Origin: a virus | Direction: 5' to 3' (one strand) | Length of the DNA stretch: 59,060 nt | IMG/VR virus record: IMGVR_UViG_3300030060_000739 | Coordinates: 1 to 59,060 of that record | Shown: positions 1-59,060 of the stretch, piece after piece | Numbering within the stretch: the stretch's first letter is position 1 | How the letters are laid out: the number at the start of each line of letters is the position of its first letter | Notes under the pieces: model-generated | Database searches by the model: none | Told to the model about the DNA's origin: nothing | Seen by the model: only the letters and a program-made list of their open reading frames with translations | Position numbers and translations under genes: made by a program

Positions 1-87
1 GTAGCTATGTTGTCAAATTTTTTATTGATACCGATGGCTAATTTTATTTTAGACTTAGCTGGTTCTAAAAACGTAGTACCATTAATA
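1..87. repeat. Left copy of the 87-bp terminal redundancy
   Basis: Bases 1-87 match 58974-59060 at 84 of 87 positions. Mismatches are at 10, 12 and 18 (T, G, T here; C, A, C at the right end). All three are silent in the holin frame (Leu TTG/CTA, Asn AAT/AAC). This is what the ends of a circular or circularly permuted assembly look like. The mismatches point to strain mixture rather than one clonal template. Confidence 0.9.
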
Positions 88-183
88 GAACTAGAAACTA
101 TGATGCCTGTTTTGATGGGCATGTTGGGTCTCGGTGCTATGAGAAGCTACGAGAAAGTAAAAAACGTGAGTAGGGAAAAATAA
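1..183 (+). CDS. 3TM holin (GTA-type family), C-terminal part; gene continues from the right end of the window
   Basis: The frame is open from base 1 and stops with TAA at 181-183. It encodes 60 residues with two hydrophobic stretches and a charged tail rich in Lys and Glu. The first 29 residues are the same as the last 29 encoded at the right end of the window, so this is the end of the gene that starts at 58752; joined, the protein is 134 residues. Holins of this family sit in the inner membrane and time lysis. The stop overlaps the lysozyme start (TAATG), so the two are translated together. Confidence 0.8.
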   Translation, partial: VAMLSNFLLIPMANFILDLAGSKNVVPLIELETMMPVLMGMLGLGAMRSYEKVKNVSREK

Positions 184-608
184 TGGAAAGCATAATACGT
201 CTGTTAAGAAGACATGAAGGTGTCGAGCCTTATGCGTATAAAGATCACTTAGGTTATATCACGGTCGGTGTAGGTAGGTGTTTAGAAAAAGACGTGGGCA
301 TGGGCTTGTCTGATGATGAAATAGATTATCTACTGAGAAACGACATAGTCCGTGTACAAGAAGAGTTGAGCGAAGAGTATGACTGGTTTGCTGATCTTGA
401 CCAAGTCCGGCAGGAAGCAATGATTAATCTTTCATTCAACTTGGGTGCTACTCGTTTACGAGGTTTTAAAAACGCTCTAGCCGCCATGGCAAAAGAAGAC
501 TATGAAACAGCTGCTAATGAATTTATGGACAGTAAGTGGAGCAGCCAAGTAGGCAGAAGAGCTTATGAGGTTACTCAAATGATAAGGACAGGTGAGCACT
601 TCGCATGA
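183..608 (+). CDS. Endolysin, T4-type lysozyme (GH24)
   Basis: A 141-residue muramidase that cuts peptidoglycan between MurNAc and GlcNAc at the end of infection. The T4 lysozyme catalytic triad (Glu11/Asp20/Thr26) is present as Glu12 (in RRHEGVEP), Asp21 (in YKDHLGY) and Thr27 (in YITVGVG). The later Arg-Arg-X-X-E segment (GRRAYEV, about 124-130) also fits the family. There is no signal peptide, so it should wait in the cytoplasm for the holin encoded just upstream. The start overlaps the holin stop (TAATG), and the end overlaps the next start by four bases. Confidence 0.93.
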   Translation: MESIIRLLRRHEGVEPYAYKDHLGYITVGVGRCLEKDVGMGLSDDEIDYLLRNDIVRVQEELSEEYDWFADLDQVRQEAMINLSFNLGATRLRGFKNALAAMAKEDYETAANEFMDSKWSSQVGRRAYEVTQMIRTGEHFA

Positions 609-2470
609 CCCTAAGTAAGTTCGTCTTTCGTCCTGGCATAAACCGAGAGGGGACAGCCTACGATAATGAAGGAGGTTGGTTTGATTCCAACTTAATTCGT
701 TTTAAAGACGGACGGCCTGAAAAATTTGGTGGTTGGACAAAAGACACGCTTTCTACATATCTCGGTAAAGCGAGAGCACTTCATGCTTATGTTTCATTAG
801 AGGGCACTAAGTATTTAGGGCTAGGAACTACAGTTAAATACTACATCAAACAAGGCACGAACTTTGATGATATCACACCTATAAGATCTACGACCAGTGC
901 AGGTGATGTAACGTTTGCTGCCACTAACGGCAGTAGCACGATTACTGTCACTGATACAAGCCACGGTGCAGCTACGAATGACTTCGTAACATTTTCTGGG
1001 GCAGCCTCATTGGGGGGCAATGTTACTGCCACTGTTCTAAATCAAGAGTATCAAATACTTTTAGTCACTGGTGTAAACACATATGAAATTACAGCAAAAG
1101 ACACATCAGGAACAACAGTAACAGCTAACGCCAGTGATAGCGGCAACGGAGGCAGCTCTACCGTAGGAACGTACCAGATAAATGTTGGTCTTGATGTCTA
1201 TGTAGCTTCTACTGGCTGGGGCACAGGCACATGGGGTGCTGGTACTTGGGGCAGTTCTACTGCTATATCTGCTAGTAATCAGTTGAGGTTGTGGACTCAC
1301 GATCACTTCGGTGATAATTTAATTATAAACCCTAGAGGTGGAGGTATTTATCGCTGGATAGAAAATAGTGGATCTTCTGTTAGAGCTGTTGAGCTTGCTA
1401 CAACATCTGGTGCGGTTGAAGTTCCTACGATAGGTCTACAGGTAATTACTTCAGAAAAAGACAGGCATCTGATAGTTTTAGGTGCAGATCCTTTTGACGG
1501 TACTTCTCGTAGTGGAGCGAGTGATCCGATGTTGATAGCGTTTAGTGATCAAGAGAATGAACTAGACTTTCAGCCAAGAAGCACTAACACAGCTGGTTCT
1601 TTGAGGTTGTCTTCTGGCAGTGCTATCATTGGAGCTGTAAAGTCTCGTCAAGAAATTTTAATCTGGACAGACACAGCACTATACAGTATGCAGTTTATAG
1701 GACCACCGTTTACCTTCGGCGTAAACTTGATCAACGAGAACACAGGTTTATCCGCGCCGAAAGCAGCAGTTACAGCACCTTCTGGTGTTTACTGGATGGG
1801 GTATGATAACTTTTACGTGTATACAGGTTCAGTTAGAAAACTGCCTTGTAGTATCTTAAGTTATGTGTTTGACGACTTTAATGCTAGTCAAATATTTAAA
1901 ACCCACGCTTTTACAAACACTAAATATGACGAAGTGGGTTGGTTTTACTGTTCAGCAAGTTCTGATGAAATAGACCGTTACGTTATTTATAACTATCAAG
2001 ATAATGTTTGGGCATACGGTCAACTGAGAAGATACGCATGGTTAGATGCAGGAGTGGAACCTTATCCTCGAGCTACGGACTCAAATTTACTTTATGAACA
2101 CGAGACTGGTTACGATGATGACGGTAGTCCTATGACTAATGTGTTCATAGAGTCTAGTGACTTTGACATAGGGGATGGAGAACAGTTCGCTTTTATAAAT
2201 AGAATAATTCCTGATATACGGTTTTTAAGTAATGCTAGTGATGGTCAGGTAAATATTGTTCTCAAAACCAGAAACTTTCCTGGTGATAGTCTAATCACAA
2301 ACAGCACATCAGCTATATCAAGTACAACTCAACAATCACACGTTCGCGCTAGGGCACGTCAAGCTGTGCTTAGGGTTGAGTCTGATGATGACAATACAGC
2401 AGCTAACACTTCTACAGGATGGAGATTAGGCGCGACTAGGATGGATGTTAGATCAGACGGTAGAAGATGA
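605..2470 (+). CDS. Large tail protein, probably head-tail stabilisation or nozzle protein (P22 gp10-like)
   Basis: A 621-residue protein, rich in Ser, Thr, Gly and beta-type sequence. The N-terminus (about residues 9-45) holds a GxNREGTAYDNEGGW segment and then N-x-IRF-x-DGRPEKFGGW, a motif I associate with proteins at the tail knob of P22- and T7-like phages. Around residue 199 it has a WG-rich patch (STGWGTGTWGAGTWG) that recurs at the N-terminus of the repeat protein at 52381. It starts the virion gene run behind the lysozyme with an ATGA overlap. The tail assignment is inferred; the exact family is not certain. Confidence 0.5.
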   Translation: MTLSKFVFRPGINREGTAYDNEGGWFDSNLIRFKDGRPEKFGGWTKDTLSTYLGKARALHAYVSLEGTKYLGLGTTVKYYIKQGTNFDDITPIRSTTSAGDVTFAATNGSSTITVTDTSHGAATNDFVTFSGAASLGGNVTATVLNQEYQILLVTGVNTYEITAKDTSGTTVTANASDSGNGGSSTVGTYQINVGLDVYVASTGWGTGTWGAGTWGSSTAISASNQLRLWTHDHFGDNLIINPRGGGIYRWIENSGSSVRAVELATTSGAVEVPTIGLQVITSEKDRHLIVLGADPFDGTSRSGASDPMLIAFSDQENELDFQPRSTNTAGSLRLSSGSAIIGAVKSRQEILIWTDTALYSMQFIGPPFTFGVNLINENTGLSAPKAAVTAPSGVYWMGYDNFYVYTGSVRKLPCSILSYVFDDFNASQIFKTHAFTNTKYDEVGWFYCSASSDEIDRYVIYNYQDNVWAYGQLRRYAWLDAGVEPYPRATDSNLLYEHETGYDDDGSPMTNVFIESSDFDIGDGEQFAFINRIIPDIRFLSNASDGQVNIVLKTRNFPGDSLITNSTSAISSTTQQSHVRARARQAVLRVESDDDNTAANTSTGWRLGATRMDVRSDGRR

Positions 2471-2796
2471 GTAAGTTATTAGTCACTCGTCTTCCTGTGG
2501 AGATGGAAGAGACTGTTCGGGGGGACACATATAACCGTCTAGTTAGAGTATTAGAATTAAACTTAGGTGAGTTTGACCCAGACACAACTAGACAAATAAA
2601 CGATACAGATAAAGGGCAAGCACAATTTAACGCAGGTAGTTTAGTCTGGAACACGAACAATCAATCATTAGAAGTATATACAGGCAACGAGTGGCTGACT
2701 ATCAGTACACCACAGGAGGACCATGGTTTTTCAGCTACTGCGAGCGTAGGGGCTGTTACGGTTAATATAGCAGGATCAACTACCATAACCCTTTGA
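2467..2796 (+). CDS. Small virion-associated protein, unknown function
   Basis: A 109-residue protein with no recognised enzyme motif. Its middle (NTNNQSLEVYTGNEWLTI, about 62-79) resembles the short beta repeat common in phage tail and fibre proteins (N-x-x-LEV-Y-x-G-x-x-W). The C-terminus is a run of small beta-branched residues. The start lies inside the stop of the tail protein (ATGA). A structural or tail-accessory role is inferred from its place between two virion genes. Confidence 0.6.
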   Translation: MSKLLVTRLPVEMEETVRGDTYNRLVRVLELNLGEFDPDTTRQINDTDKGQAQFNAGSLVWNTNNQSLEVYTGNEWLTISTPQEDHGFSATASVGAVTVNIAGSTTITL

Positions 2797-2860
2797 TGGT
2801 AAAGGAATATACAATGATTTATAAATTAGTTAGACTAAAATATCACAGGAGTTGAACATA

Positions 2861-4087
2861 ATGCAAGCTCAAGGTATTGATAGTTTAACAGATTTAGCGG
2901 ATGCTCGTTTTGCTTTGAGCATTCAGGGTAGATTCGGTGACACTATGATAGGTCACTTGACTCCTGGAGAGATGGTTTTACCACGCCCTATAGCTGATGA
3001 CCCTGTACTAAAAAGACAATTATTTGAAGCCTTTGACAGGCACGAACTCAATCCCCACCAATATCAAGTGGGTCACTTTGATAACTCAATAAACCCTATG
3101 ACAGGAGCACCTGAGTTCGGGTTCTTCAAAGAGTTAGGTAAGTTAGTTAAAAAAGCAGCACCTGTTATAGGTTCTGTTGTTGGTTTCGCTCTCGGTGGAC
3201 CCCCTGGTGCAGCGATTGGTGGCGGCATTGGGGGCGGTGTAAAACACGGAAGTATTGAAGGCGTGGCGCGTGGTGCTGCGATGGGTTATATCGGTGGTAA
3301 TATAGCTGTCGGTGCAGGAGTTGACCCTACAGCAGGATTAGCTGGTCTGAACCCTTTTGGTGAAGCTTCTATGTTTGCTAACTTAGGGGCCACACCTACA
3401 GACGCAGTGGGTATAGGTGGGCTATTTCAAAACTTAGGAGCCAGAGGAGCTGCGGCACTGGGCATGGGTGAGATCCCAGCAGGATCTGCGGCAGCGAATC
3501 TTTTCGGTAAAGAAGGATATTTTTCTGGACTAAGTGGATTACAAAAGGCAGGTGTTGCAGGGCTGGGTTTGGCAGCTCTAGGTGGATTCGCTCCTGGTGA
3601 AGATGATGCACAGATGCCTGGACCTAGCGGAGAGTTAGGCGGTTACTTACAACGACCTCTTACACCAGCTACACTACCGACACAGTATGGCACTGAAGGT
3701 GTACAATTAGCTGGCTCAGGCATTGGCGGTCTGCCTGGAGCCATGCCTCAATCTTTTGCGGGTGTTGATCCTACTACACAGTTTTTAGCCAGTGCTTTAA
3801 TAGACCAAGATTATAATCAACTGGCGTACCCTACGTTTGAAAGAGTAGGCGTAAAGTATGGAGGAGAGCTAGACCTTAGGAAGACAGGCGGTGACATATC
3901 CGACCCAGAAGGGGCTGGTGATGTAGATACTGTCGACGCTAAGTTAGCGGACGGTGAGTTCGTTATAACTAAACAAGCTGTTAAAGGTATAGGTGACGGG
4001 GACCACTCTAAAGGCATACAAAGGTTATATGACGCTATGGCAATGAACGAGATGAAAGCTCAAAAAATGGGAATGGGGAGAGCTTAA
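2861..4087 (+). CDS. Glycine-rich internal virion protein with two DT-x-L-x-GE-x-V motifs
   Basis: A 408-residue protein. ATG at 2861 is chosen because AGGAG at 2847-2851 lies nine bases upstream; the in-frame TTG at 2852 touches that site and cannot use it. A glycine-rich hydrophobic stretch (about residues 100-165) could insert in or cross a membrane. The same short motif appears near both ends: GDTMIGHLTPGEMVLP near residue 30 and VDTVDAKLADGEFVIT near residue 360. This motif is common in internal or tape-measure-like proteins of marine phages. It ends in a TAATG overlap with the next virion gene. A role in DNA ejection is inferred. Confidence 0.6.
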   Translation: MQAQGIDSLTDLADARFALSIQGRFGDTMIGHLTPGEMVLPRPIADDPVLKRQLFEAFDRHELNPHQYQVGHFDNSINPMTGAPEFGFFKELGKLVKKAAPVIGSVVGFALGGPPGAAIGGGIGGGVKHGSIEGVARGAAMGYIGGNIAVGAGVDPTAGLAGLNPFGEASMFANLGATPTDAVGIGGLFQNLGARGAAALGMGEIPAGSAAANLFGKEGYFSGLSGLQKAGVAGLGLAALGGFAPGEDDAQMPGPSGELGGYLQRPLTPATLPTQYGTEGVQLAGSGIGGLPGAMPQSFAGVDPTTQFLASALIDQDYNQLAYPTFERVGVKYGGELDLRKTGGDISDPEGAGDVDTVDAKLADGEFVITKQAVKGIGDGDHSKGIQRLYDAMAMNEMKAQKMGMGRA

Positions 4088-5964
4088 TGGCTGAAGAAAC
4101 AGCATATTCAAGAGTTGAACAGTTACCTCCTCAGTATTTAGCTGACTTTTATGCAGGTGTTCCTGGAGCTAATGTTCCGGGAATCATGCCGTTGCTCAAC
4201 CAAGAGCTTGTAAACAGGATGATGACTTTTGGTGTAGAGGGTGCTAACCCCTTTACCTACACCGGAGAACGTATAGCAGACTTTACCCCAGCTGAGCAAG
4301 AAGCGTTCCGTCTGACAGCAGAGGGTATGGGTTCATACTTACCGTACTTTCAACAAGCTGAAGCTCTCACGCAAGAAGGCGTAGGTACAAGTAGAGCGGG
4401 ACTAGCTAATCTAGAAAATCGTTTAAATCAAGCTGTCGCTGCCGGAGAGATGAGCACGGATGAAGCTCTAGGATTACTTAGGCAAGCTCCAGGAGTAGGC
4501 CAAGCTGCTACAGCACAGGGCATGCAGAGACTAGACCAAGCTGGCGGCACACTAGGTGCCGCTCAAGATTTAATCGGTCAATCTGGTTTAGATTTATCAG
4601 AATCTGCTGGTATACTTAGAAGTTCTAGGCCAGATTTAACTTCGGCACGTGCCGATATAAGTGGTGCCGACACTGATTTACGTGAAGCTTTATCTACTGT
4701 CCGTGGTGCTGGAGCCGATCTAAGTGAAGCACAAAGACTAACTAGAGGAGCGACTTTTGACCCTAGTACAGCTAGTGGTATTATAGGGGGAGGGTTAGGT
4801 AGATTAGGTCAGTCTGCTGTAGCAGGGGCTAGTTCAACAGGTCAGTTTGATCCCAGTGGTATAGCTAGTTTCTATAATCCGTTTGAGCAACAAGTTGTTG
4901 ATCAAGTTTTAGAAGACGTTAGTAAAGGTCTATCTCAAAGTGATATCGCGAGAAGAGCCTCTGCTGTCGGGGCTGGAGCTTTCGGTGGTTCTCGCAGTAG
5001 ATTACAGGGCGAAGAATTAGCTGAAGCGGCAGCTCGTGGCGCAGCTCAACAGGTCGGAGCGATTAGAGCAGGTGGTTATCAAGACGCAGCTAGACAAGCA
5101 CAGGCAGCTTTTGAATCTCAACAGGCACGCCAAGCTAATCAAGCTAATCTTCTGGCTAACCTTGGGGCTCAACAGAGTGCCATAGGCGGTGCTTTAGGTA
5201 ATCTAGGGTTGAGTGCTGCAGCTTCTGATAGAGCTACAGCTGGACAGTTAGGTAGTTTAGGTCTTTCCGCAGCTGGTCAAGATTTAGCGAGAGGTCAGGC
5301 GTTAGGTAGTTTAGGTCTGGCTGGGGGATCTCAAGATTTAGCGAGAGGTCAGGCGTTAGGTAGTTTAGGTTTATCTGAGGGTGCTCAAGGTCTTTCAGCT
5401 GCTCAAACTCTAGCAGGGTTAGAAAGTGCTCAAGCGGGACAAGGGCTTAGGCAAGCTGGTGCGTTAGGAAACATAGCTAGTCAACAAGCAGGTTTAGGTG
5501 GACAGACAGCTGCTATGGGTCAAAACCTCGCAGGTCTACTAGGAACAACAGCTGGCGGTATCGGTAGTTTAGGTGGTAACTTAGCTAATATCTACGGCGG
5601 TGCGGGTAGGGATGCTCTAGGTGGCGCCACTCAGGTTGGAGGCATGACAGGTGCTGCAGGTCAACAGTTAGCAGGACTAGGCCAAGGTGTAAGTGGCTTG
5701 ATGGGTACAGATATAGCGAGACTAGCAAACGTCGGCCAACAACAAAGAGGCATGGACCAGAGAGGTCTAGACCTAGCATACCAGAACTTTGTTGGTCAGT
5801 ATAACCAACCTCTGCAGACGATCGGTCAGATAGGTGGCATAGCTGCTGGATTCTCACCGGCTCTTGGCGGCACCACGTTACAGCAACAACAAACAGGTAA
5901 TACAACTAACCCACTGATGCAGGCAGCTGGCACAGGACTCGCCGCATACGGAGCATTGACTTAA
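4087..5964 (+). CDS. Large Ala/Gln/Gly/Leu-rich internal virion protein with internal repeats
   Basis: A 625-residue protein, strongly helical in composition. The N-terminal 80 residues are more globular (a Tyr/Pro-rich VEQLPPQYLADFYAG segment). Residues 380-450 carry repeated LGSLGLS and QDLARGQA units of about 18 residues, mirrored by a 54-bp DNA repeat. It sits in a chain of virion genes linked by TAATG overlaps. The composition resembles the long helical ejection proteins of short-tailed phages. No enzymatic motif was seen. Confidence 0.6.
   Translation: MAEETAYSRVEQLPPQYLADFYAGVPGANVPGIMPLLNQELVNRMMTFGVEGANPFTYTGERIADFTPAEQEAFRLTAEGMGSYLPYFQQAEALTQEGVGTSRAGLANLENRLNQAVAAGEMSTDEALGLLRQAPGVGQAATAQGMQRLDQAGGTLGAAQDLIGQSGLDLSESAGILRSSRPDLTSARADISGADTDLREALSTVRGAGADLSEAQRLTRGATFDPSTASGIIGGGLGRLGQSAVAGASSTGQFDPSGIASFYNPFEQQVVDQVLEDVSKGLSQSDIARRASAVGAGAFGGSRSRLQGEELAEAAARGAAQQVGAIRAGGYQDAARQAQAAFESQQARQANQANLLANLGAQQSAIGGALGNLGLSAAASDRATAGQLGSLGLSAAGQDLARGQALGSLGLAGGSQDLARGQALGSLGLSEGAQGLSAAQTLAGLESAQAGQGLRQAGALGNIASQQAGLGGQTAAMGQNLAGLLGTTAGGIGSLGGNLANIYGGAGRDALGGATQVGGMTGAAGQQLAGLGQGVSGLMGTDIARLANVGQQQRGMDQRGLDLAYQNFVGQYNQPLQTIGQIGGIAAGFSPALGGTTLQQQQTGNTTNPLMQAAGTGLAAYGALT
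5277..5370 (+). repeat. 40-bp perfect direct repeat, period 54 bp, within the internal virion gene
   Basis: The 40 bases at 5277-5316 recur exactly at 5331-5370. The period is 54 bases, so 18 codons, and the frame is kept. The repeat encodes QDLARGQALGSLGL. Flanking units are degenerate versions of the same sequence. This suggests recent duplication by slippage inside an older repeat array. Confidence 0.9.
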
Positions 5965-8456
5965 TGAATATTGGTCCAAGAACCATGAGAATCACACCTG
6001 ACTCTGCGGAGATGGGCAGTCAACCGTATCAAAACGAAACGATAGAGCAAGCCATAGTAAGACTAGGCAGAGAAGGTTTAGCGATTGATCAAATAGCTCA
6101 ACTAGTCGGTGCTCCTCAAGATGTAGTAGCGCAAGTTTTAGGACCGAGAGTTGATGGTGGTTTTGGGACTACTGACTTTCCTCTTGGTTTCCCTGGTCAA
6201 GGTTATCGCGGACGTCAACTTGAGCAGGTCATGCAGAGAAGACAGCCCGACATGACTGACATGGGCATCGGTTCTTTGACTACAGATGATGATCAGCTAA
6301 CTAATGTGGTAAAACAAGGGTTCAGTACTACTGATTTAGTAGACGACATGCTCAAGCTACAAATAACTAGCCCACAAGCATATAGAACAGAAGCCGAGAC
6401 GATTAACTCATTACGCATGGCTGGCGTTGGTTTAGAAGATGAAGATTTAGATCAGCTAGACGCCGAAGATGACTTGACTAAAAAAGTTACCATGGCGACT
6501 ATAGCCGGTGCTGCTGGAGCTGGTCAGAACGACCCCAACACAAGAGACACTATATCTACAGTAGACAGTATAAATTCATACTTCAGTCAAAACCCCGAAG
6601 AGATGAAAGAACAGTTAGGGGTCTATAAAAAAGCAGCAGAAATATTTTACGATGTTTCTGATATCAAAAAGTTAGTTCCTGAGCCTGATAAATCTCTACC
6701 GTTTTTAGTGGCTGGTGCTGCTCTTATACAGTCTGGTGAGAAAGGCGAAAGCTGGGGATCAGCTTTATCAAAAGCGTTTTTGAATTACGGTATAACGAAG
6801 TCAAAAGAAAAGAAGGCAACTCAAAAACAACTTACAGCTATCGACATGGCGAGGGAGCAGGGTATACAAGAGTTTGCTGCTTCTATGTACATGGCTGATA
6901 TGAAAGAGAAAAACGCAGCTGTAAGAGCCTTGCGTAATCAAGACGCTCAACTTTACAAGATAGCAGGTTTCCCTAACGCTGTACCGTTGACCGATTCTGA
7001 ATTACTCGCCTTGCGACAACTAAATCCTAACTCAATACTGGGTAAATGGACAGATAAAGACGGAGTTTTGAAAAACTTCACACTGACCGATGATAACGGT
7101 AATATGATGGTAAAAGCTCTAACAGATGCCGGAGCTAAACAGCTACAGGATAGCGGAAAATATGCTGAAATACAGGTCGGTAATTTATTGTCGGGTTTAA
7201 AGATGTATAATGTTGACGGCGTCAATCAAATGATGCTGCCTCAGCAAGCTCAAGAGGCCCAACAAGCAGGTAAAAGCATTAAAACTGCTAGTGGTTCAGC
7301 TAAGTTTGTAGAAGCTTTGAATACTAAGACGAACCGAGTTGAGTTTATTACACCGGAGCAGCTCACAGCGCAACAAAAAAGCGGCACTAATCTATACGTC
7401 CCTGTACAAGATAATATGACTTTCGCGTTTGATGATAAAGGCATGCCGATCATAGGTGATTCTAGATTCGTGTTAGGCATCTTAAGTCAGAAAGATGTTT
7501 CTAAAATAGTAAAAGAGTTCGGTGATACGTATAGGACATCCAGCTTCAATAGAGACAGAGTAATAGGAACGATTGACGAGATACGATCCGTGCTTGAAAG
7601 TGCAGAAGGCATGGAGACTCCAGTATTTTTCGGTACTGCTGGTGCTCTGACTAAAGCAGGTAAAAGAGTAGTCAGTGAAGTAAATCAACTTTCTAAAGTA
7701 TTTTCTGGCGCGGATCAAGGCTGGAGATTTATAAAAGATGATCAACCAATCTCATACAATAAATTTAAAGACGGCTTCGGACTGACAGATTATGTAGATG
7801 AGAGTGGTTTCGGTAAGTTTTTGACCCAATCAGGGCTCGCGAAAAAAGAAGCAGAAAATTTAATCTTTCAACTAGCTTTGACTAGCGCGATGTTAGAAGG
7901 TCAAAAAGGCAGAGACATATCTGATAAAGATATAGAAAGATTTTTAACCAGAGCTGGTGCTTACGCTACGTCAGAAGCTGAATTTAAAACACTATTAGAT
8001 AATCTAGAGTTCAGCGCGATAGATTATGTAGATAAACTAGCCAGCAATAATGTGCGGCTCAGTCCAGCAAGAATGAAGAACCCTGACGGTGACGGAACTG
8101 TTGGAGTGCTTCAATATAATTTTAAAGATATTATAGAAGAAGATGAGAATTACGCTCCTACTAAGGGCGGTGAAACTATCAGTCAAAGAAGAGAACGATT
8201 ACGAGATAGAAGAGTTATACCTGCCGGTCAAGTGACTCCTAGAGAAGAGAAACCTACAGGAACATCAAGTGCTATACTGCCTGGAGGTAATGAATTATCT
8301 GGTTATGGTAATAGGACCGTACACCAAGTCTACGAAGAAGCGATGGCAGACCCTAACCCCATGGCTTACCTCGCTAAAGTTAGAAAGAACTTAGGAAAAG
8401 ATTCTTTGGAATATCAAGCGATAGCTAGATACTACACCGCGAAGCAGAGCAGATAA
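5964..8456 (+). CDS. Large internal virion protein, unknown
   Basis: An 830-residue protein with no enzyme motif that I recognise. Near the N-terminus (about 33-58) a segment reading LAIDQIAQLVGAPQDVVAQVL has the spacing of a helix-turn-helix; the remainder is mixed helical sequence with many Lys and Gln. Both ends use TAATG overlaps with neighbouring virion genes. Its size and place match the ejected inner-core proteins of podoviruses, but this is inference from context. Confidence 0.55.
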   Translation: MNIGPRTMRITPDSAEMGSQPYQNETIEQAIVRLGREGLAIDQIAQLVGAPQDVVAQVLGPRVDGGFGTTDFPLGFPGQGYRGRQLEQVMQRRQPDMTDMGIGSLTTDDDQLTNVVKQGFSTTDLVDDMLKLQITSPQAYRTEAETINSLRMAGVGLEDEDLDQLDAEDDLTKKVTMATIAGAAGAGQNDPNTRDTISTVDSINSYFSQNPEEMKEQLGVYKKAAEIFYDVSDIKKLVPEPDKSLPFLVAGAALIQSGEKGESWGSALSKAFLNYGITKSKEKKATQKQLTAIDMAREQGIQEFAASMYMADMKEKNAAVRALRNQDAQLYKIAGFPNAVPLTDSELLALRQLNPNSILGKWTDKDGVLKNFTLTDDNGNMMVKALTDAGAKQLQDSGKYAEIQVGNLLSGLKMYNVDGVNQMMLPQQAQEAQQAGKSIKTASGSAKFVEALNTKTNRVEFITPEQLTAQQKSGTNLYVPVQDNMTFAFDDKGMPIIGDSRFVLGILSQKDVSKIVKEFGDTYRTSSFNRDRVIGTIDEIRSVLESAEGMETPVFFGTAGALTKAGKRVVSEVNQLSKVFSGADQGWRFIKDDQPISYNKFKDGFGLTDYVDESGFGKFLTQSGLAKKEAENLIFQLALTSAMLEGQKGRDISDKDIERFLTRAGAYATSEAEFKTLLDNLEFSAIDYVDKLASNNVRLSPARMKNPDGDGTVGVLQYNFKDIIEEDENYAPTKGGETISQRRERLRDRRVIPAGQVTPREEKPTGTSSAILPGGNELSGYGNRTVHQVYEEAMADPNPMAYLAKVRKNLGKDSLEYQAIARYYTAKQSR

Positions 8457-11428
8457 TGGCTCAGGTAGTAGATTTAGATGCGTTGATAGACCAGTACGAA
8501 GCTGGGCTTCTGGCTCAGGCCGGTGCTAAACAAGCATCTCAACAGTCAGCAGCAGATATTGATTTACAAAAACTGACTGAGTTCGGTTATCAAAAACCAG
8601 ACTTAGGTTTTAATCCTAGTCAGTTCTCAGGTGTATCTGAGCTAATTGCTGACGACCTTTCTAGAAGAGAGGCTATACGCTCAGGTATTTTAGCGGATGA
8701 TCCGTATTTTATAGAGAGGTATTTACCTACAGCACCTGACAGAGTTAAAGCTGAATATACGGGTGTTGATTTTACTGGCGGTGCAGAGGGAGACTCTATA
8801 AGACAGATATCGTTTTTACCTTCTGATGTAGCTGCGAACCCGGACTATGTTCAGCGAGTTATACAGACTAATTACGCAGAGCTCTATGACATTCCTCGTA
8901 CATACGATTACAACGTCAGGGTAGAGCCTAATACAGGGGACATGATATTTAATGACCCCTTGAATAAAAATCAACCCACGGTCATCAATCCTCCTGGCAT
9001 AGATAAAGGTGACTTACTAGCATTCGCAGAACCGTTAGTGGCGGAGATAGGTTCAGGTATAGCTGGTGGTCTTGCTGGTGGAGTGATGACAGCAGGTTCA
9101 CCTGTCGGTATAGGTGCTGGTGCTGTAACTGCAGAAACTATAGCGTCATATGTCTGGAGGTTACAGAACCTAAACTATCTTGACGAGAAGGGTTATCTAC
9201 CAGAGGACTACGACATAAACTCAAGAGCTCTAAAAGATGCTGGTATGACAGCTCTGTTTAGTTTAGGTGGCGTAGGGCTGTTTAAATTAGCGAAGTTAGC
9301 TTTCGGGGCAACTAATCCTGGTAAAACTTTTCCGCTCAATGAACAAGAGTTTATAGAATCGTTTAATAAAGTGTCACAAGACGCATCAACTATGACTTCT
9401 CCTCAAGTGGTGATGGCTGGTAGGGAGCAGGGCGTAGATGTGATAAGAAGTCAACCAGAAGGTGCTGAGCAAGCTCTACGAACAGAAGCTGAAAAACCTG
9501 GACCACTTGGAGAAGCATTACGAGAAAGGTATGCCGCTCAAGAGGCAGAGGGCATAGCAGGTGTTCAAGCTCCTTTTGAAGCTCAACAGATCACTCGTGA
9601 TTTAGTGGGGGAGGAAACTGGCGCAGCAGCCAGATCTGTAAGAGGACAAGAACTAAGAAGTGTTGCTGAACAGGCGTTAGAAACCAGTCCAAGAATGCAA
9701 GAAGTTGAGCAACAGATAGTTGACCTAAACCTACGTTCTGACCAATTATTTCAGGACTTGACAGAAGGGTCGCTGGACCCTGCGACAGCTGGTGCTGGTA
9801 TACGGTCTGCGTTTCAACAGGCTAAAGATGGTGCTGCAGAATTAGTTGATGATGCTTATGATCAAGCAGCTACAGCAGCAGGTTTTAAGGGTAATGTCAA
9901 ACCTTATAACTACAGTCGGTTAGGTAAATCTGTCAAACGTATGGCTAATATCGTAAGACAGCAAGCCTTTCCTGATGCACGTGACGCAGCAAGACTACAG
10001 AATGTATTGACCTCTATAAAAAGTGGAGTCAATAAACCTCATAGTGTTTTTGTAAGAGACTTGAGTGAGTTACGTTCTATTATCAGGCAGCAACGAGAGC
10101 TAGGTAAGAACGTAGATGATTTAATTACAATACGTGACGACTTGCTCAAAGTGAGGAAAGACGCACTTAGAGAGAAAGGTGGACCGCAGGCTTTAGCAAA
10201 GTTTGAAGCTGCTGAGTCTGCCTACAGACAATTACAAGAAGACTTCAACAATAAAACTATAAAGAACATGTTGAAGCTACAGAGCATCAGTGCTGATAAG
10301 TATGCTCAAGGTGATAAACAGGCGTACGAGGGATTTACAAACTTCCTTAGGTCTAACATCACTCGTAGAGAAGATGGCACTCTAGACTCTCCAGAATTTA
10401 TAAATAAAGTTTTACTAGACCCTGAAAATATCACAGGTCTAGAATCTCTAAAAGCTGGGTTACGTGAAGAGTTCCTAAATAAAGTAGCTATACAAAAAGA
10501 TGGGGTGTTACAGCCTCGCTCTCCTGTTGCGTATCAAAACTTTATGAACCGTAACGGTAATATCCTACAGAAGTTTTTTACAGAAGATGAGATGGCTAAC
10601 TTCAGTAGTGCTGAATCATTCATAAATAATTTCCGTAAAGAGCAACTAGCTCTAGCAAGGACAAGAGATCAAATAGCTGGATCAACTAACTTAAGACCTA
10701 TAGCCGATAACTTAAATAAACCAGAGCTGATATTTAGTCAAACATGGAAGCCTGGAGAAGTTACGGCAACTAGAGAGCTGTACGATGCTGTAACAACACA
10801 CGGCAGTCAGGAGCTTTTTGATTCATACAAGGCAAACATATTTAAAGATTTTATACAGAAAACAGAAACAGCGGGGGTGGGAGGCAAAAGATCTTTCAGC
10901 GGAGACAAGATAGAAAATTATCTAGACAGCCATGGTGATGCGTTACAAGTCTGGTTTGGTAATGACTTCGTCAAGCAGCTGGGAGATATAGGTCAGAGGA
11001 TAAAACCATACGATAATGTAGGACTTGCTAAATTATCAGAAGACGACGCTTTTATACTGAACAGTTTAAACTCGTTAGCCCGTGCTTATGTCGGTTTATT
11101 TACGACTCCTGGTCGTGTTCTTACAGCTGTTAAAAGTATTTATGGTGGCGCATCTGCGCGTAGACAATTAGATTTACTCGCTAACCCAGATAAGTTGTAC
11201 AATACAATTATGTCAAACAGATGGCAGAGGAATCCTGTTTTACGAGGCACAGTGAGAGAGTTAGGCAGGTTGTTCTACAGAGAGGAAGTAGATCAGCCAG
11301 AACCAGAAGCTGAGGTAACTGCAGAAGAGTCCATGATTCTTGGTCCAGGGTTTCAGACTAATTTTAATAGAGGTGGGCATGTAGTTAAAAACCTAAGCCC
11401 ACTTAAATATGACTTCGGGAGAGGGTAA
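8456..11428 (+). CDS. Giant internal virion protein with C-terminal PLKY motif
   Basis: A 990-residue protein. Residues about 190-235 are a glycine/alanine-rich hydrophobic segment (IGSGIAGGLAGGVMTAG) and about 260-285 a second one, both candidates for membrane insertion. The middle (about 400-800) is charged and helical, typical of coiled-coil structure. The C-terminus has RGGHVVKNLSPLKYDFGRG, with PLKY at residues 982-985. The same PLKY tail ends the next gene and occurs twice in the protein at 34671. A role as an ejection or inner-core protein is inferred; no lytic transglycosylase motif was found. Confidence 0.6.
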   Translation: MAQVVDLDALIDQYEAGLLAQAGAKQASQQSAADIDLQKLTEFGYQKPDLGFNPSQFSGVSELIADDLSRREAIRSGILADDPYFIERYLPTAPDRVKAEYTGVDFTGGAEGDSIRQISFLPSDVAANPDYVQRVIQTNYAELYDIPRTYDYNVRVEPNTGDMIFNDPLNKNQPTVINPPGIDKGDLLAFAEPLVAEIGSGIAGGLAGGVMTAGSPVGIGAGAVTAETIASYVWRLQNLNYLDEKGYLPEDYDINSRALKDAGMTALFSLGGVGLFKLAKLAFGATNPGKTFPLNEQEFIESFNKVSQDASTMTSPQVVMAGREQGVDVIRSQPEGAEQALRTEAEKPGPLGEALRERYAAQEAEGIAGVQAPFEAQQITRDLVGEETGAAARSVRGQELRSVAEQALETSPRMQEVEQQIVDLNLRSDQLFQDLTEGSLDPATAGAGIRSAFQQAKDGAAELVDDAYDQAATAAGFKGNVKPYNYSRLGKSVKRMANIVRQQAFPDARDAARLQNVLTSIKSGVNKPHSVFVRDLSELRSIIRQQRELGKNVDDLITIRDDLLKVRKDALREKGGPQALAKFEAAESAYRQLQEDFNNKTIKNMLKLQSISADKYAQGDKQAYEGFTNFLRSNITRREDGTLDSPEFINKVLLDPENITGLESLKAGLREEFLNKVAIQKDGVLQPRSPVAYQNFMNRNGNILQKFFTEDEMANFSSAESFINNFRKEQLALARTRDQIAGSTNLRPIADNLNKPELIFSQTWKPGEVTATRELYDAVTTHGSQELFDSYKANIFKDFIQKTETAGVGGKRSFSGDKIENYLDSHGDALQVWFGNDFVKQLGDIGQRIKPYDNVGLAKLSEDDAFILNSLNSLARAYVGLFTTPGRVLTAVKSIYGGASARRQLDLLANPDKLYNTIMSNRWQRNPVLRGTVRELGRLFYREEVDQPEPEAEVTAEESMILGPGFQTNFNRGGHVVKNLSPLKYDFGRG

Positions 11429-11430
11429 AG

Positions 11431-12768
11431 ATGCAACGTAGAGTGCTTTCACCTAACATACGAGATGACGCTAGCACACCATCTATCGTGCAGACTGCTG
11501 GTTCACCACTCACTAATCGCGCTGCTATGTTATACAACAGAGGGCCACAATATCAAGGTGGGTTACGCTCGTTAGTTGCTCCCCCTAGAACACCTGTAGG
11601 TGGCCAAGGCGACATGCAGAAACTGATGGACATGCAGCGAGAAACATACAGAAATTTTCTAACTCAAAACCAAGCAGCTGCACCTGTAACAGGCACAGGC
11701 ACAACGACTGGTCCAGTAGTTGCTACAGATCCGTTACCTGGAGCTGGTGGCACAGTGACTATGCCTAAAGATTCAGACTTTGGAATAGGTGGAACAGCTA
11801 ATACACGAGCCGGAGGAAGGGGCGGTGCACCTATGGGGGACTATGCCGGTGGGTCTGTTCCTCTGGATAATACTTTTGTATCTGAAATAGGTCAGAATCC
11901 AGGTGAACCCGGAATGTTGATTGGTGATATGGAGGGTGGTGTGATTGCACCCTCTGTTGTCATACCTGATCCAGGTCCAGCATCCACTGTAGATATGCCT
12001 AGAAACAGGTTTGATGAACCACCTGTTCCTACTGGTATAGCTAGCATACCCACACCCATGGACGATGGTTTTTATGATGAAGACCTTCCGACTATAGATA
12101 CTGGCTTTGGCATGGTTGATTTAAATTTTGTTCCGGGCATTAATACAAACATACAACCAGAAGACATAGATATGGAAGCTATAGTAGAAGCTGCACAAGC
12201 TGCTGCTCCTGAGCTTCCTGGACCGGAAGAATTTATTCGACCGCCTGAACCACCTCCACCGGCTGAAGTTCCTTTGATGCCTGTATCCGTAGGAAGACCA
12301 CCGGCAGATTCTTTACCGCCGATGCCTCCTCCACCAGTGAGGCCACCGTTACCACCGCCACCGCCACCGCCTCCACCACCCGCACCTCCAGCAGCGATGC
12401 CTGGACCATCAGCCATGGACTTTCCGGAAGACGTATCAGACAGGATAGGTGTTAATCTACCACCAGATAGACAGTTTGGGCCAAGTTTACCAGCCACAGG
12501 TGGACTAGGAGCTTTTGAAGATATGTCAATACCAACTCAAGAAGAGTTAGATGTATTGATAAATAATGCCATCGCTAATATGGACATACCAACTATAGGT
12601 ATAGGAGCACCTCCGACACTGCTACCTACAGAAGTACCCACATTTATGCCTAAGACTCCTAGAGGTAGAAGACCTCGAGATTTACCACCTGGAAGATTCC
12701 CTCCTCCGGGACTTAATTTAGGGGGAGTGGTTGAGCGTGTGCAGCGTATGATGCCTCTTAAATACTAA
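11431..12768 (+). CDS. Proline-rich virion-type protein ending in MMPLKY
   Basis: A 445-residue protein of low complexity. Residues about 265-335 are very proline-rich, including an uninterrupted run of nine or more Pro (about 12355-12380). It has little predicted globular structure and ends with RVQRMMPLKY followed directly by the stop. It starts three bases after the stop of the previous PLKY-bearing protein. It may be an extended linker or assembly factor for the inner-core proteins. Its stop overlaps the stop of the leftward helicase by four bases. Confidence 0.6.
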   Translation: MQRRVLSPNIRDDASTPSIVQTAGSPLTNRAAMLYNRGPQYQGGLRSLVAPPRTPVGGQGDMQKLMDMQRETYRNFLTQNQAAAPVTGTGTTTGPVVATDPLPGAGGTVTMPKDSDFGIGGTANTRAGGRGGAPMGDYAGGSVPLDNTFVSEIGQNPGEPGMLIGDMEGGVIAPSVVIPDPGPASTVDMPRNRFDEPPVPTGIASIPTPMDDGFYDEDLPTIDTGFGMVDLNFVPGINTNIQPEDIDMEAIVEAAQAAAPELPGPEEFIRPPEPPPPAEVPLMPVSVGRPPADSLPPMPPPPVRPPLPPPPPPPPPPAPPAAMPGPSAMDFPEDVSDRIGVNLPPDRQFGPSLPATGGLGAFEDMSIPTQEELDVLINNAIANMDIPTIGIGAPPTLLPTEVPTFMPKTPRGRRPRDLPPGRFPPPGLNLGGVVERVQRMMPLKY

Positions 12769-14207
12769 AGTAACCAATCTTTCCAGCGTTCTTCACCTAA
12801 CACTGTTTGAGCTATATTCTGTTTCTGTCGTAGCGACTTAACTATCTTTTCATCTACTGTGCGCTCGCAGACTATATCTATATAAGTCACTTTATTAGTT
12901 TGACCTATACGGTGCGCTCTGTCCTCAGACTGCAGCCGTTTTTCTAAGTCATAATTATTTGAGTAGTACACTACGGTGCTAGCAGCCGTGAGAGTTATGC
13001 CGTATCCTCCTGTCTGTGTGTTACCTACAAAGAATCTTAGGGGATCTTGTTTATCTTGAAATTTATCAATCACCTCAGCTCGTCGCTCTTGGCCTATGTC
13101 ACCATAATATGTGCCTACAGATTCTTCACCATATATTCTTTCTAGCTCAGACTGTATCTTTTCTATGTCGTGTCGGTAGTTAGCCCAGATAATGACTTTA
13201 CCGTCAGTTTCTTCTAGTATGTCCAGTAACTCAGTTAGTCTTTGATTAGGTAACTCAGTAAGCCCACCGCCATCAAGACCAACAAAGCCACAAGATATTT
13301 GATGTAACCTGATTATCTGTGTAATTAAATGCGTGATTGTAACAGTGCCTTTACTTAAAGAAGCCTTCGCCTCTTTTTGTATTTGTTTATAGACACGTTT
13401 CTGCTCTTCTGACATCTCTATTGTACGTTTGAGATAGACTTTATCAGGTAAGTCTAGACAGTCTTTTTTAAGTACCCTGTAGCTAAATTTAAGGAGGCTC
13501 TGGTTTAGTTCCGTAAGGTTCTTATACCCTACTACCTGTTTATACGTTCTACCGCTTGCAGTCTTTTCTACTAAGTTAGCGTATCGCGCCCTGAACCCGA
13601 AGTAACTGCTAAAACCCAGTAGTGCGGGATCTAAAAAGTACGCCTGACTATATAAGTCAAGTGGGCTTTTAGTTACAGGAGAGCCTGTCAGTATCCTTTT
13701 ATAGTGTGCATATTTACCCAGCCTTACAGCGTTCTCAGTTCTTTTAGCTTTATGGTTTTTGATAGTTGTGCTTTCATCTATTATAAACATGGCTCTTCTT
13801 TTAAATAAGAAGTCCGTCACGAACCGTGTACCCTTTTTCGTGCTCATAGCTTCTACGTTCATAACAAGTATGTTGAGCCTATCATCTTCTTGAAACAGAG
13901 TCTTGAGATTATCTAAATTTTTCTGGCTGGTTAAGTTAGACCACTTTACAGTATGGTGATTTATCTCATCTGGTGTATGAGTCGGTATCTCTTTACTGAA
14001 CCAAGTATCGTACACACCTTTAGGTGCAAGTATCAATACACCATTTATTAAGTCCTGTCTATACAGGTGTACAAAGTTATCAATCACAACTTTTGACTTA
14101 CCGCACCCCATCTCCATGAACAGGGCAAACTGTTTTTTATCTACACAAACCTCTAAAGCATCTCTTTGATGTTCGTACGGCTGTGTTTTAAACAAGAAGT
14201 CAGTCAT
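12765..14207 (-). CDS. SNF2-type superfamily 2 DNA helicase/translocase
   Basis: A 480-residue ATPase with both RecA-like lobes. Walker A is MEMGCGKSK (residues 31-39, Lys37), the DEAH-type box is DEST (144-147), and motif VI is SEDRAHRIGQ (about 427-436), whose RAHRIGQ is the SNF2 signature. It has little beyond the motor core. A role in remodelling replication or recombination intermediates is inferred. It belongs to the only leftward operon, meets the proline-rich gene tail to tail, and follows a 44-codon gene that overlaps its start by eight bases. Confidence 0.92.
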   Translation of the reverse strand: MTDFLFKTQPYEHQRDALEVCVDKKQFALFMEMGCGKSKVVIDNFVHLYRQDLINGVLILAPKGVYDTWFSKEIPTHTPDEINHHTVKWSNLTSQKNLDNLKTLFQEDDRLNILVMNVEAMSTKKGTRFVTDFLFKRRAMFIIDESTTIKNHKAKRTENAVRLGKYAHYKRILTGSPVTKSPLDLYSQAYFLDPALLGFSSYFGFRARYANLVEKTASGRTYKQVVGYKNLTELNQSLLKFSYRVLKKDCLDLPDKVYLKRTIEMSEEQKRVYKQIQKEAKASLSKGTVTITHLITQIIRLHQISCGFVGLDGGGLTELPNQRLTELLDILEETDGKVIIWANYRHDIEKIQSELERIYGEESVGTYYGDIGQERRAEVIDKFQDKQDPLRFFVGNTQTGGYGITLTAASTVVYYSNNYDLEKRLQSEDRAHRIGQTNKVTYIDIVCERTVDEKIVKSLRQKQNIAQTVLGEERWKDWLL

Positions 14208-14334
14208 CAGTCAAATACTTGAGTAGATCTTTCAACCGAGGCTCCCAGTTATAGTCATAGTCCTCATCATCAGCAAGCCTGTCGCTAAGTTCTATTATGA
14301 GATTTTTATATCTCTCTTTAGCTGTGTTGTCCAT
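14200..14334 (-). CDS. 44-residue acidic protein upstream of the SNF2 helicase
   Basis: Reading leftward from ATG at 14334 gives a 44-residue frame, stop at 14202-14200. The sequence starts MDNTAKERYKNLIIELSDRL and continues with an acidic stretch (ADDEDYDYN) and a Trp-Glu-Pro. It is too short for most gene finders. The eight-base overlap with the helicase start supports translational coupling, though no strong ribosome site lies before the ATG. It could be a partner of the helicase. The function is unknown. Confidence 0.55.
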   Translation of the reverse strand: MDNTAKERYKNLIIELSDRLADDEDYDYNWEPRLKDLLKYLTDD

Positions 14335-14691
14335 AATAGCGTTTCTATATAAATACGGGGATAGTATTAAGTACAGGCTTTAAAATTAGTATACATGTTT
14401 TAGCATAATTAGCAGGTAATAGCCAATACCCCTCTAATATTCTTGTCAATAGCCTCAGAAGACATTGTTTTAGCTTCAGTTTTATGTCAAACCTATTGAC
14501 CTATTAGTAATTAGGTTTTATTTAGCAGGTATGCTTACTTGATTTTTATTTCTCCTTATAATAGATAGGGTAGTAGTAGGTTGTGGCGGTGCTGCCTCAA
14601 GTCTTCCCCAGACACACCGCTTTCTCTTACTTGCTAAGTTTTTAGTTTACCCAAACATACTGTAAGGGTAAAAGTAATGTCCGGAGGAAAA
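14335..14691. promoter_or_regulatory. Divergent intergenic region between leftward helicase operon and rightward replication genes
   Basis: No gene of useful length fits in this 340-bp AT-rich region. A perfect TATAAT lies at 14557-14562, with a weak TTACTT at 14535-14540 (16-bp spacing), pointing right at the replication genes. An alternative TTGACC at 14496-14501 has only a poor -10 at 17 bp. Further right, GCGGTG near 14586 can pair with CACCGC near 14615. The leftward promoter was not identified. By position this is the switch between the two transcription directions. Confidence 0.45.
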
Positions 14692-15240
14692 ATGTCAATA
14701 TTAGAAAAAATGCAGGAGGATAGTGCCCCCGACGTAAAAGTCGATGACCTATCAAATATCAGTGAGCTGGCTAGACAGCTAGAAGAGGTGGAGGATAAAA
14801 TAAGATTAGAGGAGGAGGTACTGAGTGAGCTTAAAAACGAAAGGAAAAAGCTCAGTGAGGGACTTCTACCTGATGCGCTACAGGAGTCTGGTCTCAGTGA
14901 GATTAAGTTAGCTAACGGCACTACCTTGTCCGTCAGTACATACTACAGCGCAAAGATCACGGATGATAATAAAGATGCCGCATATAAGTGGTTAGTGGAT
15001 AATAACTTAGGCGATATCATCAAAAATACAGTGACGGCAAACTTCAGTAGAACAGAAGATGCCCGAGCTACCAAACTCATGGCTCAGCTTGAAGGGGAAG
15101 GACACGACCTCGTTCAAAAGAAGTGGGTAGAACCCATGACTTTAAAAGCTACAGTCAAGGAGCAGGTGGAGAGGGGTGTAGACCTGCCCCTCGATACCTT
15201 TAATGTGTTTATAGGTCATAAAATAAAGGTAAAAAAATGA
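14692..15240 (+). CDS. Unassigned replication-region protein with N-terminal coiled coil
   Basis: ATG at 14692 is preferred because GGAGG at 14683-14687 is just upstream; an in-frame ATG at 14677 would add five residues. The 182-residue protein begins with an acidic coiled coil (about residues 20-60) followed by a mixed domain (SGLSEIKLANGTTLSV onward) and a basic tail. I do not recognise the family. It is the first gene of the rightward DNA-metabolism run and overlaps the next gene by an ATGA. A role with the next gene in DNA replication or recombination is inferred only from position. Confidence 0.65.
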   Translation: MSILEKMQEDSAPDVKVDDLSNISELARQLEEVEDKIRLEEEVLSELKNERKKLSEGLLPDALQESGLSEIKLANGTTLSVSTYYSAKITDDNKDAAYKWLVDNNLGDIIKNTVTANFSRTEDARATKLMAQLEGEGHDLVQKKWVEPMTLKATVKEQVERGVDLPLDTFNVFIGHKIKVKK

Positions 15241-16010
15241 GTAATGAAAAAAGTGAAAAAGGCGAAGTAACAGAGAAAAAATCTACAGAAGTTGCTGTAC
15301 CTAGTTTCTTTGAGGAGGACGCTGGTTCTGGCTTTGAGCACGTAACAGCGGAAGACCTAACTGTACCTAGACTCAAAATACTACAAGCTCTCAGTCCCGA
15401 GGTCAACCGAGCGGACGGTAAGTATGTAGAAGGAGCTGTGGCTGGAGATATCTTCAACACAGTTACGAGAGCCGTGTACAGTGTGGAGGATGGTTGTGTG
15501 GTTATACCGGCTACCTATAAACGTATGTTTTTAGAGTGGCAACCGAGGGATAGTGGCGGAGGATTAGTAAATCAGTACGCAGATGCTGAGATACTCAAGT
15601 CTACTACTAAAAACGCCATCGGTCAAGATGTATTAGATAATGGTAACTACATTCAAACCAGTGCTACTCACTACGGTATAGTAGTTGATGATGACGGTGC
15701 TACGAGCACAGTTATGATACCGATGTCCGGCACTCAACTCAAAAAGTCGAGGGCTTGGAACTCTGTCATGGCGAGTCTCAAAGTGCCTGGCATAAAGGGT
15801 GGCGTATACACCCCACCGCCCTATAGCCATAAGTATCTACTGAAAACTGTGCCTGAGTCAAACGATAAGGGTAATTGGTTCGGCTGGAGCATATCCCTTT
15901 TATCCCAGCTAACCGAGAAGGACTTAATCCTGTATGAGGCTGCTAAAGAGTTTAGTAAAAGCATCAGCTTTGAAAACAGCTTTAGTGCTGATACGGAGGA
16001 GGTTCTTTAA
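15237..16010 (+). CDS. Unassigned conserved-type phage protein, possibly ssDNA-binding
   Basis: A 257-residue protein with an acidic N-terminal tail, then VPRLKILQALSPEVN (about 44-58) and FLEWQPRDSGGG (about 97-109). This pattern of 'P-x-L-x-LLQ...SPEV...EW-x-PRD' is one I associate with phage replication-region proteins of unproven function. The acidic C-terminus ends with an EEVL tail, as in phage single-strand-binding proteins. ATGA overlap with the previous gene supports joint function. The ssDNA-binding role is a guess from context and tail charge. Confidence 0.6.
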   Translation: MSNEKSEKGEVTEKKSTEVAVPSFFEEDAGSGFEHVTAEDLTVPRLKILQALSPEVNRADGKYVEGAVAGDIFNTVTRAVYSVEDGCVVIPATYKRMFLEWQPRDSGGGLVNQYADAEILKSTTKNAIGQDVLDNGNYIQTSATHYGIVVDDDGATSTVMIPMSGTQLKKSRAWNSVMASLKVPGIKGGVYTPPPYSHKYLLKTVPESNDKGNWFGWSISLLSQLTEKDLILYEAAKEFSKSISFENSFSADTEEVL

Positions 16011-16021
16011 CCAGTAGGGTA

Positions 16022-16045
16022 TGGGTGGGGGTAAAACCCCACCCA
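16022..16045 (+). promoter_or_regulatory. Perfect 9-bp GC-rich hairpin in the primase leader
   Basis: TGGGTGGGG at 16022-16030 pairs perfectly with CCCCACCCA at 16037-16045 around a six-base loop. No T-run follows, so it is not a standard terminator. It ends six bases before the GGAG (16051-16054) that serves the TTG start of the primase at 16062. It could protect mRNA, mark a processing site or limit primase translation. Confidence 0.75.
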
Positions 16046-16061
16046 CTTATGGAGTATTTCA

Positions 16062-17570
16062 TTGGAGATAGCCGAAAAACTACATGATATTTTTCATGGC
16101 TCGGATCGAGCTCATGGAAGTTTCACGGTAGAAAATGGTTCTCTAGGAAAAAAGACACAAGGTAAAGCTAAAACAATCAAAACTGCCGGAGCCAGTATTC
16201 AACACTGGGAGGACCATCTGACAGGTAAAGAGGGTCTGGGTGTTATTCCTATCGACGAAGATAATCTAGTAAAGTGGGGTGCCATTGATATTGATGTGTA
16301 CTCTCTAGATTTAGTAAAGCTGGTTCAAAAGATAGAAGAATTTAAACTGCCTCTCGTAGTGTGTAGAAGTAAGAGTGGCGGTGCTCATGTGTTTTGTTTC
16401 TTGAAGGAGACTGTTTCTGCAGGAGACATGCAAGATAAACTTAGAGAAATTTCTGCCGGTCTAGGATATGGGGGAGTAGAGATATTTCCTAAGCAGAGAG
16501 AGGTATTGGTGGAGAGGGGGGATATTGGCTCGTGGCTCAATATGCCTTACTTTGAGGGAGATGATTCAATGCGTTACGGTTTTGATACCAAAGGTAACGC
16601 ATTAAAACTAGAAGAGTTTGTTCCGTTTGTAGAGAGTCGTTCTATAAGTCACACAGACTTAATAGAACTGGAGGTTCCTGTCATAGATGATATGGTGGAG
16701 GGACCACCGTGTCTACAAGTTTTACTACAACAAGGGTTCCCTGAAGGTACAAGAAATAATGGTCTGTTTAATGTGGGGGTGTACCTTAAAAAGTCAGACC
16801 CTGAGAACTGGGATGCAGAAATAGAGGAGTATAATCGTAAGTATGTTCACCCTCCTCTACCGGCTCAGGAAGTCATAACTCTTATAAGTACACTTAAAAA
16901 GAAAGAATATAATTATAAGTGTAGCGATGAACCTATCAGATCTTATTGTAATGTGGCTAAGTGTCGTGGTTGTAAATTTGGTATTGGGGGGAGTAACTCT
17001 GCTCCTACATTTTCTAGCTTATCTAAATTAGACACAAAACCACCACTCTGGTTCTTATCTATTAACGATAAACGTCTTGAGTTAACTACAGAACAGCTCC
17101 AGAATCAGCTTAAATTTCAGCGTGCATCAATGGAGGTACTGAATATTATGCCCCCTCGCATGAACGATAGGTCGTGGCAGACTTTGATACAAAGTTTGAT
17201 GGATAACGGCATGGAAATAATAGAGGTCAGTGAAGACGTCACTATTGAGGGCCAGTTCATGGAGTTACTTGAGTCTTTCTGTACTGACATGGCTCAAGCA
17301 AATACTAGAGAGGAAATTTTACTGGGTAAACCTTACACTGAAGAAGGTAAAACTTATTTTAGGATCAAAGACCTAAAAGAATATTTAGTCAAACACAGGT
17401 TCACCGACATGGAGACTAACCGTGTAGCTTCTAAACTCCGTGACTTAAACGCAAAGCATAAGTTCTGGAACATTAAGGGTCGCGGTACAAACGTCTGGTA
17501 TATCGATGAGTTTGAGTACGATGATAGTAGAGGATTAGATACCCAAGACTTTGAGGATAAGGGCATATAA
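16062..17570 (+). CDS. Archaeo-eukaryotic-type primase (TOTE-like AEP domain)
   Basis: A 502-residue primase that would make primers for the phage polymerase. The AEP active site is visible: motif I IDIDVY with Asp76/Asp78, motif II SKSGGAHVF with His109, and motif III VEIFPK with Glu140. A later Cys cluster (about residues 287-305, C...C...C..C in SYCNVAKCRGCKFG) could bind zinc or iron-sulphur. TTG at 16062 is the start used here: GGAG lies seven bases upstream and no in-frame ATG or GTG occurs before the catalytic domain. The stop overlaps the helicase start (TAATG). Confidence 0.85.
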   Translation: MEIAEKLHDIFHGSDRAHGSFTVENGSLGKKTQGKAKTIKTAGASIQHWEDHLTGKEGLGVIPIDEDNLVKWGAIDIDVYSLDLVKLVQKIEEFKLPLVVCRSKSGGAHVFCFLKETVSAGDMQDKLREISAGLGYGGVEIFPKQREVLVERGDIGSWLNMPYFEGDDSMRYGFDTKGNALKLEEFVPFVESRSISHTDLIELEVPVIDDMVEGPPCLQVLLQQGFPEGTRNNGLFNVGVYLKKSDPENWDAEIEEYNRKYVHPPLPAQEVITLISTLKKKEYNYKCSDEPIRSYCNVAKCRGCKFGIGGSNSAPTFSSLSKLDTKPPLWFLSINDKRLELTTEQLQNQLKFQRASMEVLNIMPPRMNDRSWQTLIQSLMDNGMEIIEVSEDVTIEGQFMELLESFCTDMAQANTREEILLGKPYTEEGKTYFRIKDLKEYLVKHRFTDMETNRVASKLRDLNAKHKFWNIKGRGTNVWYIDEFEYDDSRGLDTQDFEDKGI

Positions 17571-19066
17571 TGTGGAACTTGGTTCTTGGTCCACCTGGGA
17601 CAGGTAAGACTACATATCTGCTCAATAAAGTAGAACAGTTTTTTAATGCAGGCACACGCCCTGAGAAGCTGGGTTATGTTGCGTTTACTAAGAAAGCTGC
17701 TAATGAGGCACTGTCCCGTGCTGTAGAAAAGTTTGGTTATGAGACTGAGGAACTAGCTTATTTTAGAACTCTTCACTCCTTGTGTTATCATTGGTTATCT
17801 TTAAGTAGGACTGATGTAGTTGACAGGGCTAATCTCAGAGACTTTAGTAAAAGTATTGGTGAAAGGATTAGTTCGGCTTGGGATGGCGAGAACCTTATGT
17901 CTCTCAGTAGTAAAGGCGATACCATGTTGTTTTTAGAAAATATGGCTCGTAATCGGTGCGTAAGTTTTAGGGAGCAGTGGAACGCTAACGCCTCTCCGGA
18001 CATGTCTTGGTTACACTTTGATTGGTTTGTAAAAAACTATAGGAAATACAAAGACTTAAACTTTCTTATAGACTACACCGATATGCTTGAGATGTTTTTA
18101 GCTTCTTCTGGTTCGCCCTCTTTAGATGTTCTGATAGTTGATGAGGCACAGGATTTATCTGCCTTACAGTGGCTGTGTGTAGAGAAGCTGGCTAAAAACG
18201 TAGAGCATGTTTATATAGCTGGTGATGATGACCAAGCTATTTATCGCTGGGCTGGTGCAGACGTAGAGCACTTTATTGATCTCAAGGGTATAAACACATA
18301 TCTTCAACAATCGTATAGAGTGCCTAGGAAAGTTCACGACGTAGCTCTTAGCGTGGTCAAACGTATAGGTAGCCGTAAGGAAAAAGTCTGGGAGCCTAGA
18401 GAAGAGGAGGGTTCAGTAAACTACCACACCAGCTTTGAGCATGTGGATATAGATAGTGGTAACTGGTTATTTTTAGCTAGGAATAATTATCTATTGAACG
18501 CTGTAGAAGAACACCTTAAACTAAAAGGTAGAATATACCAGAGGGGTAATAGATCCTCAGTGTCAGAGAACTTGATAACAGCTATCAGGGACTGGGAAGC
18601 TCTGCGTAAAGGAGAGACATTAGAGGCTGGTAGAATCCGTAAGATATACGGTTATATGAAGGTGGGCAGAGGAGTACAGAGAGGTTTTAAAACTCTCAAA
18701 GCTGTGAGAGACGACTCGTTTTTGAGTATAGGACAGCTAAAAAGAGATTATGGTTTATTGATGGATACACCATGGCATGACTGTTTTGACTTGATAGGTA
18801 ATACTCAGAGGGAGTACGTTATCTCTTGTCTACGACAGGGAGAAAAACTCATGTCTTCTAAAATAAGGCTCAACTCTATACATGCTTCAAAGGGCGGTGA
18901 GTCTGATAACGTGGTATTATTAACAGACATGGCAACTAAAACCTGGGATGATCTGTATAAAAACCCTGATAATGAGTGTCGTGCTTTTTATGTAGGGGTT
19001 ACTAGGACAAAGCAAAATCTACACATCGTCCGTGGTAAAACACGTAAGGAGTTTTTATTCGTATGA
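17570..19066 (+). CDS. UvrD/Rep-like superfamily 1 DNA helicase
   Basis: A 498-residue helicase. Walker A is GPPGTGKT (residues 7-14), motif II is VDEAQDL (about 189-195), motif III region is GDDDQAIYRWAGA, motif IV QQSYRVP, motif V SIHASKGGESDNVV, and motif VI YVGVTRTKQNL near the C-terminus. It follows the primase with a TAATG overlap. No DnaB-type helicase was found in the window, so this enzyme or the SNF2 protein would be the phage's own unwinding activity. Expected polarity is 3'-5' by family. Confidence 0.92.
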   Translation: MWNLVLGPPGTGKTTYLLNKVEQFFNAGTRPEKLGYVAFTKKAANEALSRAVEKFGYETEELAYFRTLHSLCYHWLSLSRTDVVDRANLRDFSKSIGERISSAWDGENLMSLSSKGDTMLFLENMARNRCVSFREQWNANASPDMSWLHFDWFVKNYRKYKDLNFLIDYTDMLEMFLASSGSPSLDVLIVDEAQDLSALQWLCVEKLAKNVEHVYIAGDDDQAIYRWAGADVEHFIDLKGINTYLQQSYRVPRKVHDVALSVVKRIGSRKEKVWEPREEEGSVNYHTSFEHVDIDSGNWLFLARNNYLLNAVEEHLKLKGRIYQRGNRSSVSENLITAIRDWEALRKGETLEAGRIRKIYGYMKVGRGVQRGFKTLKAVRDDSFLSIGQLKRDYGLLMDTPWHDCFDLIGNTQREYVISCLRQGEKLMSSKIRLNSIHASKGGESDNVVLLTDMATKTWDDLYKNPDNECRAFYVGVTRTKQNLHIVRGKTRKEFLFV

Positions 19067-19647
19067 TGGTGTATAAAAAACATTTTTTCAAAGATTACGA
19101 CCCACAGATACGTGATTGGGATCCACCGACTATTAGAAGGTTTGATGGTAAAGATGTTGTAGGCAGATACACAAAAGGTTTTGGCTCTTCTGTTTTTATG
19201 TATGCTGGTAAAAAATATCAACCGCAAGACTGGACCACGCCTATGTCTGTAATTAAATCAGCAGCAGAAGCTCTAGTTTATGGCTGTACAGATAAGAAGG
19301 TAAACTTTACGTTTTGTCTCTGTGGTCTTTACCAGAATGGTTCTGTGTCCATACCTCATCACTCAGATACTGTGCCGACATTAGATGATATTGTTGTTTC
19401 TATTTCTTTCGGCTCTACTAGATTATTTGAGTGGTATGAGTACGATCAAGATATAAAAAGTAGATCAGATACAAGTAAGACATGCGTTCAAGAACTAGAG
19501 CCAGTGCAGATACGAAGATTTTTATTAGAAGATGGTGACGCATTTATCTTTGACGGTCATTCACAGATGCGTTCAACACACGCTGTCCCTCCTCTAGAAC
19601 AGTCGTCTGGTGAGCGAGTAAATCTTACTTTTAGAACGGGACTATAG
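19063..19647 (+). CDS. AlkB-like 2-oxoglutarate/Fe(II) dioxygenase
   Basis: A 194-residue protein. The iron ligands His100-x-Asp102 (in IPHHSDTV) and His173 (in STHAVPP) are present, with the AlkB-type C-terminal RVNLTFR (Arg185, Asn187, Arg191) that binds 2-oxoglutarate and shapes the active site. Members remove alkyl groups from bases or oxidise them. The gene overlaps the helicase stop and leads into the predicted base-modification genes, so it may either repair DNA or oxidise a modified base. ATG at 19063 or 19066 could be the start. Confidence 0.85.
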   Translation: MMVYKKHFFKDYDPQIRDWDPPTIRRFDGKDVVGRYTKGFGSSVFMYAGKKYQPQDWTTPMSVIKSAAEALVYGCTDKKVNFTFCLCGLYQNGSVSIPHHSDTVPTLDDIVVSISFGSTRLFEWYEYDQDIKSRSDTSKTCVQELEPVQIRRFLLEDGDAFIFDGHSQMRSTHAVPPLEQSSGERVNLTFRTGL

Positions 19648-19662
19648 GATCATTCGTATACT

Positions 19663-19684
19663 TTTACTTTACAAGTAAAGTAAA
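19663..19684. promoter_or_regulatory. 10-bp inverted repeat in the gap before 19695
   Basis: TTTACTTTAC at 19663-19672 is followed, after AA, by its exact reverse complement GTAAAGTAAA at 19675-19684. It lies in a 47-bp gap, 10 bases before the next start. A two-base loop makes a hairpin awkward, so a dimer-binding operator is the simpler reading. The left arm contains the same TTTACTT word seen in the three promoters at 28049, 32420 and 34104. Confidence 0.65.
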
Positions 19685-19694
19685 CTAAATACAT

Positions 19695-20171
19695 ATGAAT
19701 ATATTTAAACTGTCAGATACGCCTCAAAACTGTGCTAAAATGCACTGCGATAAGCACGTTAGTAAGATGATACTAGAGTCTGCGCAGATGCTTTGTACTA
19801 CGTTGTGGTATAACGATCAGTCCGCTCCATATCTACCAGTACACCCCAAACACCCATGCACTCTATGGTCTGGGGAAAGCCTTGATAACTGGATATGGTT
19901 AAAAGAGTTAGCTCTGTACCTTAATGAAGAGTTTTGCTGGCGTTACGGTAGGTCTGTAAACCATAAGTCAGCTGACGTTATAAAAGGGCTACGCCCCCCA
20001 ATCATAGAAAGTAAAGGGCTACAACAACATCCTCAATGTATGCCTGATCAGTATAAGGTTCCTAACGACCCTATATCTGCCTATCGCGCTTATTACATAG
20101 GGGAAAAAACATTCGCTAAATGGACTAAACGGGAGGTGCCTGAGTGGTACGGTCAGAGCTTGGTGGCATAA
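19695..20171 (+). CDS. Conserved-type phage protein (MNIF...DKHVSKMI family), possible DNA repair role
   Basis: A 158-residue protein whose opening MNIFKLSDTPQNCAKMHCDK, followed by HVSKMILESAQ, and later HPCTLWSG, NWIWL, CMPDQYK and YRAYYIGEK define a family frequent in marine and T4-like phages. I have seen relatives loosely labelled as pyrimidine-dimer DNA glycosylases, but I see no T4 endonuclease V N-terminus here, so I leave the function open. The next gene starts inside its last 28 bases. Confidence 0.7.
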   Translation: MNIFKLSDTPQNCAKMHCDKHVSKMILESAQMLCTTLWYNDQSAPYLPVHPKHPCTLWSGESLDNWIWLKELALYLNEEFCWRYGRSVNHKSADVIKGLRPPIIESKGLQQHPQCMPDQYKVPNDPISAYRAYYIGEKTFAKWTKREVPEWYGQSLVA

Positions 20172-21046
20172 GAGCCTTTTTTGATTACATAAACGAGCGG
20201 TACAGGATATATCTTAGAAAAACGCAAGGAGATCCGTGGCCTTGGACTGATGATGAGATACTGCAGACATACAGTTTCTGCAACGTATACCGCGAGGACG
20301 ATACGGTAACGGAATGGATTAGAAAAAACTGGAGAGAGCCGTACCATAATCACCCTAACTTAGCTTTTGCTATGGCGGTGGCTCGTCAAATAAACTGGCC
20401 ACCTACGTTAGAAGCCATAGGTTTCCCTGAGGAGTGGGATCCTGAGCGAGTCAAAGCTATTATGCAAGATAGAAAAGATAAAAATCAAAAAGTATACACA
20501 GGTGCTTACATGCTGACTGGCACGCTAGGCGGTACTAAGATTGAGCAGACGGTTGATAAAATACTCACACCCCTCTACAATAACCATCCTGAGATAGTAC
20601 AGGAGTCACTCAGAGAGACGTGGCAAAACTACTTGCCTTATTCTGGTTTTAGTGGTTTTATGGCTTATGAAGTAGTAACTGACTTAAGACATACATCATA
20701 CCTCCAGCAAGCTAAAGATATACATAGCTGGGCTAACGCTGGTCCCGGTGCTAAACGTGGACTAAATAGAATACATAACAGACCACTGGAGGAGAACGTA
20801 AAGTCTTCTCAACTAACAGCCGAGATGAAAGAGCTACAGGATATGTCATACCGTATTGTTAGAACCAGCATGGACTCAGGCAGTCAGGATTACTTAGAGT
20901 ACATATCTTACTTGATTGAAGACGCTGGCGGTTTAGAGATGAGAGACATAGAGCATAACCTCTGTGAGTTTGATAAGTATGAAAGAGTCCGTCTCGGTGA
21001 AGGCAGGCCGAGGTCTAAATATAACCCTAACAAAGGAGTAGTTTGA
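20144..21046 (+). CDS. HMUDK-helical/aGPT-Pplase-type protein, predicted thymine hypermodification enzyme
   Basis: A 300-residue protein starting at GTG 20144, seven bases after GGGAGG. Its N-terminal half has ERYRIYLRK, PWTDDEIL (33-40) and FCNVYREDD (45-53), the pattern of the helical domain found with 5-hydroxymethyl-dU DNA kinases and the alpha-glutamyl/putrescinyl-thymine pyrophosphorylases. Later GFSGFMAYEVVTDL, NAGPGAKRGLNR and LCEFDKYERV fit the DNA-glycosylase-like core of that superfamily. Known members act on hydroxymethyl-uracil in phage DNA. It has no P-loop kinase domain. The exact reaction cannot be read from sequence. Confidence 0.7.
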   Translation: MVRSELGGIRAFFDYINERYRIYLRKTQGDPWPWTDDEILQTYSFCNVYREDDTVTEWIRKNWREPYHNHPNLAFAMAVARQINWPPTLEAIGFPEEWDPERVKAIMQDRKDKNQKVYTGAYMLTGTLGGTKIEQTVDKILTPLYNNHPEIVQESLRETWQNYLPYSGFSGFMAYEVVTDLRHTSYLQQAKDIHSWANAGPGAKRGLNRIHNRPLEENVKSSQLTAEMKELQDMSYRIVRTSMDSGSQDYLEYISYLIEDAGGLEMRDIEHNLCEFDKYERVRLGEGRPRSKYNPNKGVV

Positions 21047-21357
21047 TGCCCTCAGATTTTTTACACATACAGTCCCTAGCTGATAAAGATGTAGACACCC
21101 TCAAAAAAGCTCAAGAGAGTTACGGCGACAGCTGGAGAGATAGAGGTGGTATCGGTGCCTTTATGATGCTAGCTCGTAAATGGGATAGGATAGAGAATCA
21201 GGTAACTAAAAGTGGGTACGATATTTTTAGAACCATATCTAACGACCCTAGTGATACTGGGATATTAGACGACATACGAGACCTGCGAGCATATTTATTG
21301 TTAGTAGAGTCTTTCACTACGCTCGATAGAAAAGGAGAGTTTATAAGTAATGATTAA
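21046..21357 (+). CDS. Nmad1-like (DUF1599) all-alpha protein, MazG-type fold predicted
   Basis: A 103-residue protein. ATG at 21046 is chosen: GGAG at 21035-21038 is seven bases upstream and the codon overlaps the previous stop (TGATG). The pattern YGDSWRDRGGIGAFMMLARKWDRIENQ followed by DDIRDLRAYLLLVE (quoted here as separate motifs YGDSW, RKWDRIE and DIRDLRAYLLL) resembles the Nmad1 family, linked to modified-nucleotide systems and related to all-alpha NTP pyrophosphatases. Its place between the HMUDK-type gene and dUTPase suits removal of an unwanted nucleotide. The family match is from memory. Confidence 0.6.
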   Translation: MPSDFLHIQSLADKDVDTLKKAQESYGDSWRDRGGIGAFMMLARKWDRIENQVTKSGYDIFRTISNDPSDTGILDDIRDLRAYLLLVESFTTLDRKGEFISND

Positions 21358-21826
21358 ATCTTTTGCTAAAGTAGAGGTGAAGCTGCTTGATAGCACTTTA
21401 CCTGATCGCATGGACCCAGAGCAGGAAATACTGCCGAACTACGCCACCCTAGGAGCAGCTGGTCTAGACTTACGTTCTAGTGAAGGCTTGATACTAAAAC
21501 CTGGACAGTCTCATAAGTTTCATACAGGTATCGCTATTTATATAGGGGATATGAATATCTGTGGCCTGTTAGTGCCTCGTTCAAGTCTAGGTATTAAGAA
21601 AATACACTTAACTAATACGCTGGGGATCATTGACTCAGACTATCAAGGTGAGTTACTTATCCCTCTCACTAATAACGGCGATGAGCCTTATCATGTAGAG
21701 TTTGGTCAACGCATAGCCCAGATGGTTATGTTACCTGTAATACAGGTACAGTGGGAAGCTGTGTTAGATTTTAGCGCACCGACTCAGCGGTGTGAGGGTG
21801 GTTTTGGTAGTACAGGAAAAACATAA
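21350..21826 (+). CDS. dut: dUTPase (deoxyuridine triphosphatase)
   Basis: A 158-residue trimeric-type dUTPase that turns dUTP into dUMP and pyrophosphate. All five motifs can be seen: AAGLDLRS (1), PRSSLGIK (2), LGIIDSDYQGEL (3), GQRIAQMV (4) and the C-terminal GGFGSTGKT (5). The product dUMP is the substrate of the thymidylate-synthase-like enzyme encoded two genes downstream. It thus both keeps uracil out of DNA and feeds the pathway. It overlaps the previous gene by eight bases and the next by TAATG. Confidence 0.95.
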   Translation: MIKSFAKVEVKLLDSTLPDRMDPEQEILPNYATLGAAGLDLRSSEGLILKPGQSHKFHTGIAIYIGDMNICGLLVPRSSLGIKKIHLTNTLGIIDSDYQGELLIPLTNNGDEPYHVEFGQRIAQMVMLPVIQVQWEAVLDFSAPTQRCEGGFGSTGKT

Positions 21827-22617
21827 TGAAGATATACATACCCACAAGAGGTAGGCCAGATAATCAAGTAACCATAGACTTTTTCTCAGAGGACTTCATC
21901 AACCACGGCACAGTCATACTAGCTATAGATGAAGATGAGGAGCATCTGTACGGTAAGTACGAGCATGTTAAAAAGCTTGTAGTTCCTTCTTCAGTCAAGG
22001 GTATTAGTGCTAAACGTAAGTACATAGTTGATAATACTCAAGACCCTAGGATAGTCATGCTTGATGATGACTTACGGTTCTATGTCCGTAAAAGCCCTAC
22101 AGATTGGCATCTACGGTATCTCAGGCCAGATGAGTATCTAGCTCTGTTTGGTTTGATTGATGAGTTTTTTAGTCAAGGTTTTGCTCACGTGGGCATTAGT
22201 GCTAGAGAGGGTAATAACCGTGTAGAAGGTTTGACTGCCCTTAACACTCGGTATATGAGAGTCCTCGGGTACAACCTTGATAAGTTCCCTGACGATATAG
22301 AGTGGGGCAGAACAGAAGTCATGGAGGACTTTGACATAGCTCTTCAATTACTGCGGAAAGGTAAGCCTTGTAAAATCAGTTACTTTTACGCTCAAGGTCA
22401 AAAATCATCTAACGCTCCCGGAGGCTGTAGTGAGTGGAGGACTATTGATGTACATAACGCTGGGGCAGACAGGTTACATGAGCTGCACCCTGAGTTTGTA
22501 AAAGTTATGGAGAAGCAAACTAAAACGGCGTGGAACGGTTTACCTAGACGGGACGTTCAGGTTAGCTGGAAAAAAGCATACAAAGCAGGAGTAGAAGCCT
22601 TTCATGAGAATAATTAA
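21826..22617 (+). CDS. GT-A-fold glycosyltransferase, predicted DNA or nucleotide sugar transfer
   Basis: A 263-residue protein. It opens with IYIPTRGRP, has the metal-binding acidic motif MLDDDLRF (Asp80-82), and a later EVMEDFDIALQLL that resembles the ED catalytic segment of GT2-like enzymes. It lies between dUTPase and the thymidylate-synthase-like gene, and overlaps both. That position suggests it adds a sugar to a hydroxymethylated base rather than to a cell-surface molecule, but the acceptor is not shown by sequence. Confidence 0.75.
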   Translation: MKIYIPTRGRPDNQVTIDFFSEDFINHGTVILAIDEDEEHLYGKYEHVKKLVVPSSVKGISAKRKYIVDNTQDPRIVMLDDDLRFYVRKSPTDWHLRYLRPDEYLALFGLIDEFFSQGFAHVGISAREGNNRVEGLTALNTRYMRVLGYNLDKFPDDIEWGRTEVMEDFDIALQLLRKGKPCKISYFYAQGQKSSNAPGGCSEWRTIDVHNAGADRLHELHPEFVKVMEKQTKTAWNGLPRRDVQVSWKKAYKAGVEAFHENN

Positions 22618-23626
22618 AACAAGAAACGTACAAGACGCGCTGCCTAAAGGTCTAGACTTATTATACGGTGAGCACTATAAACAAGACAGCCGTAACGGCA
22701 CAGTGTATAAAGCTAAGTCCCCTGTTTGTACCGTTTACGATAACCCAGAAGAGAGAGTTATGTTCTGGACTGAGCGGGACGCTAACCCTTTCTTTCATTT
22801 TATGGAGGGGTTGTGGATGTTAGCTGGTCGTAACGACCTAGAGTTTGTTAAGCAGTATAACAAAGGCATGGCTCGATACAGTGATGACGGAAAGACGCTA
22901 CACGGAGCTTACGGCTGGCGATGGCGTGACTGGTTCTTTGAAAGGAAAGACCCAGACCAGCTCAAAGTAATTATAAAAAGATTAGCAGAAGATCCTACTG
23001 ATAGGCGTTGCGTTTTACAGATGTGGGACGCAGTAGAAGATTTAGATAGGGTGGGAGTAGATGTGCCGTGTAACACTGCCATCTATTTTAACGTCAGTGC
23101 TGGTAAACTTAACATGACTGTAACTAACCGCTCTAATGACATAATCTGGGGAGCGTATGGTGCTAACGCTGTACATATGTCTATGCTTCATGAATATATT
23201 GCCGCGCATGCGGGTTATCGTGTCGGTAAGTATTATCAGTTCAGTAACGATTACCATGCGTATGAGGAGATTTATAGCAAATTAATCAAAGGTTTAGATG
23301 GTTTTGAGCCCACAAATGTTTTGGCAATATTAGACCTCATGGAGGTAAATCCGTATAAACTAGGAGAAGTAAGCCCATACCCCATGGTCAGTGTTTCTAG
23401 GGAGGTGTGGGACAAAGACTTACACAGGTTTTTAGAAAGGAAGCCGTTTGACACGTTTAGCCCATTTGAAGAGAAGTTTTTTAATGATGTGGCTGTACCT
23501 ATGCAGGACACATGGTCTCTTCATAAACTGGGTAAAACAGAAGAGGCTCTGGATAAAATACAAAATTGCCAAGCATCTGACTGGAAAAAAGCCTGTAAGG
23601 AGTGGTTGGAAAGAAGAGTTAAATAA
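22604..23626 (+). CDS. Thymidylate synthase family enzyme (dTMP synthase or dUMP hydroxymethylase)
   Basis: A 340-residue ThyA-superfamily enzyme. The catalytic Cys is Cys156 in DVPCNTAIYF; the phosphate-binding Arg pair is RR at 134-135, and RSND (176-179), Asn188 in AYGANAVH, and His218/Tyr220 in NDYHAY complete the dUMP site. The Asn suggests a uracil rather than cytosine substrate. Family members either methylate dUMP to dTMP or add a hydroxymethyl group. The AYGANAVH loop is one residue longer than in E. coli ThyA. Neighbouring modification genes favour hydroxymethylation, but this is inference. Confidence 0.85.
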   Translation: MRIIKTRNVQDALPKGLDLLYGEHYKQDSRNGTVYKAKSPVCTVYDNPEERVMFWTERDANPFFHFMEGLWMLAGRNDLEFVKQYNKGMARYSDDGKTLHGAYGWRWRDWFFERKDPDQLKVIIKRLAEDPTDRRCVLQMWDAVEDLDRVGVDVPCNTAIYFNVSAGKLNMTVTNRSNDIIWGAYGANAVHMSMLHEYIAAHAGYRVGKYYQFSNDYHAYEEIYSKLIKGLDGFEPTNVLAILDLMEVNPYKLGEVSPYPMVSVSREVWDKDLHRFLERKPFDTFSPFEEKFFNDVAVPMQDTWSLHKLGKTEEALDKIQNCQASDWKKACKEWLERRVK

Positions 23627-23638
23627 GGATGATTACCC

Positions 23639-24319
23639 ATGATACCTCAATGGTCTTACAGTAGGTTGACATGTTTTGAAAAGTGTCCTAAACAAGCAGA
23701 GTTTAAGTTTGTTAAAAGAATCAAAGAGCCTGGAAGTAAGGCTATGGATCGTGGTAAAGAAATACATAAACTGTGTGAAGACTATATCAGAGGTAATTAT
23801 GAAGAAGTGCCTCCTCAACTCAAAGACTTTGAAGATGCCTTTGAGATGCTAAGAGAACTCTATATGTATGGCCATGTTTTGTGTGAGAGTGACTGGGCTA
23901 TAGATCAAAACTGGGAGAAGACAGGCTGGTTTGAAGACGATACATGGGGCAGGGCTAAAGTAGATGCCTTTGTATATGAAGAAGGCATATCTAAAGAGGC
24001 TAGGGTCATAGATTTTAAAACAGGAAGGTATGACGGTAATCAAGAATCACATAGAGAGCAGTGTGAGCTGTATGGTGCTGTTTCTTTGAGTAGGTATCCG
24101 GAGCTAGAAAAGATTACTACAGAGATGTGGTACTTAGACCATGGTAAGATAGACAGGTATATCTACACGCCGGAAAGCATAAAAGTAAAACGCGAGCGTC
24201 TCAATAACAGAGCACTAGCTATGACTACGGCTACTGAGTTCCCAGCGACACCTTCTATGTTTAAGTGTAAGTGGTGTTACTTTGGTAAACAGAATATGTG
24301 TAGAGAGGTTATGCGATAG
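23639..24319 (+). CDS. PD-(D/E)XK exonuclease of the RecB/Cas4 type
   Basis: A 226-residue nuclease. The active site is His43 (in EIHKLC), Asp109 (in AKVDAF) and Asp125-x-Lys127 (in VIDFKTGR), followed by a QCELYG motif. Two cysteines near the N-terminus (TCFEKCP) and a C-terminal CKWCYFGKQNMC could together hold an iron-sulphur cluster, as in Cas4 and AddB. It is followed directly by DNA polymerase, so a role in recombination, end trimming or host DNA breakdown is likely. Confidence 0.88.
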   Translation: MIPQWSYSRLTCFEKCPKQAEFKFVKRIKEPGSKAMDRGKEIHKLCEDYIRGNYEEVPPQLKDFEDAFEMLRELYMYGHVLCESDWAIDQNWEKTGWFEDDTWGRAKVDAFVYEEGISKEARVIDFKTGRYDGNQESHREQCELYGAVSLSRYPELEKITTEMWYLDHGKIDRYIYTPESIKVKRERLNNRALAMTTATEFPATPSMFKCKWCYFGKQNMCREVMR

Positions 24320-26206
24320 ATGTCACAGATGATTCTTTTTCCACCTAGCGCGGAGTGGTCAATACCTAATTCTTTTCCTGACTTGAGAAACCAGAAAGAG
24401 GTTGCCATTGACCTAGAGACCTGTGATCCGTGGCTCCTGTCTCATGGTCCAGGCTGGGCGTTTAAAGATAGAGGATATATTATTGGTATCGCGGTGGCGA
24501 CTGATGGATGGTCTGGTTACTTCCCTATCGCACATAAGTCTGGGGCTAACTTAGATCAAGCGGTAGTAAGACGATGGCTACAGAAACAGCTTGATGCACC
24601 TAACGATAAAATATTCCATAACGCACAGTATGATGTAGGTTGGTTGAAAGCATCTGGCTATACAATCAATGGCAAGATACATGATACCATGGTGGCTGCT
24701 CCTCTCTTAGATGAGAATAAAAGAAGTTACTCTCTTAATAATCTAGGTAAGTATTACTTAGGCGTCATCAAAGATGAGACTATGTTGACTGAAGCAGCCC
24801 ACGCCTTTGGGGTTGATCCTAAGTCTGAGATGTATAAACTTGCCCCTGAGTATGTAGGTAAGTACGCTGAGCAAGATGCTGCTATGACATACGAGTTGTG
24901 GCAGTTACTAAAAGATGGCATCCAGACAGATGATGTCTCAGAGATATATGAGCTAGAGAGTTCTCTCATACCCAACCTAATAGACATGCGTAGGAAGGGT
25001 GTACGCATAGATACAGATAAAGCTCAAGAAGTTAAAAAGTATCTAGCTAAAAAAGAATCAAAGATAGTTCAAGAAGTTAAACGCTGGTATGGGGTCGAGC
25101 CTGACTTATGGGCAGCTCAGTCTCTTTCTCAAGTGTTTGACAGGGCTGGTATAGATTACCCTAAAACACCTAAGACTAACGCACCCAGCTTTACAGCAAA
25201 CTGGCTAGAAGAGCACGACCACAAGTTACCTAAAGCTATAGCACAAGCAAGAAAGCTCAATAAAGCTAGGACTACATTCATAGATAAAATGATACTAGAA
25301 CATTTAGTAGATGGCAGGATACATGGGGAGTTACACCCACTGCGTTCTGATGTAGGAGGCACAGTCACTGGTAGATTTAGCTGCTCTAACCCTAACTTAC
25401 AACAGGTTCCGGCTAGAGATCCAGAGATAGGTAACTTGATTAGAAGTTTATTTTTACCTGAGGAAGGTTGTCACTGGGGTTGTTTTGACTACTCTCAACA
25501 AGAGCCCAGACTTACTGTGCATTATTCTGTCATTACTCAGCAAGAGGGTGCAGAGGAAGCTGCGTTTGAGTACACTAATGATGATGCTGACTTCCACCAG
25601 ATTGTAGCCGACATGGCTAATATCAGCCGTAAAGAAGCTAAGATTATTAACCTTGGCTTGAGCTACGGTATGGGTAAAGATAAGTTGACTACTCAACTAG
25701 ACATTAGCCCAGAAGAAGCTGAAGTCTTGTTTGATCAGTATCATCAGCGTGTGCCGTTCATCCGTGGCCTACGAGACTCTACCGCAAGGATGGGTTCTAA
25801 CAGAGGCTATATCAAAACTATACTCGGCCGTAAGTGTAGGTTTAATTTATACGAGCCCTTTGACCGTAGGGAGTTACCTCTACCGCTGGACGAGGCGATG
25901 GAGGCGTATGGAGGAAAGCTCAAAAGGGCTTATACCTATAAAGCTATGAATCGTTTGATACAAGGCTCAGCAGCAGATATGACTAAGAAAGCTATGCTCG
26001 ATCTACATAAAGAAGGGCTCATAGCCCATACACAGGTTCACGATGAGCTAAACATATCTATAGCAGATCAAGCTGAGTGCGAGAAAGTAATAGAGATTAT
26101 GCGTGACTGTGTTGAGCTAAAAGTTCCTAACAAGGTAGACGCAGAGATAGGCACAAGCTGGGGGGATGTAAAAGATTACAAGGTGCACTTTAATGAAAGC
26201 TCGTGA
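24320..26206 (+). CDS. DNA polymerase I family (PolA) with 3'-5' exonuclease
   Basis: A 628-residue replicative polymerase. Proofreading residues are Asp31/Glu33 (VAIDLETC), Asp105 (NAQYDVGW) and Tyr182/Asp186 (YAEQDAA). Polymerase motif A is FDYSQQEPR with Asp390, motif B spans Arg437 to Tyr449 with Lys441, and motif C is HDE with Asp575. The residue equal to E. coli Phe762 is Leu445. Motif A has Pro where most enzymes have Leu (SQxELR). There is no 5'-3' exonuclease domain and no DnaJ insert. ATG follows the nuclease stop directly. Confidence 0.95.
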   Translation: MSQMILFPPSAEWSIPNSFPDLRNQKEVAIDLETCDPWLLSHGPGWAFKDRGYIIGIAVATDGWSGYFPIAHKSGANLDQAVVRRWLQKQLDAPNDKIFHNAQYDVGWLKASGYTINGKIHDTMVAAPLLDENKRSYSLNNLGKYYLGVIKDETMLTEAAHAFGVDPKSEMYKLAPEYVGKYAEQDAAMTYELWQLLKDGIQTDDVSEIYELESSLIPNLIDMRRKGVRIDTDKAQEVKKYLAKKESKIVQEVKRWYGVEPDLWAAQSLSQVFDRAGIDYPKTPKTNAPSFTANWLEEHDHKLPKAIAQARKLNKARTTFIDKMILEHLVDGRIHGELHPLRSDVGGTVTGRFSCSNPNLQQVPARDPEIGNLIRSLFLPEEGCHWGCFDYSQQEPRLTVHYSVITQQEGAEEAAFEYTNDDADFHQIVADMANISRKEAKIINLGLSYGMGKDKLTTQLDISPEEAEVLFDQYHQRVPFIRGLRDSTARMGSNRGYIKTILGRKCRFNLYEPFDRRELPLPLDEAMEAYGGKLKRAYTYKAMNRLIQGSAADMTKKAMLDLHKEGLIAHTQVHDELNISIADQAECEKVIEIMRDCVELKVPNKVDAEIGTSWGDVKDYKVHFNESS

Positions 26207-26507
26207 CGGTAGAAGAAGTGAGTTACGCAGTGTCTACTTTCAGATCTATATGACATACAATAATTCACACGTAACGCTAGAAGAACTAGGAGACAAGTAC
26301 CACGTGTCAAAACAGAGAGTATGGCAGATCGTACGCCTCTGTAAAATAGGAGATGGTAATTACTTCAGGGGTCTAGAAAAATTAAATGAAGTAAAAAAGA
26401 GTTACAAAAAAGAGTTCCCTGAGGCAAGCTCTAAAACTATTAACGAGCTGACACGAGACTGGATGAAACTTAAAAACATAAGATTGATAAAAAACGGTCA
26501 TGGGTAA
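26193..26507 (+). CDS. Helix-turn-helix DNA-binding protein (sigma-70 region 4-like)
   Basis: A 104-residue basic protein. Residues 28-47 read TLEELGDKYHVSKQRVWQIV, which is close to the region 4.2 helix-turn-helix of sigma factors (TLEEIGE..GVSRERVRQI). No other sigma regions are present, so it is a regulator or a DNA-binding adaptor rather than a sigma factor. It overlaps the polymerase end by 14 bases and the nuclease start by eight. Confidence 0.75.
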   Translation: MKARDGRRSELRSVYFQIYMTYNNSHVTLEELGDKYHVSKQRVWQIVRLCKIGDGNYFRGLEKLNEVKKSYKKEFPEASSKTINELTRDWMKLKNIRLIKNGHG

Positions 26508-26892
26508 AATAAATTCTAGGCACAAGGGCGCGAGCTTTGAAAGAGAAGTCGCCATGCACCTCAATGTCTTCTTTGAAAGTATCGGCGTGCCACTAAAGAT
26601 AAAGAGAAACTTAGAACAGTATCAAGAAAAAGATCTAGGCGACCTCAACGTTCCCAACCATACAATAGAATGTAAACGCTATGCCAACGGTAACTGGTAC
26701 AAAGAAGAGTGGTGGCAGCAGGTGGTAAACTCTTGCGGCAACACCATTCCTGTTCTGATATGGAAGTATAATCGACAACCGATCAGAGTCTGTCTGCCCA
26801 TGTACGTGCTCACCAAAGGTAAGAAGGATCTAACTAAAACTGTAGTGCTGACTTTTGAAGACTGGCTAGATATTCTTGCTAAAAATCTTTAG
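26500..26892 (+). CDS. Holliday-junction-resolvase-like PD-(D/E)XK nuclease
   Basis: A 130-residue nuclease. It has the Hjc-like layout: KGASFEREVA with Glu14, DLGDLNV with Asp48, and IECKRY with Glu57-x-Lys59. Enzymes of this size and pattern cleave four-way junctions or other branched DNA before packaging. Basic residues are concentrated in the N-terminal half. It is the last gene of the overlapping replication operon. Confidence 0.8.
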   Translation: MGKINSRHKGASFEREVAMHLNVFFESIGVPLKIKRNLEQYQEKDLGDLNVPNHTIECKRYANGNWYKEEWWQQVVNSCGNTIPVLIWKYNRQPIRVCLPMYVLTKGKKDLTKTVVLTFEDWLDILAKNL

Positions 26893-26964
26893 CAACATGC
26901 TATATTCTCTGGGTAACCAGTTTAAAGTAATAGGTACGTTTAATCAATATAGGAGAAAAAACGT

Positions 26965-28008
26965 ATGGCTCATGCAGTAGAAACTATGGCTTACGCTGGG
27001 GAAGTACCCTGGCATGGCCTCGGGGTAAAAGTCGATGACGACTTGACCCCTGATGAGATGCTGATAGCAGCAGGTCTTGATTGGACCGTAAGTAAACGTC
27101 ACTTGTTTACTCACGATAAGCCGACTATCGAGGCTTCTGCTCAAGATAACCTTAACGACCTCGTGGCGTTACCTGAGCACTATGTCATAGTGCGTGACAG
27201 TGATAATAAGCCCTTTGGTCCGTGTGGCTCTAAGTTTGTACCTTCTCAAAACAAGGATGCGTTCCAGTTTTTTAAGAAGTTTACCGATGCAGGCCACATG
27301 AAGATGGAGACCGCTGGTTCTCTCAAGGGCGGTGAGCAGGTCTGGGGTCTGGCTAACGTCAGTAAAGACTTTGTCTTACCTGGAGACGACCGAGTGTTAG
27401 GCTACTTATTAGTAAGTGTCTCTCATAAGTGGGGTAAGTCTAACGAGATACGGTTCACGCCTGTCCGTGTAGTCTGTAATAATACGCTGAGTATGGCGTT
27501 AGCTGACCGTACGACGTCTGGTTTCCGCATGCCTCATACTACCTCTATAGACGCTGAGGTATTTCAAGCAGCGGAGGAGGCGTTAGGTCTGGCCGGTGAG
27601 CGTATGGATCAGTACAAGGAGGGTGCTGAGTTTCTTAGTTCTAAGAAATTTACTAAAGACTCCATTGTTACTTACATCGCTGATTTATTTCAGCCCGAGC
27701 TACTTAAAGAGCAGGCTGATATAGAGAAAATGACTGATGTCAGGGCTATCGCGACCCGTCAAAGTATGGTTGACGAGTTTAAGAAGACGCCTTCTCTGGT
27801 ATTACAGGCCGTGGAGGAACAGCCTGGAGCCGACCTCAAGTCTAGTAAAGGTACTTGGTGGGGGGCTATGAACGCTGTTACTTTCATAGTTGACCATAAG
27901 TGGGGCTATGACCGAGACGCAGCGTTACATAACGCATGGTTCGGTGAGCGTGCCGCTCTCAAAACTAAAGCTATGGCTAAAGCTATTGAGTATGCTAAGG
28001 CAGCGTAA
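26965..28008 (+). CDS. DUF932 phage/plasmid protein
   Basis: A 347-residue protein of the DUF932 family, recognised by MAYAGEVPWHGLG near residue 10, the GLDWTV segment, FTPVRVVCNNTLSMAL (about 171-186) and the FxxLGxR-like C-terminal helices. Members are common in phages and plasmids; the biochemical role is not established. It has its own leader with AGGAG upstream, stands 72 bases after the nuclease gene, and is followed by a hairpin terminator, so it may be separately expressed. Confidence 0.85.
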   Translation: MAHAVETMAYAGEVPWHGLGVKVDDDLTPDEMLIAAGLDWTVSKRHLFTHDKPTIEASAQDNLNDLVALPEHYVIVRDSDNKPFGPCGSKFVPSQNKDAFQFFKKFTDAGHMKMETAGSLKGGEQVWGLANVSKDFVLPGDDRVLGYLLVSVSHKWGKSNEIRFTPVRVVCNNTLSMALADRTTSGFRMPHTTSIDAEVFQAAEEALGLAGERMDQYKEGAEFLSSKKFTKDSIVTYIADLFQPELLKEQADIEKMTDVRAIATRQSMVDEFKKTPSLVLQAVEEQPGADLKSSKGTWWGAMNAVTFIVDHKWGYDRDAALHNAWFGERAALKTKAMAKAIEYAKAA

Positions 28009-28016
28009 CCTTCTAG

Positions 28017-28049
28017 AGGAGCGGTGTCATTCATCTTGACACCGTTCCT
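28017..28049 (+). terminator. Hairpin terminator after the DUF932 gene
   Basis: AGGAGCGGTGTCA (28017-28029) can pair with TGACACCGTTCCT (28037-28049): 13 pairs with one G-T, seven-base loop, then a T-rich but interrupted tail. It closes the replication-gene transcript. The TTTACT box of the next promoter begins in the last base. Confidence 0.75.
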
Positions 28050-28077
28050 TTACTTTCTACTATACTTTTCATAACAT
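28049..28077 (+). promoter_or_regulatory. Promoter, TTTACTT type, before the 207-residue protein
   Basis: TTTACT at 28049-28054 and TAACAT at 28072-28077 are spaced 17 bp. An alternative -10 TATACT lies at 28061-28066. The box directly follows a terminator and lies 24 bp before the next start. The same TTTACTT box occurs before the genes at 32495 and 34191. Confidence 0.5.
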
Positions 28078-28101
28078 ATACCCTTACTGACGGAGATAAG
28101 G

Positions 28102-28725
28102 ATGAGAAGAGACATTCGTAACTGGAGTGAGCCGACCACTGTGATTACTTTTTTAGGTGATCTACCGTGCTCCACGGACCACTTTGTGATTACTGAAGAC
28201 TGCCCTAAAATATGCGGTGGTCTGAGGGCTGGTTCGCCCATGATGTATAACCCAGATAAATATGCACCTCCTGGCTGGCTAACCCTTAAACGAGCTGCTG
28301 ATATGTATCAAGAACATACCGGAAGACGTAAAGAGTTTACCACACGTAAAGAGGCACAGGAATTTTTATTTGATTATTTTAAGCCTCTGGCAGTTGAGCC
28401 TACTGACGATGACTTCTCTGACTGGTACTTGAAGAAGCGAGACGAGGAGCAGTCAGTAGATAAAAAAGATGTAAAATGGAGACCTTTAGCTTTAAACATG
28501 GACACACCTAAAAGAACACATACAGCCCTTCCTCTTGACAGTAAAATACTACGCAATGAGCAGAAGGTCGCTAAGTCTGACAAAAATAAAGAGCGTCATG
28601 CTCTCTACACTGGTTTAAAAACTATTAAAGAGATACTTGACGAGAACCCTGATATCAAACCAGCAGATATAAAGTATGATATCCGCTGTGGTTATGGGCT
28701 AGTAGGGGAGACCGCTTCACTATGA
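28102..28725 (+). CDS. Unknown early protein with a C-terminal domain shared with 32495 and 34191
   Basis: A 207-residue protein. The N-terminal 150 residues match nothing I know. Residues about 160-203 (KERHALYTGLKTIKEIL, then PADIKYDIRCGYGLV) align with the C-termini of the 99-residue protein at 32495 and the 80-residue protein at 34191. The shared elements are N..R...L.G.T..E.L, then D[IL].YD[IV]..G[FY]. All three are first genes after TTTACTT-type promoters. The function is unknown; a role in regulation of the small-gene region is a guess. Confidence 0.7.
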   Translation: MRRDIRNWSEPTTVITFLGDLPCSTDHFVITEDCPKICGGLRAGSPMMYNPDKYAPPGWLTLKRAADMYQEHTGRRKEFTTRKEAQEFLFDYFKPLAVEPTDDDFSDWYLKKRDEEQSVDKKDVKWRPLALNMDTPKRTHTALPLDSKILRNEQKVAKSDKNKERHALYTGLKTIKEILDENPDIKPADIKYDIRCGYGLVGETASL

Positions 28726-28964
28726 GAGTATCCGCTATTGAAAAAGGTGAGCCGATACCTCCAGTAACGCCGAGGAATAATAAGTACAGCTTCCATGAGA
28801 TGGAAGTAGGTGACCACTTCACGGTTTTAGAGTACGAAGATAGAGATCTACAGAGGCTCAGAACTGCTGCGTGTAACTATGGTCGTAGGAATGATAAGCA
28901 GTTTCTTACACGTAAAGTGTTAGAAGATGGTGTGTGGGTTTTTAGAGTATGGAGGACAGCTTGA
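28722..28964 (+). CDS. Small phage protein (DUF7303-like)
   Basis: An 80-residue protein: KYSFHEMEVGDHFTV, then RLRTAACNYGRRNDKQFLTR and a VWVFRVWR end. This FHEMEVGD...AACNYGRR pattern is widespread in small phage proteins; the structure is probably a small beta-alpha domain. The biochemical role is unknown. It overlaps the gene before it by ATGA and the membrane protein after it by four bases. Confidence 0.7.
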   Translation: MRVSAIEKGEPIPPVTPRNNKYSFHEMEVGDHFTVLEYEDRDLQRLRTAACNYGRRNDKQFLTRKVLEDGVWVFRVWRTA

Positions 28965-29110
28965 CAGAATTTATTTTTGCGTTTTTAGCTTTGATGATTG
29001 GTCTTTCGGTTGGTATGCTGATAGGCTGCTACATCACCACAAAAGAAGCAAAAGAGGCGTACAGGGGTGCTAAAAAACTTAACGAGTTATTAAACCGACC
29101 ATATGACTAA
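28961..29110 (+). CDS. 49-residue single-span membrane protein
   Basis: A short gene starting at TTG 28961, five bases after GGAGG (28951-28955) and overlapping the previous stop (TTGA); an ATG at 28949 would add four residues but lacks a good ribosome site. Residues 3-25 are one hydrophobic helix (FIFAFLALMIGLSVGMLIG), followed by a charged helical tail. The last eight bases overlap the terminase small subunit start. Role unknown; inner-membrane location is likely. Confidence 0.65.
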   Translation: MTEFIFAFLALMIGLSVGMLIGCYITTKEAKEAYRGAKKLNELLNRPYD

Positions 29111-29570
29111 TCAAAAACTCACACCTAAACAAGAGAAGTATGCACAGAACGTGGCTAAAGGAATGCAGAAAAAAGAAGCTGCTAAACAAGCTGGTTACAG
29201 TGAGAAGAACGCTAGCCGTGCTGGTTCTATACTGAGCAGTGACGCTAACCCACAAGTAAAAAACAGAATACAAGAGCTACAGACTAGAGCTGCTGATAAG
29301 GCTGAGCTTACTTTGACAACTCATCTAACAGACTTAAAGGATATTCGTGACGGTGCTGTGCGTAATGGTGCGTGGTCCGCTGCGGTAACTGCGGAAGTCG
29401 CACGAGGTAAAGCTGCAGGTCTATATGTGAACAGAAGTGAGCTAACGGTTAACAGGGTTGACACTATGTCAAAGGAAGAAGTGTTAGCTAGGATGAGAGA
29501 GTTATACGATGAGACTGGTGGCATACTGCCTCCAGGTAAAGTAATAGAGGGAGAGTGTGAAGAAAAATAA
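29103..29570 (+). CDS. terS: Terminase small subunit
   Basis: A 155-residue DNA-packaging initiator. The N-terminal pattern LTPKQEKYAQNVAKGM, EAAKQAGYSEKNAS and NPQVKNRIQEL is the terminase_2 DNA-binding domain. The middle forms oligomerisation helices; the acidic C-terminus probably contacts the large subunit. The large subunit gene lies about 8.5 kb further right (38104), an unusual separation. The non-coding region directly after it is a candidate packaging site. Confidence 0.85.
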   Translation: MTNQKLTPKQEKYAQNVAKGMQKKEAAKQAGYSEKNASRAGSILSSDANPQVKNRIQELQTRAADKAELTLTTHLTDLKDIRDGAVRNGAWSAAVTAEVARGKAAGLYVNRSELTVNRVDTMSKEEVLARMRELYDETGGILPPGKVIEGECEEK

Positions 29571-30002
29571 AAGAACGAGTCTTCTCCACCCAGGTGAGCA
29601 GGGGCATCAGGTTGAGCCAATACGTGGGTTACTGGCGGTAAGCTAAGTATATGGACGAGAGACAGGTTCAATGAATAAGGTGTGGACTCGTAGTATCTTC
29701 GAGATACATATTCGTTAGTCACGTTGTTTTATGTCAGCGTGTGCCATGTTATGTTTGGATCATTACATAATAACGGCTACCTTAATTGAACCAACCCCTG
29801 CACTTCACTACTTCTAGCTTTACCGCCATATAGTTGTAACTTAACCTTTTAGGGTTAAGTAGGTTTATAGCCAGGCATGGTATCCTTTCCTATTTAACGT
29901 GCGGGGTGTGTTTTCACTTAAAGTAGGGCACATGGTTCTTTCTCCTTACATAAAAAAGTCCATGTGCTCTCGCCCCTGTATTAACTAACTATGGGGAAGA
30001 CC
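29571..30002 (+). other. 432-bp non-coding region with nested inverted repeats after terS
   Basis: No supported gene was found. ACGAGTC (29575-29581) can pair with GACTCGT (29685-29691), closing a 117-base segment. Next come a six-pair hairpin GTATCT/AGATAC at 29693-29707, an eight-pair hairpin ACTTAACC/GGTTAAGT at 29839-29860, and an 8-bp inverted repeat GCACATGG/CCATGTGC between about 29930 and 29975. It could encode a structured RNA, hold a packaging (pac/cos) site, or serve as a leader. No tRNA cloverleaf was recognised. Confidence 0.5.
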
Positions 30003-30224
30003 ATGTACTACATAACTAGAGCAGATAATAAAGGCATCTATGAGATAGGTGTACAAGCTCTTAAAAACTTTAAACCAGAAGAGGGGGTAGAATATCTCGT
30101 CCGAAAAAATCGTAAAAGAAACTCTTTTGGTTTACTGTATACGTTTGACGATGTACCTGTTTATGTCGGTGTTAACGGTAAGCTCAAGAAAACTAAGCGC
30201 ACCGAAACTGTGTATGAAGTCTAA
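30003..30224 (+). CDS. Small unknown early protein
   Basis: A 73-residue protein if it starts at ATG 30003, which has GGGGA five bases upstream; ATG 29991 would add four residues but has no such site. It is basic (RKNRKRNS; KLKKTKRT), with a likely beta-rich fold (YVGVNGKL). No family was recognised. Its last 11 bases overlap the next gene. Confidence 0.6.
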   Translation: MYYITRADNKGIYEIGVQALKNFKPEEGVEYLVRKNRKRNSFGLLYTFDDVPVYVGVNGKLKKTKRTETVYEV

Positions 30225-30651
30225 CCGCGAAGTTCCTAAAGTCCGTATCGTAACTTGCATAGTTTGTGGGTCAGTCTTTCCGACTGGTCGTAAACGCAGG
30301 TCTGTGTACTGCTCACAAAAGTGTTTTAAAAAAGCACAGACCGAAAAGAACAAAAGCCTAAAGAATATAAGAGCTGAAGAAGAGGGCGGTTGGTTAGAAG
30401 AATATCACTTACCGCACGAAGCTGGCTTGACCGAGTCCCGTGTACCTACTCATGTTTTAGAGTTAGCAGAGTACAGAGAAGATGATAAACTCATCGTAGA
30501 AGATGTAGAAAGAGTGTTCCGTGCTATGACGGCTGAGACACAGCCACGCCGAGCTAGTAACTGGGTAAGCAGAATGATGTACGAAACTCGCCACGGCTGG
30601 AAGGATAAGAGTATTAAGAACAGGCGCAAACGTGGCTTACCCGCAGTATAA
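30214..30651 (+). CDS. Zinc-ribbon protein, unknown
   Basis: A 145-residue protein from ATG 30214. The longer frame from 30127 would overlap the previous gene too far. Residues 14-40 hold a four-cysteine site: CIVCGS then YCSQKCF, like treble-clef zinc fingers of the FCS type. The C-terminal half (WVSRMMYETRHGW, KNRRKRGL) is basic. A nucleic-acid or protein-binding role is inferred. The gene stands in the small early region. Confidence 0.65.
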   Translation: MKSNREVPKVRIVTCIVCGSVFPTGRKRRSVYCSQKCFKKAQTEKNKSLKNIRAEEEGGWLEEYHLPHEAGLTESRVPTHVLELAEYREDDKLIVEDVERVFRAMTAETQPRRASNWVSRMMYETRHGWKDKSIKNRRKRGLPAV

Positions 30652-30690
30652 TCTAAGTTACCCTATTATTACCTTTATTTAGGAGTAACT

Positions 30691-30897
30691 ATGACTAAAC
30701 TGTACGAAGTTCATGTATGCGTCCTCTGTGGCGGTGCTATTGAGCATAAAAAACTGCCCGACGGTACGGTGTACTGGACTCAGGGTGAGAATGCTCTTCC
30801 TTTAGTTGACGGTCGGTGCTGCAGTACTTGTAACCGCGAGAAAGTAATACCCGCACGTGCGGCTGACCTTGTTTATGGAGATAGACCTAGTGGCTAA
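30691..30897 (+). CDS. Small zinc-ribbon protein
   Basis: A 68-residue protein with AGGAG six bases before its ATG. Two knuckles, CVLCGG (10-15) and CCSTCN (43-48), make a zinc ribbon, separated by a loop with DGTVYW. This layout is common in small phage proteins that bind host transcription or ribosome factors, but no specific partner can be named. Confidence 0.7.
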   Translation: MTKLYEVHVCVLCGGAIEHKKLPDGTVYWTQGENALPLVDGRCCSTCNREKVIPARAADLVYGDRPSG

Positions 30898-31507
30898 TAT
30901 TTGTTTTAATGAGGTGGTTATTAACACCTTACCGACCGTAGCTCTTGATATCATGGAGCACTTAGAGTTAGACGATAATATGTTTAACTTCAATACCCTC
31001 ATCCCCGAGCCCCCCGAGTTGACTGACCTTAACTACGTCATGCGTGGTAAAGGTACTTACTACTACTCTCAAAAAGAGTGGGAGGCTCATGGGGGTACTA
31101 AAGAGCCAGGGAGTTTTCCTGGCGTAGACTGGTGCCTGGACCATCCGGTTGACGAGTTTACCTTAGCACGTATTGAGCGTGCTTGTGGTACTAAAAGCTG
31201 GAAGGACTGGCGTTTATTAAACTGGGGCTGTAAGTGGAACGCTGGCGACGTCAAGCATGAGATAAAGGCCGTTGATAAAAACGACCACTCAGCAGGAGGC
31301 GCGGACCGTGTGTACCTTATATATAAGTTTACCACTCCGTGGGCTGAGCCTAAAGGTATTATCGCTGCGTTGATGGCTTACTTAGAGGCCGAGACGCTTG
31401 AGGTTGATGACCCTAACCTTATGTTATGCTGGCGTTTTATGGATGAGGCTGACCACTTTCAAGGTGAGATACGCTGCCCCGCAGATATGGAGGAGATGTA
31501 TGAGTGA
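30890..31507 (+). CDS. YubB/Api92-like ferredoxin-fold protein
   Basis: A 205-residue protein from GTG 30890, nine bases after GGAG at 30877-30880; ATG 30875 would add five residues. It opens with ICFNEVVI (usual family form WC.N.V.I), contains FNFNTLIPEPPEL, and has the family hallmark LLNWGCKWNA (family form NWGTKW). Such proteins are spread on plasmids and phages and are often encoded in early, host-interaction regions. Function not established. Confidence 0.75.
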   Translation: MANICFNEVVINTLPTVALDIMEHLELDDNMFNFNTLIPEPPELTDLNYVMRGKGTYYYSQKEWEAHGGTKEPGSFPGVDWCLDHPVDEFTLARIERACGTKSWKDWRLLNWGCKWNAGDVKHEIKAVDKNDHSAGGADRVYLIYKFTTPWAEPKGIIAALMAYLEAETLEVDDPNLMLCWRFMDEADHFQGEIRCPADMEEMYE

Positions 31508-31706
31508 CGATGATTTAAAGTTTGGGGTTCCCCTTACTTTACAGGAGATGGTTGTAACCACTAATGCGTTATTGCACGGAGGTACGCCTAACGAGCCAGC
31601 CACCGATCCTAAGGTTTTAGGTCGAGTGATCGCCAAGCTCATGGTCAATGTAAGTTTAGCCGAGTACGAAATAAAATACGGGAGAGAAGATGAAAAGTCC
31701 GCTTGA
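31500..31706 (+). CDS. Small unknown protein
   Basis: A 68-residue protein from ATG 31500, four bases after GGAGGAG (31489-31495). The frame is open further left, but the overlap with the YubB-like gene and this strong ribosome site fix the start here. Mostly helical; the middle has HGGTPNEPATDPK and the C-terminus is charged. No family recognised. Overlaps the next gene by 17 bases. Confidence 0.65.
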   Translation: MSDDDLKFGVPLTLQEMVVTTNALLHGGTPNEPATDPKVLGRVIAKLMVNVSLAEYEIKYGREDEKSA

Positions 31707-31902
31707 CCGACCTTACCCTAAGTTCTTAGGTAAGCCTGAGTTTACACCTAAAAACCATGCTCTCAACGTTGCTGCAGAAGCTCTGTTCCAGAAGCTTGAG
31801 CTAGATACCAGTATGCCGTGGGCATATGAGAAGGCATGTAAAAAGCTGTATAACAGGCTCATGGAAGAGATGGGTGAAGACGCTTGGTTTGATGACGTAT
31901 GA
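31690..31902 (+). CDS. Small unknown protein
   Basis: A 70-residue protein with GGGAGAG just before the ATG. It begins MKSPLDRPYPKFLGKPEF and continues as a helical acidic domain ending WFDDV. The last four bases overlap the SET-domain gene (ATGA), so the two are probably translated together. Confidence 0.65.
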   Translation: MKSPLDRPYPKFLGKPEFTPKNHALNVAAEALFQKLELDTSMPWAYEKACKKLYNRLMEEMGEDAWFDDV

Positions 31903-32210
31903 TTGTAGATAAGTTTTACTATCGTCCGTTGCCGGATAATCTAGAGCTGAACGAAAGTGAGATTGAGGGACATGGCATCTTCGCTGTTGATAACATCGAA
32001 GCTGACGTGGACCTTGGTCCTACTCATATTAAGATGCCACTGTATCAAGGTTACATGCGAACGCCGTTAGGTGGTTACTTAAACCATTCTGATGAACCTA
32101 ACTGTACTCTACTTTGTGTTTATGATTGGGATGACTATCGCGTGTACCATGTCTTCCCTAACCGAGACATAGAAGCAGGTGAAGAGCTGACACTAGATTA
32201 TGAAATTTGA
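31899..32210 (+). CDS. SET-domain protein (predicted protein lysine methyltransferase)
   Basis: A 103-residue minimal SET domain. It contains the N-terminal GHGIFAV turn (24-30), the cofactor and active-site knot LNHSDEPNC (61-69) and the closing motif AGEELTLDY (93-101) with the catalytic Tyr. SET enzymes move a methyl group from S-adenosylmethionine to lysine. The target is not known: ribosomal or other host proteins, or one of the Lys-rich virion proteins of this phage, are possible. It lacks a post-SET cysteine cluster. Confidence 0.8.
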   Translation: MIVDKFYYRPLPDNLELNESEIEGHGIFAVDNIEADVDLGPTHIKMPLYQGYMRTPLGGYLNHSDEPNCTLLCVYDWDDYRVYHVFPNRDIEAGEELTLDYEI

Positions 32211-32391
32211 GAAAGTTCGCTTTGATAATCTCGATGCTAGAGACTTGTTTTTAAACGCTTTTTTCCCAGATCGTAAACAACTAGACGATACTCCGGATGA
32301 GACTTGTTACCACATCAGTGAGATAGGTGTATTGATTATAGACGGAAGGAACTTACTGTTCCTGATGAATGAAGACGGTGACTTACCATAA
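32200..32391 (+). CDS. Small unknown protein
   Basis: A 63-residue acidic protein starting inside the last 11 bases of the SET gene. It has a hydrophobic beta pair (IGVLIIDGRNLLFLM) near the C-terminus. No family was recognised. It ends the operon; a promoter lies about 30 bases beyond. Confidence 0.6.
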   Translation: MKFEKVRFDNLDARDLFLNAFFPDRKQLDDTPDETCYHISEIGVLIIDGRNLLFLMNEDGDLP

Positions 32392-32419
32392 GAATAAGTA
32401 GATCATGCTTACTTGTTGC

Positions 32420-32447
32420 TTTACTTCACTATACTTCTACTTATACT
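32420..32447 (+). promoter_or_regulatory. Promoter, TTTACTT type, before the 99-residue protein
   Basis: TTTACT at 32420-32425 and TATACT at 32442-32447 are spaced 16 bp; the -10 matches the sigma-70 consensus at five of six bases. It lies in a 103-bp gap. The box resembles those at 28049 and 34104. Confidence 0.6.
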
Positions 32448-32494
32448 TAGTTACTAAGGATAGTAATTAAGCTGTCCTGTAATAAGGAAATTAG

Positions 32495-32794
32495 ATGCCT
32501 AAATCTACTACAGCTAAGACACCAGCTAAAAAAGTGTCAAACCTCAAGCCTGTCCAGATCAATAAGCCGTTACAGCAGCTTGTTGAGAAGGTCACTGAGA
32601 AAAAAGTTAGGACGGGTGGTTTAGATCCTAACGCAGTCCTCAAGGCTAACCCCGAGAAGACTCCCCGTGCTGAGCACAATATCAGCCGTCAAAAAATCCT
32701 AGATGGTAAGACGGTCAAGGAGGCTCTTGAGTCTCGCGTTGTTGACTCACGTGATCTAAACTACGATATCGCGAAGGGCTTCCTGCTTATATAG
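32495..32794 (+). CDS. Small protein with Lys-rich tail and domain shared with 28102 and 34191
   Basis: A 99-residue protein. The N-terminal half is Lys/Thr/Pro-rich. The C-terminal half (about 54-98) holds HNISRQKILDGKTVKEALE and RDLNYDIAKGFLL, aligned with the 80-residue protein at 34191 and the end of the 207-residue protein at 28102. It has its own promoter and is followed by a strong terminator, so it is a one-gene unit. Unknown function; possibly DNA-binding given the basic tail. Confidence 0.7.
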   Translation: MPKSTTAKTPAKKVSNLKPVQINKPLQQLVEKVTEKKVRTGGLDPNAVLKANPEKTPRAEHNISRQKILDGKTVKEALESRVVDSRDLNYDIAKGFLLI

Positions 32795-32823
32795 TTTGTC
32801 CTTAAGCAGGTCGTCCGTCGTGC

Positions 32824-32865
32824 GTGCCTCGGTGGGTAATTACTCCTCCACCGAGGCACTTTTTT
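32824..32865 (+). terminator. Strong intrinsic terminator
   Basis: GTGCCTCGGTGG (32824-32835) and CCACCGAGGCAC (32848-32859) form a perfect 12-bp stem with a 12-base loop, followed by six T (32860-32865). It ends the single-gene unit at 32495 and is only 12 bases before the next start codon, so the following gene must rely on readthrough or a promoter inside this structure. Confidence 0.92.
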
Positions 32866-32877
32866 ATGGAGGAATAC

Positions 32878-33051
32878 ATGGATCCCAACAGTAAAATACA
32901 AATAGCATTAACACACAGTGAGCTCATGGATATCGTACAAGCCTTGTTAAATGAAAGGTTGACCATGGACCCTGGTGCGGTGTCTGATAAAACTAGCTTG
33001 ATCGACAAACTAGACCAAGCTATAGAAGATATAGAGATTACTGAACCTTAG
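32878..33051 (+). CDS. Small unknown protein
   Basis: A 57-residue protein from ATG 32878, five bases after GGAGG (32868-32872). An upstream in-frame GTG at 32824 lies in the terminator stem and is rejected. It is helical and acidic (THSELMDIVQALLNERL; IDKLDQAIEDIEITEP). No family recognised. Confidence 0.65.
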   Translation: MDPNSKIQIALTHSELMDIVQALLNERLTMDPGAVSDKTSLIDKLDQAIEDIEITEP

Positions 33052-33117
33052 CACGTGGGGGTTTTAGTTCGGTAAAGTCTTATTTATATTTTTAGGTAGT
33101 TATAAAGGAGTAACTAT

Positions 33118-33444
33118 ATGGATCATGAAATTATAAATAGGGCGCGTCAGTCCTTCATCAATATGTTTACTAAAGAAAATGGCCTTACGGCGGTGGAGGA
33201 CTTGCCCGACTTCAGCCCCGACGAGCGTGGTCCCGATGAGTTCTGCGCTCACTACGATCGTCAGTTTCTGGCCGGTAACTATACTAAACTAGATCCGGCT
33301 AACGGGGTCTGTGGTTCTAATCCTGCTATGTTAGAACGTAACCCTGACCTCAATATACAGTTTGACGACGGTGTTTACTCCCGTTATGATGAGCTCACCG
33401 ATCCTGTCAAGCTGGCTAAACTAAAGCTGCTGTATCAAGACTAG
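33118..33444 (+). CDS. Unknown small early protein
   Basis: A 108-residue protein with AAAGGAG eight bases before the ATG. It is acidic and rich in Asp and Tyr, with two Cys (FCAHYDRQF; GVCGSNP). No family recognised. A hairpin terminator follows within 12 bases. Confidence 0.65.
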   Translation: MDHEIINRARQSFINMFTKENGLTAVEDLPDFSPDERGPDEFCAHYDRQFLAGNYTKLDPANGVCGSNPAMLERNPDLNIQFDDGVYSRYDELTDPVKLAKLKLLYQD

Positions 33445-33454
33445 CCCTTTCTTT

Positions 33455-33491
33455 ATAGGTTACGGATCTACTCACTTGGTCCGTAACCTAT
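33455..33491 (+). terminator. Hairpin terminator after the 108-residue gene
   Basis: ATAGGTTACGGA (33455-33466) pairs perfectly with TCCGTAACCTAT (33480-33491), 12 bp with a 13-base loop, followed by the mixed T-rich TTCTATATT. The near symmetry means it could also work from the other strand. Confidence 0.8.
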
Positions 33492-33890
33492 TTCTATATT
33501 ACATCTCACCAATTTTATATTTTAGTTTTTGTAAAATATCTGACATTCTCTAATATGCTAATAGCATGTTGTCTGAGACCCTTCTGTAAATCGCTGTTCG
33601 TTGGTTATTGGCTAACCTATTGACGACCTATTACCTGTGAGTAGGTAATATGGTCATTGGCACATGGTTCGTGGTACTTGGCTGGTAAGAATATGTAGTC
33701 GTGATTAAACGTCTGAACGATAATTAGAACGAGGTTTACGGATCTTGGGGAAGTATATATAGAACCTACTTTTGATCGGCTCTTAAGCCACGGACAAAAG
33801 TCTACAGAACATGCAACAAGAACCATGGACCATGATCTGATTGCCAATATCCAATAACCATGATCATTGTATCATAAACTCTGAACCACG

Positions 33891-34024
33891 GCATTGTGAT
33901 CTTGTTCAGATTCTTCTGTAAACAGGAACCATGTTCCGATCAGATTTCTCTGTAAACACGAACCATGTTCCATGTACACTTTTACATAATCACAGGCACG
34001 TCGCATTGTGATCGCATTGCGATC
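33891..34024 (+). repeat. 11-bp iterons GCATTGYGATC (three copies)
   Basis: GCATTGTGATC occurs at 33891-33901 and 34003-34013, and GCATTGCGATC at 34014-34024, the last two in exact tandem. They end on the first base of the palindrome CTGACCATGGTCAG. This is typical spacing for an initiator or repressor bound to one face of the helix. Confidence 0.85.
33906..33971 (+). repeat. 32-bp direct repeat with GAACCATGTTC dyad, period 34 bp
   Basis: The 32 bases at 33906-33937 recur at 33940-33971 with 29 identities (differences at repeat positions 8, 9 and 20). Each ends in GAACCATGTTCC; the first copy has the full palindrome GGAAC-CAT-GTTCC. A CTGTAAA word in both copies also occurs near 33584. Confidence 0.85.
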
Positions 34025-34103
34025 TGACCATGGTCAGTGGTCCTGGGACTTCTGATCAGAACTGAACGGTCTTGGGTTGTTGTTAAAAAAGTTAAAAGAA
34101 TCC

Positions 34104-34132
34104 TTTACTTTTATATTTACTTAAGATAGAGT
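34104..34132 (+). promoter_or_regulatory. Promoter, TTTACTT type, before the 80-residue protein
   Basis: TTTACT at 34104-34109 and TAGAGT at 34127-34132 are spaced 17 bp. The leader then holds a GTTAGCTAAAACGGCTAAC segment, where GTTAGC and GCTAAC (about 34140-34158) can pair. The box matches those at 28049 and 32420. Confidence 0.5.
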
Positions 34133-34190
34133 GATACCTGTTAGCTAAAACGGCTAACCTAAAATTGACTAACTAAAAAAGGAAAATAAA

Positions 34191-34433
34191 ATGTCAAATA
34201 CTAAAAAAGCTCTCACTCCTAAGCCTGCCGTCAAAATCAATGCTGGTGGTTTAAACGTTGATCTTATCTATACGGCTACTGGTAAAGTCGCCCGTGCTTC
34301 TCATAACGCTGACCGTCATACTGCTCTCAGTGGTAAAACGGTCGGCGAAGCGTTGGCTACTAGGCTGGTCAATGCGGCCGATATCAAGTACGACGTGGCT
34401 AAGGGCTTCATCACCCTGGTCCCTGCTAGCTAG
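34191..34433 (+). CDS. 80-residue protein with the domain shared with 28102 and 32495
   Basis: A small basic protein with AAGGA before the start. After a Lys/Pro-rich tail it has GGLNVDLIY, then HNADRHTALSGKTVGEAL and ADIKYDVAKGF (about 38-73), nearly the same pattern as in the 99-residue protein. It has its own promoter and terminator, next to the iteron region, which makes it a candidate for a protein that acts on that region. This role is inferred from place only. Confidence 0.7.
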   Translation: MSNTKKALTPKPAVKINAGGLNVDLIYTATGKVARASHNADRHTALSGKTVGEALATRLVNAADIKYDVAKGFITLVPAS

Positions 34434-34450
34434 TCGCTGGTCGGTAAATC

Positions 34451-34478
34451 AAGGGCGGTGCTTCACCGCCCTTTTTTT
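34451..34478 (+). terminator. Strong intrinsic terminator
   Basis: AAGGGCGGTG pairs with CACCGCCCTT (core GGGCGGTG 34453-34460 with CACCGCCC 34464-34471) around a three-base CTT loop, followed by seven T (34472-34478). It ends the one-gene unit at 34191. Confidence 0.93.
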
Positions 34479-34670
34479 GCGCTCAAAAACCACGTGCCAC
34501 GAACCCGCCACCACGATCACCCCCCACCCCCCTTATACGCTAACGTCTATATAAAATACTAAAGGCTAAGTTTTTGAGAGACACTGGAATATGATTTTAC
34601 TTTTCCCGAACCACGGACTACACTTGATCCTCAATAAAGCACTACCCAAAAATTTTTTGCAAAATTTTTT
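34479..34670 (+). other. 192-bp leader region before the 1047-residue protein
   Basis: It contains a C-rich tract CCCCCCACCCCCC (about 34520-34532), an AT-rich TATATAAAATACT (about 34548-34560) that could hold a -10 box without a clear -35, and two AAAATTTTTT direct repeats (about 34629-34638 and 34661-34670 region) right before the start codon. No gene was found. Confidence 0.4.
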
Positions 34671-37600
34671 ATGGCTATAGAAATCAAACCGTATGAGCCT
34701 TCTCCGCTAGAACAACAGAAACAAGTCTTTGCTGATGCACTACGAGCAGCTGGTTATGGAGATGATGACAACTATAGGGTCAATGAACTAGCAGAAGGGT
34801 TGACTACATTATCGGAGTTCCTTCCAGGGTTCGGTGATGTACAGGGCATGAGAGAAGGCAAGTATCTCATGGAACAAGGGGCACCGTATGTTGGGGGTGC
34901 TGTTGTTGGTTTGAGCATGTTACCGTTTGTACCAGCCGGCAGGATCGTAAGATATTTTAGAGATCGCGGTTTGCTCCCCCGACCTAAACCGACAGAGACC
35001 CCGACCCCCGAGACCCCGACCCCAGAACCCGAACAACTACAGATGTCACTACCTGAGCCATCGCCAGGTCAACAGCCCACGCAACCACAAACTACTCAAC
35101 CAACAGTTCGGCCCACACCAGTAGTCACAACATACACAGATCCTCAAGCAAGAAATGAAGCTGAAATAAGCTTGATGACCAGTGAGGATTATAACCCAGG
35201 AGGCCAGAGAGAGGACTTCTTGATGGAGGACTTCGTACAGTATAGAACTGTAGGTGAACCATACTTAGTAGAAACACTCGCGGAAAAGTCCATACTGGGT
35301 AATAAAAACTTCCAGAACCCTAATAAAAAGTACAACGTAAATAATCTCATAAACAGCACGATAGCTACGGTTAAAGAAGGTCCAGCGAGAGAGAACCTTA
35401 AACGACAGCTAGATGACTTTATACCGCAAGAACTCAGAGAGGGCAAAGCTACCATACAAGAAGTGCTAGATGCTATAGCTCAAAGTAAACCGACCATTCG
35501 CCGTAATGTGGATTCTAGAGACATAACTCAAACGACGCTTGAGAGTCAACCTCGTTACTTAGAATATATGCCAAATATTCCAACAGAGGAACCTGTTCAA
35601 ACAGTATCAGAGGCCATGCAAAGACTGATGCCTCTTAAATATTCAGAAGAGAGTTATTCTATACACAGCCCTGTTTATGGCCAGATGTTCTCTGCTCCTG
35701 GACACAATGAGGTCGGTGCTGGTGCAGGAGGCACGTTCACGAGCATGGCCCAAGACACAGTTGACGCAAGAAACACTATAAACAGAATATACACTTCGCG
35801 CTCTGGTCTTTATGATATAGGCGGTGAAAAAGTATACATCCCCGCAGAGGGACAGTCCGGCATCTATGGTTTTGACAGTCCAGAAAAAATAAAGACTAAT
35901 CCTAAAGTTACAATGAGGGGGCCATATTTAGCAGACAACAACCCTTCTCAAGCATACGATAAAGCTGTGGAAGATATCCAATTTGGTTTAAGCCGAGCAG
36001 CCATGGATTTTACAAACACAGATTTATTGAACAAGCCTGGAGGTTTTGTAGTCTCTCGGCCAGCTTTTGAGCCTGTGGTGGCCTCTTTATTAAAAGAAGG
36101 TAAAACGTTCTCGGACTTTCAAAACGTAGCGAATGAGTTTGTAACAGACCTAACAACAGCAAGAAACAACGTACTTGAGAACTACGGCACGACAACTAAA
36201 AGGTATCTAGACACTAGAGAGCAGATGCTAAAAGATGAAAGCGCATACGAAGACGCTTCAAATGCTATATCGTTTTATGCAAGACAAGATCGTATGCCCT
36301 ATGAACAACCAGATCCAGAAAGGCTCCGTACAGATAGAGAACAATTAATACGAGAGATCCCAGACATAGAGATGCAGCTACAGAATCTAGTAGCTCGGGC
36401 AGAAGTAGATCGTAATTTAACTTCAACAACTAGAGAAGATCTACGATCAGCAGAGATACAAACTGTAGACTATATAAATCAGGTATCTAAAGATTTATTC
36501 GATGCAGAAATTATAACAGATCCAGATGACTTTGTTTCTGCGTATCTAGAATCACCGATAAATACAAGAGAGTTGATAAACGAACTTATCATGCGAGAGA
36601 AGTACTCTGTCCTAAACGATCTAGAAAGAGACCTTAAATTAGCTTCTCGCGATTTAAGTGATAGCTATAGCCAACAACTTAGCGGACTGTTGGAACGTGC
36701 AGATCCAGACGATCTTTCTCAGATGAAGGCACCACCACTCGCGAGTGATTGGTTCTCTTTACATATGAAGACTTCTCTCAACCGTGCCGTACAAGAAGGT
36801 GCAGACAAAGTCCACTTCCCAGTAAACTCTCACTCAGTAGCAAGACAAAGAGGTCAACGGATTACTCCTGCAAGAGCAGATATGTTTACCGAAGACTTAG
36901 CAGCCATGACAGATAATGATCCAGCACTCGCGGGTGTTTTTACTTCAACCCCTTCTCGGGGAGCAAGGAACATGGCTGACACTTACCGCAGACAAACTAA
37001 CAAAGGACTCAAGCAGATAGAGGCTGAGTACGGAATCAAAGTACCTACAACAAAATACGTCGACGAAAATAAAAATGAGTTTATAGAAATATCCCTCACC
37101 CCAGAACTTAAAAAGGCATTTAGTAAAATAGTGTACAGTCGTGGGGGACCAGTCGGCCCGATGATGCCGCTGAAGTATGTAGAGAACCGTAGAGACACGT
37201 CGCCAGACTTCAGGAAAGAAATACAAGAAGCACGTATGGACGCAAGGCGAGAGATGCGTGAAAAAGACATCGGTGGACCGTATGATGTCGTAGGCTTGTT
37301 TGATGATGTGACAAAGGACAAGTTCCGTAACCCAATCACAATGATGGCAGCAGACTTAATAGATAACCTAGAACGTGCTCAAGAATTAAACAGGTACGCT
37401 AAAAGAACAGATCCTCAAATGAACATAGGCCAGCAGGATAGAATCAACATGGCTAAAACAGGCGATCTATCTTTTGATTTAGGTGGTAAATTACTACCCG
37501 AGTACGCGAGAACTACCACAGCAGGTGAACAGCCTTTTGATTTATTTTTAAATATTAATCGATCACGTGCTATACCAGGACGACCGTTTGACGACAGCGG

Positions 37601-37814
37601 AACGGAGTATGAACTACAGGCTCGCATGCTTACCGATCCAGAACGTGAAGCTGCTTTCTTTGATAAAGTAGGCGGTGCACTTAAATACACAGGCATACCA
37701 TTTTTAGAAGATAGACTACGTGGAGGGCTAGAAGCACTCTACGCCAAGCTGGACCCAGAATCTTACGAGGCTAACCGTAGGGGTGAGCGTATACGATCGT
37801 ACTTAGATGAGTAA
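34671..37814 (+). CDS. 1047-residue virion-type protein with two internal PLKY motifs
   Basis: No ribosome site precedes the ATG; the leader is A/T-only. Residues about 54-92 are hydrophobic (VGGAVVGLSMLPFVPAGR), then a Pro/Thr/Glu-rich linker (about 105-150). MPLKY occurs at 320-324 (QRLMPLKY) and again at 832-836 (GGPVGPMMPLKY), dividing the protein into three parts. The rest is charged helical sequence. The motif is shared with the inner-core-type proteins at 8456 and 11431, so it is probably packaged in the head. It could be processed at these points; that is inference. Confidence 0.6.
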   Translation: MAIEIKPYEPSPLEQQKQVFADALRAAGYGDDDNYRVNELAEGLTTLSEFLPGFGDVQGMREGKYLMEQGAPYVGGAVVGLSMLPFVPAGRIVRYFRDRGLLPRPKPTETPTPETPTPEPEQLQMSLPEPSPGQQPTQPQTTQPTVRPTPVVTTYTDPQARNEAEISLMTSEDYNPGGQREDFLMEDFVQYRTVGEPYLVETLAEKSILGNKNFQNPNKKYNVNNLINSTIATVKEGPARENLKRQLDDFIPQELREGKATIQEVLDAIAQSKPTIRRNVDSRDITQTTLESQPRYLEYMPNIPTEEPVQTVSEAMQRLMPLKYSEESYSIHSPVYGQMFSAPGHNEVGAGAGGTFTSMAQDTVDARNTINRIYTSRSGLYDIGGEKVYIPAEGQSGIYGFDSPEKIKTNPKVTMRGPYLADNNPSQAYDKAVEDIQFGLSRAAMDFTNTDLLNKPGGFVVSRPAFEPVVASLLKEGKTFSDFQNVANEFVTDLTTARNNVLENYGTTTKRYLDTREQMLKDESAYEDASNAISFYARQDRMPYEQPDPERLRTDREQLIREIPDIEMQLQNLVARAEVDRNLTSTTREDLRSAEIQTVDYINQVSKDLFDAEIITDPDDFVSAYLESPINTRELINELIMREKYSVLNDLERDLKLASRDLSDSYSQQLSGLLERADPDDLSQMKAPPLASDWFSLHMKTSLNRAVQEGADKVHFPVNSHSVARQRGQRITPARADMFTEDLAAMTDNDPALAGVFTSTPSRGARNMADTYRRQTNKGLKQIEAEYGIKVPTTKYVDENKNEFIEISLTPELKKAFSKIVYSRGGPVGPMMPLKYVENRRDTSPDFRKEIQEARMDARREMREKDIGGPYDVVGLFDDVTKDKFRNPITMMAADLIDNLERAQELNRYAKRTDPQMNIGQQDRINMAKTGDLSFDLGGKLLPEYARTTTAGEQPFDLFLNINRSRAIPGRPFDDSGTEYELQARMLTDPEREAAFFDKVGGALKYTGIPFLEDRLRGGLEALYAKLDPESYEANRRGERIRSYLDE

Positions 37815-37819
37815 ACTAA

Positions 37820-38107
37820 ATGAGAAGAAATAATCCACGTGTGCCACGTAAAAAAGGCCAGCCAGCTAAGAGTAAAAAGCATAGTGATCTCTACACAGAT
37901 GAAGATCCTAAAGGCACGATACATGGATTAAAGTTCGCTACGGTCAAAGACGCACAAGCCAGCGTAGCTAAAATCAAAAAAGCTAGACGTACACCAGCCC
38001 ATAAAATACAAGCAGCCATAGCCATGGAGCAAAGAGCTAAAGCAGCAGGTAAAGCAAGCGCAGCACAAGTTTACCGTCGATTTATAAACGCGAATAAAAA
38101 ATCTTGA
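37820..38107 (+). CDS. Small basic protein next to terminase
   Basis: A 95-residue very basic protein: RKKGQPAKSKKHSDLY, then DPKGTIHGLKFATVKDAQAS, HKIQAAIAMEQRAKA and VYRRFINANKKS. This set of motifs recurs in phage genes directly before the large terminase. A DNA-binding or packaging role is suggested by charge and position. It ends in a TTGA overlap with terL. Confidence 0.65.
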   Translation: MRRNNPRVPRKKGQPAKSKKHSDLYTDEDPKGTIHGLKFATVKDAQASVAKIKKARRTPAHKIQAAIAMEQRAKAAGKASAAQVYRRFINANKKS

Positions 38108-39615
38108 GTAACCTAGACCAGTTACCAGAAGACATTCTCAAAGAACACCTAGAACTAGCCGAAAGGTTAAAAGATCTAGAAGAGATAGAGAACGCACAAA
38201 CTAATTTTTTACACTTTGTTAAATCTCAGTGGCCATCGTTTATACAGGGTGCTCATCATAAAAAGATGGCTGAAGCGTTTGACCGTATAGCCAGCGGTAA
38301 AATAAAAAGGCTCATCATCAATATGCCACCGAGGCATACTAAGTCAGAGTTCGCTAGCCATTTATTTCCTGCTTACTTAGTGGGGCGTAATCCGTCTCTC
38401 AAGATATTACAAGCAACACACACCGCAGACTTAGCGGTAAAGTTCGGTCGTAAGATTCGTGACTTGATGCTTACGGAAGATTATCAAAGGATCTTTGATT
38501 CAGTAGCTATCAACCCTGACTCAAAAGCAGCAGGTAAGTGGGAAACACAAGATACTCAAAACGCTAAACTCAAAGGTGAGTATTACGCAGCTGGTGTGGG
38601 CGGCGCGTTAGCTGGCCGTGGTGCAGATCTATTTATTATTGACGACCCCCACTCAGAACAAGACGCGCTCAACCCTAAGTCTATGGAAGATACTTACGAG
38701 TGGTACACTTCTGGTCCACGACAGCGTTTACAGCCAGGAGGTTCTATCGTTATCGTTATGACACGGTGGAACGTAAACGATCTAACGGGTCGGCTACTCA
38801 AAGACGCTGCTCGAGACCCGAAGGCAGATCAATGGGAGTTAATAGAACTACCCGCCATACTGCCTAGCGGTAAACCGTTATGGCCACAGTACTGGTCACT
38901 TGATGAACTAGAAGGTGTCAAAGCATCTTTGCGCGGTGGACCTAAGTGGCACGCCCAATATATGCAGAACCCTACATCAGAAGAAGGGGCACTTATAAAA
39001 AGAGAGTGGTGGATGGAGTGGCCAAGCGAGAGACCGCCTGAGTGTGACTACGTTATACAGAGTTACGATACCGCTTTTTTAAAATCAGAGATGGCAGACT
39101 ACTCCGCTATAACTACATGGGGTGTGTTCTACCCTGACGGTAGATTAGGTGGTGATGAGATATATAACGGAGACGCTCCTCATATAATTCTACTAGATGT
39201 AGTAAAAGGTAAATACAACTTCCCTGAGTTGAAGGCTCAGGCGTTTAAGCAATATGAACACTGGGAACCTGACGTCGTTATCATAGAAGGTAAAGCGTCC
39301 GGTATGCCGCTTACTCAAGAACTACGCAACGTAGGTATACCTGTTCAAAACTTCACGCCTTCTAAAGGTAGTGACAAAGTAGCAAGAGTCAACAGCTGTG
39401 CTCCGCTGTTTGAGTCAGGCATGGTCTGGTATCCGGATACTAACTGGGCACACGACGTAATAGAAGAGTGTGCAGCTTTTCCAGCAGGAGACCACGACGA
39501 CTTAGTAGACTCAACTACTCAAGCTCTCATGCGGTTTAGGCAGGGTGGGTTTATTAAACTGCCTAGTGACTACGAAGAAGAAGTTTTTTACCGTAAGAAA
39601 ATAAGTTACTATTGA
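38104..39615 (+). CDS. terL: Terminase large subunit
   Basis: A 503-residue packaging motor. ATPase: Walker A-like MPPRHTKSE (74-82), Walker B LFIIDDP (Asp180/181), coupling motif MTRWNVNDLTG. Nuclease (RNase H-like): Asp322 in YDTAFLK, Glu395 in IIEGKASG, and Asp463/Asp465/Asp466 in GDHDDLVD. It starts at TTG 38104, overlapping the previous stop (TTGA); the next in-frame ATG would remove about 55 residues of the N-terminus. It is followed after 16 bases by the portal gene. Confidence 0.95.
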   Translation: MSNLDQLPEDILKEHLELAERLKDLEEIENAQTNFLHFVKSQWPSFIQGAHHKKMAEAFDRIASGKIKRLIINMPPRHTKSEFASHLFPAYLVGRNPSLKILQATHTADLAVKFGRKIRDLMLTEDYQRIFDSVAINPDSKAAGKWETQDTQNAKLKGEYYAAGVGGALAGRGADLFIIDDPHSEQDALNPKSMEDTYEWYTSGPRQRLQPGGSIVIVMTRWNVNDLTGRLLKDAARDPKADQWELIELPAILPSGKPLWPQYWSLDELEGVKASLRGGPKWHAQYMQNPTSEEGALIKREWWMEWPSERPPECDYVIQSYDTAFLKSEMADYSAITTWGVFYPDGRLGGDEIYNGDAPHIILLDVVKGKYNFPELKAQAFKQYEHWEPDVVIIEGKASGMPLTQELRNVGIPVQNFTPSKGSDKVARVNSCAPLFESGMVWYPDTNWAHDVIEECAAFPAGDHDDLVDSTTQALMRFRQGGFIKLPSDYEEEVFYRKKISYY

Positions 39616-39631
39616 GAAATAGGAAAAATCT

Positions 39632-42028
39632 ATGGCTATAGAAGTACAAAGATATCCCGATAAGGGTGAACCCCTCGTAGTTGAAGCAACAGAAGAGACG
39701 TTAATTGTTGAGTTGCCCGACGAAGACGATGAGGATATTGAGTTTCAAGTAGGGGAAGACGGTAACGTAGTACCGATGCCCGACATCGAGGAAGTCCAAG
39801 ACCTCGAACATAACATGAACTTAACAGAAGTCATGGATGAATCTGGTCTGCGTGAAGTTTCAGCTGAGCTGATGGCTGCGTTTCAGGAAGATAAAGAATC
39901 TAGAGAGGAGTGGCTACAAACTTTTGCCGATGGTTTAGATTTACTCGGCATAAAAATGGAAGAACGTGACACACCTTTCCCTGGAGCGAGTGGTGTAACG
40001 CACCCTCTCCTCAGTGAAGCAGCCACGCAGTTCCAAGCACAGGCTTATAAAGAGCTTTTACCTGCTAATGGACCAGTGTCCACTCGCATAATAGGTGTAG
40101 AAACACCACAAGTCCTTGCTCAATCACAGAGAGTCAAGGAATTTATGAACTATCAGATCACTGAAGTCATGCAAGAGTACGATCCAGACATGGATAGTCT
40201 ACTTTTTTACCTGCCTTTAGCTGGTTCTGCCTTCAAAAAAGTATATTTTGACGCATTACTAGGTCGTGCGACGTCTGCTTTTGTAAAAGCGGAGGACTTA
40301 GTCGTAAGTTACGACACAACTAACCTAGAAACTTCGCCTAGAATCTCTCATGTCATCACTATGACAGGTAATGACATCAGAAAAATGCAGTTAAACGGTG
40401 GTTATCGCGACATAGATGTCGGTAATCCTGGGGCTGGTGAGTATGATGAGGCGAAAGATAAGATAGATGAGCTACAAGGGCTCAGTAAACCGACTAGTGA
40501 CTACAACGATTACACCGTTATTGAGTTTCATGTTGATTTAGAGCTTGAAGGCATTGATGATTATGACTTCGCAGTGCCGTATATCGTCACTGTGCTAGAA
40601 GATAGCGGTGAAATACTGTCAATACGTCGTAACTGGCAGAAAGAAGACGATTTATTCCGCAAAAAAGAGTATTTTGTACACTATAAGTTCTTGCCAGGGC
40701 TTGGTTTCTATGGTTTCGGCTTAATTCACATGATTGGTGGGCTAACTAAGTCCGCAACATCAATTTTACGTCAACTTATTGACGCTGGAACGCTTGCTAA
40801 CCTTCCTGCTGGCTTTAAAGCACGTGGTATGAGGGTACAAGGCGAAGATGAGCCCTTACGACCCGGAGAATTTAGGGATGTTGACGTTCCAGGCGGTGCG
40901 ATACGTGACGCGCTCCTACCTTTACCCTATAAAGAGCCGAGTAGCGTCCTGAGTCAGCTGTTAGGGTTGTTAATTGACAGTGGTAGAAGGTTCGCCAGCA
41001 TAGCAGACATGCAGGTTGGTGATATTGGTAGTCAACAGCTGCCTGTAGGCACCACCGTAGCCATGTTAGAGCGTGGTACTAAAGTAATGTCGGCTATACA
41101 TAAGCGTCTACACTTTGCACAAAAGAAAGAGTTCCGCTTATTAGCTAAAGTTTTTTCTAGATCTCTACCGCCGATGTATCCGTATGCTGTAGCAGGAGCT
41201 GACAGTACGATCAAGCAGCAAGACTTTGATGACCGTATAGATATTATTCCTGTAAGTGACCCGAATATATTTAGCATGGCTCAAAGGGTCATGCTCGCTC
41301 AACAAGAATTACAGATGGCTCAGTCCGCGCCACAAATACATAATCTAAGAGAGGCGTATAAAAGAATGTACGAAGCTCTAGAAATAAAAAACATAGAGCT
41401 AATATTACCCGAGCAAGCAACTGTTCCTCCTCGAGATCCTATCTCGGAACAGCAGTCAGCTATCTTAGGACAGCCTATAAAAGCGTACGAGTTCCAGAAC
41501 CAAGATGCATACATCGCGGCCCATGCTGCATTTTTACAGAACCCGATGATGCAGCAGAACCCGATCGCTATACAAGCAATATCTGCAAATATACAAGAAC
41601 GTACAGCTATGGTTTACAAACAGCAGGTAGAACAAGCTCTGGGCCAGCCATTACCGGCCATGGACCAGATGCAAAATATGCCGCCTGAGCAACAACAATC
41701 TGTCATGAATGAGATAGCACTTGCCGCAGCTAATGCTGCTCAGCAAGTAACAGGTCAACAGCAAGCTCTCATCAAAGCTCAACAGAATGCTCAAGTAGAT
41801 CCTATCGTACAACTCAAACAGCAAGAGCTGGCTCAAAGAGCACAATCAGACGCTTTACGAGCTCAAGTAGATCAGGCTAAAATAGAATCTAATGAAGCAA
41901 TCGCAGAGATGAAGGTTGCTCAAGATAGGGAGGAAGCGTTGCTTAAAGCCCAAGATTCAAATAATAGAACCTATAGGGATATACTAAGAGACGTAAGAAC
42001 TTCCGACTCAACTACAAAAGGTATATAA
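39632..42028 (+). CDS. Portal protein (P22-class)
   Basis: A 798-residue protein that forms the dodecameric head-tail gate. Acidic N-terminus (about 20-60), then the portal core with FPGASGVTHPLL (near residue 120), LAGSAFKKVYFD and GLGFYGFGLIHM. The Gln-rich C-terminal third (about 600-760; QQVEQALGQPLPAM, many Gln/Ala) fits the long helical barrel of P22-like portals. It lies in the normal terminase-portal-scaffold-capsid order. Confidence 0.85.
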   Translation: MAIEVQRYPDKGEPLVVEATEETLIVELPDEDDEDIEFQVGEDGNVVPMPDIEEVQDLEHNMNLTEVMDESGLREVSAELMAAFQEDKESREEWLQTFADGLDLLGIKMEERDTPFPGASGVTHPLLSEAATQFQAQAYKELLPANGPVSTRIIGVETPQVLAQSQRVKEFMNYQITEVMQEYDPDMDSLLFYLPLAGSAFKKVYFDALLGRATSAFVKAEDLVVSYDTTNLETSPRISHVITMTGNDIRKMQLNGGYRDIDVGNPGAGEYDEAKDKIDELQGLSKPTSDYNDYTVIEFHVDLELEGIDDYDFAVPYIVTVLEDSGEILSIRRNWQKEDDLFRKKEYFVHYKFLPGLGFYGFGLIHMIGGLTKSATSILRQLIDAGTLANLPAGFKARGMRVQGEDEPLRPGEFRDVDVPGGAIRDALLPLPYKEPSSVLSQLLGLLIDSGRRFASIADMQVGDIGSQQLPVGTTVAMLERGTKVMSAIHKRLHFAQKKEFRLLAKVFSRSLPPMYPYAVAGADSTIKQQDFDDRIDIIPVSDPNIFSMAQRVMLAQQELQMAQSAPQIHNLREAYKRMYEALEIKNIELILPEQATVPPRDPISEQQSAILGQPIKAYEFQNQDAYIAAHAAFLQNPMMQQNPIAIQAISANIQERTAMVYKQQVEQALGQPLPAMDQMQNMPPEQQQSVMNEIALAAANAAQQVTGQQQALIKAQQNAQVDPIVQLKQQELAQRAQSDALRAQVDQAKIESNEAIAEMKVAQDREEALLKAQDSNNRTYRDILRDVRTSDSTTKGI

Positions 42029-42226
42029 ATGAAAGATACCACCAAGTATAAATCAGTTTCTTTTCCTGCCCCTAAGAAGATAGACCTATCTAAACCCGTT
42101 AAAGGTCCAGTTGTTCTAACTAAAACTAATAGTGATATCTTTGGTCAGGGTCAGGCTACTGTTCAAGGTAAGGGTAAAGCAACCCGAGGCACTAAATACA
42201 ATAAAAGTCCAAGCGGAGTAAGATAA
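42029..42226 (+). CDS. Small basic protein
   Basis: A 65-residue protein with many Lys, Thr and Pro (PAPKKIDLSKPVKGP; GQGKATRGTKYNKSP). Starts directly at the portal stop and ends with a TAATG overlap. It is the first of six basic genes between portal and co-chaperonin. No family recognised. Confidence 0.65.
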   Translation: MKDTTKYKSVSFPAPKKIDLSKPVKGPVVLTKTNSDIFGQGQATVQGKGKATRGTKYNKSPSGVR

Positions 42227-42762
42227 TGGCGGGGATGAAAAAATCTAAAATGATGGCTAACGGCGGTGCTGCTAGAAGGAAGAAGTCCAAGATGATGGCT
42301 AACGGCGGCATGGCTAGAAAGAAGTCCAAGATGATGGCCAATGGTGGTGCTGCTAAGAAAAAATCTAAAATGATGGCTAACGGCGGTGCAGCTAAAAAGA
42401 GTAAAAACGCAGCTAACGGTGGTAAAAAGAGGATGATGTTTGGTGGTGCAGCTGGCATGGCTGGACCTAAGCGACTTAGAAGCGCAGCCCAAAAGAGAAA
42501 AGCAGCTGCTCCTAAAAAAGAGGATAAGATTAAAGTACCTTCCACAGCAGCTCAAAAGAGAAGAACTAAGCCGCCTAAAAATGTTGTTGGACCGGGCCAG
42601 CTAGCAGGAAAACCAAGAACGTTAGGAAGAGGCACTGGACCTAAAGGTAAAGTGATGACTCCTCCTGTTAAGAGAAAGCCTTCACCTGTTAAAAGAAAAG
42701 CGAAAGCTACAAGAACGGCTCGCGGTAGAGGTTCTGCCAGAAGAGGTCGCGGCGGTATATAA
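42226..42762 (+). CDS. Lys/Ala-rich tandem-repeat protein, histone-like
   Basis: A 178-residue protein of extreme positive charge. Residues 5-65 are four near-perfect KKSKMMANGG units of 13-14 residues plus a decayed fifth; the rest is rich in Lys/Arg/Ala/Pro with SPVKRK and PKK motifs like those of histone H1 tails, ending RGRGSARRGRGG. The composition fits a DNA-condensing protein, or a head-interior component that neutralises DNA. No globular domain is visible. Function inferred from composition and position. Confidence 0.65.
   Translation: MAGMKKSKMMANGGAARRKKSKMMANGGMARKKSKMMANGGAAKKKSKMMANGGAAKKSKNAANGGKKRMMFGGAAGMAGPKRLRSAAQKRKAAAPKKEDKIKVPSTAAQKRRTKPPKNVVGPGQLAGKPRTLGRGTGPKGKVMTPPVKRKPSPVKRKAKATRTARGRGSARRGRGGI
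42239..42420 (+). repeat. Tandem repeat of about 39-42 bp coding KKSKMMANGG units
   Basis: Four copies of a unit built round TCTAAAATGATGGCTAACGG or its silent variants. Copies 1 and 4 are almost identical (TCTAAAATGATGGC), and copies 2 and 3 share TCCAAGATGATGGC. The unit length is always a multiple of three. Confidence 0.85.
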
Positions 42763-42768
42763 CATAAG

Positions 42769-43074
42769 ATGACTAAAAAGCGTCCTGGGCTTTGGGCAAA
42801 TATTCATGCAAAAAGAAAGCGTGGAGAAAAGATGCGTAAAAAAGGAGAGAAAGGAGCTCCTACCGAAGCTCAGATGAAGTCAGCAAGAGGTATGAATAAA
42901 GGTGGTCAAGCTCTTAAAAAAGTACCTGAAGGTAATAAAGGACTTCCTAAACTCCCTAAAGCCGTAAGAAATAAAATGGGCTACATGAATACTGGTGGTA
43001 TAGTTAAAAAAGCTAAACACCGAGGATGTGGCAAAGTAAACCCGAGTAGAAGAAAAGTAACAAAGTACTCTTAA
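42769..43074 (+). CDS. Basic phage protein with GLWANIHAKRKRG motif
   Basis: A 101-residue very basic protein. RPGLWANIHAKRKRGEKMRK and KGAPTEAQMKSARG near its N-terminus form a pattern I know from many unrelated phages, always of unknown role. The C-terminal NTGGIVKKAKHRGCGK carries a GG-V-K motif like other genes in this cluster. A DNA- or RNA-binding virion protein is likely from charge. Confidence 0.7.
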   Translation: MTKKRPGLWANIHAKRKRGEKMRKKGEKGAPTEAQMKSARGMNKGGQALKKVPEGNKGLPKLPKAVRNKMGYMNTGGIVKKAKHRGCGKVNPSRRKVTKYS

Positions 43075-43731
43075 GTGTCATATCTAATCAGTAACATTCC
43101 TCACTTTAAATGCTGGGTGAGAAAGGAATTTACTGCCAATCATCAAGATTACCACGAAGAGTATCTTCACGCCTTAGCTATAGCTGTCAACACTATACCC
43201 GACAGGTCGTTAAGTTTTCAAGTTGTATTTACAGGCTGCACTGAAGAAGAAAATGTACACGGCGGTGCTATGTGGGCACGCATGCCTATACAAGGTCTAA
43301 TAGCAGATATACCCCTAGATGAGTGGGGTGAACCCATGGAAGACCACTTAGCCCAACCGTGGGACTGTGAATCTAGACACCACTCAGTCATAGTTTTAGA
43401 TAGAGTAAGTTCCTCGCCTTGGTTAGCTAAAATAGACGGAGACTTTTATACAGCTAAATATATGTTTACTGTGGACTATACAGACCACTCTATAGCTGAC
43501 GACCCTGCTCAACATAAACAGTCTCATGTGATGTACATAACAGAAGATTGTAAATGGAAAGGCAACATAGTAGCATTACCTAACAACAGGGTTAGAGCAA
43601 CAAGCCCAGCTCTGTGGGTTACTGGTGAAGGTGCTCCTGATTTTAATCCGTCTCAGCATCTACACTCCGCAGAGGGGCATGAAACTTATTTAGATCCTGC
43701 TATAACTTTTAATAATTTGTACGAAGATTAA
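43075..43731 (+). CDS. Unknown 218-residue protein in the head gene cluster
   Basis: GTG start right after the previous stop. Unlike its neighbours it is acidic and globular, with many His, Trp and Cys (FKCWVRKEF; FTGCTEEENVHGGAMWARMP; WDCESRHHSVIV). The His/Glu/Cys pattern could bind a metal, but no enzyme family was recognised. It ends in a TAATG overlap with a basic gene. Confidence 0.65.
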   Translation: MSYLISNIPHFKCWVRKEFTANHQDYHEEYLHALAIAVNTIPDRSLSFQVVFTGCTEEENVHGGAMWARMPIQGLIADIPLDEWGEPMEDHLAQPWDCESRHHSVIVLDRVSSSPWLAKIDGDFYTAKYMFTVDYTDHSIADDPAQHKQSHVMYITEDCKWKGNIVALPNNRVRATSPALWVTGEGAPDFNPSQHLHSAEGHETYLDPAITFNNLYED

Positions 43732-43943
43732 TGCGTCGTAAATTTCCAGAAGTTAATAAGACTAAAAAAGGCGTTCCTAGAGCATACCTCGCCGGAGCTA
43801 AGAACCCCAGCGCGAGAGAAAGAGAGATACTAAGAACTAGAAAAAAGTATCTTTCTGGTAAGATGACTAAAGCTGACTACGAGGCTGTAGAAAAGTCACG
43901 AGCTAAAGACGCTAAGAAAAAACCGAAAAAGAGGAGAAAGTAA
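43731..43943 (+). CDS. Basic protein, DUF5872-like
   Basis: A 70-residue protein: KFPEVNKTKKGVPRAYLAGA, then KNPSAREREILRTRKKY and a C-terminal KKPKKRRK. The sequence 'GVP..YLAGAKNPSAREREI' is the core of a small phage domain I recall as DUF5872. Strong positive charge suggests nucleic-acid binding. TAATG overlap with the next gene. Confidence 0.7.
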   Translation: MRRKFPEVNKTKKGVPRAYLAGAKNPSAREREILRTRKKYLSGKMTKADYEAVEKSRAKDAKKKPKKRRK

Positions 43944-44251
43944 TGGGAACTCCAGCATGCGTCAAGAAGTACGCTAAAAGTAGCGGTAAATCAGAAAGCA
44001 CTCTCAATAAAGTATACAAGCGTGGTCAGGGTGCATTTTTTAGTTCAGGTTCTAGACCCGGACAAAGTTCACACAGTTGGGGCTGTGGTAGGGTAAGAAG
44101 TTTTGCTACAGGTAAAGGTGGAGCAAGAAAAGCTGACTCTGATTTAATAAGAGGTAAAAAGAAAAAGAAAAACATGCAGTTGGGTGGAGCTGTTTCTAGA
44201 GGTAACGGCATCGTCATGAAGAATCGTTTGAAGAAAACAAGGATGATGTGA
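43943..44251 (+). CDS. Basic protein, DUF5824-like
   Basis: A 102-residue protein. It reads PACVKKYAKSSGKS, VYKRGQGAF, RPGQSSHSWGCGRVRSF and KADSDLIRGKK, motifs seen in small domains (DUF5824-like) common in giant viruses and phages. The C-terminus (MQLGGAVSRGNGIVMKNR) carries another GG-V motif. Unknown function; likely in or near the virion. Confidence 0.7.
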   Translation: MGTPACVKKYAKSSGKSESTLNKVYKRGQGAFFSSGSRPGQSSHSWGCGRVRSFATGKGGARKADSDLIRGKKKKKNMQLGGAVSRGNGIVMKNRLKKTRMM

Positions 44252-44517
44252 TGCCTGAGTATAGAGGTAGAAAAGTCACACTCAATAAACCTAGAAGAAT
44301 ATCAAAAGGCTCTCCTGGGTACGGTAAAAAGACTCGTGAAGTCTTTGTTAAAGATCCTAAAACAGGAAATATAAAACGAGTTACGTTTGGTGATCCTAAT
44401 CTAGGAGCACACCCTGGGAATAAAAAACGTAAAAAAGCATACTGTGCTCGTAGTAGCGGCATGGGCAGCGATCGTACAAAGGCTAACTACTGGTCTCGTA
44501 GACAGTGGAAGTGCTGA
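44251..44517 (+). CDS. Basic protein, DUF6321-like
   Basis: An 88-residue protein from ATG 44251, overlapping the previous stop (TGATG); GTG 44248 is possible. Motifs: KVTLNKPRRI, VFVKDPKTGNIKRVTFGDP and the Cys/Trp end YWSRRQWKC. The FGDP...ARSSG...YWS.R.W pattern is a widespread phage/giant-virus family of unknown role (recalled as DUF6321). Confidence 0.7.
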   Translation: MPEYRGRKVTLNKPRRISKGSPGYGKKTREVFVKDPKTGNIKRVTFGDPNLGAHPGNKKRKKAYCARSSGMGSDRTKANYWSRRQWKC

Positions 44518-44718
44518 GTGGATCCACTTTATATACTAGATAAGTTTTTAAGAGAAGTCCGTGCACGTCAAGAAGACTTGACAGAGGTGCTTAAAACTGG
44601 TGGCGTTCAGAACTGGGAACAATACCAGCGTGTGTTAGGAGAACTTTCAGGTCTAAGTTCTGCTGAATCCATAATAATAGACCTGCAAAATAAAAGGGAG
44701 CAAGAAGATGTCAGTTGA
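44518..44718 (+). CDS. Small helical protein before the co-chaperonin
   Basis: A 66-residue protein from GTG 44518, placed directly after a stop. It is mostly helix (YILDKFLREVRARQEDL; ESIIIDLQNKREQE). Similar small proteins occur between portal and scaffold in other phages. Overlaps the GroES-like gene by 11 bases. Unknown function. Confidence 0.65.
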   Translation: MDPLYILDKFLREVRARQEDLTEVLKTGGVQNWEQYQRVLGELSGLSSAESIIIDLQNKREQEDVS

Positions 44719-45127
44719 AAAAATACCTAGCCATGTAGAGATGGAAAGACCAGCGGAATCAAAAGAAAGGTTCACGCCTGAGAACGTGATGAGTGAGGTA
44801 GAAAAACTTCCCACACCTACAGGATACAGGCTGTTAGTTTTACCCTTTAGTCAAAAAGCTGTCACAAAGGGAGGAATACATTTATCCGACTCGTACTTAG
44901 AAAAAGAAAGGCTAGCTACTAATGTTGGTTTTATTATATCCTTGGGGGATGACGCCTACAAAGATGAGGTTAAGTTTCCTAATGGACCTTGGTGTGCAGA
45001 GGGAGACTGGGTTATTTTCGGTAGGTACGCAGGAGCTAGAATCAAAATTGATGGTGGCGACCTGCGCTTGTTAAACGATGATGAAGTGTTGGCGGTAATC
45101 GGTGAACCCGAAGACGTATCACAGTAA
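44708..45127 (+). CDS. GroES-like co-chaperonin (Cpn10 fold)
   Basis: A 139-residue protein. After a 30-residue extension it has PTPTGYRLLVLPFS, then the mobile-loop motif GGIHLSDS (55-62; GroES has GGIVL), VGFIISLGD, WVIFGRYAGARIKI and a closing DDEVLAVI, the order of a GroES beta-barrel. The likely role is to cap host GroEL while the capsid protein folds, as T4 gp31 does. It lies just before scaffold and capsid genes, which supports this. Confidence 0.85.
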   Translation: MSVEKIPSHVEMERPAESKERFTPENVMSEVEKLPTPTGYRLLVLPFSQKAVTKGGIHLSDSYLEKERLATNVGFIISLGDDAYKDEVKFPNGPWCAEGDWVIFGRYAGARIKIDGGDLRLLNDDEVLAVIGEPEDVSQ

Positions 45128-45147
45128 TCTCGCAGTAAGGAGCAAAC

Positions 45148-46038
45148 ATGGCAGAACCCATGCAAGATGAAGAGTTAGAAGAGTCCGTAGAGGTTGAACT
45201 GGAGCAGGAACCTGAAGAAGTTCCTGTTGAACCAGAACCCACCCCAGAACCAGAACAACCACAAGAGCAGCCCTCTCAAGAAGAAGAGATAGCTGACTAT
45301 AGTGAGTCGGTTCAAAAAAGAATAAATAAGCTCACGTTTAAAATACGAGAAGCTGAAAGAAGAGAACAAGCTGCCATAGAGTACGCTCAAAATGTTCAAG
45401 CACAGTTGAACACTGCGCAGAACTCATTATCTCAAAAAGATCAAAACCTATACGATGAATATTCTGCAAGAGTTCAAAGTCAACTCTCAGCAGCAGAAGA
45501 CCGCTATAGAAAAGCACATGATCTCGGAGAGGCAGACGAGATGCTAGCTGCACAAAAAGATGTAGCTACTTTAGCTGTAGAGCTTGAGAGTTTGAACAGG
45601 GTTAAACCTGAAGCTCAAGTTCAAGAACAGCCAGTAGCCCAACAACCTGTGCAACAACAACCTCTGCCGCAGCAACCGCCACCACCAGCAGACACAAAGG
45701 CTCAGGAGTGGGCTGCGAAAAATGAGTGGTTCGGTAAAGATTTGGCTATGACTACGAGTGCTTTTGCGTTTCATAGGCAATTAGTTGAGCATGAAGGGTT
45801 TGATCCTAGATCAGATGCTTATTATAAAGAGGTTGAAAAAAGATTGGCTGAGGCTTTCCCACATAAGTTCGAGAGCTCACCAGTAACAAACGTCCAGGAG
45901 AATGTCGCTAACTCTAGCCGAGGAGCTAGAGGTAGAACTTCTAAGGGACGCAGTATCAAGTTGAGACCCAGTGAAGTTGCGATAGCTAAGAAACTAGGTG
46001 TCCCACTTGAAGAATACGCTAAGTACGTTAAAAGATAG
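45148..46038 (+). CDS. Capsid scaffolding protein
   Basis: A 296-residue protein. Residues 1-50 are almost only Glu, Pro and Gln (PVEPEPTPEPEQPQEQP), 55-170 form a long coiled coil (RINKLTFKIREAERR; LSAAEDRYRKAHDL), then a Gln/Pro linker and a basic C-terminus (RGARGRTSKGRSIKLR) that would bind the capsid protein. This is the classic scaffold build. It sits two genes before the capsid genes. Confidence 0.75.
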   Translation: MAEPMQDEELEESVEVELEQEPEEVPVEPEPTPEPEQPQEQPSQEEEIADYSESVQKRINKLTFKIREAERREQAAIEYAQNVQAQLNTAQNSLSQKDQNLYDEYSARVQSQLSAAEDRYRKAHDLGEADEMLAAQKDVATLAVELESLNRVKPEAQVQEQPVAQQPVQQQPLPQQPPPPADTKAQEWAAKNEWFGKDLAMTTSAFAFHRQLVEHEGFDPRSDAYYKEVEKRLAEAFPHKFESSPVTNVQENVANSSRGARGRTSKGRSIKLRPSEVAIAKKLGVPLEEYAKYVKR

Positions 46039-46047
46039 GAGATAAAA

Positions 46048-46527
46048 ATGGTAGATAAAGTTACCAAATCAGATCGCACTCCACGGTCTGCTGACAGCCG
46101 AGTTAAAGCAACTCGCCCAAAACCATGGCGACCACCGTCTATGTTAGACGCTCCGGAGCCACCTCCAGGTTTTGTCCACAGATGGTTACGAGAATCTATG
46201 GTCGGTCAGGATGATAAGGCGAATATGTCAAAACGTATTCGTGAAGGGTGGGAACCTGTGAGAGCAGAAGAATACCCTGACTTTGAAGCCCCGACAGTAG
46301 AAGATGGTAAGCACGCTGGGGTCATTGGTGTAGGTGGGCTCATCCTCGCTAGGATGCCGATTGAAACTGTTGAAGAAAGAAGAGCCTACTACCATGATAT
46401 GGCTCAACAACAGATGGAAGCGGTAGATAATAATCTTATGCGAGAAAGTGATAAGAGGATGCCTCTCAATAATCCTTTTGTTGATAGAAGTTCTCGAGTC
46501 ACGTTTGGCAAAGGAAGCGATTTGTAA
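46048..46527 (+). CDS. Head-region protein, unknown
   Basis: A 159-residue protein. Motifs: PKPWRPPSMLDAPEPPPGF, HRWLRESMVGQDD, RIREGWEPV. This 'WRPPS.L..PEPP.G...RW.R' pattern is common in marine podovirus head clusters. It may be a minor capsid or assembly protein; no experimental role is known to me. Confidence 0.65.
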   Translation: MVDKVTKSDRTPRSADSRVKATRPKPWRPPSMLDAPEPPPGFVHRWLRESMVGQDDKANMSKRIREGWEPVRAEEYPDFEAPTVEDGKHAGVIGVGGLILARMPIETVEERRAYYHDMAQQQMEAVDNNLMRESDKRMPLNNPFVDRSSRVTFGKGSDL

Positions 46528-46565
46528 GAATCGTTAATATTAATATTGGCTTTAAGGAATGAAGT

Positions 46566-47108
46566 ATGGCTAATGTAAATGACCCTAATGGGTTTACACC
46601 AGCATATCATAATTCTGGCGGTACTATTCGCCCCTCTGAGTTTCCTATCCAAAGTGGTGCTACTGGCGATATCTTTTCAGGTGACGTCGTTAAGCTGACA
46701 AGCGGATATGTTCTTCAAGGGGGAGCGACTGATGCTCCGTTAGGTGTGTTTGGTGGTTGTGAATACCAAGACACCACAGGTGAAGTTATTTTCACCCGTA
46801 GGTTTGTTTCTGGGACCACAACTCTGGGCTCTGCAGATATCAAAGCGTATGTGTATACAGACCCCAACATTGTGTACGAGGCCCAGTTTACTGGAACTCC
46901 TACTCAAGCAGATGTTGGTAAAGTACACACTATCTCTACGACTGCAGGGGATACTAACAACAACCGTTCTAAAGAAGGTGTTACTACAACTACCAATAGC
47001 GGCATAGCAAAATTAGTTGCATACGTTGGTCGACCCAACAATACAGCTAACGCTGAGTTCGCTCGAGGGTACTTTGTATTCCCAGCTTCTACGTTCGGTA
47101 ACGATTAA
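46566..47108 (+). CDS. Probable capsid decoration protein
   Basis: A 180-residue beta-rich protein. It begins ANVNDPNGFTPAYHNSGG and has IFSGDVVKLTSG, PLGVFGGCEYQDTTGEV and VYTDPNIVYEAQF, the pattern of small coat or decoration proteins that lie before or after the capsid gene in podoviruses. AAGGA precedes its start. Confidence 0.65.
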   Translation: MANVNDPNGFTPAYHNSGGTIRPSEFPIQSGATGDIFSGDVVKLTSGYVLQGGATDAPLGVFGGCEYQDTTGEVIFTRRFVSGTTTLGSADIKAYVYTDPNIVYEAQFTGTPTQADVGKVHTISTTAGDTNNNRSKEGVTTTTNSGIAKLVAYVGRPNNTANAEFARGYFVFPASTFGND

Positions 47109-47120
47109 GGGGATTAAAAA

Positions 47121-48029
47121 GTGGCTATAAATAGAGCTCAACTTGTAAAAGAACTCGAGCCAGGACTGAACGCACTTTTCGGTCTCGAGTATAATCGTTA
47201 CGAGAACGAGCACGCTGAAATTTTCGATACGGAAACTTCAGACCGTGCTTTTGAAGAAGAGGTGATGTTGTCAGGTTTTGCGCAAGCTCCTACTAAAGGG
47301 GAAGGTGCAGCAGTGACTTATGACACAGCACAAGAAACCTTCACTTCTCGTTATACCCATGAAACTGTTGCTCTGGCTTTCTCACTAACGGAAGAAGCTA
47401 TCGAAGATAATCTCTACGATACACTCTCTTCTCGTTACACGAGAGCACTAGCACGTTCTATGGCAAGTACGAAGCAGGTAAAAGCTGCTAACGTGTTAAA
47501 TAACGGCTTCTCAACCTCCTTCCCAGGAGGTGACGGTAAGCCTCTCATGACTACTGACCACCCTACGCTTACTGCGGGTGATCAAAGGAATGAGCCTAGC
47601 ACAGCTGCAGACTTGAACGAAACTTCGTTAGAGAATGCTTTGATAGATATCTCTGCGTTTCAGGACGAAAGAGGAATCAAAGTAAATGTGCAAGCTAGAA
47701 AGCTGATTATTCCACCACAGCTACAATTTGTAGCAGACAGGATATTAAACTCTCCTGGTCGAGTGGCTACGTCAGATAACGACATCAATGCCATGAGAAA
47801 CATGGGCATGCTGCCGGAAGGCTATGTCGTAAACCATTACCTAACGGACACGGATGCGTTCTTTATTAAGACTGACGCACCTAACGGTCTCAAGCATTTT
47901 GAGAGATCACCAATGTCCACAGGTATGGAAGGGGACTTTGAAACTGGTAACGTTCGATACAAGGCGAGAGAAAGATACTCTTTCGGCTTCAGTGATTGGC
48001 GTGCCATTTTTGGTTCTCCTGGTGCATAA
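47121..48029 (+). CDS. Major capsid protein (HK97-fold)
   Basis: A 302-residue protein from GTG 47121, with GGGATT upstream. Key segments: GLEYNRYENEHAEIF (near 21-35), SRYTHETVALAFSLTEEAIED (quoted in parts), DHPTLTAGDQRN (loop), and IKVNVQARKLIIPPQLQFVA, typical of Mu-like/HK97-type capsid proteins with no long N-terminal prodomain; the scaffold is a separate protein. It is followed by the strongest terminator in the structural region, which fits high expression. Confidence 0.85.
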   Translation: MAINRAQLVKELEPGLNALFGLEYNRYENEHAEIFDTETSDRAFEEEVMLSGFAQAPTKGEGAAVTYDTAQETFTSRYTHETVALAFSLTEEAIEDNLYDTLSSRYTRALARSMASTKQVKAANVLNNGFSTSFPGGDGKPLMTTDHPTLTAGDQRNEPSTAADLNETSLENALIDISAFQDERGIKVNVQARKLIIPPQLQFVADRILNSPGRVATSDNDINAMRNMGMLPEGYVVNHYLTDTDAFFIKTDAPNGLKHFERSPMSTGMEGDFETGNVRYKARERYSFGFSDWRAIFGSPGA

Positions 48030-48051
48030 AAACGATTTAACATAATCGTTA

Positions 48052-48080
48052 GAAAGGGATCTTAGGATCCCTTTCTTTTT
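48052..48080 (+). terminator. Strong intrinsic terminator after the capsid gene
   Basis: GAAAGGGATC (48052-48061) pairs perfectly with GATCCCTTTC (48066-48075) with a TTAG loop, followed by five T. A second small hairpin AACGATT/AATCGTT (48031-48050) precedes it. Confidence 0.95.
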
Positions 48081-48119
48081 GCATATCGCTACTATAGAAT
48101 AATTTTCTAGGCTAACAAC

Positions 48120-48148
48120 TTGCTTTATAGACTGACCTAGCAGACAAT
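48120..48148 (+). promoter_or_regulatory. Possible promoter between capsid and tail genes
   Basis: TTGCTT (48120-48125) and GACAAT (48143-48148) are spaced 17 bp. Both boxes are imperfect (three to four matches each). The position, between a strong terminator and the next gene, is the main argument. Confidence 0.3.
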
Positions 48149-48181
48149 GCCAAGACTATAGAGCTTTCCTGAGGAGGAAAA

Positions 48182-48802
48182 ATGGCAAACTCAACATTCA
48201 GCGGTCCAGTCCGCTCCAAAAATGGTTTTGAAACAATATCGGAAAACGCAACTACTGGTGCTATAACTGTAACCAGTGGTACTAAAATGGCTGTAGAAGC
48301 TACAGCTAGTGCTGGTATTGAAGGTACTGCAGCAGTTTATGTTACGCAAGTAAACAGACTGAAGAGCGATACTGACACTAACGTCAATATCGTTAAAACA
48401 ACTATCATGATCGACTTAACTGGGTTGAAAGATGGCGGCACCGCTGGTGATATTATCGGTAAAGATGGCTCTGGTGTTGCGTTTATCGGTCAAGTAACAA
48501 CAGCTAACCAAGGCACAGTCTTCGGAGTAACCATGACTTGTCTAGAGACTCCCGCTGGTGGAAGCACAGACATCGACTTATTCTCTGCTACAGAAGGTAC
48601 AGGTGTAAACGACACAGCTATCACAGCACTAACAGAAACTCAAATCATCAACGCTGGAGCAGCTTCTGCCGGTACGATGGTCGCTGGCGGTGATATAGCT
48701 GCTGATCAGTTTTTGTATCTCGTAAGCCAAGGTACTGGAGACGCTGCTTACACCGCTGGACGTTTCTTGATTGAAATTACAGGGTTTGACGCAGCATCCT
48801 AA
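48182..48802 (+). CDS. Virion structural protein, Ala/Thr/Gly-rich
   Basis: A 206-residue protein with GAGGAGG before the ATG, the best ribosome site in the window, suggesting high expression. It is beta-rich and low in charge (ENATTGAITVTSGTKMAV; DIDLFSATEGTG). It may be a head fibre or decoration protein. No family was recognised. Confidence 0.6.
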   Translation: MANSTFSGPVRSKNGFETISENATTGAITVTSGTKMAVEATASAGIEGTAAVYVTQVNRLKSDTDTNVNIVKTTIMIDLTGLKDGGTAGDIIGKDGSGVAFIGQVTTANQGTVFGVTMTCLETPAGGSTDIDLFSATEGTGVNDTAITALTETQIINAGAASAGTMVAGGDIAADQFLYLVSQGTGDAAYTAGRFLIEITGFDAAS

Positions 48803-48813
48803 AGGAGTGAATC

Positions 48814-49224
48814 ATGGCTGATGCAGTCACATCTACAGAAATCCTAGACGGAGATAAAGATCTCATAGTGCAACTCACAAACGTGAGCGACGGTACAGGA
48901 GAATCCGCTGTTACTAAGATAGACGTAAGCGCACTCGCAGCAAGAGCATCCGATGGGGCAGCTTGCACTGGTGTTAAGTTAGCTAAAGTTTATTACAGTA
49001 TAATGGATTTTTCCTCTGTCTTACTAGAGTGGGACGCTACTAGCAACACCTTGTGTATAGAGCTAAACCCAAACGCTGATGGTATTTTAGACTTCAGCGA
49101 CTTCGGGGGTCTTCAAAACACTTCTGGTAGTGGTAAGACAGGAGATATAGCTCTAACTACTGTGGGGGCTAGTAACGGAGACACGTATCTAATAGTTCTA
49201 CACTGCACTAAGACATATGCCTGA
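48814..49224 (+). CDS. Virion structural protein
   Basis: A 136-residue beta-rich protein (VTSTEILDGDKDLIVQL; GILDFSDFGGL). AAAGGAG lies before the start. It lies between two other probable head proteins and overlaps the tail-adaptor start by one base (TGATG). No family recognised. Confidence 0.6.
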   Translation: MADAVTSTEILDGDKDLIVQLTNVSDGTGESAVTKIDVSALAARASDGAACTGVKLAKVYYSIMDFSSVLLEWDATSNTLCIELNPNADGILDFSDFGGLQNTSGSGKTGDIALTTVGASNGDTYLIVLHCTKTYA

Positions 49225-49901
49225 TGTCGACTTCAGGCACTAAAACTTTCCAGCTCACTATCGCTGACACTATTGAAGAAGCGTATGAGCTGGCTGGTTT
49301 AGAACTTAGAACTGGTTACGATGCGGAGACTGCAAGAAGGTCTCTAAACATAATGTTTGCAGACTGGGCTAATCGTGGTGTTAACTTGTGGACCATTGAG
49401 CAGGTTACAACTAATTTATCTGCCGGTACTAACAGTTACACGTTAAATTCTTTTGATGTAGACATAGTCTCCGCTGTTATCCGTCAGATAGATTCTTCTT
49501 CTAACACTACAGATCTACAGCTAACCCGGATCGGTAGGTCTGAGTATCTGAACATACCCGATAAGTCTGCCACTGGTAGACCTAACCAGTATTTTCTTGA
49601 TAGACAAACTACACCTGTTCTTAATATCTGGCCAACGCCGGACTCTGTGAACACATATCGTTTTGTAGCAAACACTATACAGCGTATTGATGATGTAACA
49701 GCCTCGGCTCAAGACCCAGAGGTGCCGTCAAGATTTATGCCCTGTATGGCTAGTGGGCTAGCATACTATATCGCTTTGAAGAGGAATCCGGAAAAAGCTG
49801 GAATTTTAAAGGCCCAGTACGAACAGGATTTTAAATTAGCTGCGGATGAAGATAGAAATCGTGCTTCACTACACCTAGTTCCAAGAAGGACTTATCTTTA
49901 G
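49224..49901 (+). CDS. Head-tail adaptor / tail accessory factor (P22 gp4-like)
   Basis: A 225-residue protein. The opening TIADTIEEAYELAGLELRTG, then RRSLNIMFADWANRGVNLW and later LNIWPTPDS are typical of the gp4/T7 gp11-like proteins bound below the portal. MASGLAYYIALKRNP and a basic C-terminus complete the fold. Its neighbours are another adaptor and a zinc-ribbon protein. Confidence 0.7.
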   Translation: MSTSGTKTFQLTIADTIEEAYELAGLELRTGYDAETARRSLNIMFADWANRGVNLWTIEQVTTNLSAGTNSYTLNSFDVDIVSAVIRQIDSSSNTTDLQLTRIGRSEYLNIPDKSATGRPNQYFLDRQTTPVLNIWPTPDSVNTYRFVANTIQRIDDVTASAQDPEVPSRFMPCMASGLAYYIALKRNPEKAGILKAQYEQDFKLAADEDRNRASLHLVPRRTYL

Positions 49902-50263
49902 TGGCATATGCTGTAGGTAAATATTCTAGAGCTCAGTGTGACCGTTGTGGTTTTGTCTATAAGTATTTAGATCTAAAAATGCAGTGGAACGGACTCAAGG
50001 TTTGTTATGAGTGTTATGAAACTAAACACCCGCAACTTGAGCCACAGAATGTTAGACCAGACCCCGAGGCACTTTACCAACCCAGACCTACGGAGTTACC
50101 TCCCACTACTGGATACGGTATAGTTAGGTCTGAAAACACAAAAGACTCAAACGGTGTTACTGGGCTTTCTATGAATGTAACACATAATGACACGATTGGT
50201 TCTAGTTTTTTCATGGACCAACTTACAGGAAGCGTAGGCACAGTCACTGTAACTACCGGATAA
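49901..50263 (+). CDS. Zinc-ribbon virion-region protein
   Basis: A 120-residue protein from GTG 49901 (TAGTG overlap). Two knuckles, CDRCGF (13-18) and CYECYE (35-40), with LKMQWNGLKV between, form a zinc ribbon seen in a family common next to phage tail adaptors. The C-terminal part is Thr/Ser-rich and beta-like. Function unknown. Confidence 0.7.
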   Translation: MAYAVGKYSRAQCDRCGFVYKYLDLKMQWNGLKVCYECYETKHPQLEPQNVRPDPEALYQPRPTELPPTTGYGIVRSENTKDSNGVTGLSMNVTHNDTIGSSFFMDQLTGSVGTVTVTTG

Positions 50264-50267
50264 TTAA

Positions 50268-50918
50268 ATGACCTATACATTATCCAGCTTAAAATCTTCT
50301 TTACAAGACTATGCTGAGTCTACTGAGACAACTTTTGTTTCTCATTTAGATGATTTTATTAAAACATCAGAAGAGAGAATACTGAAAGCTGTTCAGCTGG
50401 ATGATTTTATTAAAAACGTAAAAGGAACAGCGACATCGGGCTCCTCTTTTTTAGGAACACCCACTGACTATCTTTCTTCTTTTAGTTTAGCTGTCATAGA
50501 TTCTAGTTCTAATTACAACTATTTATTATTAAAACACCCAAGTTTTATTCGGGATTTTACACCCGCAGAGGCCACCACAGGCTTACCTAAATATTATTCT
50601 GAGTTTGATAGTAACACTTTTCAGTTAGCACCAGCACCGAACGCTAACCTAGTATTTGAGTTACATTATTTCTACAGACCATCATCTCTTACTTCAGCAG
50701 GTGACTCAGGATCAACATGGTTATCTACAAACGCACCCAACGCTTTACTGTATGGAGCACTCGTAGAAGCCATGATGTATTTGAAAAATTATGAGACAAC
50801 ACCAATCTATGAGCAAAGGTTTCAAGAAGCATTAGCTTTGATGAAGAACCTCGGGGAAGGTAAATCTACCCGAGACCAATATAGATACGACCAAGTAAGG
50901 AGAACCCCTCAAGCATGA
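50268..50918 (+). CDS. Head-tail adaptor-like protein
   Basis: A 216-residue protein: LSSLKSSLQDYAESTETTFV and HLDDFIKTSEERILKAV at the N-terminus, then FELHYFYRPSSLT and APNALLYGALVEAMMYLKN. These features match a podovirus adaptor family found with gp4-like proteins. It is proposed to bind the portal-tail joint. Overlaps the next gene by ATGA. Confidence 0.65.
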   Translation: MTYTLSSLKSSLQDYAESTETTFVSHLDDFIKTSEERILKAVQLDDFIKNVKGTATSGSSFLGTPTDYLSSFSLAVIDSSSNYNYLLLKHPSFIRDFTPAEATTGLPKYYSEFDSNTFQLAPAPNANLVFELHYFYRPSSLTSAGDSGSTWLSTNAPNALLYGALVEAMMYLKNYETTPIYEQRFQEALALMKNLGEGKSTRDQYRYDQVRRTPQA

Positions 50919-51652
50919 AACAATCTAATCTTGACGGTGCGAATATCGCTATCGTCGCTATGGGTGAGAGTCAGTTAGATTATCATTTATCAGTATCCCA
51001 CGGACACGAGTTTGATGAAGTCTGGGCTATAAACGCTATGGCCGGTATCGCTAGACAGGTTGATAAAACTTTTATGCTAGATCCGGCTAGTCGGTTTTTA
51101 GACACAGACGATGCGGGGTCACAGACTCACCTGATGAAGAAAGTTTTAAAAGAACACCCAGGACCAATATATACCTGTGAGTTAGATGATAGGTGTGATA
51201 ACCTAGTTGAGTTTCCTTTGCTAGATGTTGTGAAAGAGACAGGAAGTTCTTACTTAAATAACACAGTGGCTTTTGCTGTGGCGTTCGCTATGTACAATCG
51301 TGTGGGTAGAATTAATATGTTTGGTGTTGATTTTACCTACAAAGGTAATCTTCACTTTGCAGAAGCAGGTAGAGCTTGTGTAGAGTTCTGGCTTTCTAAA
51401 TGTATTTCTGCAGGCATAGTAGTGAGTGTCGCTCCTAGGTCTGGTTTACTAGACACAGATTTACCCATACAGGAAAAAATATATGGTTATCACAGACTCG
51501 ACAACCCTCCTGTAATATTATTTGATCCAGATACTGGAGACTTTTATAAAACAGGGCATAAAGAGTATGTTCATTCTATAGAAGAAGAAAACAGAAAGAA
51601 TGCCAAAGTTATACCTATATTAGATACACCGCCCGAAGCAAAAAGATACTGA
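50915..51652 (+). CDS. Rossmann-like protein of unknown function in the tail cluster
   Basis: A 245-residue protein. IAIVAMGESQLDYHL then DEVWAINAMAG, TFMLDPASRF, INMFGVDFTYKG, HFAEAGRACVEFW and VSVAPRSGLLD form an alternating beta/alpha pattern, similar to a family I have seen in other marine phages, and loosely to DUF115/MptE-like proteins. A nucleotide- or sugar-related enzyme is possible. It is not a clear structural protein, which is odd for its position. Confidence 0.6.
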   Translation: MKQSNLDGANIAIVAMGESQLDYHLSVSHGHEFDEVWAINAMAGIARQVDKTFMLDPASRFLDTDDAGSQTHLMKKVLKEHPGPIYTCELDDRCDNLVEFPLLDVVKETGSSYLNNTVAFAVAFAMYNRVGRINMFGVDFTYKGNLHFAEAGRACVEFWLSKCISAGIVVSVAPRSGLLDTDLPIQEKIYGYHRLDNPPVILFDPDTGDFYKTGHKEYVHSIEEENRKNAKVIPILDTPPEAKRY

Positions 51653-51942
51653 TGATCGAGATAGACACAGTTAGCAGTATCGGCAGCGTTTTAGTCAATA
51701 CTCAAAACTTTAGAGGACACCCTCCCGAATATTGGGCTGAGCGAGCCACAGAAAGAATATGCGGCATCTCAGAGTTTGCGGAAGGACATGTTAGGCAACA
51801 AGCAGAAGAGTATCGACTAGCTATTTACAACACAATATTGTACTATATTCAAGAAAGCATCAGTAGTGAGAAGTGCACGATGCGAAACAAACTGTCTCAA
51901 CAGGGACACGAAGATTTAGCGAAAATTTTATCGGAGTTATAG
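51652..51942 (+). CDS. Small helical phage protein
   Basis: A 96-residue protein with TQNFRGHPPEYWAERATERI, FAEGHVRQQAEEY and DLAKILSEL. The 'RGH.PEYWAE' plus 'QA' helix pattern is common in phage tail clusters. The gene overlaps its upstream neighbour by TGATG. Role unknown. Confidence 0.65.
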   Translation: MIEIDTVSSIGSVLVNTQNFRGHPPEYWAERATERICGISEFAEGHVRQQAEEYRLAIYNTILYYIQESISSEKCTMRNKLSQQGHEDLAKILSEL

Positions 51943-51944
51943 TA

Positions 51945-52373
51945 ATGGCGATTACATCAACATTAACAACCAGTTTTAAAAAAGAGCTTTTAGAGGCAGT
52001 TCATAATTTTAAAAACTCTGGTGGAGACACTTTTAAATTAGCTCTGTACACAAGCTCGGCCACGTTAGGTGCAGCGACAACAGCTTTCACCACCACTAAC
52101 CAAGCGAGTGGTACAAACTACACTTCAGGAGGTAATAACCTGACTAGAGTAGACCCCACTAGCAGTGGAACTACTGGATTTACAGACTTTGCTGACTTGA
52201 CTTTTGGCACAGCTACAGTCACAGCCAGAGGATGCATGATTTATAATAGCACAGATTCTAACGCCTCTGTAGCAACTATAGATTTTGGTGGAGATAAAAC
52301 ATCCACCGCAGGAGATTTTACTATAGTTTTTCCAGCAGCTGCAGCCAGCACAGCTATTATCAGAATAGCTTAA
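51945..52373 (+). CDS. Beta-rich virion protein
   Basis: A 142-residue protein from ATG 51945, eight bases after GGAG (51933-51936); the longer frame from 51873 overlaps the gene before it. It has FKLALYTSSATLGAATTAF, LTFGTATVTARGCMIYN and a Gly/Thr-rich C-terminus. Relatives are typical tail or fibre-associated proteins in marine phages. Role inferred. Confidence 0.65.
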   Translation: MAITSTLTTSFKKELLEAVHNFKNSGGDTFKLALYTSSATLGAATTAFTTTNQASGTNYTSGGNNLTRVDPTSSGTTGFTDFADLTFGTATVTARGCMIYNSTDSNASVATIDFGGDKTSTAGDFTIVFPAAAASTAIIRIA

Positions 52374-52380
52374 ATAAGAC

Positions 52381-53271
52381 ATGTCTACGGGTTGGGGTCG
52401 CGGAACTTGGGGTTCCGGAGGTTGGTCCTCTGACGCTGTTTCCGTTACTCTTACTGGTGTTTCTGCCACTGGTGCAGTAGGTTCTCCAACACCGGATGCA
52501 GAAGCCAATGTAACCCTCTCAGGTTTATCTAGTACAGGCTCAGTCGGGTCTGTTACGATAGTCGCTAAAGCCAGTGTAAGTCTTTCAGGTCAGTCTGGTA
52601 CAGGTGCAGTAGGATCTACTGCCCCTACAGGAAAAGCTAATGTAACTCCGACTACTTTAGTAGGAACTACAGGAGCACCAGTAGCTGGTGTAAATGCTCA
52701 AGCTATAGCATCTATCGCTGGTGCTGTAGGAACAGTTGGTTCTGTTTCGGTAGATGTGGACGGAGAGGCTAATGTCTCTGTGGATGGTCAAGCTGCCACC
52801 GCTAGTGTCGGTTCAGTAACGGTACACCATAATGCAGTAGCTACGCTTTCTGGCGTGGCGGGCACAAGTGCTTTAGGTACCACTACTACTGTAGCAAAAG
52901 CTAATGTCAGTCCTTCCGGTGTCGCAGCTACAGGCTCTGTCGGATCGCCGACAGTAACCGGAAAAGCAAATGTTTCACCCACAGGTGTTGCGGGCACAAG
53001 TTCTTTAGGTTCTGTTAGTATTGCTCTAGGAATTACCCTACAGGTAACAGGACAAGAAGGCACAAGTGCTCTGGGTTCAGTAAGCATAGTTTCTAAAGCG
53101 AGTGTTACTTTAGATGGCGTATCGGGAACTACAGGCACACCAACAGTTTTAGTCTGGGGTCTGGTTGATGATAGCCAAGACCCAAGCTGGTCCGCGATAG
53201 ATGATAGTCAAACTCCAAGCTGGACCGCAGTAAGTGACAGTCAAGATCCTGGTTGGGAAGATGTCGCTTAA
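52381..53271 (+). CDS. Tail repeat protein with two repeat classes
   Basis: A 296-residue protein. The N-terminus is STGWGRGTWGSGGW, close to a patch in the 621-residue tail protein. Residues about 20-245 are some nine to ten repeats of about 22 residues with core VTLSG.S.TG.VGSVT (Gly/Ser/Thr/Val only). The last 35 residues are three 11-residue repeats of the form DDSQDPSW. It looks like a long beta-fibre. It may carry the contact between tail knob and fibre. Confidence 0.65.
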   Translation: MSTGWGRGTWGSGGWSSDAVSVTLTGVSATGAVGSPTPDAEANVTLSGLSSTGSVGSVTIVAKASVSLSGQSGTGAVGSTAPTGKANVTPTTLVGTTGAPVAGVNAQAIASIAGAVGTVGSVSVDVDGEANVSVDGQAATASVGSVTVHHNAVATLSGVAGTSALGTTTTVAKANVSPSGVAATGSVGSPTVTGKANVSPTGVAGTSSLGSVSIALGITLQVTGQEGTSALGSVSIVSKASVTLDGVSGTTGTPTVLVWGLVDDSQDPSWSAIDDSQTPSWTAVSDSQDPGWEDVA

Positions 53272-53296
53272 CTATACAAATAAAAAGTATTATAAT
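53268..53296 (+). promoter_or_regulatory. Sigma-70-type promoter for the tail fibre gene
   Basis: TTAACT (53268-53273; four of six) and a perfect TATAAT (53291-53296) are spaced exactly 17 bp. The -35 box overlaps the stop codon of the previous gene. It lies 26 bases before the fibre start and is the best consensus promoter I found in the window. Confidence 0.7.
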
Positions 53297-53321
53297 CTTA
53301 ATAAGAACAGAGGATTAAAGT

Positions 53322-56297
53322 ATGGCTAGTACATATGTTAATGACTTACGTCTCAATGAGTTAGCCACAGGAGACGCTAGTGGTACTTGGGGAACAATAA
53401 CCAATACAAACCTTGAGCTCATCGCTGAAGCTTTTAGTTTTGGTACAGAGGCTATTACTACTAATGCTGACACTCATACCACTACAATAGCTGACGGTGC
53501 TACTGATCCTGGACGATCAATATTCCTTAAATACACAGGCACATTAGATTCTGCTTGTACAATCACTATTGGCCCTAACACGGTCTCTAAGCTTTGGTTC
53601 ATTGAGAACGCAACCAGTGGCTCTCAGAATATCATTATCAAACAAGGTTCTGGGGCCACGGTCACAATCGCTAACGGCCAGACTAAAGCAATCTATAGTG
53701 ATGGTGCTGGGTCTGGCGGTGCGATGGTTGATGCGTTTACCGATCTTTCTGTTCCATCATTCTTTGTGTCAGGGGATTTAGACGTAGACGGCACAACCAA
53801 TCTCGACGTTGTAGACATAGACGGTGCTTTAACTCAAGACGGCGGTGCGGTTTTCAATGAAGATTCGGCTGATGTTGACTTCCGTGTAGAAAGCAACGGG
53901 AACCAACATATGTTGTTCGTCGACGGTGGGAACGATCATGTCAACATAGGAACTGCAACGGATTACGGTGGTGTTGTAAATATAGAAACTACTGATAATA
54001 GTACTAATTTACTCCTTGCATCTACTGACACGGATGCAAACGCTGGCCCTATTCTTGTTCTGTACCGACAAAGCACTAGTTCTGCTGCTGACGGTGACGC
54101 TATCGGGAAGATAGACGTTCTGGCGTACAACGATGCTAATCAAAACATAACTTTTGCCCAAATAGCTGGGTTCATTTCGGACGCTAGTGATGGATCAGAG
54201 GACGGCCAGTTACAGATCAACCTAATGAGTTCTGCGTCATCGCAAAGTTTTGTTGATTTTATCGGTAGCACCGGCACAGTTTTTAATGAGGGAAGCGTAG
54301 TAAATCTTGATTTTCGCGTAGAAAGTGACTCAAACACTCATATGCTGTTTGTTGATTCTGGTAATAACCATGTAAACATCGGAACATCTACAGATTTAGG
54401 TGGCGTGTTAAATGTTTTTGGCACAGGTGCGGGTAACGCAAGGGTTGTCATTGAAGGTGAAAGCAGCGCAGACCCATATATTAACTTTCTTGCTAATAAC
54501 ACGACTCACTTTTCCATAGGTATCGATGACAGCGACAGCGACTCATTTAAAATAAGTCAAAACTCTGCTTTCGGCACTAATGATTTTTTAAGTATTCTTA
54601 CAACAGGAGATGTGCAAGCAACACGAGCAAGAAGCAACACTGTAGGGGAAGTTGCGCTAAGTGTACAGCCTTCAGATAGCACAATTCACTACGGTTTCCG
54701 GATTGACTCATCTAATAACAATCTCAACCTTGATAGAGCTGACTCAGGAAATGAGGTTCAATTACTATCAATAGATACTAGTGGTGGTGTAATCCTTGAT
54801 AGGTCTGATAACGGAGATAATCTGACCCTAAGAACTTCTGATGCAGATGCTAGTGCTGGCCCTATTCTTAATTTGAATAGAAACTCAGCTAGCCCAGCAG
54901 ATAATGATTACATTGGTGAGATTAAATTTGATGGGCGTAATGATGCCGGTCAAGCGGTAACTTATGCTGGTATAGCAGGGCGAATACTAGATGCTTCAGA
55001 CGGCACAGAAGATGGTCGTTTTGAGTTGTACACCCAGAGGGCTGGTACACAAAACTCCATGATGGTGACTGCACCCTCCGAAATAATTTTTAACAACGAT
55101 TCTATTGACCTAGACTTCAGAGTGGAGTCAAACGGCAACGCTAATATGTTGATCGTTGATGGTGGGAGTGATGTCGTTTTAGTTGGTACAAATACTATCA
55201 ACCCTCAATCAGCAAGCAGCGGCGGTAACGAAGGCTGTATGTTTGGAAGCGGTTTGATCACCGCTGGTAGAGCAGGAGGCGAGATAGCGATCTTCAATCG
55301 CCAATCCTCAGATGGTGATGTTGTTCTAATTAGAAAAGACGGTTCTACCGTAGGTAGTATAGCCACAGAAGGTGGCGACATGGCTATCGGTAACGACGAT
55401 GCTGGTATCCAATTTATAAATGGCACAGAACACTTTAGGCCATTCAACATGACATCTAATGCTGCCACAGATGGCCTGATGGATATTGGATCTAGTAGTA
55501 AACGTTTCAAAGACCTTCACCTATCAGGCACTGCTAATACGGGATTGTTAGAGGTAGCGTCTGCAAATACAACGCTTGCTAATTTCCAAGCAAATGTAGG
55601 AGGAGCGGGAGGTGTAGGTGTTGTTAACATAAAAACTAACACTTCATCCTCAAACGGACTTCAATTAGTCGGAAATGGATCGGGCGCAAGTATTGCGGGT
55701 GGAGCTTTAGCGGCTACTGTTCAAAATACAGAAAACGGGCCACTCCGTTTTGGCACCAACGCTACTGAAACAGCGCGAATTACTACAGCAGGAGATCTGT
55801 GCATAAATAATACAAATGCCAGTGGCTCTGCTAGCGCTACCGCTAAGATTTTCGTTAAAGTACCTTTGTCTGTTACATCCAATGCTTTTATGTGCCAACC
55901 CGACCAGAGTGGGACCACCAATGCTGCGATATTTCAGAACATCTCTGGTGCTAATGCTGGATTTATACAATACACTGCCACTACTACTACATATGCCACT
56001 TCATCGGATTACAGGATGAAAGAAAATGTAGTAGCCTTGTCAGGCGCTACAGACCGCCTCAAGCAACTTAACCCTTCACGGTTTAACTTTATTGAAGATG
56101 CAGACACCACCGTAGATGGTTTCTTAGCACATGAAGTACAAGCTGTTGTACCAGAGGCAGTCACAGGTACTAAAGATGCAGTAGATGCAGACGGTAACCC
56201 AGATTACCAAGGCATTGATCAATCAAAACTTGTACCACTTTTGGTGGCAACAATCCAAGAACTTGAGGCGCGAATAGCTGCCTTAGAATCCGAATAA
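53322..56297 (+). CDS. Tail fibre with C-terminal self-cleaving chaperone (peptidase S74)
   Basis: A 991-residue protein. N-terminus LRLNELATGDASGTWGT resembles particle-binding domains of marine phage fibres. The shaft has three copies of a DFRVESNGN..MLFVDGG module (near residues 185, 327 and 605) and two copies of a longer module ending ISDASDGSEDG. At the C-terminus SSDYRMKENV (894-903) is the S74 catalytic start: Ser895, Asp896, Lys900, followed by DGFLAHEVQAVVPEAV and a closing helix. The last ~97 residues would trim themselves off after trimer folding. Confidence 0.88.
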   Translation: MASTYVNDLRLNELATGDASGTWGTITNTNLELIAEAFSFGTEAITTNADTHTTTIADGATDPGRSIFLKYTGTLDSACTITIGPNTVSKLWFIENATSGSQNIIIKQGSGATVTIANGQTKAIYSDGAGSGGAMVDAFTDLSVPSFFVSGDLDVDGTTNLDVVDIDGALTQDGGAVFNEDSADVDFRVESNGNQHMLFVDGGNDHVNIGTATDYGGVVNIETTDNSTNLLLASTDTDANAGPILVLYRQSTSSAADGDAIGKIDVLAYNDANQNITFAQIAGFISDASDGSEDGQLQINLMSSASSQSFVDFIGSTGTVFNEGSVVNLDFRVESDSNTHMLFVDSGNNHVNIGTSTDLGGVLNVFGTGAGNARVVIEGESSADPYINFLANNTTHFSIGIDDSDSDSFKISQNSAFGTNDFLSILTTGDVQATRARSNTVGEVALSVQPSDSTIHYGFRIDSSNNNLNLDRADSGNEVQLLSIDTSGGVILDRSDNGDNLTLRTSDADASAGPILNLNRNSASPADNDYIGEIKFDGRNDAGQAVTYAGIAGRILDASDGTEDGRFELYTQRAGTQNSMMVTAPSEIIFNNDSIDLDFRVESNGNANMLIVDGGSDVVLVGTNTINPQSASSGGNEGCMFGSGLITAGRAGGEIAIFNRQSSDGDVVLIRKDGSTVGSIATEGGDMAIGNDDAGIQFINGTEHFRPFNMTSNAATDGLMDIGSSSKRFKDLHLSGTANTGLLEVASANTTLANFQANVGGAGGVGVVNIKTNTSSSNGLQLVGNGSGASIAGGALAATVQNTENGPLRFGTNATETARITTAGDLCINNTNASGSASATAKIFVKVPLSVTSNAFMCQPDQSGTTNAAIFQNISGANAGFIQYTATTTTYATSSDYRMKENVVALSGATDRLKQLNPSRFNFIEDADTTVDGFLAHEVQAVVPEAVTGTKDAVDADGNPDYQGIDQSKLVPLLVATIQELEARIAALESE

Positions 56298-56308
56298 GGA
56301 GAAATAAA

Positions 56309-56632
56309 ATGGCAGTCACATGGCAAGCGGTCCAGCTAAGCCGACAATTAAAAGATGGCGACAAAGACAATGTCGTTAAGACCGTTCACTGGCAAGCAAC
56401 CGATTCCGAGGTAGACGGAGAGAATACCTACTCAGGACGTTGTTACGGCACTGTCAGCTTGGCTGCGCCGGGAGATTCTTTTACGCCTTATGCTGACATC
56501 ACAGAAGAGCAAGCGGTAGGTTGGGCTAAAAGTGCGCTAGGTGACGATGAGGTTGCAGCCTTTGAAAAATCGGTTGAAAATCAGATAGATCAACAAAAGA
56601 ATCCAATAGAAGATAAAGGAGTGCCGTGGTAA
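56309..56632 (+). CDS. DUF7936-like protein, first of a pair
   Basis: A 107-residue protein: VTWQAVQLSR, TVHWQATDSE, YGTVSLAAPGD, FTPYADITEEQAVGWAKSALG and a GVPW end. This family accompanies tail fibres in many marine phages. Role unknown; virion association or fibre assembly is possible. Paralogous to the next gene, which it overlaps by TAATG. Confidence 0.7.
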   Translation: MAVTWQAVQLSRQLKDGDKDNVVKTVHWQATDSEVDGENTYSGRCYGTVSLAAPGDSFTPYADITEEQAVGWAKSALGDDEVAAFEKSVENQIDQQKNPIEDKGVPW

Positions 56633-56982
56633 TGGCAATAACAACAACTTGGAACGTCAGTAACATGACGCACGTTGACGCAGATGGTGGGGTGATACTC
56701 GCTGTCTGGTCACTCGTAGCGGCCAGCGATGGCGAAGGAAAAGAAACAGCTACCGAAGGTGGTAAGAACCGTTTTGAATACGATGCGTCAGGCAGTGGAT
56801 TCATAGCATATAAGGATCTCAAAGAAAGCGATGTGCTTGGTTGGATTTACGAAGCTAACAAAGAAGGCGATGAGACAGCCGACGAGTATAAAGCTAGAAT
56901 AGAATCTGAAAGAACAGCGAAAGTTCAAGCCCAAATTGATCGGAAGGCTGCACAATCAGATGGTTTACCTTGGAGTGCATAA
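56632..56982 (+). CDS. DUF7936-like protein, second of a pair
   Basis: A 116-residue protein from ATG 56632 (AAAGGAG about 10 bases upstream; GTG 56626 is less likely). TTTWNVSNMTHVDADGGV, ILAVWSLVAASDG, FIAYKDLKESDVLGWIYEA and GLPWSA follow the same order as in the previous gene, so the two derive from a duplication. Sequence identity looks low. Confidence 0.7.
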   Translation: MAITTTWNVSNMTHVDADGGVILAVWSLVAASDGEGKETATEGGKNRFEYDASGSGFIAYKDLKESDVLGWIYEANKEGDETADEYKARIESERTAKVQAQIDRKAAQSDGLPWSA

Positions 56983-57257
56983 TGTCAGAAGAACAGAAAG
57001 AAGCTACCGTTGTATTCAACGATAAAAAGATCCCGATGTCACAGTTGAGTTTTCAGACCCAGCGAAACATGCAAAGGCTCAGTCAGTTACAGAATCTTAT
57101 CCCTAATCTGCAAGAACAGTTATCCGAAGCGCAAGTGTTGTTGAAAGACTACAGCTCCAAAGTCAACGCTGCATTGGAAGAGGTTGCATCGAGACAAGAT
57201 GATGAAGTGGTTGAGACCTCCGAAGGTAAGCCTTGGGAAGATGAGGCAACTCACTGA
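56982..57257 (+). CDS. Small coiled-coil protein
   Basis: A 91-residue protein from ATG 56982 (TAATG overlap; GGAG six bases upstream). After a short beta segment (ATVVFNDKKIPMSQL) a long helix RLSQLQNLIPNLQEQLSEAQ predicts a coiled coil. The C-terminus GKPWEDEATH again has a G.PW motif like its two neighbours. Function unknown. Confidence 0.65.
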   Translation: MSEEQKEATVVFNDKKIPMSQLSFQTQRNMQRLSQLQNLIPNLQEQLSEAQVLLKDYSSKVNAALEEVASRQDDEVVETSEGKPWEDEATH

Positions 57258-57322
57258 TTGTCGGAATAGTATTAGCTGTTCTGGTAGTCATGCCTTATTT
57301 GGTGTTGACCTGGATATGGTAG
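57254..57322 (+). CDS. Possible 22-residue hydrophobic peptide with non-standard start
   Basis: A frame open from CTG at 57254 reads LIVGIVLAVLVVMPYLVLTW and ends at 57322. It is a perfect membrane helix in the lysis region and starts inside the previous stop (CTGA), like the overlaps used elsewhere. But CTG is a rare start and no ribosome site is seen, so this may be chance or a remnant. Confidence 0.2.
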   Translation: MIVGIVLAVLVVMPYLVLTWIW

Positions 57323-57334
57323 AAGGAGAGCAAG

Positions 57335-57502
57335 ATGGATCTCATGGAAATTTGGACGCTTGTTACTACGATTGTCACTATAGCGAGTGCAGTAACGGCT
57401 GCTACGCCAACACCTAAAGACGATGCCTTTATGGGTAAATACATATACCCAGTTATAGAGTACATGTCGTTAACTATTGGTAAAGCAAAAGACAAAGCTT
57501 AA
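57335..57502 (+). CDS. 55-residue single-span membrane protein, lysis region
   Basis: ATG 57335 has AAGGAG six bases upstream (57323-57328). Residues 5-22 are hydrophobic (IWTLVTTIVTIASAVTAA), then PTPKDDAFMGKYIYP and a helical Lys-rich tail. It is below the size usually called. It heads the lysis cassette and may be a holin-like or pinholin-like protein; this is inferred from place and one membrane span. Confidence 0.65.
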   Translation: MDLMEIWTLVTTIVTIASAVTAATPTPKDDAFMGKYIYPVIEYMSLTIGKAKDKA

Positions 57503-57504
57503 TA

Positions 57505-57693
57505 GTGGACAAAGCAGACGAGGCGTTACAAGAAATCAACACTCATGAACGAGAGTGTGCACTTCGATACGAAAGAATCGAGGAAAGACTAGCCGACGGT
57601 TCAAGGCGATTTGACCGCATAGAGCGCATGCTCTGGGGAGTAATAATTTTAATTATCGGGAGCTTACTGGTTCCCCAGTTTTTAGGAGCGTAA
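57505..57693 (+). CDS. XhlA-like membrane-anchored lysis protein
   Basis: A 62-residue protein from GTG 57505. It begins with a charged amphipathic helix (HERECALRYERIEERL; RRFDRIERML) followed by a C-terminal membrane helix (WGVIILIIGSLLVPQF). This matches haemolysin XhlA-type proteins that help holins. AGGAG near its end serves the next gene. Confidence 0.65.
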   Translation: MDKADEALQEINTHERECALRYERIEERLADGSRRFDRIERMLWGVIILIIGSLLVPQFLGA

Positions 57694-57694
57694 T

Positions 57695-58000
57695 ATGAGT
57701 GATGGTAACTCAATAAAAGTCCCAACATGGGCATTACCTATCGGAGCAGCAGCCTTATCTGGGGCGATAGCGTGGGGTTCTATGCAAGCACAGGCACAAG
57801 CTACCAGTTCGGAGGTGGCTAGAATTGAGCAAGTGGTAAAGGAGACAGCGGAGAAAGCGGTGGCCAACGGTCAACTGTCGGCAGTCAACCAGACACAGAT
57901 CAAAGCAGTGGTGGACAGTCTGAGTCAACAGCAGGAGACGTTGAAGTCAACGGACGAGAAGTTGGCTCAATTGATTCAGATAATGCTACAGAAGCAGTAA
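57695..58000 (+). CDS. Membrane-anchored coiled-coil protein, possible inner-membrane spanin
   Basis: A 101-residue protein with AGGAG six bases before the ATG. An N-terminal hydrophobic helix (WALPIGAAALSGAIAWG, about 12-28) is followed by a Gln-rich coiled coil (VARIEQVVKETAEKAV; STDEKLAQLIQIML). This is the build of an i-spanin, but an o-spanin lipoprotein partner was not found. The -1 frame is open from its middle onward (see next entry). Confidence 0.6.
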   Translation: MSDGNSIKVPTWALPIGAAALSGAIAWGSMQAQAQATSSEVARIEQVVKETAEKAVANGQLSAVNQTQIKAVVDSLSQQQETLKSTDEKLAQLIQIMLQKQ

Positions 58001-58101
58001 GGTTAGATTACGATCCTGAAAATCCTGATCGGTTTTGTGACCTGAGAGAGTGGAATAAACTAAAACTTGTAAACCCTCCGGCAAAACGTCATCAAGTCGC
58101 G

Positions 58102-58281
58102 ATGGACTGGCTCAGGTTTAACCATCAACAGTGTGGCTACGGAGCAATGATCTACGTTAGAAACAGTATGCCAAGAGTGTTAGGCACAGCTCATCAAGTG
58201 GATGTAGATGTGTTGACATGGGAGCTTGTTGCACCTCAAGCAGAAAGAACTCAAGCACTCAAGAAGAAACGTAGATTATGA
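58102..58281 (+). CDS. C-terminal part of a hidden gene; start unknown (frame open from 57829)
   Basis: The frame is open for 150 codons from 57829 to the stop at 58279-58281, but the first ATG/GTG/TTG in it is at 58102 (59 residues). The stretch before that, from about 58003, looks like real protein: LDYDPENPDRFCDLREWNKL, then KLVNPPAKRHQVAMDWLRFN. The stop overlaps the next start (ATGA), as for genuine genes here. It is in the -1 frame relative to the 57695 gene, so a frameshift fusion, a rare start codon or a sequence error are all possible. Function unknown. Confidence 0.5.
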   Translation: MDWLRFNHQQCGYGAMIYVRNSMPRVLGTAHQVDVDVLTWELVAPQAERTQALKKKRRL

Positions 58282-58538
58282 CGCTGATGATATTTGTATT
58301 AGTGTTGCTAACTCCAGGAGGAGTAGCTACTGGTACAGAGCTATACTTCCAAGAATTAACCAGCTGCCTTGAATATCGTGATGCGTTAGTGCATCAAAGT
58401 GTTCACACCCATAATTGGTTACGTAGTAAAACAAATAAGTTTGACGGTTACTGTGAAGTTAGACTTATACCCTCTAGTGAAGCCGGTAAAGGTAAATATA
58501 TTTTTAGAGATCCTGTGAGGAAGAAAGAAGATGAGTGA
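58278..58538 (+). CDS. Small exported or membrane protein, lysis region
   Basis: An 86-residue protein. The first 18 residues (LMIFVLVLLTPGGVATG) are a signal peptide or membrane anchor; the rest has two Cys (TSCLEYR; GYCEVRL) that could form a disulphide outside the cytoplasm. ATGA overlap before, eight-base overlap after. Possible role at the cell envelope during lysis. Confidence 0.65.
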   Translation: MTLMIFVLVLLTPGGVATGTELYFQELTSCLEYRDALVHQSVHTHNWLRSKTNKFDGYCEVRLIPSSEAGKGKYIFRDPVRKKEDE

Positions 58539-58755
58539 TGTGCCACCTTTCCCCAATAGTGTAAATGCGGTACAGCCAGTGCCTAAACATCAAATACAAA
58601 AAATTGATACTGAGCGGATGCAGGGTAGGGAAACCAACGCAAAACAGGAAATTATCACCACGTTTTACGATGCTAAAGTTTATACTTTTAAGAACGGTGT
58701 CTTGAGCTACACTACTCCTAAAGCGACAGGGCAGAATATTTTGGTGACTGTATGA
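58531..58755 (+). CDS. Small unknown protein before the holin
   Basis: A 74-residue protein: a Pro-rich start (DVPPFPNSVNAVQPVPKH), a helix, then beta-type YDAKVYTFKNGVLSYTT. No hydrophobic segment. Overlaps the holin start by ATGA. No family recognised. Confidence 0.65.
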   Translation: MSDVPPFPNSVNAVQPVPKHQIQKIDTERMQGRETNAKQEIITTFYDAKVYTFKNGVLSYTTPKATGQNILVTV

Positions 58756-59060
58756 CAATAATAAAATCGCTCATAGGTCCAGCTACTAAACTGCTTGATA
58801 AGTTTATTGAGGATAAAGATCAAAAGAATGCTTTAGCTCATGAAATAGCTACGATGGCAGAAAAACACGCTGTTAAGTTAGCTAAAGGTCAAATGGAAAT
58901 AAACAAAACAGAAGCTGCGCATAGATCTTTATTTGTAGCTGGTTGGAGACCTTTCATAGGCTGGACATGTGGTGTAGCTATGCTATCAAACTTTTTATTG
59001 ATACCGATGGCTAATTTTATTTTAGACTTAGCTGGTTCTAAAAACGTAGTACCATTAATA
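58752..59060 (+). CDS. 3TM holin (GTA-type family), N-terminal part; continues at base 1
   Basis: ATG 58752 begins a protein whose first residues are SLIGPATKLLDKFIEDKD, followed by LAHEIATMAEKHA and EINKTEAAHRSLFVAGWRPF, then IGWTCGVAM. The order 'I.P...L.DK...DKD', 'HEIA', 'N..EA.H.SLF.AGWRP..GW' is the signature of the GTA holin family. The last 29 codons equal the first 29 at base 1, giving a joined length of 134 residues. The first of its membrane segments starts in the AGWRPFIGW region. Confidence 0.85.
   Translation, partial: MTIIKSLIGPATKLLDKFIEDKDQKNALAHEIATMAEKHAVKLAKGQMEINKTEAAHRSLFVAGWRPFIGWTCGVAMLSNFLLIPMANFILDLAGSKNVVPLI
58974..59060. repeat. Right copy of the 87-bp terminal redundancy
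   Basis: It matches bases 1-87 except for C, A and C at 58983, 58985 and 58991. See the left copy. The true unit length of the genome is therefore about 58,973 bp if the overlap is an assembly feature and not a real terminal repeat. Confidence 0.9.

Follow-up and report, generated by a model that had tools for sequence, protein, structure and literature searches.

Gene Organization of the Cassette

The window, that is, the whole stretch of 59,060 nucleotides analysed here, carries a DNA-base-modification cassette, which was delimited by open reading frame and profile analyses to seven adjacent genes on the same strand (19063-23626, Table 1). Six of them had been named in the original prediction and are all open, adjacent and correctly placed, while the seventh, encoding a conserved protein of 158 amino acids, had been absent from it. 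The cassette is followed by genes for a nuclease and DNA polymerase I (PolA), the latter having 52.8% identity to PolA of phage DSL-LC04 and 49.6% to that of HTVC023P. In DSL-LC04, a cassette-free phage, the cassette site is empty and the UvrD-like helicase directly adjoins PolA. The cassette is a removable unit and its host virus is a marine virus of bacteria. Judged from the sequences of its portal protein and PolA, the window is assigned to the HTVC023P-type podoviruses; because these two proteins group with that type, its identity as a Yuavirus was ruled out.

Table 1. Features of the cassette and its flanks in the window
Feature	Position	Strand	Evidence
UvrD-like helicase, left flank of cassette	17570..19066	+	PF00580, 3.8e-30
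AlkB-like 2OG-Fe(II) dioxygenase, accessory	19063..19647	+	PF13532, 1.9e-20; motifs
158-aa conserved protein	19695..20171	+	phrog_624 ("DNA binding protein"), 4.8e-47
HMUDK_hel (hel), putative 5hmU-DNA recognition subunit	20144..21046	+	PF18723, 1.3e-47; AF2 model; fold matches
Helix-hairpin-helix-like segment GFSGFMAYEVVTDLR, hel residues 168-182	20645..20689	+	Invariant residues; AF2 helices
GPGAxRG motif, invariant, hel residues 200-206	20741..20761	+	hel alignment
104-aa all-helical protein	21043..21357	+	AF2 pLDDT 87; weak AF1178/DCTPP1/MazG fold matches
dUTPase, optional dUMP supply	21350..21826	+	PF00692, 1.8e-28
TAGT GT-A glycosyltransferase, predicted 5hmU-in-DNA glycosylation	21826..22617	+	PF20691, 3.6e-22; phrog_842; DDD
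TS-superfamily enzyme, predicted dUMP hydroxymethylase	22604..23626	+	PF00303, 2.8e-26; phrog_5131, 4.5e-121
PD-(D/E)XK nuclease, 3' of cassette	23639..24319	+	PF12705, 1.8e-16
DNA polymerase I (PolA), right flank	24320..26206	+	Identity to DSL-LC04 and HTVC023P PolA

The grouping of hel, TAGT and the TS-like gene is not due to chance, because the three are co-stranded in 172 of 172 loci, the median gap between hel and TAGT is only 12 bases, and the dN/dS values of 0.045 for hel, 0.012 for TAGT and 0.098 for TS point to strong purifying selection on the cassette.

The AlkB-like dioxygenase has, in addition to its profile match, the motifs HxD (residues 100-102, 19360-19368) and RxxxxxR (residues 185-191, 19615-19635); the pathway step that had been assigned to it is unlikely, because the gene is patchy in occurrence (38 of 77 TAGT clusters) and variable in position, and it is dispensable. 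The dUTPase call stands, the product passing the cut-off of the NCBIfam dUTP diphosphatase equivalog, but the enzyme is not needed in the pathway: it occurs in 15 of 77 TAGT clusters, 28 others have a YfbR-type 5'-deoxynucleotidase instead, and the two are never found together; the dUTPase is therefore optional. The 158-aa gene is kept in most close relatives, and its product has a weak match to Pyr_excise (0.079). The 104-aa protein had been called Nmad1-like, a call that failed in profile searches with PF07659 (Nmad1/DUF1599), which matched neither this protein nor any of 23 members (0/23). From its weak resemblance to MazG/DCTPP1-type folds, it is possibly a MazG-like nucleotide pyrophosphatase. 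M6 gp61 (DUF3310) was considered as a homologue of this gene and rejected.

Enzymes Lacking in the Window

No match to PF18748, the P-loop 5-hmdU DNA kinase, was found in the whole record, and a wider kinase profile matched none of the open reading frames in the window, in agreement with the earlier statement that no P-loop kinase is present. The amino-acid:DNA transferase ADDT (PF18724) is found neither in the window nor in the TAGT clusters, and the cassette contains neither a PLP enzyme nor an M6-type radical SAM enzyme. The record also has no Tet_JBP domain (PF12851), the dioxygenase present being of the AlkB type.

TS-Like Enzyme and TAGT

The product of 22604 belongs to the TS superfamily, as had been proposed from the sequence, and is 49.7% identical to the M6 enzyme. 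The catalytic cysteine, Cys156 (within 23066-23074), is present in 154 of 154 homologues. The base-specificity position, Asn188 (within 23150-23170), is Asn in 153 of 154, T4 gp42 being the sole exception; this position is Asp in T4 dCMP hydroxymethylase (gp42, hand alignment) and in the CMP hydroxymethylase MilA. Moreover, the enzyme has no equivalent of Trp80 (W80) of TS, an absence shared with the M6 enzyme. Because the Asn of dUMP enzymes is kept and the Trp of true TS is absent, a dUMP hydroxymethylase function is predicted for this protein.

The glycosyltransferase of GT-A type expected at 21826 proved to be TAGT (79.8 bits against PF20691, cut-off 27.5); its acidic metal motif LDDDL lies at 22060-22074, with an invariant DDD. 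Like the TAGT of T-even phages, it belongs to PF20691, has the GT-A fold and matches over the full length, but the identity is about 25%, and the T-even enzyme acts on glucosylated hmC (PMC13216743) and is partnered by an Asp-type dCMP TS. This T-even substrate, and the dCMP hydroxymethylase predicted for phage LuckyBarnes by its authors (PMC6588365), would fit another explanation, namely that dCMP is what the TS-like enzyme hydroxymethylates and that TAGT gives glycosyl-5hmC as in T-even phages, hel being a bystander. That explanation is considered quite improbable, since the enzymes of the window and LuckyBarnes share Asn188 with all homologues apart from gp42, the nearest known enzyme is that of M6, whose bases are derived from 5hmdU, and the hel family is linked to 5hmU.

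The hel Protein

The product of 20144 matches PF18723 with 163 bits (cut-off 25) over residues 10-285, covering the full domain, which places it inside the HMUDK/aGPT superfamily as originally predicted. PF18723 is the helical partner of 5hmU DNA kinase and is distinct from the P-loop enzyme. The AF2 model of hel (pLDDT 89, pTM 0.87) has TM scores of 0.64-0.85 to named PF18723 members, and structure search gave fold matches to the ADDT family and to part of the 637-residue SP10 "5-hmdU DNA kinase", the latter match suggesting that hel is fused to the kinase in SP10. G168, F172, D180 and L181 are invariant in the alignment and lie in a helix-hairpin-helix-like segment, with helices at 156-163 and 171-181 on either side of the hairpin in the model; this segment (168-182) aligns weakly with GFGPWIxFK of ADDT. 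Sequence search found no hel relatives among solved structures, and the sample examined contained no hel-TAGT fusion proteins. ViI gp62 was rejected as the hel of ViI, which is gp130, distant from the ViI kinase gp61.

Exchange of Catalysts among hel Clusters

Among 134 distinct hel, a sample dominated by close marine relatives and including five clusters labelled by hand as kinase and one as TAGT, 78 clusters have TAGT, 34 a kinase, 12 a GT-B glycosyltransferase and 10 no recognised catalyst. Kinase and glycosyltransferase were together in none of these clusters (0/134) nor in bacterial-genome loci (0/30), and in whole records the kinase was found in 9 of 49, TAGT in 28 of 49 and both in none. 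Genes for ADDT, PLP and M6-type radical-SAM enzymes occur with the kinase type and never with the TAGT type among the 134 hel. About 17 class changes are needed on the hel tree, which is a quick build with long branches. Sugar-related neighbours are found in other clusters, such as a MobA-like NTP transferase next to two TAGTs in one locus (L014), an FkbM methyltransferase, GT61 and PIG-L, while Hyphomicrobium chromosomes have hel, TS and UDG with neither kinase nor glycosyltransferase.

The same hel is thus accompanied by a kinase in M6-type phages and by TAGT or GT-B enzymes elsewhere; therefore hel is constant and the catalyst is exchangeable. From this context and a weak fold link, hel is inferred to be the invariable part that recognises 5hmU in DNA and, as an adaptor, presents the base to whichever of the alternative catalysts is plugged into it. 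Since hel, paired here with TAGT, is paired with a kinase in related phages, the cassette resembles a mix-and-match kit with which DNA can be disguised. The older view that hel is itself an enzyme, a "pyrophosphorylase" or a transferase whose product is decorated by TAGT, is in keeping with the many invariant polar residues of hel and with the remote fold that it shares with amino-acid:DNA transferases (TM 0.35 to 8z2n and 0.52 to a BFVD ADDT). Nevertheless it is unlikely, because a constant hel with mutually exclusive, unrelated catalysts is better explained by an adaptor, and the TAGT type has no known cassette enzyme able to make the activated phosphate intermediate. It is also conceivable that TAGT acts on host or virion glycans, leaving plain 5hmU in the phage DNA, as glycosyltransferases of marine phages are often tied to lipopolysaccharide changes (PMC9599517). 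This is very improbable, however, given the closeness of TAGT to hel and its constant co-stranding with hel and TS, the repeated swaps in which TAGT replaces the DNA kinase, and the fact that the TAGT family modifies DNA bases in T-even phages.

Proposed Pathway

The original suggestion of a sugar-linked hydroxymethyluracil made without a 5hmU DNA kinase is still the best reading of the cassette, with PF18723, TAGT and dUMP-type TS residues present and PF18748 absent. As a whole, the explanation, in which hel presents the base to an exchangeable catalyst and 5-hydroxymethyluracil in phage DNA is glycosylated by a kinase-free route, is regarded as probable. The dUTPase, or the 5'-deoxynucleotidase in relatives, would bias the pool to dUMP, which would be converted to 5-hydroxymethyl-dUMP by the TS-like enzyme, phosphorylated and incorporated by PolA, so that 5hmU would replace thymine. 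Then hel would bind or flip 5hmU in duplex DNA and offer the base to its catalytic partner, and TAGT would add a sugar to the hydroxymethyl group, the chemistry of every step and the identity of the sugar being predictions. In M6-type phages the same hel would work with the P-loop kinase and in other phages with GT-B glycosyltransferases.

Relationship to Known Systems

Thymidine hypermodification in M6 and ViI consists of a dUMP hydroxymethylase, a PF18748 kinase, the PF18723 hel and the PF18724 ADDT. The window resembles M6 in its hydroxymethylase, in hel (39.8% identical to M6 ORF055) and in the location next to PolA, but differs from M6 and ViI in having TAGT and in lacking the kinase, ADDT, PLP and M6-type radical SAM enzymes. 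The predicted end product is chemically like base J of kinetoplastids, glucosyl-5hmU, in that a sugar is carried on 5hmU in DNA. In base J synthesis, TET/JBP oxidises T that is already in DNA, whereas the hydroxymethyl group here is predicted to be introduced on the nucleotide. Sugar is also carried on a modified thymine in Bacillus phage SP-15, which has a dUMP hydroxymethylase-type gene with glycosyltransferases (PMC5977210); unlike the window, it has 5-dihydroxypentyluracil with glucose and phosphoglucuronolactone, and a different gene cluster.

A close precedent is the cluster of TS, aGPT-PPlase1, 5'-deoxynucleotidase and beta-glucosyl-HMC-alpha-glucosyltransferase near PolA in HTVC023P-type pelagiphages, described in 2022, which has the same gene combination as the window in phages of the same type by portal and PolA (PMC9599517). 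That paper regards the cluster as hypermodification of the M6 kind, one that "potentially broadens" the system, and the portions cited here discuss no kinase-free route, dUMP specificity, effector exclusivity or adaptor role of hel. Hence the claim that the route had not been described holds in part, the gene combination having already been seen. In addition, a 2026 study of 753 phage genomes bearing glycosyltransferase homologues counted 288 in which TAGT is solitary, without T4-type enzymes, and left its function open (PMC13216743). One large TAGT group is now tied to a dUMP-type hydroxymethylase, with glycosyl-5hmU as the predicted product. LuckyBarnes is a cultured phage with hel and TAGT and makes the prediction testable.

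The ill-named "kinase helical domain" thereby gains a testable role as a base-presenting subunit shared by several chemistries. More broadly, and tentatively, PF18723 might be a general 5hmU-DNA adaptor whose catalysts (P-loop kinase, GT-A TAGT and three GT-B families) have been repeatedly exchanged under a rule by which kinase and glycosyltransferase exclude each other, the branches with TAGT or GT-B making base-J-like glycosylated 5hmU as a widespread, previously undescribed modification of marine phages. If this is true, hydroxymethyluracil would be a platform for swapping protective groups in phages and base-J-like DNA would exist outside trypanosomes, which would bear on restriction evasion, glycosylase-type defences and DNA-modifying tools.

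Catalysts that accompany the HMUDK_hel protein

The protein encoded at 20144 is a PF18723 (HMUDK_hel, hereafter hel) member (1.3e-47), and the glycosyltransferase of the cassette is a PF20691 (TAGT) member carrying a DDD motif. In phage M6 the PF18723 protein is a separate protein adjoining the P-loop kinase gp54, whereas here, as the original prediction had held, it stands without such a kinase: profile searches of the whole record and the window ORFs found no P-loop kinase, and neither an amino-acid:DNA transferase (ADDT) nor a Tet_JBP domain was found in the window by profile search. In RefSeq, M6 gp54 and its ViI counterpart gp61, both 5hmU DNA kinases, are wrongly labelled "terminase small subunit", apparently because of phrog_800.

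Relatives were collected from IMG/VR by hel and by TAGT. Among 49 whole records the kinase occurs in 9 and TAGT in 28 with no overlap, the chance of which is 1.4e-4 if the records are assumed independent, which in fact they are not. The clusters of 134 distinct hel proteins contain TAGT in 78 cases (one label set by hand, L077, from a whole-record search), a P-loop kinase in 34 (five set by hand: ViI and L074 from whole-record or genome searches, L071 from a weak Zeta-toxin-like match, Golden and Montesquieu from the neighbouring gene's position and annotation), a GT-B-like enzyme in 12 (three families called by PF00534, PF13524 and PF13439 matches, the third weakly supported) and no recognised catalyst in 10; none combines kinase and glycosyltransferase. 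The same rule is obeyed by 30 bacterial-genome loci, one of which carries TAGT and GT-B together. The M6 downstream enzymes, namely ADDT, PLP and M6-type radical SAM, accompany the kinase type and are absent from all TAGT clusters (n=77).

A tree of 65 hel representatives gives about 17 changes among the three catalyst classes, a guide only as the tree was quickly made and has some long branches, and its well-supported branches alone give at least 7 or 8 changes per class. Close hel pairs with unlike catalysts are L055 (TAGT)/L070 (GT-B), L078 (kinase)/L091 (GT-B) and L080 (GT-B)/L207 (TAGT). Since hel stays constant while its partners swap among unrelated enzymes with a known or predicted action on one common hydroxyl group, the reading that fits best is that hel recognises the substrate. 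The predicted structure (pLDDT 89) matches part of the 637-residue SP10 "5-hmdU DNA kinase" and scores lower against amino-acid:DNA transferases, the solved 8z2n among them, which hints at the same role; a further hint may lie in the most conserved stretch, GFSGFMAYEVVTDLR, a helix-hairpin-helix-like element in the model that aligns weakly with the transferases.

Predicted substrate

The TS-like protein hits phrog_5131 at 4.5e-121, shares 49.7% identity with its M6 counterpart and retains the catalytic Cys. Its base-reading position is Asn, as in 153 of 154 homologues, those of M6, ViI and LuckyBarnes among them; the sole exception is T4 dCMP hydroxymethylase, which has Asp, as does the CMP hydroxymethylase MilA. 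Trp80, which excludes water in true thymidylate synthases, is absent here and from the M6 enzyme. Together with established TS enzymology, Asn and the missing Trp80 lead us to expect dUMP hydroxymethylation, so the enzyme is predicted to be a dUMP hydroxymethylase; TS is present in 76 of the 77 TAGT clusters.

Sugar and accessory genes

Gene neighbours in other clusters are compatible with sugar chemistry: GT61 (L072), radical-SAM/SPASM enzymes (L072, L090, L195), FkbM methyltransferases (L055, L070), in L014 a MobA-like nucleotidyltransferase next to a pair of TAGTs, and in L082 PIG-L together with a sulfotransferase-like protein. The L082 genes hint that a sugar on 5hmU might be sulfated or deacetylated, and the content of L014, where a weakly APH-like protein also lies between hel and TS, would make a self-contained nucleotide-sugar supply and a two-sugar modification possible. 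L055 and L070 are sister lineages whose glycosyltransferase type differs; both carry FkbM between hel and the glycosyltransferase. No nucleotide-sugar gene is found among the cassette genes of the window, and therefore the donor for its TAGT is presumably supplied by the host.

AlkB occurs, at variable position, in 38 of 77 TAGT clusters, dUTPase in 15 and 5'-deoxynucleotidase in 28; the last two are never together (0/77) and so seem to be interchangeable ways of shaping the nucleotide pool. The model of the 104-aa protein consists of helices throughout and gives weak MazG/DCTPP1-like fold matches; membership of the protein in PF07659 was rejected, there being no profile match. The 158-aa phrog_624 protein, conserved in the window and relatives (A7), has invariant DKxxxKMxLE and HPC motifs and very weak similarity to pyrimidine-dimer-glycosylase.

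Cassette and insertion site

Features of the cassette and of related loci (cassette genes in order, on one strand)
Source	Feature	Coordinates
Window (59,060 bases, single virus record)	UvrD helicase, left neighbour	17570-19066
Window	AlkB-like dioxygenase	
Window	158-aa protein (phrog_624)	19695-20171
Window	HMUDK_hel	20144-21046
Window	104-aa protein	
Window	dUTPase	
Window	TAGT	21826-22617
Window	TS-like enzyme	22604-23626
Window	PD-(D/E)XK nuclease, PolA, right neighbours	
L082	hel and TS with genes resembling PIG-L deacetylase and sulfotransferase	596-3022
L014	genes between hel and TS	3061-6139
L055	FkbM-type methyltransferase	11089-11775
L070	FkbM-type methyltransferase	11110-11817
L254	chromosomal hel set	7103-10724
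LuckyBarnes, NC_047851	hel, two TAGTs, TS-like enzyme	31993-36008
M6, NC_007809	gp54	41685-42248
ViI, NC_015296	gp61	38203-38865

The portal and PolA of the window are nearest to HTVC023P-type podoviruses (023Pt_psg01, Pelagibacter phages HTVC023P and HTVC027P, DSL-LC04), unlike hel and TS, whose nearest named phages are M6/YuA-type and related Stenotrophomonas phages. In DSL-LC04 PolA directly follows UvrD with nothing inserted, and just two or three small genes separate them in HTVC027P and 023Pt_psg01; as the surroundings of PolA in these three relatives hold no cassette genes, the cassette behaves like an insert that is either whole or absent. Against the nearest relative, L007, codon-based dN/dS is 0.18 for the 158-aa gene, which is short and little diverged, and less than 0.1 for each of the other six.

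On the chromosome of Hyphomicrobium sp. CS1BSMeth3 (L254), and likewise in L253, L255 and L276, a set adjoining recA comprises a UDG-superfamily glycosylase, hel, a TS-like enzyme and a 273-aa protein that is hit by the profile of the 104-aa gene. The set includes neither kinase nor glycosyltransferase and is similar to a predicted defence system (aGPT-Pplase, NMAD, UDG; PMC13092281).

Relation to earlier work

According to a 2022 report, TS and aGPT-PPlase1 occur in pelagiphages, some adding 5'-deoxynucleotidase and beta-glucosyl-HMC-alpha-glucosyltransferase, a finding that in its words "potentially broadens" the M6 system (PMC9599517). Solitary TAGTs were an open question in 2026 (PMC13216743). 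LuckyBarnes is the only cultured phage with hel, two TAGTs and a TS-like enzyme found in this analysis; its authors predicted a dCMP hydroxymethylase and two glycosyltransferases (PMC6588365), whereas its TS has the dUMP-type Asn. As far as the literature could be searched, no report of chemical analysis of DNA from a hel+TAGT phage was found, and all functions assigned here rest on inference from sequence, genomic context and structural models. To the earlier work the present analysis adds a predicted route that needs no kinase, assignment of the TS-like enzyme to dUMP, the rule that kinase and glycosyltransferase exclude each other, the catalyst swaps and the hypothesis that hel is an adaptor.
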